Position numbers and translations under genes: made by a program. A stretch of DNA of 41,337 bases from Pelotomaculum isophthalicicum JI (lineage in GTDB: Bacteria; Bacillota; Desulfotomaculia; Desulfotomaculales; Pelotomaculaceae): positions 1 through 41,337 of the forward strand of contig NZ_JAKOAV010000030.1 of assembly GCF_029478095.1 (NCBI RefSeq). Direction: 5' to 3'. Every line of letters starts with the position of its first letter. Position 1 is the stretch's first letter. Shown here one piece after another: positions 1 through 41,337 of the stretch. Below the pieces are notes generated by a model that was given only the letters and a program-made list of their open reading frames with translations, was not told the DNA's origin and searched no databases.

Positions 1-538
1 TTTGATTACAGCCTGGTACTTCTCCTCAAGCCCTTCGGACCTCACCTCGCGGTGAGCGCCCTGCCCTCTGGGTATTACCCAGCCCCCAAGGCATTACCCC
101 CGGGTTTGGATATGAGCCCCCTAGTCCGGGACTCAGTGGGACTTTAACCCACCTGACAGCTACGCTGCCATGCGCACACTACGGGCTCATCTGTCACCCG
201 GCACCACGTATTCCCTTCCTTGCATTTCTGCTTGTCTGGGCTTACCTGCTATCAGCAGGATGGTGCCGGGTTTCCCCGGTTAAGTCTGCTTGCCTGAACT
301 TGAACACATCCGTCCTAACCTCTCAGGTTATCCAGCTTTTGGGCTTTCCCACTCTGTGCAAGGTTACCCACCTGAGTAGCCATCTCCGGTTCGCTTGCGC
401 TATGTTCCAAGTTCCCCCTTCGACGCACCAATAGACCCCACTGTTACCAGTGACGCCCTTGTCTACGGGTTGTCTTCCCGCTGGTTAGGTGACAAGGTTT
501 CTTTCAACCCCTCGGCTCGGCAGACATGCCGGGCGAAC
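1..538 (-). mobile_element. Group II intron, 5' portion of the ribozyme (class C-like), running off the left edge
   Basis: Read on the minus strand from about 538 down to 1, the sequence looks like domains I to IV of a bacterial group II intron. It opens with GTTCGCCCGGCATG, close to the class C opening, and has the conserved stretch GACAAGGGCGTCACTGGTAAC near 455-475. It continues with GGAACTTGGAAC, AACCGGAGATGGC and GGTGGGTTAAAGTCCCAC, all typical of domain I. No protein gene fits this block on either strand. The reverse transcriptase/maturase gene normally begins about 550-650 nt from the intron start, so it should lie just beyond the left edge. A terminator-like hairpin stands immediately upstream of the proposed 5' end, which is the usual class C target. 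The identification rests on remembered sequence motifs, not on a covariance search; the exact 5' nucleotide is uncertain by a few bases. Confidence 0.7.
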
Positions 539-543
539 ATAGA

Positions 544-569
544 CAGGCTGTTCCGGAAGAAACAGCCTG
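544..569 (-). terminator. Terminator-like hairpin used as intron insertion site
   Basis: CAGGCTGTT and AACAGCCTG form a perfect 9-bp stem with an 8-nt loop. On the minus strand it is followed by TCTAT and then directly by the group II intron start. It lies downstream of the BTAD regulator gene, so it may be that gene's former terminator, with its T-tract split off by the intron. Confidence 0.55.
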
Positions 570-869
570 CTTTAGTTAAAAGTAATGGAGTGTGGGCCTG
601 GATATATTTTCCCAGTTCCCCGTGAATGGTGATGGCGGCCACGCATAACGTCGCCCGGTTGCCATCGCGGCTGTGCAGAACAACATTTTGTTCGCGTCAT
701 GCCGCCGCCGCACCCGCGGGGAGGCCGTCAGTTCACGCGGGACGGCCACAGGAGTCGGGTGCCTTAACGAAATGGTGCCGGGAAAGGGCATATGGATAGT
801 CGCATAAGCCGGATATTGTTTTACGTTTTACGGATAGTATTCGCCGTTTTCTACTTCGCCAACGAGGCT
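570..869. other. Intergenic, no gene recognised
   Basis: About 300 bases between the intron target hairpin and the end of the BTAD regulator gene. It is GC-rich. I see no convincing start site, RNA gene or repeat. Short open frames here have no ribosome binding site and no recognisable protein. Confidence 0.4.
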
Positions 870-3800
870 TTAGCTTTTCTTTAAAGACTGGCGGTAAAGT
901 TGTGTGATTTCCTCGCCCGGCTCGGCCCCCATCACTTTTTGCAGCAGGCGCCGGTAGCGCAGAAACTGCCGGCTGGCCGCCGAATGATGTCCCTGCGACA
1001 AAAGAAGGCGGATAACCTCCCGCTGGCCGTCTTCGTGAAAAGGCTCGCGCTCTACCAGTTCCCGCCACAATTCCAGGGCTTCCTCCGGCCTGCCCGCTTC
1101 CTCGGAATACCTGGCCAGCGACCACAATATTTTTAGATACTGCTGCCGCAATCTTTCCCTGGCCGGAACCGGCCAGCTTTCATAAATGTCCTCGGTCAGC
1201 AAATCCCCCCGGTAGAGTTGCCTGGCCTCTCTCAGGCAGGTTACCGCCATATCGGGAGCAGTTGCCTCCTTGCTGAAGGCAAGGGTACAGGCCCGGCTGA
1301 ACACATCTACATCCACCTCTTCCACCAGCCCCGGCTCCAGGTAAATCACTCCATCGCGGCTGACAACGTATTCGATATCCCGGCCCAACCCGGCACTAAG
1401 CGTTTTTCGCAGCGTATGCAGTGTAACGTAATAAGCATTAGAGGCCTTTTCCGCCGGAAGATCCGGCCACAGAAGCTCCATCACCACATCCCTAGGTACC
1501 TTTTGCCCAAGGTGCAGGGCCAGGAATTTGAGCAGGGTTTTACCCTTGCGCCGCGTCCAGCGCCGGTCGTCCAGCAGTTCTTCTCCCCGGTAAACCCGGA
1601 AGGCGCCCAGGCAGCATATGCGCAGGCGCGGCGGCGGGTCCAGATCTGCCGGCGTTTTGGAAGCATCCTGCCGGTTGCCGTTTTCAGCAACCGGCGGGGC
1701 CGCCGGCCCCGGGGCCGGACGCCGAGAAGAAGGGTTATTTTTTCCCGCCGGCCGGGACATTTCCGCGTCTGCGTAGTTTGCCTGCTCCAGGATCAGCCGG
1801 CACGGTTTCCTCTCCCTGTCCGGCAGGGAGGGAAAACGGTTTAGATGTGCGAGGCATTGCTTCAAAAGAACCGGGTCCGGCTTGCCGCTCAAAAGAAATT
1901 GTCCGTAAAAACGCCACAAGCCGGCCAAAGCCAGGTGATAGGGGTCTTCCCGGGCGCGGAAAACGTTGTTTGCTTTCTCCAGCATTTTCAAACCGTCCCA
2001 CAGGCTTTCCCCGCCGGCCTCTATCCAGGCGGCGGCCAGATTCAACCCCGCCATCGCCTCCTGCCACCCATCGCTCATCCCTCTGGCCAGTTCCAGTGCA
2101 TTGTGCGCCTCTTCGATGGCCCGGCCCGTTTCACCTTGTTGACGGAAAAAAGCACTCTGACCCAGCGCCAGGAGAAAGCCGGCCTCCAGGGAAGGTCCCA
2201 GACGGCCCAATTCACCGGCCGCCTGCCGGAAAAGGAGTCCGGCGCGACTGTGGTCCGGGCCGGCCAGCAGCCCGAGCGCCTCAGCCTCCCCCAACTGTGC
2301 CAGCAAACTGGTCAGGGAGCTGTTTCCCTCCTCTGTGACAGCTTGCCGGGCAAGCTCAAACCGCCTGACCGCCTCTGCAGGTTTTCCAAGGTAAAGGAGC
2401 ACCCTGCCGCCCAGCAGATGACAGCGTGCCGCAAGCGCAAAATCTCCGTGCGCCCGTGCAATCACGTCCACCCGGCCTACCAGGCTCGCAGCTTCTTGAA
2501 AAAGCCCCCGGCGGCAACAGTAGAAGGAAGCCCGGTCCAGGAGCGCCTCCCCTTCCGCCGCAGTCTCGCCGGACGAACGGTAATGGCCGGCCGCCTCTTC
2601 AAAAAACCGGCGCGCCTGCTCCACTTCCCCGGCCCGGGCCGACCAGATCGCCAGGTAGTGTAACACCGTTCCCCGGAGCCGGGAATCACCGGCTTCCACC
2701 TCGCCCAGGGCCTGGCGGTGTACCGCCCGGGCATTTCCGTGCTCCCCCAGGGCGGTAAAAGCTGTTCCCTGCACACAGAGAGCTCTGGTCAGGCCGGCGG
2801 CATCACCGGCCTGGCCGCAGGCACCGGCGGCACGGCGCAGCCAGCGCAGGCCTTCACGGTACTTTCCGGCCTGGACACAGGCTTCCCCGAAATGCAGGAC
2901 GATTTCCGGAAAGGAATCCGTTACCTTGCCGGGCAGCGCTTCCAGCCAGGTGGACAGGGTATTCAGCCGGTTCTGCCGCAAAAGCGTGGGAGCCGCCCGC
3001 TGCAGGAGCAGTCCGGCCGGGCCGAAATCCCCGGCCGCCACCAGGCAGGGAAAGGCTTCTTCCGGTTTTTCCCGTGCCAGGTAGTAATCAGCCGCCTGGC
3101 GCTCAACCTCCCGGTAGGCCTGAACGTCTTCTTTAAGCCGGTTCAACAGGTACTCCCTGAACAGGTTGTGGTAACGCAGCCCGCCGGGTACCCGCTCCGC
3201 CGGCAATCCTCTGCCGGCCAGGTACGCCACCATGGCGGAGCCGTCCCGGCGGTGGAAAACGTTGTTGAAAAGCTCACCGTCCCATTCCCGGAAAACCGCC
3301 GTTCTAAGCAGAACCTCCCTGATCTCCGGCGGTTCACCTTCCAGAATCTCATTCATAATATCTTCGAACAGGTAGAGCCGCCCCTTGTCCTGCCCCAACA
3401 GGCCGGAAGTGTCCCCCGTTTTGCCGCCGGCCGCCAGGGCCCGGGCGGCCAATTGCAGTCCGATGGGCCACCCCGCCAGTTCCCGCCAGATCTGTTCCAC
3501 GGCTGCCCGGGATAAAGCCGGGCCGTGTTGCCCGGCGAAAATACGCTCCGCCTCTTCCAGGGTAAAACGCAACTCCTCCTGGCCCAGTTCCGCCGCCCGC
3601 CCGGCAGCGGCCAACGCGGGCATGGTCCTGAGAGGGACATGGTTCCGGCTTAGCAGAATAAACTGAACCTGCGGCGGGAAGAGACGAATCAGATTGTCCA
3701 GGATAGCTCTTGTTTCATCGCTGCCCAAAACGTGGTGGCAGTCTTCCAGCACCACCGCCAGCCGCCGGCCCGCCAGCTGTTCTTCCAGAATATCCGACAC

Positions 3801-4151
3801 TGCATCCAGAAGCCTGCCTCGGTCGGGCCAGTGGAGCTGGGGCAGAATTCCTTCCCGTTCCAGTTCGGCGCCGAAGGAAGGAAACCGGCGGGTCAGGCCC
3901 CGCAGGATCAGCTGTAGAAACACCGTGCCGTCACTGTCGCCGGCATCCAGGTTTAGCCAGAGAGAGGGCAAGCGGTTTTGCTTCAGGAATCCGCAGGCCA
4001 GGGTGCTCTTGCCGTATCCGGCCCCCGCCGCCAGACAGGTGAGCCGCCTGGCCGGCTCATCTGCCAGCAGGGCCAAAAGCCGCTCCCGGGGGAAATAGTG
4101 ATACGGCAACTCGGGGGGCTGGAATTTGCTTTTAGGAAAGGTTGTCAGCAT
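870..4151 (-). CDS. MalT-like ATPase/TPR transcriptional regulator with C-terminal BTAD domain
   Basis: A 1093-residue cytoplasmic regulator. The N-terminal STAND-type NTPase carries a Walker A GAGYGKST at residues 43-50 and an acidic Walker B (VVLEDCHH) near 135. A long alpha-helical TPR-like middle follows (about 390-790), then a Pro-rich linker. The C-terminus has an OmpR-type winged helix (about 840-930, beginning RLRICCLGAFRVYRG) joined to a bacterial transcriptional activation domain (about 940-1090). This is the large SARP/MalT-like architecture, in which ligand and ATP binding release DNA binding. The start is supported by GAAGGGAAG eight bases before the ATG. It is monocistronic on the minus strand. 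Family members with this wHTH bind direct repeats of about 11 bp; two such repeats occur in this window upstream of the duplicated anti-sigma genes. The link is only inferred, and the ligand is unknown. Confidence 0.85.
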   Translation of the reverse strand: MLTTFPKSKFQPPELPYHYFPRERLLALLADEPARRLTCLAAGAGYGKSTLACGFLKQNRLPSLWLNLDAGDSDGTVFLQLILRGLTRRFPSFGAELEREGILPQLHWPDRGRLLDAVSDILEEQLAGRRLAVVLEDCHHVLGSDETRAILDNLIRLFPPQVQFILLSRNHVPLRTMPALAAAGRAAELGQEELRFTLEEAERIFAGQHGPALSRAAVEQIWRELAGWPIGLQLAARALAAGGKTGDTSGLLGQDKGRLYLFEDIMNEILEGEPPEIREVLLRTAVFREWDGELFNNVFHRRDGSAMVAYLAGRGLPAERVPGGLRYHNLFREYLLNRLKEDVQAYREVERQAADYYLAREKPEEAFPCLVAAGDFGPAGLLLQRAAPTLLRQNRLNTLSTWLEALPGKVTDSFPEIVLHFGEACVQAGKYREGLRWLRRAAGACGQAGDAAGLTRALCVQGTAFTALGEHGNARAVHRQALGEVEAGDSRLRGTVLHYLAIWSARAGEVEQARRFFEEAAGHYRSSGETAAEGEALLDRASFYCCRRGLFQEAASLVGRVDVIARAHGDFALAARCHLLGGRVLLYLGKPAEAVRRFELARQAVTEEGNSSLTSLLAQLGEAEALGLLAGPDHSRAGLLFRQAAGELGRLGPSLEAGFLLALGQSAFFRQQGETGRAIEEAHNALELARGMSDGWQEAMAGLNLAAAWIEAGGESLWDGLKMLEKANNVFRAREDPYHLALAGLWRFYGQFLLSGKPDPVLLKQCLAHLNRFPSLPDRERKPCRLILEQANYADAEMSRPAGKNNPSSRRPAPGPAAPPVAENGNRQDASKTPADLDPPPRLRICCLGAFRVYRGEELLDDRRWTRRKGKTLLKFLALHLGQKVPRDVVMELLWPDLPAEKASNAYYVTLHTLRKTLSAGLGRDIEYVVSRDGVIYLEPGLVEEVDVDVFSRACTLAFSKEATAPDMAVTCLREARQLYRGDLLTEDIYESWPVPARERLRQQYLKILWSLARYSEEAGRPEEALELWRELVEREPFHEDGQREVIRLLLSQGHHSAASRQFLRYRRLLQKVMGAEPGEEITQLYRQSLKKS

Positions 4152-4227
4152 AGGTTAGACTTCCCTTCGCAAGCTGTCGAATAACTGAGTATTCTCTCAA
4201 AAAGACCGGTAATCCTCTTTCACAAAG

Positions 4228-4262
4228 AAAGGACCCGGGGTAACTTTCCGGCCGGGTCCTTT
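4228..4262 (-). terminator. Intrinsic terminator after the first stalk-domain protein
   Basis: AAAGGACCCGG pairs perfectly with CCGGGTCCTTT (11 bp). On the minus strand the stem is followed by CTTTGT. It lies about 65 bases past the stop of the gene at 4329-5489. Confidence 0.7.
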
Positions 4263-4328
4263 CTTAATCCTCTTTGGATGTGATAACAACTGCTAAACAA
4301 GCCTTAAGAAATTACCTCTTTATGAAAA

Positions 4329-5489
4329 TCACCGCCCGAACAGGGACTTTTGCAGCATATCGTATCTCATCCTTTCATTCCAATACCTGTCAACATCTTT
4401 TAACGTCATATCATCTGAATCCGGGCCGCTGGTTTCCTTCACGGTTTCCTGGCCGGCAGTACTGTCCGGCTGGGCTGTCGGGCTTGAACTGTTCCCCTTA
4501 TCCAGGAAGAAATAATGCTTGCCAAAGACCACCTTGCCTGTGGCACTGTCATAAGAAACCTTTTCTCCCAGTGCCTCCGAGGCAAACCGCAGAGGCACAA
4601 AAGTTTTGTCACCGTTGATGAACGGCGCCGCCTCAAGCTGTCGCGGTTGTCCGTTGAAAAAGGCTACTTTATTGTCGATTTGGAGTATTACTTTGTTCTG
4701 TCCTTTCGATGCAAGGATGGTTTGGGTTGCGCCATCCCATTGAACTTCCGCCCCCAGGGCTTCGAAAAGGTCCCTCAAAGGGACAAAAGTACGGTCGTTA
4801 ACTACCATTGGCTTCTGATTAAAGGTTATTTCAGTCAACTGCGCCGCGGGTTCAGTGTTGCCGCCCGGCCACTGTCGGGGCGCCGCAGGGGGAGAAGTTA
4901 CGGCCGGTGTTTGGACAGGCGTGGACGGCGTCGCCGGGACAGACGGCGTAACCGGCGCAGATGGCGCTGTGATCACAGGCGGCGCGGAGGCGACCTTCGC
5001 CGGCGCCCCTTTCAGCCTATAAAGGGTGAAGTTTACGTAACGATCGTCGTTAACTAATGGAATATCGTCGATGTACAGGGCGAAATAACCCAGAGTCAGA
5101 GTCTTCAGGATATAAAAATGGCCTGCTTCGATTTCCTGTTTCCCGTTATAGGCCAGTAACAGCGGGGTGATTTGCAGTACCTCCCGCCCGGCTGGCTTAT
5201 CCAAAGCACCAACGTCCATAAAGCCAAAGCCGCCGTCATCGCCTTCGCGATAAGTCAGGCTCGGATAATTGTAGCCATAAAATCTAAAGAGCTCATCGAC
5301 ATTATGGTCAACAGAAGTGTTTCTTTGCAAGTCCCAAAAGTTGTTTAATTGAAGGCCGTATTCCTGAGCCTCACCCAGCTCAATGGAGAGAGGCGAAACC
5401 GCTGCCGGGGCAGGCTGTGCTCCGCCCGCAAGGGTTATACAAAAGACAGCCAGGGAAAGAATTAACACCGTTGTCAGCCATGTTCGCAT
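4329..5489 (-). CDS. Secreted protein with copper amine oxidase-like (stalk) domain, copy 1
   Basis: A 386-residue exported protein. The N-terminal signal peptide (MRTWLTTVLILSLAVFC, cleaved near AAV) is followed by a unique region of about 170 residues. Next come a Pro/Thr/Val-rich linker and a C-terminal pair of copper-amine-oxidase N-domain-like repeats with the typical words VNDRTFVPLRDLFEALGA and KTFVPLRFASEALG. In Firmicutes this domain is a cell-surface module and has no oxidase activity. I chose the ATG at 5489 because AAGGTGAT precedes it; a GTG nine bases upstream is possible. The gene is a tandem paralogue of the one at 5739-6866: the linker, stalk domain and the C-terminal end LQKSLFGR are nearly the same, while the N-terminal sensor-like region has diverged. 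Function unknown. Confidence 0.8.
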   Translation of the reverse strand: MRTWLTTVLILSLAVFCITLAGGAQPAPAAVSPLSIELGEAQEYGLQLNNFWDLQRNTSVDHNVDELFRFYGYNYPSLTYREGDDGGFGFMDVGALDKPAGREVLQITPLLLAYNGKQEIEAGHFYILKTLTLGYFALYIDDIPLVNDDRYVNFTLYRLKGAPAKVASAPPVITAPSAPVTPSVPATPSTPVQTPAVTSPPAAPRQWPGGNTEPAAQLTEITFNQKPMVVNDRTFVPLRDLFEALGAEVQWDGATQTILASKGQNKVILQIDNKVAFFNGQPRQLEAAPFINGDKTFVPLRFASEALGEKVSYDSATGKVVFGKHYFFLDKGNSSSPTAQPDSTAGQETVKETSGPDSDDMTLKDVDRYWNERMRYDMLQKSLFGR

Positions 5490-5700
5490 TTTGATCACCT
5501 TACCCTTCCAAAAAATAGAACATCTTACAGCTAAAAGTTTGCTGTCGCTCGCCCAAGTCTAAAGAAAGCGATGTGACGGCCGCCTGCAAAGGTGACTTGG
5601 CGGCAAATAATAAAATGCAAATTGAGGTTAGAAACAAAAACCAATTTTACAATAACCTACATTGCACATAGTTCACCACTTTTCATGCTTTTTCAAAGAA

Positions 5701-5722
5701 GGCCACTGAAGAGTAAGTGGCC
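5701..5722 (-). terminator. Intrinsic terminator after stalk-domain protein copy 2
   Basis: GGCCACT pairs with AGTGGCC around an 8-nt loop. On the minus strand it is followed by TTCTTTG. It sits 17 bases past the stop of the gene at 5739-6866. Confidence 0.6.
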
Positions 5723-5738
5723 CTCCATATTACCTTTT

Positions 5739-6866
5739 TCAGCGTCCGAACAAGGACTTTTGCAGCGCATCGTATCTCAGCCTGTTATTCCAATATTTGT
5801 TGATTTCCCCTCTAAGATCTTCGCCTTCTGAACTGTTGCTTTCCGTCACGGTTTCCTGCCCTGCGGTATTGTCCACCTGCTCTGTTGTTTTAGCACTGTT
5901 TTCCTGACCCAGGTAGAAATAACGGTTGCCGAAGACCACTTTACCTGTGGCGCTGTCGTAAGAGACTTTTTCTCCCAGTGCTTCCGAGGCAAACCGGAGA
6001 GGCACGTAGGTTTTCTCATTATTTATGAACGGCGCCGCCTCAAGCTGTCGCGGTTGTTCGTTGACCCAGGCTACTTTATTGTCGATTTGCAACGATATTT
6101 TGTTTTGCCCTTTCGTTGCCAGGACGGTCCGGGTAGCGCTATCCCACTTAACATCAGCCCTCAGGGCTTCAAAAAGGTCGCGCAAAGGCACAAAGGTACG
6201 GTCGTTAACTACCATCGGTTTTTGATTAAAAGTGATTTCAGTCAGCTGCGCCGCTGGTTCAGTGTTGCCGCCGGGCCATGGCCGGGGCGCCGCAGGGGAA
6301 GAGGTTACCTCCGGTGTTTGGGGTGGCGTGACAGGCATGGCCGGCACGGACGGCGCAGCTGGTGCAACGGGTGCGGAGGCGACAAATGACGGAGCCCCTT
6401 TCAGCTTGTAAAAGGTGAAATTCAAATAAGGTACGTCTTTTACAACCTGTGCGCTGTCGGCATACAGGGCAAAATAACCGAGGGTAAGGGTCTTAAGGAT
6501 ATACAGATGACCTTCGCTGATGTCCTGCGTGTCCTGGTAAACTGTGATCTCCGGGGAAACCTGCAGCGTCTGATCTCCGGCGGGTTTATCAAGACTGCCG
6601 GCGTCCACAAAACCGCCGCCTTGTCCACCTTTATAAACAAGGCGTGGATGCAGGTTTCCGTAGATTGCAAAGCACTCACTGGTAGTTTCGGCTCCAGTTA
6701 TATTTTTTTTCAGGTCCCAAAAATTATTGTAATCCCCACCAACACTATATTCATGGGGTTCACCCAGTTCCACAGACAGAACTGATGCACGGGCAGGATG
6801 CATGCCTGCAGTGAAAAAGATACAAAAAACAGCTAAGAAAAGTACCCAAAGTTTTGTATTAAACAT
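5739..6866 (-). CDS. Secreted protein with copper amine oxidase-like (stalk) domain, copy 2
   Basis: A 375-residue exported paralogue of the gene immediately downstream. The signal peptide is MFNTKLWVLFLAVFCIFF with likely cleavage after ARA. A variable domain containing LKTLTLGYFALYAD (shared with copy 1) is followed by a Pro/Val-rich linker and the two stalk repeats (VNDRTFVPLRDLFEALRA; KTYVPLRFASEALGEK). It ends LQKSLFGR, as copy 1 does. AAAGGCGG precedes the ATG. The 240-base gap to copy 1 contains this gene's terminator, so the two are probably transcribed separately. The pattern of a conserved C-terminus and divergent N-terminus suggests diversification of a surface-exposed or ligand-binding part. 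Function not known. Confidence 0.8.
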   Translation of the reverse strand: MFNTKLWVLFLAVFCIFFTAGMHPARASVLSVELGEPHEYSVGGDYNNFWDLKKNITGAETTSECFAIYGNLHPRLVYKGGQGGGFVDAGSLDKPAGDQTLQVSPEITVYQDTQDISEGHLYILKTLTLGYFALYADSAQVVKDVPYLNFTFYKLKGAPSFVASAPVAPAAPSVPAMPVTPPQTPEVTSSPAAPRPWPGGNTEPAAQLTEITFNQKPMVVNDRTFVPLRDLFEALRADVKWDSATRTVLATKGQNKISLQIDNKVAWVNEQPRQLEAAPFINNEKTYVPLRFASEALGEKVSYDSATGKVVFGNRYFYLGQENSAKTTEQVDNTAGQETVTESNSSEGEDLRGEINKYWNNRLRYDALQKSLFGR

Positions 6867-7009
6867 AATTTTCAGCCCGCCTTTCCAAAATTCTTAATGA
6901 TTTAAATTCTTACCTGTGACATTTCAACAGATATCTTAAATGCAGGTCCCCTCCGCTTGCGATATTAATTATTTCAGCCGAAAAAAGTTCCAAAGCCCGG
7001 AGTACCAGC

Positions 7010-7435
7010 CTACCGGCGAGTGAACTCAATGGTCAGACGAAGCATGTTCCCGTCGGGCAGGCGCCGGACCTCCACCTTGTTCACCAGGTTCCGGATCAGG
7101 AATAGCCCCCAACCCCTGGGTGCTTCATCTCCTTCAATCTTATTTTGCATAGAAGGAGCCGGGACAGGGAAGGTAAAAGGCGGGCCGGCGTCGGCTATGT
7201 CCACTTCCAGGGAGCCGGGACCGGTCCGGAAACTCAGCTTTACCGGCAAGCGGGAGTCATAACCGTGGGCGTGCTCCATGGCGTTGAGGCAGGCTTCGCT
7301 TACGGCGGTGGCCAGATTCATGGCCGCTTCATTACCCGCGCCCTCAAGGCGCGCCAGTTCCGCCGCCACCGTCATCGCCACCTTTTCATAACCTCGTATG
7401 GATGGAATTTGTAATTCAACAGTTGGCTTCGCCAT
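7010..7435 (-). CDS. Anti-sigma factor serine kinase, RsbW/SpoIIAB-like (copy 1)
   Basis: A 141-residue GHKL-type ATPase. The N box is seen in SEACLNAMEHAHG, the G1 box in DIADAGPPF (the usual second Gly of DxGxG is Pro) and the G2 box in RGWGLFLIRNLV. Such kinases bind a sigma factor and phosphorylate a STAS antagonist. Antagonist and phosphatase genes lie upstream at 7908-9903, but a strong terminator at 7791-7820 separates them, so this gene has its own promoter. The ATG at 7435 (MAKPTVELQIP) is chosen because the homology with copy 2 and the family begins there, and AAAAGGGATG stands in front. A longer frame upstream covers promoter sequence. It is closely related to the copy at 13762-14184. 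No sigma factor gene is visible in the window. Confidence 0.85.
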   Translation of the reverse strand: MAKPTVELQIPSIRGYEKVAMTVAAELARLEGAGNEAAMNLATAVSEACLNAMEHAHGYDSRLPVKLSFRTGPGSLEVDIADAGPPFTFPVPAPSMQNKIEGDEAPRGWGLFLIRNLVNKVEVRRLPDGNMLRLTIEFTRR

Positions 7436-7560
7436 GGTAACCACATCCCTTTTAAGCACACCTTTTAAATTTACACAGCGCCGGCATTGACCAGATTGGC
7501 TCCGCTCCGGATCCAGCCGGAGTAAGAACTTGTACACATCCCCCCCCGTATCCGAGGTGA

Positions 7561-7625
7561 GGGGACATACCTTCTGTGTTATCTTAATTCCTTACTTTTT
7601 AACATTCTCGCGAAGGAATGTCCCC
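7561..7625. repeat. Inverted-repeat element in anti-sigma leader (copy 1)
   Basis: GGGGACATACCTTC (7561-7574) is inverted at 7612-7625 as GAAGGAATGTCCCC, with one mismatch. The right arm also forms a small dyad, ACATTC-TCGCG-AAGGAATGT. The same arms occur at 14315-14378 while the sequence between them differs. It could be an RNA stem in the kinase leader or a REP-like element. Confidence 0.55.
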
Positions 7626-7648
7626 AATTTAGTGACCCTGTTACATGG

Positions 7649-7685
7649 AGTGTACCGGGGGGATCTTACAGAAATCTTACAGAAA
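7649..7685 (-). promoter_or_regulatory. Promoter with 11-bp tandem operator for anti-sigma copy 1
   Basis: Two perfect, directly abutting copies of TCTTACAGAAA lie at 7664-7674 and 7675-7685; on the minus strand they read TTTCTGTAAGA twice. Nine bases downstream on the minus strand is TACACT, a fair -10 hexamer, and no -35 is needed if an activator sits on the repeats. This geometry is that of PhoB/OmpR- or SARP-type activators. The block is repeated unchanged at 14402-14438. The assignment is an inference. Confidence 0.5.
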
Positions 7686-7790
7686 ACGGGTAGCCTGTGC
7701 GTTTCGTGAAAATTTTTTTAAAAAATTCTTCCCAAAAATTTAAAGCTAAATTATCCATCCGGTTTACCTAATCTAACCGTTTGATGCCGA

Positions 7791-7820
7791 AAAAAACCTG
7801 TTCTCATTAAAGAAAACAGG
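7791..7820 (-). terminator. Intrinsic terminator of the STAS-phosphatase operon
   Basis: On the minus strand CCTGTTTTC pairs with GAGAACAGG (one G-T pair) around TTTAAT, followed by seven T residues. It lies 88 bases after the phosphatase stop and isolates the downstream kinase gene. Confidence 0.8.
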
Positions 7821-7907
7821 CGGTGCGGCCGGCCCTGTGCGAAAGAAAGGCGGCCATGGCCGGCGGGGAGATCACGGCGGCTCCTAAAAACGGGAACTTT
7901 TGTCCGG

Positions 7908-9539
7908 TTACCTTAACCGGCGCACCACCAGCAGGGTGAGGTCGTCCTCCTGTTCGCCGCCGGTAAAACGGGACACCTCGTCTATAACAGATAATATGAA
8001 GGCTTCACCGGTGGAGCCGCTGGAAAAACGAAAAGCGTCTAAAAAGCGCGGGAAACCGTAAAGTTCACCGGTTACGTTTCGTGCCTCGACGATTCCGTCC
8101 GTATAAAAGGCCATTCCGCCGCCGGGGGGAATGGCCAGGGTTGTTTCCCTGTAGGAAACTCCACTCGCCAATCCCAGCGGCAGCGCCCCCGTATCAACCA
8201 ATTCCGGGCCTGTGCCGTCCGGAAGAAACCGGACCGGACTTAAATGCCCGGCGCTGGCCAGGGTGCAGATTCCGGCTGCGGGGTCGAACACGGCGTAAAG
8301 GGCGGTGATAAACATCCCCCCGGACACAGTGCCGCAGATGAGGTCGTTCACCCTGCCTAAAACCTTTGCGGGACTTTCTTCCCGGGGCGCTTCAGCCCGC
8401 AGCAGGCCGATCACCGCCGCCATCAGCAGGGCCGCCGGCATACCCTTTCCCGCCGCGTCACCCACGGCCAGCCCGAAACGGCCGCCCGCCAGGGGTATGT
8501 GGTCGTAAAAGTCGCCCCCCACCTGCCTGGCGGACAGCGATCTCCCGGCAACCTCCCAGCCCGGCCAAAACGGAAACTCTTTCGGCAGCAGTTCCGCCTG
8601 CACGGAGCGGGCCAGCGCCAGTTCGCGGTCCACTTCCCGGTAAGTCAAGGCCGCCTGCCGCTGCAACCGGTTAAAGGCCACCACCAGGTCCCCTACCTCA
8701 TCCAGCGACGTCACCGCCAGCGTCTGGTGCAGGCCGGGCCGTATTCCCCGGGTTATTTGCTCCAGCTTCCCGGTCACCAGGACAATGTCACGAGCCGTAT
8801 CGGAAGCGGTTATAACGCCGACAACGACACAGAAAGCAGCAATCAATACGGTAAGGATTAAAAACAGGCCTATGGGCAAGGGTTTTCCTTCCAGCGGGAA
8901 AAACAGGTAGGAATATAAAAAGGTGGACGCCGCAATAACCACAATGGATATGATTGTGATCAGCAGGCGGCTTCTTATGGCCAGGCGCTTGCCTTCGTCC
9001 GGCGCGAGGCCCGTGGTTTTTTCCAGGAACTCCCGCAGCGGCCTCCGGGCGAAAGCGAAGAAAAGCAGGGCCAGCGAGACGGTGAGGGTCAGCTCGAAGG
9101 CGGCGGCCTGGAATGTCGCCAGCCACCAGTTGGCCGGGATATCTCCCTTATAAAAGAAGAACCACTCGGAAAAGTGAAAAATCAGAATGAGCCCTATCCC
9201 GCAAAGGGCAAGGAAAACGAGCATGTCCAAGGGGTAATTAAAAGCCGCCCTCCTGGCCTTGGCGACCAGTTGGCGCGCCGGCTCCCTTCCCTCCTCAAAG
9301 CAGTCGAGGGTATCCAGCACCGGTCTCAAATAGGCTGCCGAAAGGGCGTACAGGGCCAGTACCACAAATAAGCACTGCCCGGACACCACGGGGAGATAAA
9401 AAGCAACCTGCTGCTTAAAAGTAACGCCCTGGATAAACTGGTTGCCCAGGGTTATCACCGCAAAAGCCACGGCCCCCATACAGGCGGCGAGGCGCCAGAT
9501 CCGCCCTTTGAGCCTGCGGGACGCCGGTTGCTTAAGCAT
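7908..9539 (-). CDS. Membrane PP2C/SpoIIE-type serine phosphatase with HAMP domain (RsbU-like)
   Basis: A 543-residue membrane phosphatase that should dephosphorylate a STAS-type antagonist. The N-terminal half has about six to seven hydrophobic segments. A HAMP-like linker (TSLDEVGDLVVAFNRLQRQ) follows, then a short coiled coil (YREVDRELALARSVQAELLP). The C-terminal PP2C domain contains the metal-binding words GGDFYDH, VGDAAGKGMPAAL and FYTDGIVEA. The ATG at 9539 is preceded by GAAGGGGAAAGAG and lies inside the end of the STAS gene (8-base overlap), implying translational coupling. A longer upstream frame would overlap far more of the STAS gene and lacks a ribosome site. The membrane part may sense an envelope signal. 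Confidence 0.88.
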   Translation of the reverse strand: MLKQPASRRLKGRIWRLAACMGAVAFAVITLGNQFIQGVTFKQQVAFYLPVVSGQCLFVVLALYALSAAYLRPVLDTLDCFEEGREPARQLVAKARRAAFNYPLDMLVFLALCGIGLILIFHFSEWFFFYKGDIPANWWLATFQAAAFELTLTVSLALLFFAFARRPLREFLEKTTGLAPDEGKRLAIRSRLLITIISIVVIAASTFLYSYLFFPLEGKPLPIGLFLILTVLIAAFCVVVGVITASDTARDIVLVTGKLEQITRGIRPGLHQTLAVTSLDEVGDLVVAFNRLQRQAALTYREVDRELALARSVQAELLPKEFPFWPGWEVAGRSLSARQVGGDFYDHIPLAGGRFGLAVGDAAGKGMPAALLMAAVIGLLRAEAPREESPAKVLGRVNDLICGTVSGGMFITALYAVFDPAAGICTLASAGHLSPVRFLPDGTGPELVDTGALPLGLASGVSYRETTLAIPPGGGMAFYTDGIVEARNVTGELYGFPRFLDAFRFSSGSTGEAFILSVIDEVSRFTGGEQEDDLTLLVVRRLR

Positions 9540-9903
9540 CTCTTTCCCCTTCGCCGTTTTCCGGCGCCAACACGGTACGCGCGGCGTCCTCGCCGTCAAA
9601 AACCGTTATATAGTCGTTGAGGCCGACCATGTGAAAAATCTTGCGGTAATGAGCGGAAAGGTTGACGGCGCCCACCGGGCAACCGGATGCGCGGCAGCGG
9701 CGCACCAGGCCGATGAGCAAAGCCAGGCCCGCGCTGTTGACATAGTCTACCCCGGCGAAATCCAGCACAACCGGGGCGGTTTGCCCGTCCGGCGGCAGCA
9801 TCTTTTTGAATTCCTCTTTGCCTTCACTGGTTATATCGCCGCTGAGGCGCAAAAACGTCATCCCTTCTTTCCACTCAGACCGGGAATAGAATTTTTTCTT
9901 CAC
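9532..9903 (-). CDS. STAS-domain anti-anti-sigma factor (RsbV/SpoIIAA-like)
   Basis: A 123-residue STAS protein. The phospho-acceptor region is seen as DFAGVDYVNSAGLALL, with Ser following Asn in the place used by SpoIIAA/RsbV. The unphosphorylated form would bind an anti-sigma kinase and free its sigma factor. I start it at GTG 9903 because GGAGGGACA stands seven bases upstream; the frame can be extended nine codons to 9930. It is the first gene of a two-gene operon with the phosphatase, with overlapping ends. The natural kinase partners are the copies at 7010 and 13762. Partner choice is inferred from proximity. Confidence 0.87.
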   Translation of the reverse strand: MKKKFYSRSEWKEGMTFLRLSGDITSEGKEEFKKMLPPDGQTAPVVLDFAGVDYVNSAGLALLIGLVRRCRASGCPVGAVNLSAHYRKIFHMVGLNDYITVFDGEDAARTVLAPENGEGERDA

Positions 9904-9990
9904 ACCTGTCCCTCCTGCGTCCGGCCGCACGGCTGCCTGCCCCCGGGCATCTCTCCGTCAATACGCCGCGGGTTTTAACCATCAATCTTA

Positions 9991-10050
9991 AAATAACCGG
10001 AGTTTGACTAAATAAAAATATTCCACCCGCCCCGGAAAAACCCTGCAAGT
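9991..10050 (-). repeat. Upstream repeat shared with the 14.5-kb locus (copy 1)
   Basis: About 60 bases, with the shared words AAATAAAAATATTCCACC and GGAAAAACC, lie 90-150 bases upstream of the STAS gene. A similar stretch occurs at 14524-14584, upstream of the second anti-sigma gene. It probably belongs to a promoter or leader duplicated with the locus. I see no clear -35/-10 pair for the main sigma factor. Confidence 0.5.
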
Positions 10051-10117
10051 CTTTGGAATTCGGACCGGAACGGCAATAAAAAATTTTAATAAAGACCTGT
10101 ATCTCTTTCAACAGTAA

Positions 10118-10147
10118 AGGAACCGGGTTGTTTTTTGCCCGGTTCCT
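10118..10147 (-). terminator. Terminator-like hairpin after the S-layer protein gene
   Basis: AGGAACCGGG pairs perfectly with CCCGGTTCCT (10 bp). It stands about 55 bases past the stop of the gene at 10201. The T-tract on the minus strand is weak (TTACTG), so the assignment is moderate. Confidence 0.5.
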
Positions 10148-10200
10148 CTGTTATTTTGCCGTTTATATACCTTTTTGCAGCCGGAAAAAATCCGGGGTTG

Positions 10201-13200
10201 TTATTTTAATGCATTCATAATCGCCGTGACTGCTTCCGCTCTTGTGCTGTTGCCTTCAGGTTTGAAGGTATTATCGGGGTATCCTTTCATGATGCCCTTT
10301 TTAGCGGCCGTGGCAACAGCGCTTCTGGCCCAGGCTGAAATCTTGTTGCCGTCCTCGAAAGAAATACCTTCGGAAACTATGGCAAGTTTCTCAGCTTTTA
10401 CGATCATCACGGCCATCTGCTCACGGGTGATCAGGTCGTCCGGACCAAATGTTTCGTTATCGTAGCCGTTTACAATTCCATTTGATGCTGCTGTCGCAAT
10501 ATAATCCCTGGCCCAATGCCGAGCGGTATCCGCAAAGATTTTCCCGTTTTGAGGCGCGAGTTTTAACGCTTTAACCAGGACGGTGGCAAACTCGGCCCGG
10601 GTGATTGTATTGTCCGGTTTGAAGGTTCCGTCAGGATAGCCGGTTACGGCGCCGCGGGCTACCAAGCCCTCAATTTCATTTTGCGCCCAGTGGCCGGCAA
10701 TGTCTGAAAAAGCAACGGTTGGCGCTTCACTGCCCTTTTCGACGGCCAGTACCGCGAACTTCGTGAAGTGATTGACATCACCGCTCACCTTGCCGGATGC
10801 AAGGTCGATTTTTATATTGTCAAGTTTGGTCCACTTGCCTGTCTCAGGATTGAGCCAGAAGATGCCGATGTCGTATTTGGCGGTGTCTAATTTAGACTTG
10901 TCAAAGGGTAAGGTGATTGTAACCGCCTTACTGAAGTCACCGGCTTTGTCCTTGGTGATTTCAAAGACATCGCTGATCAGCCTGGTGTTCTTCGCAAATG
11001 ACAGGCTGGCGGTATTGGCCACCTTTTCAACGGTCACCTTGATGTCACCTGTTACTGCACCGGCCGGAACAACGATGGTAGCGTCATTGGAGGTAACGGT
11101 TCCGCCGCTTGTTGCCGTAACAGTGGTTGAACTGCTTACTGGTGGCACACCGCCACCGCCACCGCCGCCGCCACCGGCCGAGGTCTGCGTGTAGGTGACG
11201 AATTTAGTAAAGTGTTTGGTCCAGATTACCAGGTCTGAACCAACGTCAATTTTACCATCTCCTCCTGCGGGAAGCGCGTCGCCGGCAGCCTGCGTATCGG
11301 AACTTAGAACCGCAGTTATTTTATTAAAGGCTCCTCCCCGGTAGTAACCCGCGTCCTTGCCCGCCTGGCCGGGAATAAGTATCCGCACCGCCTTGCTGAA
11401 CGTCAGGGGAACGTCACCAAATCCCACTTCAATTACAGTATTAACTGTCGCGGTTTTCCCGGCGTCAGCCGTTACCGCTACACTGTTGTTGGGCTTGACC
11501 GTAGGCACATTTATCGTTCCGTCCCAGTTATCGGCTGCGTCCGCAGTAACCGTGGTTCCTGCCGGTATAGCCACCTGGACAGGATTAGCGTTAACGGAAG
11601 TGTTGGCCTGTATGGTTATGTTCGGCAAAGCGCTGGTAGTCACTTTACCGGCTACAGGCGCATTTAGCAAGCCTACCACGTTTATGGTTGCGTCTGTGAC
11701 ATTGTTCGGGATAGCTAACGTAGTGGCAGGAGTAGTGCTGGTTATGGAAAGGTTTTTATTGTTGCTGTCAACCGAAACCGTTGGAGAAGTAACCTTTACC
11801 GGGCCATTGTTCGTTACCGCCTGTCCCGCGAAGGTTGCAAGAACACCACCGTCGGCTGCTACCACTGTGCCCGCAGTATATCCTATTGTGATTACGTCAC
11901 CATGATAAATTGGGTTGGCAAGCGTCAGCTCTATTTTTTGGGGATCAGCGTTCAGTGCAGCGGCTGTCACCGCATCCGGCGTCCCTCCGACTGTAACTGT
12001 AAACTGTGCGTGTTTGCCTGCCGGGTCTGCCATTGCCTTGTTAAAGGTCAGTATTATTTTGTTGCCTGCGTTGTTTGTTGCGGCAGAGGTGACTACAGGC
12101 GCGCCGGCTTCTGCCTTGCCGATAAAAACGCGGTGGTCGGAATAATGAAAACCGCTGAACTCCATCGTCTTCCCGCCGGCTACATCGGTCACTATAGCAT
12201 TGGTTACGGCTTCCTTGTTATTGCCGTTTCCATCCCCGATTTGTGCGGCCAACTGGTTATTAGAGGTGATACCCCAGTCCTGGAGCAGGGCCTCAGGCAG
12301 AAATACCTTGAAATAGCCTTCCTCCCCGCTAACCCCGTTGATATAAACGTAAAGTTGCGTTCCTGAAACCATGACGGGCGCATTAAACGACGACGCGTTA
12401 GTGGAGATAGACATGCCCCGGTACGAAACAGGCATATTATACGGTGCTTGGTTAGCATCATACGCGATGGCCATTTGTACACCCAGGTGCACGGGAGTTC
12501 CATCCGGGAATTTAAAGGACATTCCCTTCACGCGGATAGTAGTGACCCCGTCCTGACCGGTTTCCCAGCTTTGAACATACCCGGCTCCGAGGAGAATGTA
12601 AGGGGTATGGCCGTTGTTGTTGATAGTGACCGTAAATTCTGTGTTTGAGTCGTACGATCCTCCACTAATGTCGTCATTCCCGTTTCTCCTCAATTTTAGA
12701 TTAGCCAGTCTGGAATTGGAATCGTAAGTTAAATTAGCTGTTATATCGTTTAATGCCTCGCCATTAGCATATACTGAGCCGGAAACTGACGGCACATCGC
12801 CATCAGGTGGTAGCCCGCCGCCACCAGCTTGTGCTGCTCCGATGGGCATCACCCATATTTGAGTTGTTGTTGGTAAGTTGTTGGACTCAACATTTATAGA
12901 GTTGCTATTTTTTACTGAGTATGTGAAACCACCTACACTTTTCTGGTCAGTTAAGAAATAATTCAACCCTGCTTGGCTCCACCAATGTATAGGAATAACA
13001 ACCTTCGGTTGAAGGTCTTGAATAGCATAAACTACGTCCTGGGTGCTAAGATTTTCCATTTGTGGACCACCATATTCAGGTGGAACAGGACCCATGGGGC
13101 CGCCAATTGGAACAAATAAAATATCGGGTGTTCCTAAGGCTTGCTTCTCCGCCGCTGTAAATCTGTTATTGTCAGAACCAGTGCCGTCTCCAAGATGCAC

Positions 13201-13650
13201 AATCCGTAATCCGTCTACATTGAAGACAAAGGCTGCGTCATCCCCGGCGCCGTAAAAGTGCGGAAGGTAAACATCATTAATTACAGTATCATTAACCACC
13301 TGATTTATACTGTTAAAGGTGTTATAGCTATCAAAAAGAGGGCTTATTCCATTTAATACCAGGGGTCTCCCATACACCCACGCTGCTGTTGAATTATTAT
13401 GGTCTGAATGTTGGTGACTAACTGTAACTACGTTAGGATATATGGGGCCGGGATCGACGCCAAGGTTTCCGAAATCTCCAAGATGTGGAGGGTCCATCAA
13501 AATTTTCGTTCCGGCATCAGTGGTCATCAGTACCTGGGAGTGGCCGAAGTATTGAATAGTGAAAGCTGAAGCCGGGGTGGCCATGGGCAGCAGAAGGCTG
13601 GCCGTTAAAGTCAGAATTAAAATTATTGAAAGTTTCCTTTTCCTTTGCAT
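10201..13650 (-). CDS. S-layer-anchored protein with metallo-beta-lactamase-fold N-terminal domain
   Basis: A 1149-residue surface protein. The signal peptide is MQRKRKLSIILILTLTASL, with cleavage near ASA. Residues about 30-265 form an MBL-fold hydrolase of the UlaG/YtnP kind, with metal ligands in SHQHSDH, HLGDG and IPIHWW. Several Ig-like or SwmB/SbsA-like beta domains follow, for example around IILTFNKAMADPAGK. A run of nine Gly forms a hinge, after which come more beta-sandwich domains. Three SLH domains close the protein (FSDIAGHWAQ, FADTARHWAR, and a third ending in RAEAVTAIMNALK). These SLH domains bind secondary wall polymer, so the hydrolase would be displayed on the cell surface. 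AAGGAG precedes the ATG at 13650. The substrate is unknown; related folds act on lactones, phosphodiesters and nucleotides. Confidence 0.87.
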   Translation of the reverse strand: MQRKRKLSIILILTLTASLLLPMATPASAFTIQYFGHSQVLMTTDAGTKILMDPPHLGDFGNLGVDPGPIYPNVVTVSHQHSDHNNSTAAWVYGRPLVLNGISPLFDSYNTFNSINQVVNDTVINDVYLPHFYGAGDDAAFVFNVDGLRIVHLGDGTGSDNNRFTAAEKQALGTPDILFVPIGGPMGPVPPEYGGPQMENLSTQDVVYAIQDLQPKVVIPIHWWSQAGLNYFLTDQKSVGGFTYSVKNSNSINVESNNLPTTTQIWVMPIGAAQAGGGGLPPDGDVPSVSGSVYANGEALNDITANLTYDSNSRLANLKLRRNGNDDISGGSYDSNTEFTVTINNNGHTPYILLGAGYVQSWETGQDGVTTIRVKGMSFKFPDGTPVHLGVQMAIAYDANQAPYNMPVSYRGMSISTNASSFNAPVMVSGTQLYVYINGVSGEEGYFKVFLPEALLQDWGITSNNQLAAQIGDGNGNNKEAVTNAIVTDVAGGKTMEFSGFHYSDHRVFIGKAEAGAPVVTSAATNNAGNKIILTFNKAMADPAGKHAQFTVTVGGTPDAVTAAALNADPQKIELTLANPIYHGDVITIGYTAGTVVAADGGVLATFAGQAVTNNGPVKVTSPTVSVDSNNKNLSITSTTPATTLAIPNNVTDATINVVGLLNAPVAGKVTTSALPNITIQANTSVNANPVQVAIPAGTTVTADAADNWDGTINVPTVKPNNSVAVTADAGKTATVNTVIEVGFGDVPLTFSKAVRILIPGQAGKDAGYYRGGAFNKITAVLSSDTQAAGDALPAGGDGKIDVGSDLVIWTKHFTKFVTYTQTSAGGGGGGGGGVPPVSSSTTVTATSGGTVTSNDATIVVPAGAVTGDIKVTVEKVANTASLSFAKNTRLISDVFEITKDKAGDFSKAVTITLPFDKSKLDTAKYDIGIFWLNPETGKWTKLDNIKIDLASGKVSGDVNHFTKFAVLAVEKGSEAPTVAFSDIAGHWAQNEIEGLVARGAVTGYPDGTFKPDNTITRAEFATVLVKALKLAPQNGKIFADTARHWARDYIATAASNGIVNGYDNETFGPDDLITREQMAVMIVKAEKLAIVSEGISFEDGNKISAWARSAVATAAKKGIMKGYPDNTFKPEGNSTRAEAVTAIMNALK

Positions 13651-13761
13651 AAGAATCTCCTTCTTCCCTAGTAACTGAGTTTGTTTAAGGGCCTTCATTA
13701 CCATGCAATGCTTTTAACCAGGCATTATCCGGGCACGGTGGTACCGGCTTTTACCCCTCGC

Positions 13762-14184
13762 TCACCGGACGGGGAACTCCATGGTCAGGCGTAGAAGATT
13801 GCCGTCGGGCAGGCGCCGGACCTCCACCTTGTTCACCAGGTTTTGGATCAGGAACAGCCCCCAACCCCTGGGTGATTCATTTCCCTCAATCTTATTTTGC
13901 ATGGAAGGAGCCGGGACAGGGAAGATAAAAGGCGGGCCCGCGTCGGCTATGTCCACTTCCAGATAGCCGGGACCGGTCCGGAAAGTCAGCTTCACCGGCA
14001 GGCGGGAGTCATAACCGTGGGCGTGCTCCATGGCGTTGAGGCAGGCTTCGCTTACGGCGGTGGCCAGTTGCAGGGCCGCTTCATCACCCGCGCCTGCAAG
14101 GCGGGCCAGTTCCGCCGCCGCCATCGCCACCTTTTCGTAACCTGGTATGGATGGAATTTGTAATTCAACAGTTGGCTTCGCCAT
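13762..14184 (-). CDS. Anti-sigma factor serine kinase, RsbW/SpoIIAB-like (copy 2)
   Basis: A 140-residue paralogue of the kinase at 7010-7435, differing at few positions. It keeps the N box SEACLNAMEHAHG, the unusual G1 box DIADAGPPF and the G2 box RGWGLFLIQNLV. The same ATG context (MAKPTVELQIP) is used. The similarity continues through about 270 bases of upstream DNA, including the 11-bp operator pair and inverted-repeat arms. No STAS or phosphatase gene accompanies this copy, so it must act on antagonists encoded elsewhere, perhaps those at 7908-9903. The S-layer protein gene lies immediately downstream, but the two need not be cotranscribed. Confidence 0.85.
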   Translation of the reverse strand: MAKPTVELQIPSIPGYEKVAMAAAELARLAGAGDEAALQLATAVSEACLNAMEHAHGYDSRLPVKLTFRTGPGYLEVDIADAGPPFIFPVPAPSMQNKIEGNESPRGWGLFLIQNLVNKVEVRRLPDGNLLRLTMEFPVR

Positions 14185-14314
14185 GGTAACCACATCCCTT
14201 TTTAAGCACACCTTTTAAATTTACCCGACGCCGGTATTGACCGGGTTGGCTCCCCCCGCTTGGGATCCGGCCGGAGTAAGAACTTGTACACATCCCCCCC
14301 CGTATCCGATGTGA

Positions 14315-14378
14315 GGGGACATACCTTCCACGCACCTTGAATTTCTTGTTTTTTACATTCTCGCGAAGGAATGTCCCC
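14315..14378. repeat. Inverted-repeat element in anti-sigma leader (copy 2)
   Basis: The same GGGGACATACCTTC and GAAGGAATGTCCCC arms as at 7561-7625. The 36-base interior differs clearly from copy 1, whereas both arms are unchanged. Confidence 0.55.
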
Positions 14379-14401
14379 AATTTAGCGACCCTGATACATG
14401 G

Positions 14402-14438
14402 AGTGTACCGGGGGGATCTTACAGAAATCTTACAGAAA
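14402..14438 (-). promoter_or_regulatory. Promoter with 11-bp tandem operator for anti-sigma copy 2
   Basis: TCTTACAGAAA occurs twice in tandem (14417-14427, 14428-14438), with TACACT on the minus strand nine bases further on, exactly as upstream of copy 1. Sequence beyond the repeats has diverged, so the repeats themselves appear to be under constraint. Confidence 0.5.
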
Positions 14439-14523
14439 ACGTCCAGCCGGCATGTTCACGAAAAAATTTTTTTAAAAAATTTTTTACAAAATTACAACCA
14501 CATCATTCATCCGTTAAAACCGA

Positions 14524-14584
14524 AAATAACTGGACTTTGTTTAAATAAAAATATTCCACCTGCCCTGGAAAAACCATGCAAGTA
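14524..14584 (-). repeat. Upstream repeat shared with the STAS operon (copy 2)
   Basis: Closely matches 9991-10050 (shared AAATAAAAATATTCCACC and GGAAAAACC). Its position suggests that this locus is a copy of the STAS-phosphatase-kinase block from which the first two genes were lost. Confidence 0.5.
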
Positions 14585-14625
14585 ATATTGTCAGCTACCT
14601 CTCACTTTGGCCCTCTGAAATGACA

Positions 14626-14659
14626 AAGGGGTTATCGCCGATAAAAGCGATAACCCCTT
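14626..14659 (-). terminator. Hairpin downstream of tRNA-Ser
   Basis: AAGGGGTTATCGC pairs perfectly with GCGATAACCCCTT (13 bp). It lies 16 bases past the tRNA 3' end. The following T-tract on the minus strand is poor (TGTCATTTC), but the stem is strong and the position fits. Confidence 0.6.
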
Positions 14660-14674
14660 GTCTTACAAGAATTT

Positions 14675-14768
14675 TGGCGGAGAGAGTGGGATTCGAACCC
14701 ACGAGGCGGCTCATCACCGCCTACTCGATTTCGAGTCGAGCGCCTTCGACCAACTCGGCCATCTCTCC
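14675..14768 (-). tRNA. tRNA-Ser (anticodon CGA), CCA encoded
   Basis: On the minus strand GGAGAGA opens a 7-bp acceptor stem closed by TCTCTCC, then discriminator G and an encoded CCA. The anticodon arm has loop CTCGAAA with anticodon CGA, reading the serine codon UCG. A long variable arm (GGCGGTGATGAGCCGCC region) marks a class II tRNA, and the T loop GGTTCGAATCC is canonical. Length is 94 nt with CCA. It shares its first 48 bases with the 3' end of the tadA frame and is probably cotranscribed with tadA. Confidence 0.97.
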
Positions 14769-15227
14769 GGATACTTTTTTCTCCCTCAATTCTTTAAAGA
14801 AGCGCTGTATAATATCCCGGCATTCTTCTTCCAGGACTCCCGCTAAAACTTCAACCTGGTGGTTGAAGCGTGGTTGTCTCACCACATCAATTACCGAATC
14901 AACCGCGCCGGCTTTTGGATCAGCCACACCATAAACCAGCGTTTTCACCCTGAATTGCACCAGGGCTCCGGCGCACATGGGGCATGGTTCGAGAGTCGAG
15001 TAAATGACAGCGCCGTTCAACCGCCAGTCGCCGAGGTACCTTGCCGCCTCTTTCAGCGCCAGCATCTCCGCATGGGCGGAACTATCTTTTAAAGCCTCGC
15101 GCAAGTTATGACCCCGGCCGATAATTTCACCGTTAAGCACTACCACTGCGCCAACCGGCACCTCACCCACGGCATAAGCTTTTTCAGCTTCCGCCAGAGC
15201 TGCGCGCATGTAGCCGGCGTGATCCAA
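14721..15227 (-). CDS. tadA: tRNA-specific adenosine deaminase TadA
   Basis: Deaminates A34 of tRNA-Arg(ACG) to inosine. The zinc and catalytic motifs are clear: HAEM (His52, Glu54 as proton shuttle) and PCPMCAG (Cys82, Cys85). I start it at TTG 15227, because AAGGAG stands nine bases upstream and the protein then begins at the family's usual place (DHAGYMRAALAEAEKA). The last 15 codons and the stop lie within the tRNA-Ser gene, so the tail EMAELVEGARLEIE is translated tRNA sequence. The body of the enzyme would normally end near FKELREKK. A consensus promoter is found at 15283-15311. Confidence 0.93.
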   Translation of the reverse strand: MDHAGYMRAALAEAEKAYAVGEVPVGAVVVLNGEIIGRGHNLREALKDSSAHAEMLALKEAARYLGDWRLNGAVIYSTLEPCPMCAGALVQFRVKTLVYGVADPKAGAVDSVIDVVRQPRFNHQVEVLAGVLEEECRDIIQRFFKELREKKVSGEMAELVEGARLEIE

Positions 15228-15282
15228 CGGCACCTGCTCCTTCAAAAAATCATGATGAATTTTTATCTTCCACGACATCGAC

Positions 15283-15311
15283 ATTATAGCATAGTGTATG
15301 GCTGTTGACAA
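15283..15311 (-). promoter_or_regulatory. Housekeeping promoter for tadA-tRNA-Ser
   Basis: TTGTCA, a 17-base spacer and TATAAT on the minus strand form a near-perfect main-sigma promoter, about 55 bases ahead of the TTG start of tadA. Confidence 0.8.
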
Positions 15312-15473
15312 CAACAGCGACTGTTATTTGACGTTGTCATTATATCGTTGCTGCTCACCCGTTTATTCCACGGTTTACTTATAGATTTGGCGTTAATTAA
15401 ATATAATACCAAATTTAGTATTGAAGTCGGCAATAAAAAATGATAACATTATATTGTAAAAGGAGGGATTCCT

Positions 15474-15671
15474 GTGGATACTGACGCTGTCGGTACTGTA
15501 AAAGCTTATTTGGGTGTAAAGCAAGTAAAGCTGCAACAGGATGTACAGGTAAACATCCTGCGCCAAATTATGAATCAAGAAAAGCAGTCGGTCCAAGATC
15601 TTCTGGAGACTATGCCTCAGACTTCGCCGAATCCTCCTCATCTGGGTAATAATTTGGATCTATATGTTTAA
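15474..15671 (+). CDS. YjfB-like putative motility protein
   Basis: A 65-residue protein of the YjfB family, which is found near flagellar genes in Firmicutes and lacks an assigned biochemical role. The recognisable pattern is an alpha-helical N-terminus rich in Gln (VKLQQDVQVNILRQIMNQEK) and an end of the form PHLGNNLDLYV. The GTG start follows AAAGGAGGGATTCCT. It is followed at once by an intrinsic terminator, so it is monocistronic. The neighbouring PilZ gene fits a motility context. Confidence 0.75.
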   Translation: MDTDAVGTVKAYLGVKQVKLQQDVQVNILRQIMNQEKQSVQDLLETMPQTSPNPPHLGNNLDLYV

Positions 15672-15700
15672 TAAACGGCAAGGCGCGCCTGCCGTTTATT
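15670..15700 (+). terminator. Intrinsic terminator after the YjfB-like gene
   Basis: AATAAACGGCA pairs with TGCCGTTTATT (11 bp) around a 9-nt loop; a CCTCTTTTT tract follows at 15706-15714. The stem begins within the last codons of the gene. Confidence 0.75.
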
Positions 15701-15901
15701 ATTCACCTCTTTTTCCCCAATTCCTTAAGCCGTTAAACTGTAAAATGTCTTCATTATATTCATACTATTATACCTCGTTGCGGCAAGCAGCCTCACGGCG
15801 TTTGCTTATTGATGCGGTAAGTTATCTAGGAATGGGTAAAGGTTTAATTAAGAAATATACTTAAAATTAACTGAAATTTTGTTAACGGAGGTAGAATAAA
15901 A

Positions 15902-16513
15902 ATGGTTTCGGGGAAAGAGGTAATTACCGTTAAACAAGAAGTCTGGCTAAAGGTGCCTTATCAGCCGTCCTTTCCAGCCACAATCAATTATGTAGAAGAA
16001 GATATCTTCTGGACGAACCTGCCCAGAGGAGAAGGTCAGGTTCTATTATTGCAGGAAAAACAAACTGTTGAAATTGGTTTATCTCTGGCGGAAGGATTTT
16101 ATAGCGCTGATTCTCATGTCGTAAAAATGGGTGAAGATCATAATAAATTTTATGGTTTCTCCATTCCGGAAAATTTCACGATGGCACAGGAGAGACAATT
16201 CCTGCGCGTGCCCTATGCGACAAACGTGTTGTTTGCCGCCGGCGGTCTTGTCGCCCAAACCGCTTTGGTAAATTTTTCGGCTGGCGGCGTAATGGTCTAT
16301 CTTGTGCCGGAACTTGAGAAAATCCTGGCTTCGGGCAAAGAAATAACCATAAGTTTAAATATTGACAACATTGCTCTTAAACTACCGGTGTATTTTGCAT
16401 GGAGAAAAAGCTACGACAACATACCGTTTGCCGGATTTGAGTTTCAAAATCTGGATACTCCTATGCAAGATACCATAGCCGACCTGGCTAAAAAATATTC
16501 GAAAAACAAATAG
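15902..16513 (+). CDS. PilZ-domain c-di-GMP receptor, YcgR-like
   Basis: A 203-residue cytoplasmic protein with a YcgR-type N-terminal domain (about 10-95) and a PilZ domain (about 98-200). The c-di-GMP binding words are present: the arginine pair in RQFLR and the NFSAGG loop (D/NxSxxG). In flagellated Firmicutes such proteins slow the motor at high c-di-GMP. AACGGAGG stands 11 bases ahead of the ATG. The 200 bases upstream contain no RNA switch that I can recognise; a 39-codon open frame there (from 15745) has no clear ribosome site. A terminator follows at 16556. Confidence 0.85.
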   Translation: MVSGKEVITVKQEVWLKVPYQPSFPATINYVEEDIFWTNLPRGEGQVLLLQEKQTVEIGLSLAEGFYSADSHVVKMGEDHNKFYGFSIPENFTMAQERQFLRVPYATNVLFAAGGLVAQTALVNFSAGGVMVYLVPELEKILASGKEITISLNIDNIALKLPVYFAWRKSYDNIPFAGFEFQNLDTPMQDTIADLAKKYSKNK

Positions 16514-16555
16514 TGTTCTGTTCATCAGTTGTAACACTTTTTCCCCGCCTCAGCC

Positions 16556-16585
16556 AAAAGCCGCGCAGCCATTAGCGCGGCTTTT
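16556..16585. terminator. Bidirectional terminator between convergent genes
   Basis: AAAAGCCGCGC pairs perfectly with GCGCGGCTTTT. It lies between the PilZ gene (plus) and the DUF6125 gene (minus), with T-rich ends on both strands. Confidence 0.8.
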
Positions 16586-16609
16586 GTTCTCATCAATTAT
16601 GGCGCTTTT

Positions 16610-17134
16610 TCATATTGAAAATTCCCACTCACAATTATATTCATCCGAGTGGTTGTTGTCCGGATGACAGGTAAGGCAACGAGTCTTGATACGGGAGTCA
16701 ATGGTTTTCGCAAAACTGCTATATTCAAGAATACCCACCGGCTTGCATGGAAATTCCGGCATCTTCTTCCATTTCCTGGTCGCTTGAACCCGGCAGGTGG
16801 TCATTCTGAAAATCAATTTATTTTCGCTTAATTCAACAACTTCCTTTTTGTTGAGAAAAGAGTACTGCCTCAATTCCAGGGCTTTTACCAGGGCGGGCAA
16901 GCCTCCGTCCGGCGGGATTTTATGTAACTTCATGATCCTGGCGGCTTCTATCTGAGCAAATCTATCCCATGCCCGGGCATCCATTTCAACAGCCTCTTCC
17001 ATGCCATACTTATTCTCCACACACTGGAACCAAACACCATCGTGCGCCAGCCAGCGTTTGGACATATCCTGCACCAGCGCTATTAATTCTTCTTTGCTAA
17101 ACGATTCGAGCGTCTTCAAGCCATCCAGTTCCAT
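16610..17134 (-). CDS. DUF6125-family (amino-thiazoline hydrolase-like) cytosolic protein
   Basis: A 174-residue protein without signal peptide. It resembles the DUF6125 proteins common in Peptococcaceae, with words such as RWLAHDGVWFQCVENKYGMEEA, ARAWDRFA and FPCKPVG. The C-terminal cysteines (TRCLTCHPD...YNCEW), together with Cys in MTTCRVQ, could hold a metal. The wider group is sometimes linked to L-2-amino-thiazoline-4-carboxylate hydrolase-like folds, but I know of no demonstrated activity for it. Convergent with the PilZ gene and separated from the acyl-CoA synthetase operon by its terminator. Confidence 0.7.
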   Translation of the reverse strand: MELDGLKTLESFSKEELIALVQDMSKRWLAHDGVWFQCVENKYGMEEAVEMDARAWDRFAQIEAARIMKLHKIPPDGGLPALVKALELRQYSFLNKKEVVELSENKLIFRMTTCRVQATRKWKKMPEFPCKPVGILEYSSFAKTIDSRIKTRCLTCHPDNNHSDEYNCEWEFSI

Positions 17135-17287
17135 CGAAAAAAAACCTCCGCTACAATGATCTAATTAATCAATATTATAACATCTGGCTGCCACTATTCA
17201 ACGTAAAACAAATTTGATTTTCTAAACCTTTGAGTATACAACGCGGCTCATGTTCGGCCCCTATAATTGTTCGAGTTCTATCACCGA

Positions 17288-17348
17288 TAAAAAAATTCCT
17301 TTTGCCATAATTAGTCACTTTCGTGTTTCCTGCTAATTATGCAAAAGG
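17288..17348 (-). terminator. Intrinsic terminator of the acyl-CoA synthetase operon
   Basis: On the minus strand CCTTTTGCATAATTAG pairs with CTAATTATGGCAAAAGG (one bulged base), followed by AATTTTTTT. It stands 30 bases after the beta-subunit stop. Confidence 0.8.
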
Positions 17349-17377
17349 AGACAAATAAGGGAGATACGCGAGAAAAT

Positions 17378-18103
17378 TTATTTATTGACAGTCGACACAG
17401 ACGCCAGCTCACTTGATAACACTATGCGCGCGTCAACTATCGAATAATAATCAGGATAGGCTAATACCGGATTGAAATCCAATTCGCTAATTTCCGGCAT
17501 TTCTTCGAGCAACTTACCGGCATGAATAATGAGATCCGCTAATGCCACAATGTCGCAGGGTTTATTCCGGCGAACCCCTTGCAGGATCTTAAATACCTTG
17601 GTCTCTCTAATCTGTCTCAATGCTTCTCCTCTGTCGAGCCGCGCCAACCTAAAGGATACATCCTGCAGCACTTCAATTAAAGTTCCACCGGCCCCAAACA
17701 TGACCACCGGCCCGAATTGCGGATCCCTTAAACCGCCTACCGCTACTTCCACACCTTGAGGCATTGACTTTTGTACAAGCACTCCATATATCTCAGCGTC
17801 CGGGACCTTGCCACGGACATTTTCAAGCATGGTGCTGTACGCATTTTTAAATTGCTCCTCTGACTGAATACCGGTAACAACACCACCCGCGTCGGTTTTA
17901 TGAATTACTTGCGGGGAAACCACCTTGACAACCACCGGGAACCCCATGGATCTGGCGGCGTCTATTCCATCTTCTACATTCGCGACAAAATTGAACTGTG
18001 GACAAGTTATTCCAAACTCACCGCAAACATAGTACGCTTCCGGTTCTAACAAGTGACTTCTTCCTGTCTTTAAAACATCTTTAACTAACTTTTTATAATC
18101 CAT
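17378..18103 (-). CDS. ADP-forming acyl-CoA (acetyl-CoA) synthetase, beta subunit (ATP-grasp)
   Basis: A 241-residue ATP-grasp subunit that takes phosphate from the alpha-subunit phosphohistidine and forms ATP from ADP. The ATP-grasp motifs FPVVVKVVS, IHKTDAGGV and VMFGAGGTLIEVL are plain, as is the metal-binding end ELDFNPVLAYP. The split of alpha and beta into separate genes is the archaeal ACD type; many bacteria have a fused protein. It overlaps the end of the alpha gene by 11 bases, so the two are translationally coupled. In fermenters or syntrophs the enzyme would conserve energy from acyl-CoA + ADP + Pi; the acyl group could be acetyl or aryl. The operon appears to be under sigma-54 control. 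Confidence 0.9.
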   Translation of the reverse strand: MDYKKLVKDVLKTGRSHLLEPEAYYVCGEFGITCPQFNFVANVEDGIDAARSMGFPVVVKVVSPQVIHKTDAGGVVTGIQSEEQFKNAYSTMLENVRGKVPDAEIYGVLVQKSMPQGVEVAVGGLRDPQFGPVVMFGAGGTLIEVLQDVSFRLARLDRGEALRQIRETKVFKILQGVRRNKPCDIVALADLIIHAGKLLEEMPEISELDFNPVLAYPDYYSIVDARIVLSSELASVSTVNK

Positions 18104-19544
18104 AATTTAACCTGCTTTTCCGCCACTCGCTATACCACACCATGTTCGCCATCACTGAAGCCGCTACATCAGGAAATTCCAAAGTAGGTATACCTCCACG
18201 CTCAAAAAGACGTCTTAGTTCAGCAACATGAGATCCGAACGTAAAAACGCTGAGCAACGGCTTCCTCTTTTCTTTGGGAAATGAATTATAAGCATTGAGG
18301 AAGTGCTCGACAAGTTTCTCATTGCTAAAAAAAGCTGGTGGAGTAATCAAATAGATCAGCCCGTCAACACCTTCATCCGCGAGAATTGTTTTTATAACCT
18401 CTTCATGCAGCTCTTCGGTGACGGACGCTGTCATATCCACATAGCCTTGAGGCTCATCAACAACGGCAGTGCGGGCTAGTGTTTCTTTTAAATGATTTTT
18501 GGCGTGATCTGACAGACTGGCCATTTCCACTACACCAGTGGCTAACAAAGCGTCTATGCAAATCGTTCCCGGCCCGCCAATAGCTGTGAGAACACATATC
18601 CTCTTTCCCCGTGGCAACGGCTGCTTGCCAAGGGCACAAATAGTATAGTAGAATTCCGCGACAGCAACGGTTCGAATGATTCCAGCCTGGCGGAATGCTC
18701 CATCATAAATCTTGTCGTTGCCGGCAACCGCTCCCGTGTGACTGCGCACCGCTCCGGATCCAAAGTCTGTTCGCCCACTTTTAAAGGCCACTATCGGTTT
18801 CGTTTGCGAAACCTTTTTGGCCACTTCTACAAAGCGTCTACCCTGCCTGATTCCTTCCAGGTACATGGCTATAACCTTGGTGTTTTTGTCTTCGCCAAAA
18901 AATTCTACAACCTCATCCATATCCACGTCGGCCATATTACCCACAGTAAGAAATTTACTGAGACCGAAAAGTTCCAGATCTTTTGCCCACATGAGAAACG
19001 AGGCGGCGAACGCGCCGCTTTGGGAAACGACAGAAACCTCGCTTTTAAGGTACGGCGGCAAATCAAATATAGTATTAACACCACTGTGTTGATCAGCGAT
19101 TCCCAGGCAATTTGGTCCAATTACGCGTATACCGCGAGCTTGTAAAGGTTCCAGCATGGCCTTCTCTTTGGCCAGGCCATCCGCCGAACCCCCTTCGCCA
19201 AATCCAGCGGAGACAACCACTATACCGGCGACGTCTCCTTTTTCGTCCCACCGGCGGGCAATATCCTGCGCAATCCTAACACATTCATCAGCGCCGACAA
19301 TCAGTACCACCAAGTCCAGCCGGCCGGGAATATCCAGGATGTTTTTATAGCATTTAAGGCCTTCGATTGTTGATTGTGTGGGATTAACCGGGTATATTAG
19401 TCCATCGAAGTCCATTGCTTTTGCGTTCCGGACGATTTGGTTGCCCGGCTTGCCGGGTCTGGGTGACGCCCCGACAATGGCAATGCTCTTGGCGTTGAAC
19501 ACGCCACTCAGACTGCCTTTAGTAACTTGTTTGGTAACTCTCAT
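18093..19544 (-). CDS. ADP-forming acyl-CoA (acetyl-CoA) synthetase, alpha subunit
   Basis: A 483-residue CoA-binding and phosphohistidine subunit. It has a Rossmann CoA-binding domain (about 12-110, IAIVGASPRPGKPGN), succinyl-CoA-ligase-like domains and the catalytic His269 in SHTGAVAG. VIGPNCLG and VVSQSGAF are further family words. The ATG at 19544 follows AGAGGGAACG; an upstream ATG at 19577 has no such site. The gene leads a two-gene operon. About 150 bases ahead lies a match to a sigma-54 promoter and a further 190 bases upstream a copy of the 35-bp dyad. It probably partners with the CoA ligase at 25012 in aromatic or fatty acid metabolism, though substrate specificity cannot be read. 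Confidence 0.9.
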   Translation of the reverse strand: MRVTKQVTKGSLSGVFNAKSIAIVGASPRPGKPGNQIVRNAKAMDFDGLIYPVNPTQSTIEGLKCYKNILDIPGRLDLVVLIVGADECVRIAQDIARRWDEKGDVAGIVVVSAGFGEGGSADGLAKEKAMLEPLQARGIRVIGPNCLGIADQHSGVNTIFDLPPYLKSEVSVVSQSGAFAASFLMWAKDLELFGLSKFLTVGNMADVDMDEVVEFFGEDKNTKVIAMYLEGIRQGRRFVEVAKKVSQTKPIVAFKSGRTDFGSGAVRSHTGAVAGNDKIYDGAFRQAGIIRTVAVAEFYYTICALGKQPLPRGKRICVLTAIGGPGTICIDALLATGVVEMASLSDHAKNHLKETLARTAVVDEPQGYVDMTASVTEELHEEVIKTILADEGVDGLIYLITPPAFFSNEKLVEHFLNAYNSFPKEKRKPLLSVFTFGSHVAELRRLFERGGIPTLEFPDVAASVMANMVWYSEWRKSRLNYGL

Positions 19545-19691
19545 TATCGTTCCCTCTGATTTTTCGTTATCTAGCAATCCAGTTCGCTAAAAGGCTCAAA
19601 TTGCAATCCCGGTAACGCCACGTAATAATGAAATAGCATTATAGTTAAATTTCACATAATATTTATACCTGGCAATTACAAGATATTTTAA

Positions 19692-19707
19692 TGCAATTTT
19701 CATACCA
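19692..19707 (-). promoter_or_regulatory. Sigma-54 (-24/-12) promoter for the acyl-CoA synthetase operon
   Basis: On the minus strand TGGTATGAAAATTGCA matches the consensus TGGCACG-N4-TTGCW, with the invariant GG and GC in exact spacing. It lies 148 bases ahead of the alpha-subunit ATG. The 35-bp dyad at 19881-19915 is in the position of an enhancer site. Confidence 0.7.
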
Positions 19708-19880
19708 CTAACTGATGCGTTTCCGTTTTATTCTGACTTTTTTTCGCGGTAATTTTTACGTTTTGTAGAAATTATTTTAAAAACGCTTTATCAATAAAGT
19801 TAAGATTGACCTGAGATTAAACAAACATATGCCATCACATGTAACTATAAACATTTACGCCTGTATAGTATTAATTCAGG

Positions 19881-19915
19881 TGTCCGGTAATTATACAGCG
19901 TATGATTGTCGGACA
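19881..19915. promoter_or_regulatory. 35-bp dyad operator, copy A (putative activator site)
   Basis: TGTCC, 7 bases, ATAC, 3 bases, GTAT, 7 bases, GGACA. The outer arms extend further here (CAGGTGTCCG/CGGACACCTG, 19877-19919). Copies B (27251) and C (27456) have exactly the same internal spacing. It lies about 190 bp upstream of the sigma-54 promoter, as expected for an enhancer. The remainder of the 19545-19968 gap is AT-rich with no gene seen. Confidence 0.7.
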
Positions 19916-19968
19916 CCTGCCTAATTCTAAAGCATAAAATAAGTTGCTTTTTTCCAAGTACAATGTTT

Positions 19969-20507
19969 TTATATCGCCTCTACCTTACATAACAAGGCTT
20001 TGAAGTCGGGGTAACCGGTAATTGGATCACGCACTTCCATATCGGTCAGGAGATTAACGTTAGCTTGGGACCACCCGTGTGGAACAGCTACTATTCCCGG
20101 CATTAACCTTGGCTGCTCCTTAACCCGCATGTTTATACTGCCATTGCGGGTGGACAGCCGGATCCGTTCCCCGTCCTTTACTCCGTAACGGCTGCAGGTC
20201 GACGGGTGGATTTCAGCAAACGGCTCCGGTTCAAGAGTTCTGAGTTTCGGCACATGCCGCATTTGTGTATGCGTAAATGCTTTCCTCCTGGCCCCGCTAA
20301 TCAATATTAACGGATACTCCTTAGCTAGTTCGGGAGTGCTTACCGGACTCTGCGCCGGCTCCACATATTTCGGCAGCGGATCGTAGCCGGCATCTTCCAG
20401 GGTCTTGGAATATATTTCGATCTTGCCGCTGGGCGTGAGGATCTTTTTATTCTTGTACAATCCCACACGCATAGCATGCAATCGCTTAGCACAGTTCTGC
20501 TTTCCAC
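19969..20507 (-). pseudogene. Internally deleted molybdopterin oxidoreductase copy
   Basis: A remnant of a paralogue of the gene at 22746-24800. Read from GTG 20507, the first 18 codons encode ESRTVLSDCMLCVWDC, matching the N-terminal Fe-S region of the intact gene. The sequence then jumps to the C-terminal molybdopterin-dinucleotide-binding domain, beginning KKILTPSGKIEIYSKT and ending DFKALLCKVEAI. About 510 codons are missing, and the joint changes the reading frame, so no fused product is made. A frame opening at an internal ATG near 20481 could express only the C-terminal domain, preceded by six or so unrelated residues, without a proper ribosome site. The upstream AAGGGGTGG resembles the intact gene's AAGGAGTGG. 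No catalytic core remains. Confidence 0.85.
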
Positions 20508-20658
20508 TTTACGCCACCCCTTACATTACAGGATCTATACAATAATTGTAAATGAATATAATTCATAAGCCAATTCTTAATTGCATTAAATTCATTAAAG
20601 GGAATTTGTAGTGAGGATATGATATAATATACAGAAGCCATCACTAGGAGGAATAACG

Positions 20659-20991
20659 TTGGATATCGGCAATAAAATAGCCTTTCTTAGAGAGCAAGCG
20701 GGATTGACGGGATCAGCCCTTGCTTCAAAGGTCGGTCTTAACCAGTCCCAGATCTGCAAGATCGAGAAAGGTGTCTGCAACCCTTCAATAAGCACCTTGC
20801 GCAAAATATGCGACGCCCTTGGTATTTCATTGCCCCAATTTTTTAACGGTGAGAGTCTGGAGGAAATGCCTCTTCATTTGCAGCGTCTGTTAGCGCAAGC
20901 CAAGAAACTATCCCCCGAGGAGGTTCAACAGCTCAGCAACCTTCTCGAAGTCATGTTGGCCAAGAAAGAAGTAAAAAAGGAAGATATCTAG
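20659..20991 (+). CDS. XRE-family helix-turn-helix regulator
   Basis: A 110-residue DNA-binding protein. Residues about 6-60 form a Cro/C1-type HTH (IAFLREQAGLTGSALASKVGLNQSQICKIEKG), followed by ISTLRKICDALGISLPQFF. The short C-terminal helix region (LSPEEVQQLSNLLEVMLAKK) may dimerise. TTG is the start, with AGGAGG seven bases ahead. A TATAAT stands 35 bases upstream of the start, without a strong -35. It sits between two internally deleted molybdenum-related genes; its target is not evident. Confidence 0.8.
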   Translation: MDIGNKIAFLREQAGLTGSALASKVGLNQSQICKIEKGVCNPSISTLRKICDALGISLPQFFNGESLEEMPLHLQRLLAQAKKLSPEEVQQLSNLLEVMLAKKEVKKEDI

Positions 20992-21002
20992 TGGCGTGTT
21001 GA

Positions 21003-21599
21003 TCATCCGCCAATCTGCGACATCACCCGGTTGTCCTGCCAACCATCAAGCATGTGGTGCCGATCTGCTTTTAAGCTTACCGCTTTCTTGATTAGAACGG
21101 CTATTTCTTTGATGCCCGCGCCATTGCGCAATGGAGCCTTTAAGTCTATCTCGCAGCTGTCATACAGGCATGGTCTCAAACTTCCCGTTGAGGTTAGCCG
21201 CAGGCGGTTGCAACTGCTGCAAAAATGGTCGCTCATTGATGTGATGAAGCCGACGGTACCCTGGGCGCCTTCAAGCCGGTAGTATTTTGCCGGGCCGCTG
21301 CCTGCGGGTATCTTCGCCGGGATCAGTTGCCCCAGCTTATTTTTGATTTTGGAGATGCGCCTTACCAGGTTCTCCAACCCCTTGCGCACAAGAGGTTCCC
21401 CCCCGGTCAGGCGCACCTTTTTCACGCCGATTGAAGCAGCCGCCCCAACAACGGTCCCGATTTCTTCAAAGCGCAGGATTTCTTTGTGATCAACAAACTT
21501 TACGCCTTCCGGCGGCATGCAGTAAACACAGCGCAAATTGCACCGGTCAATGACGGAAATCCGCAAGTAATTTATCTCCCGCTGGTAGTTGTCCTGCAT
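21003..21599 (-). pseudogene. moaA: moaA with a large in-frame internal deletion
   Basis: MoaA is the radical-SAM GTP 3',8-cyclase of molybdopterin synthesis, usually 320-335 residues; this frame has 198. The N-terminal Fe-S cluster site is intact (Cys20, Cys24, Cys27), as is LTGGEPLVRK. The C-terminal cluster (Cys127, Cys130, Cys144), RLRL and the functionally needed terminal Gly-Gly are also present. About 130 residues are missing at residue 86-88, where KIK joins NKLGQLIPAK. The lost part holds the TTNG and SLDS strands and much of the SAM-binding barrel, so GTP cyclisation is very unlikely. The reading frame is kept, so a stable remnant protein could still be made. I cannot exclude a diverged radical-SAM protein, but the ends match MoaA too well. 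Confidence 0.75.
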
Positions 21600-21720
21600 T
21601 ACACGATCACCTTCTCGCTTATATGTCAAAATCATTTCTTGTCAACTAGTCGACCATAATGCTTGCAGGTAACCTACCTTCCTCGTCCGCTTCGGAAACA
21701 GCCCATCCTAAGCACACGAT

Positions 21721-22572
21721 TCAAACAACCTTTGCGATTTCTTCAAGCTTTTTTGCCGAAGCAGCCAGTTCCAGCAAGCCGGCGGAAATTTCTTCGGTGG
21801 CCGCGGACTGTTCCTCGCTCTGAGCCGCGGAATCAACAACTCTTTCAGCCATTTTTGATATGTTATCATTAATCATGGCAAGGATTTCCCTGATTTCCTT
21901 GACAGCTTGGGCACTTTTTACCGACAGTTTACGAATCTCCTCGGCTACCACCGAAAAACCCCGGCCGTGATCCCCGGCTCTGGCCGCCTCTATAGCGGCG
22001 TTAAGGCCCAAGAGGTTTGAGGTGTCAGCCACCTCATGAATAAAGCCCAAAATCATGTCGGTCTTCTTCACCTGTTCCAACACTTCCTTGCCAAGACTAT
22101 CAAGCTCTCCTTGATTGCTTGCCAACTGTTGAGCAGAAGAAGCAAGTTCCTCAACCGAAGCGGAAGTCTGTTGCGTTGAAGACGCCACCAACTGGGCCAC
22201 GTTCTGCAGTTTCTCCTGATTCTTCAAACTGACGCCCAAACCCACCACTCCAACTATATTACCCCTGCTGTCTCTTAACGGCATGGCTCTGGATTTAAAA
22301 GAAACACCGTAAACTTCTTTCGGCACAATAGTATCGACGACCTCACCTGTAGTGATGGCTTTATACAAACCACTGCCCTGAACAACTGGTTTTCCGTCAG
22401 CATGCAAATTAATATCCTTTCCCGGAAGGTAAAGAATATGTTTCTCCCTATCCGCTATACCAATAGTACAGTCCAGTGGAATCATTTCCTGGATCAGCGG
22501 AGCGCTTTTACAAATAGATTGCAATATATCTTCTTCCTTATTAATAACAGAAGTTTCTTCCATAAGGGACAA
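21721..22572 (-). CDS. Soluble methyl-accepting chemotaxis-like protein
   Basis: A 283-residue cytoplasmic signalling protein without membrane segments. The N-terminal half (about 10-135) looks like a PAS/sensor domain, with [18 protein letters not shown] and [19 protein letters not shown]. The C-terminal half is a short MCP signalling coiled coil whose hairpin tip reads [37 protein letters not shown]. The TTG at 22572 is preceded by AAGGAGG seven bases upstream; the next Met is three codons further in. It may link redox or ligand sensing to CheA, or act as a non-motility regulator. Confidence 0.85.
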
Positions 22573-22629
22573 CTTATTAACCTCCTTGCCAAACTCGTGA
22601 ACAGGTTGACGCACAGTTCTTTGAATTTA

Positions 22630-22667
22630 CAGGCGAGGCTGCAACCTTACGGTTACCCCCTCGCCTG
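22630..22667 (-). terminator. Stem-loop between the molybdopterin oxidoreductase and MCP genes
   Basis: CAGGCGAGG pairs with CCTCGCCTG, with an inner GGTAACC/GGTTGC stem. There is no T-tract, so it may be a processing or attenuation structure and not a true terminator. Confidence 0.4.
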
Positions 22668-22745
22668 ATGTTTAACCTGTGATGCTAATATCTACTTTCG
22701 TTTGAACTCCCTGTACCAGTTTCTCTAAATAATCAGTTAGAGAAT

Positions 22746-24800
22746 TTATACAGCCTCAACCTTGCACTGCAGAACCTTGAAGTCGGGGTAACCGGTAACG
22801 GGGTCACGTACTTCCATATCGGTCAGCAGGTTGACGTTAGCATCTCCAGCCCAGCCATGCGGCACAGAAACGACGCCCGGCATCAGCCTCGGCTCTTCCT
22901 TAACACGCAGTTTGATGCTGCCGTTGCGGGTGGACAGCTTGACGCGCTCACCGTCTTTAACTCCAGCACGGGCGGCGGTCGCCGGGTGCATTTCAACAAA
23001 CGGCTCCGGCTCAAGGGCCCTGAGATGCGGGACATGCCGCATCTGGGTGTGGGTAAACGCCTGCCGCCGGGCTCCGCTGATCATAATAAGCGGATACTCT
23101 TTGGCCAGTTCGGGGGTGCTGATCGGGCTTTGCGCCGGCTCCACGTATTTCGGCAGCGGGTCTAGGCCGGCATCCTCCATGGTCTTGGAATATATTTCAA
23201 TCTTGCCGCTCGGGGTAAGGATCTTCTTCTTCTCATAGGCGTAGTAGTCCTGCTTGTTAAAATACTTGCCCATTGGATCTGCTTTTAACTCTTCGCCGAT
23301 ACCGCTTGGTGCCAGCAGGTGATCCATCACTTCTTCATCTGTATTCCATGGGAAGTACTCTCCCAGTCCCAGGCGGCGCGCCAGTTGGGTCCAGATCCAC
23401 CAGTCGGGCTTGGACTCCCCTACCGGTTCGACAACCTTGTGGTGGTACATCGCAAAGGGTTCACCGTGCACTACGCCATGGACGTAGGAAATAGCATCCT
23501 TCTCCATGAAGGTGCAGGCAGGTAAAACTAAGTCAGCCATTTCAGCGGTTTCGGTCATGAAGAGGTCGATTGCCATCATGAAGTCCATGGACTTAAAGGC
23601 CTCAATGAACTTGTTCGCTTCCGGGAAGGAAACCACCGGGTTGGCTGCGGCGACTATGGCGCCCCGGACTGGATAAGGCTTGCTCTCCAGGGCTGCCTGC
23701 GGGAACAGGGTGGCAATGCCGTAAGGAGATACCCGTCCCCAGAAAGAGTAAAACAGCGGGTATTGATCAGCGCCAATCGGCTTGATGTCCATCGGCAGGC
23801 GCAGGTCGGTCATGCGAAGGAAGGGAATGGTAACCCAGGTACCCGGCTTATCGACGTTGCCGGTAATAATCTGCAGGATGGACAAGAGCCTAGACAGCTG
23901 AAAACCGTTGACGTGCTGGTCCAAGGTATTGATCCCCTGCACGATGCAGGCGGGCTTGGTTTGGGCAAAAATACGGGCTGTCGCCTTGATGTCACTTGCG
24001 GACACCCAGGTTATCTCTGACGCCCACTCCGGCGTATACTGCTGGACGTGCGCTTTCAGCTCTTCAAAGCCGATGGTATAGCCTTCGACAAACTCTTTGT
24101 CGTAAAGGCCTTCATTAATAATCACGTTGAGCATGGCCAGTCCAAGCGCTCCGTCAGTGCCGGGCCGGATCGCCAGGTGCAGCCCCAGTTCGGCCAACTC
24201 GGTCCGCTTGGGGTCAATGGTAATCAGGTCAAGAACTCTCTTTTTTGCTTTATCCCTGATCATTTCAGCCAGTATGCCCTTGGAGCCGTCCGGGTTATGA
24301 CCCCAGAGAACGATGCAGCGGGCATCGGGCGGGTAGTCCATCGGGTACCGCCCGAAGGTCATCTGACGGGCCATGATCCGGGCGCGGTAACATACGTTTT
24401 CCACTGACAGCAGGTTGGGGGTGCCGTAGGCCGACTTGAACCTCTGCGCAAACCCTGCCACTTCAATATTTTCCACGCCCATTGAACCGCAGAAAATAGC
24501 CAGTGATTTGGCGCCATACTGCTCTTTGATTTTACCCAGCTTCTCGGCGGCATAGTCCAGCGCTTCTTCCCAGCTAAGCCGCTCCCAGGTGTTGTTCACC
24601 CGGCGCATGGGATATTTAATGCGGTCCGGCGAATATACAAATTCAGGGAGATATTCTCCCCGGGGGCAGATATACCCTTTGCTTACCGGGTGCTCAGGCA
24701 ATCCCTCCACCTTTACCATCTTACCGTCTTCCAGCGTAACTTTAATGCCACAGTCCCAGACACATGACATGCAGTCGCTTATCACAGTTTTTCTTTCCAC
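22746..24800 (-). CDS. Molybdopterin (Mo/W) oxidoreductase, DMSO reductase superfamily
   Basis: A 684-residue enzyme with no Tat or other signal, hence cytoplasmic. Cys10, Cys13, Cys17 and Cys45 bind a [4Fe-4S] cluster. Cys137, in ENVCYRAR, stands where the protein ligand of Mo or W is expected. The C-terminal dinucleotide-binding domain (about 565-684) is complete. The cysteine layout resembles acetylene hydratase, but the residue after the second Cys is Val, where acetylene hydratase has its essential Asp. No electron-transfer subunit is adjacent. It follows the CoA ligase gene, in the same direction, after 211 bases, so it probably belongs to the same sigma-54 unit. The GTG or ATG choice is settled by AAGGAG upstream and by the remnant paralogue. 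The substrate is unknown; an aromatic or aldehyde compound is plausible. Confidence 0.85.
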   Translation of the reverse strand: MERKTVISDCMSCVWDCGIKVTLEDGKMVKVEGLPEHPVSKGYICPRGEYLPEFVYSPDRIKYPMRRVNNTWERLSWEEALDYAAEKLGKIKEQYGAKSLAIFCGSMGVENIEVAGFAQRFKSAYGTPNLLSVENVCYRARIMARQMTFGRYPMDYPPDARCIVLWGHNPDGSKGILAEMIRDKAKKRVLDLITIDPKRTELAELGLHLAIRPGTDGALGLAMLNVIINEGLYDKEFVEGYTIGFEELKAHVQQYTPEWASEITWVSASDIKATARIFAQTKPACIVQGINTLDQHVNGFQLSRLLSILQIITGNVDKPGTWVTIPFLRMTDLRLPMDIKPIGADQYPLFYSFWGRVSPYGIATLFPQAALESKPYPVRGAIVAAANPVVSFPEANKFIEAFKSMDFMMAIDLFMTETAEMADLVLPACTFMEKDAISYVHGVVHGEPFAMYHHKVVEPVGESKPDWWIWTQLARRLGLGEYFPWNTDEEVMDHLLAPSGIGEELKADPMGKYFNKQDYYAYEKKKILTPSGKIEIYSKTMEDAGLDPLPKYVEPAQSPISTPELAKEYPLIMISGARRQAFTHTQMRHVPHLRALEPEPFVEMHPATAARAGVKDGERVKLSTRNGSIKLRVKEEPRLMPGVVSVPHGWAGDANVNLLTDMEVRDPVTGYPDFKVLQCKVEAV

Positions 24801-24906
24801 TTTACTTCCACTCCTTAAAACATCTTATATCAATTTAGCGCACATAAGGAGCGCTTAGGTCGTATACAGGATATTCTTAAATCACCGTCCTGTTCGGTTA
24901 AGGCTG

Positions 24907-24928
24907 GCGCGGGCATTTACGCCCGCGC
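24907..24928. other. Intergenic GC-rich hairpin
   Basis: GCGCGGGC and GCCCGCGC flank a six-base loop between the CoA ligase and oxidoreductase genes. No T-tract follows on the minus strand, so it may stabilise or process the transcript and need not end it. Confidence 0.45.
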
Positions 24929-25011
24929 TCTCAATATCGTATCTTTAGCTTAATCTAGTGCCTATCCAAACCATTAAGTCCTTGCCAACTATTACACTTT
25001 GTTTTTCCAAA

Positions 25012-26592
25012 TTAATTAACGCCCTCGATTTTCACTCTCTCACGCAGTTTATACCGTTGGATTTTACCGGTGGCGGTACGCGGCAGTTCCGTAACAAATT
25101 TGATCCAGCGCGGGAACTTGTAGTGGGCAATATTCTTGCGCACGAAGTCCTGAATGTCTTTAACAAGCTCAGGAGATCCCTCACAACCCTCTTTAAGAAC
25201 CACATAAGCCATTGGTTTAACCAACTCATCCGTGTCGGCTGCCGGGACAACACCACACTCAGCCACTGCCGGGTGGTGCAGAATCGCATCTTCGACTTCA
25301 ATTGGTGATACCCAGATACCGCCGGCTTTCAACATATCATCAGCGCGACCGACACCGAAGTAATAGCCTTCTTCATCTTGATAGAACTTATCTCCGGTAA
25401 TAAACCACTCGCCAATAAAGCATTCCTTGTTCTTCTGGTGCTTGTTCCAGTAACATTGTGCCGTACCTTCAGCTTTAAGCCACAGGTTGCCGGCTTCTCC
25501 CCTGGGCACTTCGTTTCCTTCTTCGTCACACAGCTTGCCCTCATAGCCGGAGAGCAGGTTGCCAAGGCTGCCGGGCTTAACCGAACCAGGCACGCAGGAA
25601 AGATAAATCGCTCCCACGTCACTTGAGCCGAGGCCGTCGAGGATTTCAATACCGAACAATTCTTTCCAGCGATCAAATATTACCCTGGGCAGGGCTTCCC
25701 CGGCAGAAACACACGCTCTAACCGAAGAAAAGTCATAGTCGACACCCTTAACCCCTTTATCCATGAGAGCCAGCAAGGCCATATAGGAACTCGGCACTCC
25801 GTAATAGATGGTGGGCCGGTATTTTCTGACCACTTCGATCAAAGCGTCCGGCTTCGGCATGCCCGGGAACAGGACCACAGCACCGCCGCTTAACAATACG
25901 GTATCAAACGAGTTATTGCGGCCATAGGAGAAATACATCTTGGAAAGCGAGAACGAAATGTCATCTGGAGTCGCTTTTACTACTTCATCACAGTGGGCAG
26001 TCAAATACATGAGGTCGTGCTGCAGGTGCACAATACCCTTCGGCTGGCCGGTGGTGCCGGAACTGTAAAGCCAAAAACCCGGATCGTCCTTATTGGTGTC
26101 AGCGGCTTCCAGGTCAGGGGATGCTTCTTTACAAATCTCACTGAAGCTTAACAGTCCTGGAACCGCATTACCGATTACGATCATGTGCTTCAAATACTTG
26201 AATTGATCCTTTACTTCCATAAATAACGGCAGCACGCTCTCGTGAACGATCGCTGCTTTGGCGCGGCTGTCGTTTACGTAGTAAAGATAATCTTGCGCTA
26301 TAGCCATGGTGCTAAGGAGAACCGGCACTATTCCCGTCCTCATTGTGCCTAGGAAACTATAGAAAAATTCCGGCATATCAGGCATGCAGAGCAACACACG
26401 GTTTTCCCTCTCAATACCTAAATTAAGCAGGGCATTACCAAGACGGTTAGCTCTTTCCGCAACTTCGGCGTAGGTGATCTTTTCATCTTCATAGTAAATA
26501 CAAACATTGTTTCCGCGGCCCTCTTTTAAGTGCCTGTCCATAAGGTAAGTGGTAATGTTAAACTCGGCGGGTATCTCTGGCATACGAAGCAT
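25012..26592 (-). CDS. Benzoate-CoA ligase-family acyl-CoA synthetase (AMP-forming)
   Basis: A 526-residue adenylate-forming enzyme. It has the phosphate loop YSSGTTGQPKG (176-186), the A5-like region DGLGSSDVGAIYLS, GEWFITGDKF and the hinge GRADDMLKAGGIWVSPIEVE. The catalytic lysine is Lys510 in TATGKIQRYKLRE. The order and wording of the motifs (GIVHLQHD, KMYFSYGRNNSF, SAGEALP) are those of benzoate- and 4-hydroxybenzoate-CoA ligases. It would activate an aromatic acid with ATP and CoA, releasing AMP. AAGGAGG stands ahead of the ATG. A leader of more than 400 bases separates it from two tandem sigma-54 promoters and the divergent activator gene. Substrate identity is inferred from family resemblance only. 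Confidence 0.87.
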   Translation of the reverse strand: MLRMPEIPAEFNITTYLMDRHLKEGRGNNVCIYYEDEKITYAEVAERANRLGNALLNLGIERENRVLLCMPDMPEFFYSFLGTMRTGIVPVLLSTMAIAQDYLYYVNDSRAKAAIVHESVLPLFMEVKDQFKYLKHMIVIGNAVPGLLSFSEICKEASPDLEAADTNKDDPGFWLYSSGTTGQPKGIVHLQHDLMYLTAHCDEVVKATPDDISFSLSKMYFSYGRNNSFDTVLLSGGAVVLFPGMPKPDALIEVVRKYRPTIYYGVPSSYMALLALMDKGVKGVDYDFSSVRACVSAGEALPRVIFDRWKELFGIEILDGLGSSDVGAIYLSCVPGSVKPGSLGNLLSGYEGKLCDEEGNEVPRGEAGNLWLKAEGTAQCYWNKHQKNKECFIGEWFITGDKFYQDEEGYYFGVGRADDMLKAGGIWVSPIEVEDAILHHPAVAECGVVPAADTDELVKPMAYVVLKEGCEGSPELVKDIQDFVRKNIAHYKFPRWIKFVTELPRTATGKIQRYKLRERVKIEGVN

Positions 26593-27017
26593 CCTTTTTC
26601 CTCCTTTTTAATAAAGTGCTTTATTTATTGTGAATTTGTTCACTATTGATATTGCCAAATTATATTCTAATTTCTTTTATGGAAAATTAATTGACAACCT
26701 GCCTGGCGACCCTAGATAATTCATGCCATATTTCTCTAAATATTTCTCCATACCCCCCTCTTTTAAACACACATATAACACCATCACCCCACTTAGCAAG
26801 TCAATATAAGGAGCACAGGACGGGATGATTTTATATCCCCGCCCTATGCGCTGCTTCCGTCAGGGCGACTCCAGGTTCAACTTTGACTCGATTAAATTAT
26901 TCACAGTTCTCAGTTGAATCTTATTCATTGCTATTTTCCCACTTTGTCAAATTACCCCTTATCCCTTACCAGAACGCTTAAGGCCTCTTTTCCAAATAAC
27001 ACAACACAGTTTATTAA
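26593..27017 (-). other. Long untranslated leader of the CoA ligase transcript
   Basis: About 425 bases between the proximal sigma-54 promoter and the ligase ATG hold no convincing gene. An imperfect stem (26817-26845; AGGACGGGA against TCCCCGCCCT) is the only clear structure. The region is AT-rich. Confidence 0.45.
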
Positions 27018-27033
27018 AGCAATTTTTATGCCA
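27018..27033 (-). promoter_or_regulatory. Sigma-54 promoter P2 for the CoA ligase operon
   Basis: On the minus strand TGGCATAAAAATTGCT fits TGGCACG-N4-TTGCW with exact GG to GC spacing. It repeats P1, 89 bases away, together with flanking bases. Confidence 0.7.
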
Positions 27034-27106
27034 TAAAAACCAGGCCAATTGTTGATTAACATTATCCCTTACCAATTGAACGGCTTGACTCTCAACAGGT
27101 TATTAG

Positions 27107-27122
27107 TGCAATTTTTATGCCA
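27107..27122 (-). promoter_or_regulatory. Sigma-54 promoter P1 for the CoA ligase operon
   Basis: On the minus strand TGGCATAAAAATTGCA is a strong -24/-12 match. Dyad copy B is centred about 150 bp upstream of it, the usual enhancer distance. A short open frame overlapping this site (27069-27257, minus) is not credible as a gene. Confidence 0.75.
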
Positions 27123-27250
27123 TAAACGATCCTTCACTAAATTCCAGAAAATAATTTGCATATAGCTTTTTACTAGCAATAACGCCATGCCGTTCCGAAG
27201 AGTGCAGCATCCCTTACGGCTGAAATCTGCAAAAGCATAGCTGAGGCATT

Positions 27251-27285
27251 TGTCCATTTAACATACGGTGTATAATTATCGGACA
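27251..27285. promoter_or_regulatory. 35-bp dyad operator, copy B
   Basis: TGTCC-N7-ATAC-GGT-GTAT-N7-GGACA. Same spacing as copies A and C, differing at most of the spacer positions. It lies upstream of P1 and P2 and is likely the enhancer for the CoA ligase operon. Confidence 0.75.
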
Positions 27286-27455
27286 AAAAATTTAATGTTT
27301 AAGAAGGAATATATCAATCCACGTAGAAGATATATGTAAAACCCCACTTATATGAAGCCCCGCTCATCAATGTGAAAAAAATTCCTCTTTTCCAATAAAG
27401 GCTTGGACTTTCGAAGACACAGTTTGCTATCCTGTATGTAAAACTGTTTATTTTT

Positions 27456-27490
27456 TGTCCTGAAAACATACACTGTATGATTTAAGGACA
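27456..27490. promoter_or_regulatory. 35-bp dyad operator, copy C, at the activator gene
   Basis: TGTCC-N7-ATAC-ACT-GTAT-N7-GGACA, ending 32 bases before the activator ATG. A possible main-sigma promoter (TTGCTA, 17 bases, TTTATT; 27424-27452) ends just before it, so binding here could repress the activator's own transcription. Its centre is 205 bp from that of copy B. Confidence 0.7.
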
Positions 27491-27522
27491 AACACAATCT
27501 AAAGGCGCGAGGTGGTAGCTAA

Positions 27523-28926
27523 ATGCTGGCAAAAGATATTATGGTACCCACCACTGTAAGTCTTGAGCCCCACAGTAAAATGCGTGAAGCTATTAGTATT
27601 CTCCGGGACACAAGGCTTGGCGCAATTCCCATAGTTGACTCAAGCAACAGGCTCATAGGGATGTTTACAAGGTCAAATTTATTTGATTGCTTACTAAATG
27701 GTGTAAGCATTGACACTGAGTTATCAGGCCATTTCATCACGGACGTTATTTATTTTAAAGAAGATAAGCGGTTTAATAATCTTTCCGAACTTAATCAATG
27801 GTTGCGCAAAGTACCTATCGGTCAAACGCCTGTCGTTGATCTTCAGGAACACCCCATAGGTTTCATGACCCGGGATATTATCGTCTGTTTTTTGCTTGAC
27901 CACATTGAAAAATATTACCGGGATAAGCCCAAAGAGGATTCCCAAAAAATAAACTCTTCACATATAACCAGACATGAAGAACTTTACAAAATAAACGGCA
28001 CTAAATATAATATAGATTCGATCATTGGCAAGAGCAACGACATGGAGAAACTTAAAAGATTAGCTTTAATGGCGGCACAGACTGCCTCTACTATTCTTAT
28101 TACCGGAGGTTGCGGGACGGGGAAAGAATTGTTTGCGCAGGCCATTCACAATGCCAGCAGCCGGTGGTATCAACCATTTATTAATATAAACTGCGCGGCC
28201 ATACCGGCTGAACTAGCCGAATCAGAGCTATTCGGTTATGAAGGAGGAGCTTTTACCGGCGCAAGTAAACATGGTAAGCCGGGTAAGTTTGAATTAGCAG
28301 ATAGAAGCACTATCTTTTTAGATGAAATTGGAGATATGCCCCTGCCGCTTCAAAGCAAACTGCTACGCATTATTCAAGAAAAAGAGGTTATGCGGGTAGG
28401 AGGATTGCATCCTAAAAAAATTGACGTTCGAATCATTGCCGCCACGAATCAAGATCTCCAAAAACTCTATTATGAGGGTAAATTCAGGCAAGATTTATAT
28501 TATAGATTAAAGGTTATATCGTTAAATATTCCGCCGCTGAGTACTCACTCTGAGGACATTCCCATTTTAGTTAATTATTTTATTGACATATACAGCAAAG
28601 CAAACAATAAACAGATTAAAGGCATTTCCAAAGAAGCAATGAATTATTTACTAAGTTATGATTGGCCAGGCAATATTAGAGAATTGGGAAATGTTATAGA
28701 GAGGGCTATATTGTTCTGCAAAGAGAAAATAATAAGACTGGAAGATTTGGGCGTTAGTAACAATAATAGTAATATTGAAAGCGGGGCAGATATTTTTTCA
28801 CTATCGGGTATTGAAAGAGATACCATTCTTAAAGCTTTGCAAGCCACAAATGGGAACAAATCTCAAACAGCAAAAATATTGGGTATCAGCCGGTCAACTT
28901 TATATAAAAAGTTGGAGTTACTATGA
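27523..28926 (+). CDS. Sigma-54-dependent transcriptional activator with N-terminal CBS pair
   Basis: A 467-residue bacterial enhancer-binding protein. Two CBS domains (about 1-57 and 70-125) form a sensor module that in other proteins binds adenine nucleotides. The AAA+ domain (about 165-390) has Walker A GGCGTGKE (195-202), the sigma-54 contact loop GAFTGA (242-247) and Walker B ending FLDEIGD. A Fis-type HTH closes the protein (GNKSQTAKILGISRSTLYKKL). The ATG follows GCGAGGTGG. It is divergent from the CoA ligase operon and carries dyad C right before its start. It is the obvious candidate to bind all three dyads. AMP released by the CoA ligase is a possible ligand, as an inference. Confidence 0.92.
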   Translation: MLAKDIMVPTTVSLEPHSKMREAISILRDTRLGAIPIVDSSNRLIGMFTRSNLFDCLLNGVSIDTELSGHFITDVIYFKEDKRFNNLSELNQWLRKVPIGQTPVVDLQEHPIGFMTRDIIVCFLLDHIEKYYRDKPKEDSQKINSSHITRHEELYKINGTKYNIDSIIGKSNDMEKLKRLALMAAQTASTILITGGCGTGKELFAQAIHNASSRWYQPFININCAAIPAELAESELFGYEGGAFTGASKHGKPGKFELADRSTIFLDEIGDMPLPLQSKLLRIIQEKEVMRVGGLHPKKIDVRIIAATNQDLQKLYYEGKFRQDLYYRLKVISLNIPPLSTHSEDIPILVNYFIDIYSKANNKQIKGISKEAMNYLLSYDWPGNIRELGNVIERAILFCKEKIIRLEDLGVSNNNSNIESGADIFSLSGIERDTILKALQATNGNKSQTAKILGISRSTLYKKLELL

Positions 28927-28954
28927 AGTAACTCCAATGCGGCTCATGTTCATT

Positions 28955-28989
28955 GAAAAAGGCGTATGGAAAAACCAGACGCCTTTTTC
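28955..28989. terminator. Bidirectional terminator between activator and hydrogenase genes
   Basis: GAAAAAGGCGT pairs with ACGCCTTTTTC (11 bp), with T-rich ends on both strands. A second perfect stem, TTGGAGTTACT/AGTAACTCCAA, spans the activator's stop codon just upstream (28912-28937). Confidence 0.8.
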
Positions 28990-29012
28990 ATCACTCATAC
29001 CTTATTACTATT

Positions 29013-30458
29013 TTATATTCTAAAGCTTTTTACTTCTTTTGAAACGCCTTTCACTTCCAGAACATGCACAGCACAGGCAATGCAGGGGTCAAAGGCGCGG
29101 ACTATGCGCACCAACTCAATCGGATTGTCCGGGTCTTTGACCGGGGCGCCTACCAAAGCCTCTTCTATCGGACCGCGTTGCCCCTTGTCATCCCTGGGAC
29201 CACCATTCCAGGTAGTCGGCACAACTGCCTGGTAATTATCAATCTTGTGGTCTTTAATGGTAATCCAGTGTCCCAGAGCGCCGCGCGGAGCCTCGTGCAA
29301 TCCTACGCCAGATCCTTCTTTAGGTATGTTAAACGGCGCGAAGGTCGGCTGTCCGGGCACCAGTTGATCCAACCACTCGGGCATGGCGTGGGCAACCTGG
29401 GTGGCTTCCAAAGCGCGCGCGAAATGCCGTCCAAGAACCGAAAATCCCTTGTCTCCCAAACCAATAACGTCTTTTTGCTTATTTACAATCTGGCGGGCCA
29501 ATGGTCCCACCTCATACGGCGTTCCTTCATAACGAGGCGCCTTTAACCAGGAGTACGCGCCCTTCTTTCCGGGAGCCGGTTCGGTTACTCCTTCTCCAGG
29601 ATATTTTCCAGTTCCATCTTTGAACCAGGAATATTTTACCTCTTCAGTTATTTTAGTCTTGTCAAGCGGTAAAAACTGACCGTTGATATAGCGGCCACGC
29701 TTAAACAACTGTTTTTGCCCGTCCGGATCGTCTTCATCGGTCAGTTTGATGCCGCCATAAGCCAGCATGTTTTTACAGCCTGTCCCGATGCTGAACCCGT
29801 CATCGCCATAAATCTTCGCCACCGCGAGCACATCCGGGATATACACGTCATCCACAAAAGAGGTTATTTCACGCAGGTACTGTCTGAACTGGGCGATTTT
29901 TTCGGCCGTCACGACTTCAGTCACTCCGCCCGCGGTAAACACTGTGACGTGAGGCATTTTTGCCCCAAAGATAGCCAGCATCTCTTGCGCTTTTTTACGG
30001 ATGTCCAAAGCCTTGATATAATGCTGCACCGCCAGGTCGTTAATATCTTGAGGCAAGCGGTAATCGCCTTCATAACGCGGGATAAAGGGCGCCGTTTCAG
30101 GCCCCTTGACATAATCCAAAGCCGCCAGGTGGTAAAAATGCAGCACATGGGATTGCAAATAATTTGCCCCTTGGATTAAATTGCGGACGATCCTGCCGTT
30201 TGTCGGCGGCTTCACGCCAAAAGCGTCATCAAGACACAGCATCGAGGCCGTGCCGTGGGCAATCGGACAAACTCCGCAAATCCGCTGCATAATATGACAG
30301 GCATCGCGAGGATCGCGCCCTTTTAAAATTAATTCCAAGCCCCTGAATAAAGTCCCGCTTGATTTGGCGTCAATAACTTTTCCGCCATCTACTTCCACTT
30401 CAATCTTCAGGTGTCCTTCAATCCGGGTTACCGGATCAATAATAATTTGTTGTGCCAC
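29013..30458 (-). CDS. [NiFe] hydrogenase large subunit, group 1-like
   Basis: A 481-residue catalytic subunit. The nickel-iron ligands are in the L1 motif RICGVCPIAH (about residues 59-68) and the L2 motif DPCIACAVH near the C-terminus. Sixteen residues (VLEVKGVSKEVKSFRI) follow the last His; these are removed by the maturation protease encoded at 31830. RIEGHLKIEVEV and RGLELILKGRDP are typical of respiratory, outward-facing enzymes. It has no signal of its own and would be exported bound to the Tat-signal small subunit just upstream (38-base gap). It oxidises or evolves H2. No cytochrome b or c partner gene is seen, so the electron acceptor is unknown. Confidence 0.95.
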   Translation of the reverse strand: MAQQIIIDPVTRIEGHLKIEVEVDGGKVIDAKSSGTLFRGLELILKGRDPRDACHIMQRICGVCPIAHGTASMLCLDDAFGVKPPTNGRIVRNLIQGANYLQSHVLHFYHLAALDYVKGPETAPFIPRYEGDYRLPQDINDLAVQHYIKALDIRKKAQEMLAIFGAKMPHVTVFTAGGVTEVVTAEKIAQFRQYLREITSFVDDVYIPDVLAVAKIYGDDGFSIGTGCKNMLAYGGIKLTDEDDPDGQKQLFKRGRYINGQFLPLDKTKITEEVKYSWFKDGTGKYPGEGVTEPAPGKKGAYSWLKAPRYEGTPYEVGPLARQIVNKQKDVIGLGDKGFSVLGRHFARALEATQVAHAMPEWLDQLVPGQPTFAPFNIPKEGSGVGLHEAPRGALGHWITIKDHKIDNYQAVVPTTWNGGPRDDKGQRGPIEEALVGAPVKDPDNPIELVRIVRAFDPCIACAVHVLEVKGVSKEVKSFRI

Positions 30459-30496
30459 TTTATATTTTTCACCCCTATCAACTAGAATTACTTTAA

Positions 30497-31489
30497 CTAA
30501 CTAGTTTTCTTCTTTTCCGGAAACTCTATTTTCAGGTTAGGCACAACCGGTGCGTAAGTAACCTTTTCTTTGTTGGTCAGGGGATACACGCCATAGAAAG
30601 GCGCGCTTTGGTCAGGAAAAGTAGGTTCTGAACAAGCCTGACAAGGAGCCCCGGCCTTTATGCACCAGTTCACATTATTGTTCCAGCCCCGCTTATAGCA
30701 GTCCGAGGTGGCCACAAAACCCTTGCAGCCCAAATAAGCCAGACACCCTTCATCACCAATATACTGGGCGAATTTGCCAACATCAAAATACTGCCGCCGG
30801 AAACAATTATCGTGAATCGGTTCAGGATAGAACATCTTGGGGCGCCCAAACTTGTCCAATTCCGGAATTTGGCCGTATTTCAACACGTAAACAACCGTGC
30901 CCAGGAAATGGTCGGGATGCATCGGACATAAGGAAAGATTAATGACAGGTTTATCTTTAACCACCTGATTTACACCCACCACCCCGGTAGGATTGGGCGC
31001 CGCGGCGGGTATGCCGCCGAACGAGGCGCAATTGCCGGCTGCAATCACGGCGCTGGCTGCCTTGCCAAGGGTAGTCACGGCTGACAGCATGGTTAATTCT
31101 TTATTATTTTTTTCCGCGATGGTGCAGTAAGCCCCTTTCTCCTTGGTGGGAATGCCGCCTTCAATTACCAGGATAAACTGATTATTTAATTTTGACGCCG
31201 CTTCCTCCAATACTTCCGCGCAAAGATGACCTGACCCGGCCATAACATTAGGATGATACCTTAAGCTGATAACGTCGAGAAGCACCTTTTCAATCGCCGG
31301 TTCGACACTGTTTAGCAACGAAATAGAGCACCCCGTGCAACTGGCGCCTTGCAACCAGATTACCGGAGGTTTGCCGTCAGCCGCAAAAGCCAGAGTTTCT
31401 TCGAGATCGGGCCCCAGCAAAGTGATTAGACTTGCTCCGGCTGCCGAAGTCATGCAGAGCTTAATAAATTCACGCCGTGTTAAACCCAA
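30497..31489 (-). CDS. [NiFe] hydrogenase small subunit with Tat signal
   Basis: A 330-residue iron-sulfur subunit. The Tat signal starts MGLTRREFIKLC and ends near LAFA. The proximal cluster ligands lie in ASCTGCS, GNCASFGG and LCPMHPDH. Medial and distal clusters are served by HDNCFRRQ, EGCLAYLGCKG and NWCIKAGAPCQACSEP. There is no hydrophobic C-terminal anchor (it ends PEKKKTS), so the dimer is probably soluble outside the membrane or attached by an unidentified partner. The TTG start at 31489 is chosen because GGAGGGAGTAAGA precedes it and the Tat motif begins at once. A riboswitch candidate and a terminator lie in its leader, separating it from the upstream hyp genes. Confidence 0.94.
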   Translation of the reverse strand: MGLTRREFIKLCMTSAAGASLITLLGPDLEETLAFAADGKPPVIWLQGASCTGCSISLLNSVEPAIEKVLLDVISLRYHPNVMAGSGHLCAEVLEEAASKLNNQFILVIEGGIPTKEKGAYCTIAEKNNKELTMLSAVTTLGKAASAVIAAGNCASFGGIPAAAPNPTGVVGVNQVVKDKPVINLSLCPMHPDHFLGTVVYVLKYGQIPELDKFGRPKMFYPEPIHDNCFRRQYFDVGKFAQYIGDEGCLAYLGCKGFVATSDCYKRGWNNNVNWCIKAGAPCQACSEPTFPDQSAPFYGVYPLTNKEKVTYAPVVPNLKIEFPEKKKTS

Positions 31490-31589
31490 ATCTTACTCCC
31501 TCCTTAATATGGTAATAATAACTCTTAGAAATGGGATTTACGCACCCCCCGCCCAAAGATGGTAATAATGTCTTTATCCAATAGAATAT

Positions 31590-31626
31590 AATAAAAACTT
31601 TGCCTTCCTGAAAAAAGGGCAAAGTT
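31590..31626 (-). terminator. Intrinsic terminator in the hydrogenase leader
   Basis: On the minus strand AACTTTGCC pairs with GGCAAAGTT, followed by TTTATTAT. It lies between the riboswitch candidate and the small-subunit gene, which is the place for a transcription-attenuation element. Confidence 0.75.
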
Positions 31627-31633
31627 CTCGTGC

Positions 31634-31663
31634 TTATAAATGATCGTCCTTGCTCATTTATAA
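31634..31663. repeat. Palindromic stem between riboswitch and terminator
   Basis: TTATAAATGA pairs perfectly with TCATTTATAA around a 10-base loop. It may be a spacer hairpin of the switch's expression platform, or an operator. It has no counterpart in the tupA leader. Confidence 0.45.
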
Positions 31664-31680
31664 ACATGACATCTAAACTG

Positions 31681-31775
31681 TGCTCTCCTTTCCACGATGG
31701 GAGGCGTACCGGTTTCCCGGTATACCCGCCGGTCAGGCATCCATACCACAGGCTAAGGTCACCTGGCTCGGAGAA
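31681..31775 (-). ncRNA. Moco/Tuco-type riboswitch upstream of the hydrogenase structural genes
   Basis: On the minus strand the order of conserved blocks is CTCCGAGCC, GACC, TAGCC, GATGCCTG, a GC-rich variable stem (ACCGG-GAAA-CCGGT), GCCTCCCATCGTGG and AAAGGAGAG. The first CTCC pairs with the last GGAG. This is the layout I know for the Moco RNA motif, and the tupA leader at 39473-39573 has the same blocks. A terminator follows at 31590. Moco RNAs usually precede molybdenum or tungsten transport, cofactor or enzyme genes. A [NiFe] hydrogenase needs neither metal, which makes this placement odd. Identified from memory of the consensus; no covariance model was run. Confidence 0.75.
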
Positions 31776-31829
31776 TAAGCTATAGATTAAGCTGTATTTT
31801 TATTTCGATAAAAAAGTTTATTTTCCTTT

Positions 31830-32315
31830 TTATTTATAAAAAAATTTTATCGCCTGATTAATTTCCTTTTTTATTGAATTTATCAGAGAAGGCAAGGCTT
31901 TGTTGACTGCATGGGAAAGTTGATCATTAAATGTAATTTCCCCTGGTTGGATACCGTAAATGATTGTTGGCGGCAACTTTCCCAGCTGATTCGCTATATG
32001 TAACACCTCTTGCAGATTCAAATCATGTAAGGAGATAATTTGATCAGAAGAGTCAAAGGCTATTTCCTCAGCAGGTATGCGAAATATAGCGCCCGGCTCC
32101 TCACCGGCTTCCAGGCAGTCGATAATAACGGCATAGCCGGCGTCTTCCAGCCAATACAGCAAGTCAATACCCGCCGTCCCGCCGTCCACTATTTTTACGC
32201 AGGCGGGGAATGAATCTTTTTTCAGCTCGTTAATCGCGTGAATGCCTGCTCCATCATCACCGAGCAGTAAATTGCCCACACCTATTACAACAACCCTTTT
32301 TTCCTCCCCGGGCAT
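31830..32315 (-). CDS. Hydrogenase maturation protease (HyaD/HybD family)
   Basis: A 161-residue endopeptidase that removes the C-terminal peptide of the large subunit after nickel insertion. Nickel-sensing residues are in GVGNLLLGDDGAG (Glu position replaced by Asp), in the middle Asp of VIIDCLEAG and the His of SLHDLN. The ATG at 32315 is used because GAAGGG stands nine bases upstream; a GTG or ATG 9 bases earlier is less likely. It is the last gene before the riboswitch leader, 19 bases after hypE. Confidence 0.88.
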   Translation of the reverse strand: MPGEEKRVVVIGVGNLLLGDDGAGIHAINELKKDSFPACVKIVDGGTAGIDLLYWLEDAGYAVIIDCLEAGEEPGAIFRIPAEEIAFDSSDQIISLHDLNLQEVLHIANQLGKLPPTIIYGIQPGEITFNDQLSHAVNKALPSLINSIKKEINQAIKFFYK

Positions 32316-32334
32316 AAAACACAACCCTTCCCCA

Positions 32335-33354
32335 TTAACAGATACGCGGCAGGGGCGCGCCCGCCATCATATTTAGCTGTCTGGCGCCTCCCAGCGCGGT
32401 CCGCAAATAGACATTTCCTTTTCCAGCCTGAATATCGCCGATCTGGCAGGCATACTCCGCCGACCAATCTTCTCTCAGATATCTCAAGAGCTCACCTGCC
32501 TCTTCCGCCGCCACGACTATGAGAAACTTACCCTCGTTAGCCAGGTAGAGGGGATCCAGCCCCAGTAGTTCCGTAATCCCTTTAACACTGTCCTCCACCG
32601 GCAAGGCTGCTTCATCCAGCCAGAAATCCACTCCGGAAGACATGGCAATTTCTTTCGCGTTGGTCGCCAGGCCCCCCCTGGTTAAATCGCGCATCAGCTT
32701 AATCCCTTTAAACCTTTTAAGAATTTCTGTAGTCATAATGCTTAGAGGGGCGCAGTCGCTGATAATCTGGCTGTCCAGGCCAAGCGCCTCCCGCTGCAGT
32801 AAAATAGCTAGGCCGTGATTGCCCAGGCAGCCGTTAACCAGCACCTTGTCGCCGGGCTCCAGTCGCTGGTAGCCCAAGTTAGCCCCGGGCAGCAAGTAAC
32901 CAACTCCGGTAGTCGTAATATATACCTTGTCCGCCTGACCACGGCCCACGACTTTAGTGTCTCCGGCGATTATTTGCACGCCGGCTACACGGCAGGTGTT
33001 CGCCATGGAGGCGATTATTTTCTCCAAATCGGCGAATGGAAAACCTTCTTCAATAACAAAAGATGCAGTCAGGTAAAGCGGTTGCGCCCCGCTTACCGCC
33101 AAATCGTTAATTGTGCCGCAAACAGCCAGCTTGCCGATGTCGCCGCCCGGGAAAAAGACCGGATCCACCACAAACGCGTCGGTGCTGATCGCCATCCGTC
33201 CCGGCTCCGAGGAAAAAACAGCCGCGTCAGTTAAACTGTCGAGCAAGTCATTTTTGAAATACCGTAAGAAAAAATCCTGCAAGAGTTGATGGGTAAGCAG
33301 TCCCCCGTCTCCGTGGGACAGCAAAACGATGTCCTTGTCTTTTTCTTCAGCCAT
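32335..33354 (-). CDS. hypE: Hydrogenase expression/formation protein HypE
   Basis: A 339-residue AIR-synthase-fold enzyme. HypE receives the carbamoyl group from HypF on its C-terminal cysteine and dehydrates it to cyanide for the active-site iron. That cysteine is the last residue here (PLPRIC). ATP-binding words include SHGDGG, TDAFVVDPVFFPGGDIGKLAVCGTINDLAV (split over 50-80) and MRDLTRGGLA. It lies 4 bases behind hypD. Confidence 0.95.
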   Translation of the reverse strand: MAEEKDKDIVLLSHGDGGLLTHQLLQDFFLRYFKNDLLDSLTDAAVFSSEPGRMAISTDAFVVDPVFFPGGDIGKLAVCGTINDLAVSGAQPLYLTASFVIEEGFPFADLEKIIASMANTCRVAGVQIIAGDTKVVGRGQADKVYITTTGVGYLLPGANLGYQRLEPGDKVLVNGCLGNHGLAILLQREALGLDSQIISDCAPLSIMTTEILKRFKGIKLMRDLTRGGLATNAKEIAMSSGVDFWLDEAALPVEDSVKGITELLGLDPLYLANEGKFLIVVAAEEAGELLRYLREDWSAEYACQIGDIQAGKGNVYLRTALGGARQLNMMAGAPLPRIC

Positions 33355-33358
33355 TTCC

Positions 33359-34492
33359 TCACCCCCCTATATTTCCTCTAGACCCCGTCTTGGACCACTC
33401 GTATTGATAATAAGCGGCGCACGCTCCTTCTGTGGAAACCATGCAAGGACCCACCGGCTGTAAAGGAGTGCATTTCCTGGCGAATAACGGGCAGTCGGAC
33501 GAGACTATTTTCCCCTTCAGGACATCGCCGCAGGCACAGCCCCTGGGCGGCGGGGATTCTGAAACTTCAACCGGGAACTTTACGGCCGCGTCATATAAAG
33601 AAAACCTTTCTTGCAGCGCCAGACCGCTTTGCGGAACCATGCCGAAACCGCGCCACTGAACATCTACCGGCTTAAAATATTCTTTCATGATTTCTTTCGC
33701 TTTATTATTCCCTTCTTCCCGGACCAAGCGCGGGTAGCCGTTGACAGTTTCAGCCCGGCCGCTCACGATCTGCTTCAGCAACAAATAAGCCGCCTCCATC
33801 AGGTCGACCGGCTCAAATCCGGCAACAACAGCCGGCACATTAAACTTGGTTGAGACAAAATCGAAGGCCTTTCTCCCCGTTACCGTACAAACATGCCCCG
33901 GCAGAATCAACCCGTCAATTTTTAATTCCGGATCACTCAGCAAAATTTCCAGAACAGTGGGAACCGTTTTGTGAAACGATAAGACCGAGTAGTTTTTCAG
34001 ATCCCGGCTTCTAGCCGCGGCAACGCTTAACGCGACGGCGGGCGCGGTAGTTTCGAAGCCGACCCCCAGGAAAACCACTTCATCCCGGGGATGTCCGGCG
34101 GCAAAGGTCACCGCCTCCGCCGGCGAATAAAATATTTCCACCCGCGCGCCGCGAGCCCGCTCCTGTTCAAGTGAGGAGTTTGTCCCCGGCACCCGCAGCA
34201 TGTCCCCGAAAGTGCCGATAACCAGGTCATGTCTGGCGGCGGCAAGGGCGATAACTTTGTCTATGTCTCCCTGATCAGTGACACAAACCGGACAGCCCGG
34301 CCCGCTTCTCAGTTCCAGGCTGCCGGCCAGCAAGCTTCTCAAACCGCTCCTGGCAATCGCCATGGTATGCGTGCCGCAAACCTCCATAAATATAGCCGGC
34401 CGTCCCAACAGGCGGGCGGCTTCCCGGGCCAGGGGAACCAGCTTGGACAGAATTCTTTTGCCCAGCTCCGGGTCGCGCAGTTTATTGAGCAT
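33359..34492 (-). CDS. hypD: Hydrogenase expression/formation protein HypD
   Basis: A 377-residue iron-sulfur protein that, with HypC, is the scaffold for Fe(CN)2CO assembly. Conserved words are EVCGTHTMAI, GPGCPVCVT, VGFETTAPA, LPGHVCTVTG and the cysteine-rich C-terminal cluster site (GCACGDVLKG, DCPLFARKCTP). The ATG at 34492 follows GAGGAGATATTG and lies inside the last codons of hypC (11-base overlap). A longer frame upstream would overlap hypC fully and is not supported. Confidence 0.95.
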   Translation of the reverse strand: MLNKLRDPELGKRILSKLVPLAREAARLLGRPAIFMEVCGTHTMAIARSGLRSLLAGSLELRSGPGCPVCVTDQGDIDKVIALAAARHDLVIGTFGDMLRVPGTNSSLEQERARGARVEIFYSPAEAVTFAAGHPRDEVVFLGVGFETTAPAVALSVAAARSRDLKNYSVLSFHKTVPTVLEILLSDPELKIDGLILPGHVCTVTGRKAFDFVSTKFNVPAVVAGFEPVDLMEAAYLLLKQIVSGRAETVNGYPRLVREEGNNKAKEIMKEYFKPVDVQWRGFGMVPQSGLALQERFSLYDAAVKFPVEVSESPPPRGCACGDVLKGKIVSSDCPLFARKCTPLQPVGPCMVSTEGACAAYYQYEWSKTGSRGNIGG

Positions 34493-34709
34493 GCAATATC
34501 TCCTCCCATAGCTCCAGGGAGACTCGAGCATCCTCCATGTCGATTTTCCCAATCGCGTAGCCCGCGTGCACCATCAGATAATCCCCCGGAACGAGGTCCT
34601 CGTCAATTAAAGCGATACCCACTTTCTTACGCACGCCAAAGCTCTCCACCACCGCCCAACTCTCCGCCTGATTTACTTCCACCACTTTGCCCGGTATGCC
34701 TAAACACAT
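34482..34709 (-). CDS. hypC: Hydrogenase chaperone HypC
   Basis: A 75-residue chaperone of the HypC/HybG family. The N-terminal MCLGIPGKVVEV carries the essential Cys2, exposed after Met removal; the start was chosen on this ground, with GGAGG 11 bases ahead. It has the typical VGDYLMVHAGYAI strand. The start overlaps the end of hypF and its end overlaps hypD. Confidence 0.95.
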   Translation of the reverse strand: MCLGIPGKVVEVNQAESWAVVESFGVRKKVGIALIDEDLVPGDYLMVHAGYAIGKIDMEDARVSLELWEEILHAQ

Positions 34710-37027
34710 CTTTTCCGCCACCTCCAGTGCGCAATCATGGCTTGCCCTAAGGCTATTCCGCCGTCATTGGCCGGCACCTGCCGGTGATACAACACTTCAA
34801 ACCCGCGAGCGCTGAAATATTGTTTCGCGGTCCGGAACAGATACTGATTTTGCCACGTTCCGCCGCTCAAAGCTACCTTTTTTATGCCGGTAGCGCCGGA
34901 TACCCGCTCAACCGCCTCACCGACCATACTCACCAGGGTCCGGTGAAACCTGGCGGATATCGACTGCACCGGCACTCCGGCCATTTTATCATCTATTATC
35001 GCCGCCAGCATCTGACCCGGCCAAATTATTCCTTCTCTTGTTTCGTAAGGGTAAGTTTGCATATCATCATTACCCGCTGTTTCCTGAATGGCTTCCCCCA
35101 ACTCCACGGCCGCCTGTCCCTCATAGGTGTTTTCCCGGCATATGCCCAAAAGGGCGGATACGGCGTCAAAAAGCCGGCCGCAACCCGAGGATAGCGGTGA
35201 ATTAAACCCGCCGGCCACCATTCTTTCAATAACATCAAGATTCTTCTCCGGAAAAATTAAACCGGCGGATCTTTTCCCTTCTTCGCCCAGAAAAGCCAGC
35301 AGGTAAGCCACCGCCGTGCGCCAAGGCTGGCGGATGGCCGCTTCGCCGCCGGGCAGGGGGACATAGGCCAAGTGAAACCGGCGTTGAAAATCATCATAGT
35401 TCCCGGTTAGAATCTCAAACCCCCACAGGTTGCCGTCCGTACCGTAGCCGGTACCGTCAAGAATCGCCCCGATCACTTCTTCGTTACCCAGGCCGTTTTC
35501 AGCCAGGCAACTGGCCAGATGGGCATGGTGGTGCTGCACCTCAAAATAAGCCCGCGCCGGAATTTGGCGGGCCACCCTGGCGGAAGCGTAGCCCGGATGA
35601 GCGTCATACGCCACAACTTCGGGGATCGCGTCAGTTAACTTTCGCAAATTGAAAAAGCTGGTTAAAAGATTTTCCTCTCCTTCCAGACTGTCAATCTCCC
35701 CAATATACTGGCTCATAAAGGCCTGATTTTTCTTGAGCAGGCAAAAGTTGTTCTTCATCTCCCCGCCGATCCCCAGAATGACCGGCTCATCCTCCCCGCG
35801 GGGCACCAGCACAGGATGCGGGACATAGCCCCGGGAGCGGCGGTAGATATGGGGTTCCCCGTCAACAACCTGGATCAGGGAATCATCGCAGCGGTTGACT
35901 ATTTCCCTGTTGTGCTGGAGGAAGTAATCAGCGATGCCGCCAAGTTCGCCCGCCGCCCGGCTGTTATCTTTAACCAGGGGCAGGTTGCTGTAATTCCCGC
36001 TGGTCATTACCAGCATATCTAAAGGCCCGCTAAACAAGAGCAGGTGCAAAGGCGTGTACGGCAACATTACTCCCAAGGTTTTTAAACCGGGCGCGAGTTC
36101 TTCCGGCAAGCCCTCATTCAGCCTTGTCTGCAAGTGTTTTCTTAATATGATGATCGGCGCCAGGGGGGAAATTAATAATTCTTTCTCCTTTTCCCCGGCC
36201 ACGCAGTACTTTTGAACGGTCTCCAGGTCCCGGCACATCACGGCAAAAGGCTTGGCGTCCCTCCCTTTGCGCCGGCGCAAAGCCTTCACAGCCTCTTTGT
36301 TCTTCGCGTCACAGGTCAGGTGATAGCCGCCGAGTCCCTTTAAAGCAAGAATTTTTCCATCTTGCAAGATGTTCCAGCAGGTTTCCAGCCAGTTTTCCTT
36401 CCCGGCCACATTTCTCCCGGCACTGTCAAGCACTTCCACATGCGGCCCGCAAACCGGGCAGGCTGTCGGCTGCGCGTGAAACCTTCGGTCCGCCGGGTCA
36501 TGATACTCCCGGGCGCACTGGTCGCACATACAGAAAGAAGCCATGGAAGTTTTCGGCCGGTCATAGGGGATCTCATTAATAATAGTAAAGCGCGGGCCGC
36601 AATTTGTACAGTTGGTAAATGGATACTGATAATGCCGGTCTTTCCTGTCAATAATCTCTTTGGCGCAATCCGCGCATATGGCCACATCCGGAGGTACTAG
36701 CGCTTCTTTTTCATCACCCGGGTCGCTGGCTAAAATAACAAAAGAAGTATAGCCGGCCGGCGGCATCTTGCTTAACTGGTAGTCGCTGATTCTGGAAAGT
36801 TGAGGCGGGTTGTTTTTTAATTCACTTAAGAAACCGGCGACGTTGTTTTCTTCAGCCTCCGCCTCGATCACCACTCCCCGGCTGGAATTTAACACGCTGC
36901 CTTTGACCCCCCAGACTTGCGCGAGGTTATAAACAAAGGGGCGGAAACCCACCCCTTGCACAACGCCTTTGATCACGATACGGTAGCGTGAAACGGTCTT
37001 GCCACCCGGTTGAACCTGTCGTGTCAC
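34700..37027 (-). CDS. hypF: Carbamoyltransferase HypF
   Basis: A 775-residue enzyme that makes the carbamoyl group for HypE from carbamoyl phosphate and ATP. Domains in order: acylphosphatase (VVQGVGFRPFVYNLA), two zinc fingers (CADC...CTNC and CDQC...CPVC), YrdC-like (ALKGLGGYHLTCDA, KPFAVM) and a Kae1-like carbamoyltransferase with HHHAHLASC and GTGYGTDGNLWG. I start it at GTG 37027, ten bases after GGAGG; the frame continues upstream without a site. Ends overlap hypC by 10 bases. A 144-base gap separates it from the Mrp-type ATPase. Confidence 0.95.
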   Translation of the reverse strand: MTRQVQPGGKTVSRYRIVIKGVVQGVGFRPFVYNLAQVWGVKGSVLNSSRGVVIEAEAEENNVAGFLSELKNNPPQLSRISDYQLSKMPPAGYTSFVILASDPGDEKEALVPPDVAICADCAKEIIDRKDRHYQYPFTNCTNCGPRFTIINEIPYDRPKTSMASFCMCDQCAREYHDPADRRFHAQPTACPVCGPHVEVLDSAGRNVAGKENWLETCWNILQDGKILALKGLGGYHLTCDAKNKEAVKALRRRKGRDAKPFAVMCRDLETVQKYCVAGEKEKELLISPLAPIIILRKHLQTRLNEGLPEELAPGLKTLGVMLPYTPLHLLLFSGPLDMLVMTSGNYSNLPLVKDNSRAAGELGGIADYFLQHNREIVNRCDDSLIQVVDGEPHIYRRSRGYVPHPVLVPRGEDEPVILGIGGEMKNNFCLLKKNQAFMSQYIGEIDSLEGEENLLTSFFNLRKLTDAIPEVVAYDAHPGYASARVARQIPARAYFEVQHHHAHLASCLAENGLGNEEVIGAILDGTGYGTDGNLWGFEILTGNYDDFQRRFHLAYVPLPGGEAAIRQPWRTAVAYLLAFLGEEGKRSAGLIFPEKNLDVIERMVAGGFNSPLSSGCGRLFDAVSALLGICRENTYEGQAAVELGEAIQETAGNDDMQTYPYETREGIIWPGQMLAAIIDDKMAGVPVQSISARFHRTLVSMVGEAVERVSGATGIKKVALSGGTWQNQYLFRTAKQYFSARGFEVLYHRQVPANDGGIALGQAMIAHWRWRKRCV

Positions 37028-37171
37028 TGCCGCCAATCCTCCAAATCTACCCGAAAAGCATAATTTCCCAAACAATAAGATAGTATGTTGCGCTAGTAAA
37101 GTAAGCGCCATGCCATATTGAGCAAACTTATACTTTTAGGATTATTAATGATGTTCAGCTCGGTTCAATAT

Positions 37172-37900
37172 TTATTGGATCAAGTCAGCTTTCACTATTC
37201 TTTCCAACTTAGCGGCAAAATCCGTTTTTAGCAATTCACGCGGGTCTCCAAGAGCATCTTCGAGGTTATCATCAAACAATATTGAGCCGAGAAAGGGAAC
37301 CTTGCAGCTACTCAACTCTTCCTTTACGGTAGAGTGTTCTTTTCGCCGCATGTTTTCAAGCACACCGGCGACAGGGACCCCAAGCTCTTTTAATACCTGC
37401 AGCTCTTTTTTCGCCACTGCCAAGGCTACCCGCGACTGGGTGGTGACAACAAGAAACTCTACTCTTTTAATCAAACGAATAATGTCCAGGGCCGGATCAC
37501 CAGTACCGGGCGGCATGTCGATTATTAAAAAATCCAATTCATTCCACCTGGTTATCGCGAGCATTTCAATAATCGCGTTGGAAACCTCGCCACCCCGCAA
37601 TGGGACAGGATTATAGCCGGCAAAATAAGTGATCGACATAAACCTGACGCCTAGAACTTCCGGCGGGATAATTCCTTTGTCCTCTTCCGGAAAAACTCCT
37701 TCAATGCCCAGGATCACATGGTCGGAAGGCCCGCAGAAATCCAAATCCAGCAGGCCGGTCCGAAAACCCTGTTTTGTTAAGATCAACGCCAGGGTGGAAG
37801 CAGTCAAGCTCTTGCCGATACCCCCCTTGCCTCCTGATACGGCAATTATTCTTTGGACATTTTCAAACCTTTTATCGATGATGTTTAGCCTGGGGTCCAT
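37172..37900 (-). CDS. Mrp/MinD-type P-loop ATPase in the hypB position
   Basis: A 242-residue deviant-Walker ATPase. It has GGKGGIGKS at about 23-31, DLDFCGPSDHVILG, DMPPGTGDP and LENMRRK. The Mrp CxxC metal-binding motif is not evident, nor is the GxxGxGKT-type G domain of classical HypB GTPases. It starts at ATG 37900, sharing a base with the hypA stop (TAATG) after GGGGAGAGG. Position and coupling with hypA suggest that it takes the HypB role in nickel delivery, as the Mrp/MinD-type HypB of Thermococcales does. An alternative is an Fe-S or generic Mrp carrier. No classical hypB is found in the window. Confidence 0.85.
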   Translation of the reverse strand: MDPRLNIIDKRFENVQRIIAVSGGKGGIGKSLTASTLALILTKQGFRTGLLDLDFCGPSDHVILGIEGVFPEEDKGIIPPEVLGVRFMSITYFAGYNPVPLRGGEVSNAIIEMLAITRWNELDFLIIDMPPGTGDPALDIIRLIKRVEFLVVTTQSRVALAVAKKELQVLKELGVPVAGVLENMRRKEHSTVKEELSSCKVPFLGSILFDDNLEDALGDPRELLKTDFAAKLERIVKADLIQ

Positions 37901-38313
37901 TACCTCTCCCCTTTGATATAATCTATCCAAACCCCGCGCCCCTTGGCAATTTCAAAATCAGGACTGCCGCAGCGGGGGCACCTTATATAAATATGCGCAA
38001 CTTCCGGGATAAAGTGGATTGCCTCCGATTCCTCTTCCGGCAACTTGCCGGCGGCCTCCCGAAAATTCCACTCATTCCGGCAAACTTTGCATTTTAAAGT
38101 ACTCTCATCTATTTCAATATCTATCCTGTTCATATCCAGCGGTATGCTGGACAATGGCAGGACATTTTCCAGGGCAAACTTAAATATATCCAGATCTATC
38201 TGCTGCAATTCACCCACTTTGACTTTGACCATGGTTATATCTTTAAGCCTTTCTTTATCAGCCTCTTCATTAACAGTAAATACTATTGATTCCGCCAGCG
38301 CCCATTCATGCAC
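37900..38313 (-). CDS. hypA: Nickel metallochaperone HypA (long, archaeal-like form)
   Basis: A 137-residue protein opening MHEWALAESI, where His2 binds nickel. The zinc site is CKVC...CPRC, with an inserted stretch of some 30 residues between the pairs; usual bacterial HypA is about 113-118 residues. The long form is the one known from Thermococcales, which matches the Mrp/MinD-type neighbour. The start is GTG 38313, since it yields the necessary MHE beginning. First gene of the hyp operon; promoter at 38352-38380. Confidence 0.93.
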   Translation of the reverse strand: MHEWALAESIVFTVNEEADKERLKDITMVKVKVGELQQIDLDIFKFALENVLPLSSIPLDMNRIDIEIDESTLKCKVCRNEWNFREAAGKLPEEESEAIHFIPEVAHIYIRCPRCGSPDFEIAKGRGVWIDYIKGER

Positions 38314-38351
38314 TTTAACACACCCTTGTAATTGCGTTTACGTTAAATCAT

Positions 38352-38380
38352 ATTATAACCTGTAGGGCTGTATCCGTAAA
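38352..38380 (-). promoter_or_regulatory. Main-sigma promoter of the hyp operon
   Basis: TTTACG, a 17-base spacer and TATAAT on the minus strand, 39 bases ahead of the hypA start. The -35 lies in the loop of the hairpin at 38365-38391. Confidence 0.6.
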
Positions 38381-38391
38381 GGATACAGCCC
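38365..38391. terminator. Strong hairpin between tupA and hypA
   Basis: GGGCTGTATCC pairs perfectly with GGATACAGCCC (11 bp, 5-base loop). It lies 19 bases after the tupA stop. The T-tract (TTTTTCCC) is on the plus strand, so on the tupA strand it is an imperfect terminator that also overlaps the hyp promoter. Confidence 0.55.
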
Positions 38392-38409
38392 TTTTTCCCA
38401 AAAAAACTA

Positions 38410-39288
38410 TTACTTGCCCAGATCCTGTTCATTTTTCCCCGCGTCAGGGAAGAACAACGGCTCACCGTATTTATCTTTGCCAAACTCCCCGATTAGTTTT
38501 TGGGTATCCGGATTAATCATAAAATCAACAAACGCCTTAGCGCCGTCTTTATTAACCTTGCTGAATTTCTCCGGATTGACCTGCATTACATGGTAAATAT
38601 TCAGGAGCGACTTGTCGCCCTGCGCCAGTATATCCAGTTTGAGATTCTTTTGTTGCGCCAGGTAAGTTCCTCTGTCAGTCAAGGTATACCCCTGTTTCTC
38701 ATTGGCGATGTTTAAAGTCGCGCCCATACCTGTGCCGCTCTGCTGATACCAGCTGCCTTCCGGCTTAATTCCGGTGCTAGTCCAAATTTCTTTTTCTTTC
38801 TTGTTGGTTCCCGAATCATCGCCGCGGGATACAAAGATGCTCTTTGTACCGGCTATTTTTTTGAATGCATCGACGGCATTGCTTCCTTTAATGCCTGCCG
38901 GGTCGCCGGCGGGACCGACGATGATAAAGTCGTTGTGCATGACCAGTTTGTAGTTTATACCCACACCACTGTCAACAAGTTTCACTTCATCTTTCGGCGC
39001 GTGGACCAGAAGAACATCTGCTTCCCCTTTTTCACCCATAGTCAGAGCCTGTCCGGTTCCGACAGCAATAGTCTTTACCTTATACCCGGTTTTCTGCTCG
39101 AACACCGGAACTAACGTGTCAAGCAGCCCGGTATCCTGAGTGCTGGTTGTGGTGGCTAAAATCATATCTTTATTTTGAACCTGCGCGGCTTGTTGTTGTG
39201 CCGGTTGGCTGCCGCATCCCTGCAATACACCCAAAACAAAAATTAAAAGCATTACCAGCAACGGAGCAACAAATTTTTTTGTCTTCAC
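38410..39288 (-). CDS. tupA: Tungstate ABC transporter substrate-binding lipoprotein TupA
   Basis: A 292-residue lipoprotein. The signal ends in the lipobox LQGC, so Cys25 would be acylated. The mature part begins ILATTTSTQDTGLLD, the oxyanion-binding signature of TupA-like proteins, and has VGTGQAL, VSRGDDSGTNKKE and YTLTDRGTYLA. It would capture tungstate outside the cell. The start is GTG 39288 after GGGGAG. No tupB permease or tupC ATPase follows; the next gene is hypA. It is preceded by a riboswitch candidate and terminator, consistent with metal-cofactor control. Molybdate or sulfate specificity cannot be excluded from sequence alone. Confidence 0.9.
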   Translation of the reverse strand: MKTKKFVAPLLVMLLIFVLGVLQGCGSQPAQQQAAQVQNKDMILATTTSTQDTGLLDTLVPVFEQKTGYKVKTIAVGTGQALTMGEKGEADVLLVHAPKDEVKLVDSGVGINYKLVMHNDFIIVGPAGDPAGIKGSNAVDAFKKIAGTKSIFVSRGDDSGTNKKEKEIWTSTGIKPEGSWYQQSGTGMGATLNIANEKQGYTLTDRGTYLAQQKNLKLDILAQGDKSLLNIYHVMQVNPEKFSKVNKDGAKAFVDFMINPDTQKLIGEFGKDKYGEPLFFPDAGKNEQDLGK

Positions 39289-39422
39289 ACAAATCTCCCC
39301 TTTTAATTATTAATTTTGCTAAGGTTTATTCCGCGACTGCGATATTCCGCCCTCCCTTCACTCAAATTCGAAAAAAAGCTTGACCATTCTACACAACATA
39401 CGAGCGTAAAAACCATGATTTT

Positions 39423-39460
39423 AAAAAAATAAAACTTTGTCCCATGTTGAAGGAACAAAG
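39423..39460 (-). terminator. Intrinsic terminator in the tupA leader
   Basis: On the minus strand CTTTGTTCC pairs with GGGACAAAG (one T-G pair), followed by TTTTATTTTTTT. It lies between the riboswitch candidate and tupA. Confidence 0.85.
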
Positions 39461-39472
39461 CGGAAATAAATA

Positions 39473-39573
39473 GAGCCCTCTTCTCCTTTCCACAATGGGA
39501 GGTGCATTCGTTTCCAAACGCGCCCTGACGGCCAGGCACCCATACTTGGGCTTAGGTTGTCTGGCTCGGAGAT
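39473..39573 (-). ncRNA. Moco/Tuco-type riboswitch upstream of tupA
   Basis: On the minus strand it shows CTCCGAGCC, AACCTAAGCCC, GGGTGCCTG, a variable stem (GCGTTTGGAAACG), CACCTCCCATTGTGG and AAAGGAGAAG. The ends CTCC/GGAG close the structure. The layout matches the hydrogenase-leader RNA block for block. A terminator follows, pointing to an OFF switch that stops transcription of the tungstate transporter when molybdenum or tungsten cofactor is sufficient. Given the target gene, the tungsten-cofactor variant is the more likely. Confidence 0.82.
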
Positions 39574-39717
39574 ATTTTTTTAAAAACAAATAAGTTAATT
39601 CGCCCATTATTGCCAGATTCCTGCTACAAACTGTTAATACATATTAACAAATTAAATCATCGCAACATAAACATACATTGTAGGATGAAATATCCATGGA
39701 AAGGAGTGAATTCAAAA

Positions 39718-40431
39718 TTGTTAGAGAGACTTCAAGCCAATAAAGGCAAAAAAATTGTTCTTGAACTATCCAACGGAAGAATACTTAATGGCACTGTAAT
39801 AGCAACCGACCAGAAATGTGTACGTCTTGAAACCGATAGTGGCGTTGGGACCATCCCTGTTGATAGAGTCCAAATTATCTGGGAACCGGTAAAACGTTCT
39901 CTGACCGAAGAAAATATGGAGGTATTGGCACAAAAGTTTCGGGATAGCTATAATGATCCCATGGGGCAACAGGGAAGCGATCCACAAGCAGAAATTGCCT
40001 GTACCGGCTTTCCGGCTTTCACCTGCAGTCAGAGTTATATCTGCAGGCCACCGGATCTCTGTTCGTTTTCATTTGCCTGTCCGGGTAGATACGTTCCCGG
40101 TCCCCCCTCAACTGGCGGTGGATGCCCGATATTCCTCTGCGGCCCATTTCAGTTCGGGCAGCCTTGCGGACCTTTCCAATTCGGCTGCAGACCATTCACA
40201 TTCGCATGCGGACCCTTCCAGTTCGGGCAACCTTGCAGACCATTCACATTCGCATGCGGACCCTTCCAATTCGGCGGTTCACAGTGCGGCACACTAGGCG
40301 GCTTCGCCTGCCCGGGTCAGCAGTTTATTGGTTTAGTGGGATCTCCAGGAGACGCGGGAGCACCGGTGAAGCCACCAGGCATGGTATCCGAAATAGCTCA
40401 GGAGACCCATATGCCACCTATGGATTTCTAA
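39718..40431 (+). CDS. Sm-like-headed protein with Cys/Phe/Gly-rich repeats, possible spore-coat protein
   Basis: A 237-residue protein. Residues about 1-55 look like an Sm-like or small beta-barrel fold (GKKIVLELSNGRILNGTVIA and TIPVDRVQIIWEP). The C-terminal half is rich in Cys, Phe, Gly and Pro. It contains a 16-residue repeat, CRPFTFACGPFQFGQP, repeated with a 48-base DNA period between about residues 141 and 195. I start it at TTG 39718, preceded by AAAGGAGTGA; an ATG at 39685 has a weaker site. There are no signal or membrane segments. Cys-rich repeats of this kind suit cross-linked spore-coat layers. An ACATACATTGTA upstream resembles a -10 of sporulation sigma factors. Function not known. 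Confidence 0.75.
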   Translation: MLERLQANKGKKIVLELSNGRILNGTVIATDQKCVRLETDSGVGTIPVDRVQIIWEPVKRSLTEENMEVLAQKFRDSYNDPMGQQGSDPQAEIACTGFPAFTCSQSYICRPPDLCSFSFACPGRYVPGPPSTGGGCPIFLCGPFQFGQPCGPFQFGCRPFTFACGPFQFGQPCRPFTFACGPFQFGGSQCGTLGGFACPGQQFIGLVGSPGDAGAPVKPPGMVSEIAQETHMPPMDF

Positions 40432-40451
40432 ATTTAGTTCTATTGTTTATT

Positions 40452-40475
40452 AAAGAGCCTCCGGGCTCTTTTTAT
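40452..40475 (+). terminator. Intrinsic terminator of the repeat-protein gene
   Basis: AAAGAGCC pairs with GGCTCTTT, followed by TTTATATT on the plus strand, 21 bases past the stop. Confidence 0.8.
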
Positions 40476-40508
40476 ATTAAGCTGCTATTTAATGCTAAAA
40501 ATAATCCC

Positions 40509-41090
40509 CTAGTGTTTCAGTTCAGTCAGCTCGCTCCGGTCGATGGCACGGGGCGGTTCTTCAAACCAACCGTTTTCTATCATGATATTCAAACTGTCCT
40601 CGGCAAAACTAGCTGCTTCTGCAATAATACGGGTGTATTTTGCGGCAAGGTCATGTCTCATACTTCCGCCATTGATGAGGCATAATTCCCGTATCAGAAT
40701 ATTTTCTTTCTTTAAGGTTGAGCCAAATGATTCAATAAATTTGTCAGCCATATTAATACCGCGGACCATAATGGAACGCACCTTCTCCGAACTGGCTACC
40801 TGTTTAAAACCTGTCAGCAAGTACTTGCCTATGATATTATTAAACAGATTAAAGTAGAGGTGTTCTACTTCCCGCGCCAGTAGAGGACGACGTTCTCCCA
40901 AAAAACCGGTTAAGAATGACTGATTTTTTACAAAATCTTTTACGCTTGCGGTAATTATATAAGGTAGCCGGATGGCGAGACCTTTAGCCAACATTATATC
41001 CGTGCATTTATCCCAGTAGCGCATGGTTGAAATACAGCACTGGTGATAAAAGGCGCGGATGGCAGGCCGGGTGGACGCGGTAAGAGCTAT
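40509..41090 (-). pseudogene. DUF3231-family protein, 5'-truncated
   Basis: The readable part resembles the C-terminal half of DUF3231 proteins (ferritin-like helical proteins of spore formers, commonly about 330 residues in two similar halves). Typical words are ERRPLLAREVEHLYFNL, SMRHDLAAKYTRIIAEAA and DSLNIMIENGWFEEPP. The first Met is at 41024, but the frame stays open for some 30 codons further upstream, and the family-like sequence continues there (RPAIRAFYHQC). No start codon or ribosome site is found before the frame closes with TAA. The gene therefore seems to have lost its 5' half. A short product from 41024 (171 residues) cannot be excluded. Confidence 0.6.
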
Positions 41091-41337
41091 ACAATGATAC
41101 TTTTTTAATTTACAATATTTTTAGTATGTCATACTTACATTATGTTTATTTAATAAAATCACGAAATTCAGCTAATGGCTGGAATTCCTGCATTTAGGCG
41201 CGTTATATACCCGGGTCTTTGACACTTGCGACCTATATAGAAATCTCTACAAGCCTTGAAAATAGGGCTTTTTTTATTGGAAAAATGTCAAATTCCCTCC
41301 GATAAATAGTGCGTAATTTTGCGTAATGTGTTATAAT
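41091..41337. other. AT-rich intergenic end of window
   Basis: No gene seen. A weak stem AAGCC/GGCTT followed by T residues (41253-41276, plus) could be a terminator. The window closes with GTGTTATAAT, possibly a -10 element of a gene to the right. Confidence 0.35.

Follow-up and report, generated by a model that had tools for sequence, protein, structure and literature searches.

A 35-bp element that occurs three times in the window (the whole 41,337-nucleotide stretch of Pelotomaculum isophthalicicum JI DNA analysed here) is very probably a composite enhancer of the CBS-AAA-Fis sigma-54 activator encoded beside it, and the gene contexts of its copies suggest that this activator drives aromatic-acid metabolism via benzoyl-CoA. 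A pattern scan of the window recovered the three exact dyads of the initial annotation, TGTCC-N7-ATAC-N3-GTAT-N7-GGACA, each without a mismatch (elements A, B and C, Table 1), and these remained the only matches in the window when up to three mismatches were allowed. In 100 shuffled windows the mean number of matches was 0.01, and no shuffle had three. The three sites are genuine and far above chance. Element A and its counterpart in another genome (L095:2761-2795) differ at 7 of 35 positions, and all 18 fixed positions agree (p 0.003).

Table 1. Elements, candidate promoters and genes in the window.
Feature	Coordinates	Strand	Remarks
Element A	19881..19915	.	Boxes 19881-19897 and 19899-19915, 1-bp linker; probable enhancer, ADP-forming acyl-CoA synthetase operon
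Element B	27251..27285	.	Doubled 17-bp boxes; probable enhancer, CoA ligase operon
Element C	27456..27490	.	Doubled 17-bp boxes in activator gene leader; probably autorepression or shared enhancer of divergent operon
-24/-12-like site TGGTATGAAAATTGCA	19692..19707	-	Faces ADP-forming acyl-CoA synthetase genes
-24/-12-like site TGGCATAAAAATTGCA	27107..27122	-	129 bp from element B
-24/-12-like site TGGCATAAAAATTGCT	27018..27033	-	Second candidate, 218 bp from element B
CBS-AAA-Fis sigma-54 activator	27523..28926	+	PF00571, PF00158, PF02954; proposed binder of A, B and C
ADP-forming acyl-CoA synthetase, alpha part	18093..19577	-	PF13607, PF13380
ADP-forming acyl-CoA synthetase, beta part (ATP-grasp_5)	17378..18103	-	PF13549, 1.1e-73
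DUF6125 protein	16610..17134	-	PF19620; possibly last gene of synthetase operon; same order in L095
AMP-forming CoA ligase, benzoate-CoA ligase family	25012..26592	-	TIGR02262, 522 bits, above cut-off 375
Mo/W bis-pterin oxidoreductase (DMSO reductase family)	22746..24800	-	PF00384, PF01568, PF04879
Soluble MCP-type signalling protein	21721..22614	-	PF00015; same strand, downstream

The genome-wide search suggested with the initial annotation found four exact copies in the host genome (G000; 3.61 Mb, 93 contigs), the fourth of which precedes a 2-hydroxyacyl-CoA dehydratase (HGD-D) pair. A copy with three mismatches precedes bamB, the gene of a class II benzoyl-CoA reductase, and a 37-bp element pair precedes a symporter gene of the Na_sulph_symp family (G000:C39). 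Each of these copies outside the window, before the dehydratase, bamB and symporter genes, is accompanied by a -24/-12-like site. The regulon is therefore not self-contained, as had been proposed, and the genes behind the further copies indicate the benzoyl-CoA pathway. A second three-mismatch match, G000:C6:47667, was set aside as chance because the sequence model of the element gave no match there.

Two abutting 17-bp boxes, TGT-N11-ACA, joined by a 1-bp linker describe the element better than a single 35-bp dyad does. When box widths from N5 to N17 were tried, 1-bp-linked pairs arose from TGT-N11-ACA alone (18 pairs), and 5 of the 18 fell in the eight loci that had been picked by activator protein alone (L112-L119). 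Across the order, the doubled box had 56 matches compared with 16 for its reversed control. For the 31 genomes whose activator match reached E <= 1e-95, the counts were 43 and 8; for the 15 that reached E <= 1e-110, a cut that was set after the gap in E-values had been seen, they were 39 and 5. In other families of the order, doubled boxes were also found next to CBS activators of greater length and next to bam, ligase or symporter genes. Nor is the spacing invariant, as was first thought, as 34-, 37- and 47-bp forms were also found. The L052 site at 9207-9241, which has five mismatches, was used in the column counts and left out of the sequence model.

An unlikely but still arguable reading is that of a single dyad bound by one dimer, in which the activator would sit on the inner CATACAsTGTATG and a second protein or domain would contact the outer TGTCC/GGACA arms. 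Three observations speak against it: L116, L117, L118 and L119 keep the TGT-N11-ACA boxes and their 1-bp linker although their outer arms have changed (to TGTAAA-type and other sequences), abutting 1-bp-linked pairs arise at width N11 alone, and both boxes persist in the 34-bp form of L113 (with one mismatch) and in the linker-0 form of L115. We nevertheless retained this rival, a fixed inner dyad with added arms, because the 37-bp pair (G000:C39) and the 47-bp pair (G001:C22) parse both ways: in each, the inner palindrome can also be taken as intact and an outer arm as displaced. The inner palindrome is, in addition, the longest conserved run.

The initial annotation placed elements A and B about 190 and 150 bp behind sigma-54 -24/-12 matches. 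Both do face such matches; the gap for A is 174 bp (to TGGTATGAAAATTGCA), and B has two candidates rather than one. The CoA ligase, the Mo/W enzyme and the ADP-forming acyl-CoA synthetase all lie behind such elements, as had been claimed. The identical 16 letters of TGGTATGAAAATTGCA recur behind the element on G000:C1 (L046:9340), and those of TGGCATAAAAATTGCA recur at L049:11493, before the G001 ligase.

On their own, -24/-12 matches in the window were no commoner than chance (20 against an expected 21.5 at up to two mismatches), which would suit the sites being repressor operators or mobile-DNA ends with coincidental promoter matches, as would the location of copy C in a gene leader. We consider this almost certainly wrong, based on a test for facing promoters that called for a -24/-12 score of at least 13.3 (maximum 15.6) at 60-320 bp from the element and facing away from it, with score thresholds, distance limits and weights of our own choosing. 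Such a site was present at 9 of 11 held-out loci (outside the model-building set; model matches to E 0.13; binomial 2e-7), against a baseline of 12.1% of 626 random low-GC positions. In addition, the 8-base flanks of the copies have little in common except a T-rich tendency.

The first held-out list (12 sites, 10 loci), which omitted model matches from E 0.115 up except for the G000:C39 pair partner (0.13), gave 9 of 10 (binomial 5e-8), and addition of G001:C34 (E 0.49, score 11.5) gave 9 of 12 (binomial 9e-7). The initially omitted G019:C173 (E 0.115) scored 13.1, just below the mark. These counts exclude model matches of E ~1 and above and treat G019:C167 and G001:C54 as one locus; they also leave out, as being copies, the two G100 counterparts (L095 for element A, L096 for the bamB site), which scored 14.1 and 14.5. 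Gaps between element and -24/-12-like site ranged from 76 to 297 bp, with nine at 157-187 bp. Among the 14 model-building sites, which include the near-duplicate L049 sites 11665 and 11859 although these were outside the model, 8 had a score of at least 13.3, one of them (L049:11859) facing a decayed activator copy. The sites without such a score were window C, L048:8709, L049:6744, L049:6937, L051:8979 and L052:9399. Together, enhancer distance at most held-out loci and co-occurrence with the activator (below) support the prediction that the elements are sigma-54 enhancers.

The CoA ligase of the window has anthranilate- and benzoate-CoA ligases as its nearest solved structures, and the nearest to the Mo/W oxidoreductase is acetylene hydratase (2e7z, 6.6e-104). 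The alpha part of the acyl-CoA synthetase scored 402.8 bits against TIGR02717, which is under the cut-off of 567. A homologue of the MCP-type protein also adjoins the G001 ligase (L049:8636-9484).

The activator has the sequence features expected of a sigma-54-dependent enhancer-binding protein, namely an AAA domain (PF00158, 1.2e-67), a Fis-type HTH (PF02954, 2.8e-14) and a GGAFTGA loop that could be read in its translation; among eight activator sequences, the loop is GAFTGA in five and GSFTGA in three. Its Pfam matches (E <= 0.001) included no receiver domain of the two-component NtrC type, and it has a CBS domain instead. Adenosyl-binding CBS pairs carry the motif Ghh[T/S]xx[D/N] in both repeats; here it was found in CBS1 of all eight orthologues (T in seven, S in L051) and in the second repeat of none. 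MJ1225 is among the solved CBS proteins to which CBS1 has a match; the predicted structure of the CBS part (mean pLDDT 56.5) was too weak for a fold search. That the domain senses an adenine nucleotide or CoA-type signal is a guess.

Element C does lie directly before the activator gene, ending 33 bp upstream of its ATG. The best sigma-54-like site at 60-320 bp from it scored 10.3 of 15.6, which is background level, and a sigma-70 consensus scan of 26600-27560 found no plus-strand match after 26720. As no clear promoter leads from copy C towards the gene, the earlier suggestion that the activator controls itself is unsupported in the sense of self-activation. Three other activator loci carry both a B-like and a C-like element, 192-194 bp apart. 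We think it most likely that element C either limits expression of the activator or works with B on the divergent operon. No riboswitch was matched in Rfam in the leaders of the window, L046, L047 and L085.

A model built from the element sequences alone was searched against 113 genomes of the order, with E <= 0.01 taken as a match, and matched in 5 genomes and in none of the 108 others. These five are exactly the genomes whose best CBS-AAA-Fis activator match has 78-100% identity. Genome G009, which shares its genus label with G015 and G019, has neither an activator orthologue nor the element, and has bamB. The three genomes with orthologues of 65-67% identity (G084, G103 and G102) gave no match at E <= 0.01; the forms seen there were degenerate or 34 bp long. 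Weak matches (E 0.1-0.3) occurred in at least 5 of 20 family genomes without a close activator, among the first-look candidates scored.

It could be argued that a different regulator owns the sites and that the CBS activator is merely a neighbor, given that several target operons are on contigs without the activator gene and that the host genome has further sigma-54 activators (8 matches at E <= 1e-60). We find this very unlikely: the element is confined to the genomes holding close activator orthologues, and each of the five distinct activators examined with at least 72% identity has one immediately upstream, with 0 and 1 mismatch at two of them and in degenerate form (3-5 mismatches) at three.

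All 15 genomes with an activator match of E <= 1e-110 had bamB, compared with 12 of the 98 others, and at E <= 1e-95 the numbers were 16 of 31 and 11 of 82; the co-occurrence p-values overstate independence because the genomes are related. The AFOR-family gene behind the three-mismatch copy is BamB-like, matching benzoyl-CoA reductase 4z3w at 7.6e-238 versus 4.4e-66 for aldehyde oxidoreductase 1aor. An element lies before bamB at G000:C2, G001:C32 and G015:C80. Two of the three BamB-like genes in G000 (C19 and C63, the latter cut by a contig end) had no nearby match among the model matches listed.

Based on these observations, we propose that the CBS domain of the activator would sense a signal, upon which its AAA domains would assemble. 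As each element comprises two boxes with a one-base linker, it has room for two adjacent activator dimers, which could bind side by side. A DNA loop would then span the ~75-300 bp (often ~160-190) between element and promoter, and ATP hydrolysis would open the sigma-54 RNA polymerase at the -24/-12 promoter. Predicted targets across the genome would be uptake (several symporter families), the AMP-forming benzoate-type CoA ligase, the Mo/W enzyme, class II benzoyl-CoA reductase (bamB and the genes after it) and the 2-hydroxyacyl-CoA dehydratase pair. The ADP-forming acyl-CoA synthetase, also a target, could regain ATP from CoA esters.

More tentatively, and with rather more doubt than belief, we speculate that, in several families of the order, the CBS(-PAS)-AAA-Fis activators act as master switch for both class II benzoyl-CoA reductase and the activation of aromatic acids. 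They would read two abutting 17-bp boxes, and their CBS domain would couple ring reduction to the energy (adenylate) or CoA state, with CoA activation and ATP recovery induced together. If this speculation is correct, the switch would serve cells living at the thermodynamic limit. The analysis provides a predicted regulator, operator and target list for a genus with phthalate-isomer-degrading species (PMC9516798). Two TGT-N11-ACA boxes one base apart are a simple word with which to locate peripheral genes of the pathway as well as its transporters and its enzymes of energy recovery, and the coupling of substrate activation to ATP recovery in a syntroph becomes directly testable.

The initial annotation knew of no regulon with this operator. 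None was found for the full element in the literature searched, but the single box falls in a described class of Clostridiales enhancers, TGT/ACA repeats 10-12 bp apart and mostly 100-250 bp from the promoter (PMC6615313), and one motif group in that article may match in part. The group that includes PrdR resembles the system described here in having Fis-type sigma-54 activators with TGT/ACA inverted-repeat enhancers (PMC6615313), and PrdR is the top NCBIfam match of the activator (NF041552, 431.1 bits, under the cut-off of 795). The differences are that the boxes are paired here, mostly with a 1-bp linker, and that PrdR is listed with prd genes as its targets (PMC6615313) rather than aromatic-acid genes. 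Enterobacterial TyrR likewise has adjacent boxes with TGT...ACA arms and makes dimer-dimer contacts on binding, but its box reads TGTAAA-N6-TTTACA (TGT-N12-ACA) and was studied at sigma-70-like promoters (PMC4374768); the activator scored 227.5 bits against the TyrR model NF008085, under the cut-off of 576.

Among systems for anaerobic aromatic degradation, bss/hbs of Geotalea daltonii also combines sigma-54 with divergent Fis-family activators, and bam genes in Geobacteraceae are stated to be under sigma-54 control (PMC11497800). The Geotalea targets are of the benzylsuccinate synthase type, and the available text of that article has neither the term "CBS" nor a doubled box. Specific regulators described for the anaerobic benzoyl-CoA pathway are few and include BamVW and BgeR (Geobacter), BzdR (Azoarcus) and BadM (Rhodopseudomonas) (PMC6678401). 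Titles in the reference list of that article identify BamVW as a two-component system and the regulator from G. bemidjiensis as a repressor. The article describes none of these four as a CBS one-component sigma-54 activator, and none comes from a Gram-positive or syntrophic anaerobe.

The three 35-bp dyads in the window, elements A, B and C, matched TGTCC-N7-ATAC-N3-GTAT-N7-GGACA exactly, as the initial annotation had it, and the pattern was absent elsewhere in the window at up to three mismatches (mean of 0.01 matches in shuffled window sequence). The accompanying view of a self-contained regulon did not hold, as a genome-wide search with the dyad and with a profile model found further copies on contigs C1, C2 and C39 of the same 3.61-Mb assembly (G000). 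The model was built from sequence only, on 12 sites read on both strands, and promoters were no part of it. The C1 copy was a fourth exact match, 103 bp from TGGTATGAAAATTGCA, a 16-letter sequence identical to the promoter behind copy A; downstream lay the first of two 2-hydroxyacyl-CoA dehydratase D-component genes and, farther along, an indolepyruvate-type oxidoreductase. The C2 copy had three mismatches and lay 177 bp from TGGCATAAAAAATGCA, ahead of an AFOR-family gene whose protein fitted the benzoyl-CoA reductase BamB (7.6e-238) far better than aldehyde oxidoreductase (4.4e-66). On C39 the model added an element pair, with TGGTATGAATATTGCA, ahead of a symporter gene of the Na_sulph_symp family. 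Of the three BamB-like genes of G000, two had no neighbouring match among those listed.

Model matches at E <= 0.01, with 61 or 150 first-look candidates scored per genome, occurred in five of the 113 genomes of the order Desulfotomaculales (G000, G100, G001, G019 and G015) and, among the candidates scored, in none of the remaining 108. These five were the genomes whose best match to the activator, the CBS-AAA-Fis protein proposed to bind all three elements, was 78-100% identical; G001 (74%) and G019 (78%) each had a second copy. A looser limit, E <= 1, was applied to 25 family genomes, of which 20 lack a close activator; five of those 20 gave matches, every one at E 0.1-0.3. Neither the activator orthologue nor the element was found in G009, which has the same genus label as G015 and G019, and its bamB had no model match nearby among those listed. 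Many of the new loci lay ahead of recognisable genes (see table), while no target of these kinds was recognised for G019:C211:14321, G019:C173 and G001:C34.

Contig C42 of G100, a genome with the same species label as the window, was 99.8% identical to the window and its activator 100% identical. G019:C167 (L050) and a section of G001:C54 (L049) are one and the same DNA, 99.95% identical over 8736 bases despite different genus labels, and were counted once; this may reflect recent transfer, or contamination in G019, whose assembly is labelled as 8% contaminated.

Elements and other features (window positions unless a contig or locus is named)
Location	Strand	Feature	Remark
284-453	-	Group II intron match	Rfam RF02001, 45.4 bits
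19881-19915		Element A
19969-20481	-	C-terminal remnant of second Mo/W enzyme	98% identical over 162 aa to intact 683-aa G100 paralogue (L095:658-2709); alignment ends at 20457
21003-21635	-	moaA-like gene, 210 aa	Radical SAM match to profile positions 1-73 of 166 only, then Mob_synth_C; looks internally shortened
22746-24800	-	Mo/W enzyme	Closest solved relative, acetylene hydratase
26592-27018		Predicted ligase leader	-24/-12-like site to first gene, roughly 400 bases; no match in Rfam search
27251-27285		Element B
27456-27490		Element C
27523-28926	+	Activator
29013-30458		[NiFe] hydrogenase large subunit
30497-31489		[NiFe] hydrogenase small subunit
31669-31785	-	Moco/tungsten riboswitch	62.5 bits (gathering 36); directly upstream of hydrogenase genes
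38410-39288		PBP-type solute-binding protein
39467-39583	-	Second Moco/tungsten riboswitch	74.6 bits; ahead of solute-binding protein gene
G000:C1 (L046:9203)		Element
G000:C2 (L047:8791)		Element
L047:8193-8599		Predicted bamB leader	As for ligase leader
G001:C22		Element	Ahead of ADP-forming acyl-CoA synthetase
G001:C32, G015:C80		Elements	Ahead of bamB
G001:C1		Element	Ahead of Mo/W enzyme
G015:C143		Element	Ahead of NuoE/NuoF-like genes
G019:C245		Element	Ahead of symporter; NuoE/NuoF-like genes more distant
G001:C29		Element	Close to symporter fragment
G001:C54 (L049:11665-12212)		Second B-C element pair	Ahead of apparently decayed activator copy, ligase on opposite side; local duplication
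G000:C60:4723-4757, G100:C3:13396-13430		Different perfect palindrome	Same doubled TGT-N11-ACA frame

At 10 of 12 sites held out of the model, and at 9 of 10 loci, a -24/-12-like sequence lay 60-320 bp off, pointed away from the element and reached a score of 13.3 or more out of 15.6, by weights of our own built on the -24/-12 consensus. L086 was the locus lacking one, and the qualifying site at L092 faced a different gene. Such sequences occurred at 6.1% of 3000 random positions and at 12.1% of the 626 low-GC ones among them. Adding the weaker model match G019:C173 (13.1 at 173 bp), and then G001:C34 (11.5), gave 9/11 and 9/12, and these fuller counts leave the picture unaltered (binomial 5e-8 for 9/10, 2e-7 for 9/11 and 9e-7 for 9/12). 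In the model-building list, 8 of 14 sites reached 13.3; those below were window copy C, L048:8709, L049:6744, L049:6937 (12.8), L051:8979 and L052:9399. The L049:6937 candidate, AGGAACAAGATTTGCA, may be a real promoter despite its low score, because genes for the same family of symporters also have it ahead of them in L124 and L127.

The activator had also been thought to control its own gene, with copy C lying just before it; self-activation is not supported, as no evident sigma-54 or sigma-70 promoter facing the activator gene was found nearby in its leader. Given this, copy C would more likely be a brake, or a shared enhancer acting with B on the divergent CoA ligase operon. The start-to-start distance from B to C was 205 bp in the window and 192-194 bp at the activator loci of G001:C54, G015 and G019:C211.

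As a test of constraint, element A was compared with its counterpart on G100 contig C114 (L095): 7 of the 35 positions differed, while all 18 fixed positions were conserved (p 0.003). Individual pieces of C114 matched the window at only about 79-98% identity, versus 99.8% for C42, so C114 may derive from a different strain to the remainder of that MAG.

The consensus of all four quarter-sites started with TGT (13 aligned sites), so the element reads as two TGT-N11-ACA boxes separated by one base. When widths N5 to N17 were compared at 26 loci, 15 of which had been included for carrying the site, 1-bp-linked pairs came from TGT-N11-ACA only (18 pairs). Loci L112-L119 are a better test of the doubled box because all eight were picked by the activator protein alone; they held five exact 1-bp-linked pairs, in L116, L117, L118 and L119. 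Across the 113 genomes the doubled box gave 56 matches versus 16 for the reversed pattern, divided as 43 versus 8 in the 31 genomes whose activator match reached E <= 1e-95 and 13 versus 8 in the remaining 82. A stricter cut of E <= 1e-110, placed post hoc in the gap that separates 1e-111 from 3e-101, gave 39 versus 5 in 15 genomes, 14 of them with at least one doubled box, and 17 versus 11 in the remaining 98. These matches are not all of this family, the one on G000:C60 being a different palindrome, and many in L120-L146 had no -24/-12-like site. Nor is the spacing invariant, as had been claimed, since forms of 34 bp (L113), 37 bp (L085) and 47 bp (L087) occur; the two longer ones can be parsed either as two boxes or as a fixed inner dyad with shifted arms.

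Three domains were recognised in the activator: a single clear CBS domain, a sigma-54 AAA domain that includes GAFTGA, and an HTH of the Fis type. Adenosyl-binding CBS domains have the motif Ghh[T/S]xx[D/N]; all eight orthologues showed it in CBS1, and none showed it in the second repeat. Orthologues of 65-67% identity were found next to a benzoate-type ligase, a symporter and BamB (G084), a thiolase and an SDR (G103), and a Mo/W enzyme (G102, partial). Longer relatives in L115-L119 (574-617 aa, 46-48%) also had a CBS domain at the N-terminus, and in one of them a PAS match fell slightly below its cut-off. Of their neighbourhoods, L115, L116 and L119 contain symporters, and L116 and L118 benzoate-type ligases of 58-59%; L118 further has BamE/F- and NuoE/F-like genes, and in L117 an ADP-forming synthetase accompanies a Mo/W enzyme. 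With kinship ignored, bamB was present in 15/15 genomes with an activator match at E <= 1e-110 versus 12/98 others (Fisher 1e-11), and in 16/31 at E <= 1e-95 versus 11/82 (Fisher 6e-5); relatedness of the genomes inflates this co-occurrence. The BamB homologues of G080:C71, G088, G056, G047, G015:C80:60866, G001:C16 (TAA) and G027 (TGA) each had one stop codon within the aligned stretch, either an end effect or real.

To our knowledge, [NiFe] hydrogenase genes are an unexpected target for a Moco/tungsten riboswitch.

In Clostridiales, 15 groups of sigma-54 activators, PrdR among them, are described whose TGT/ACA boxes are spaced by 10-12 bp and whose enhancers lie 100-250 bp upstream in most cases (PMC6615313). 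The activator protein fell below the curated cut-offs of both the PrdR and TyrR models. Adjacent boxes with dimer-dimer contacts are described for TyrR (PMC4374768), and the regulators named for benzoyl-CoA genes in PMC6678401 are BadM, BamVW, BgeR and BzdR. The system is set apart by a target set not found in the portions of the literature examined and by the unusual doubled box, whose sites are putative enhancers predicted to be bound by the activator.
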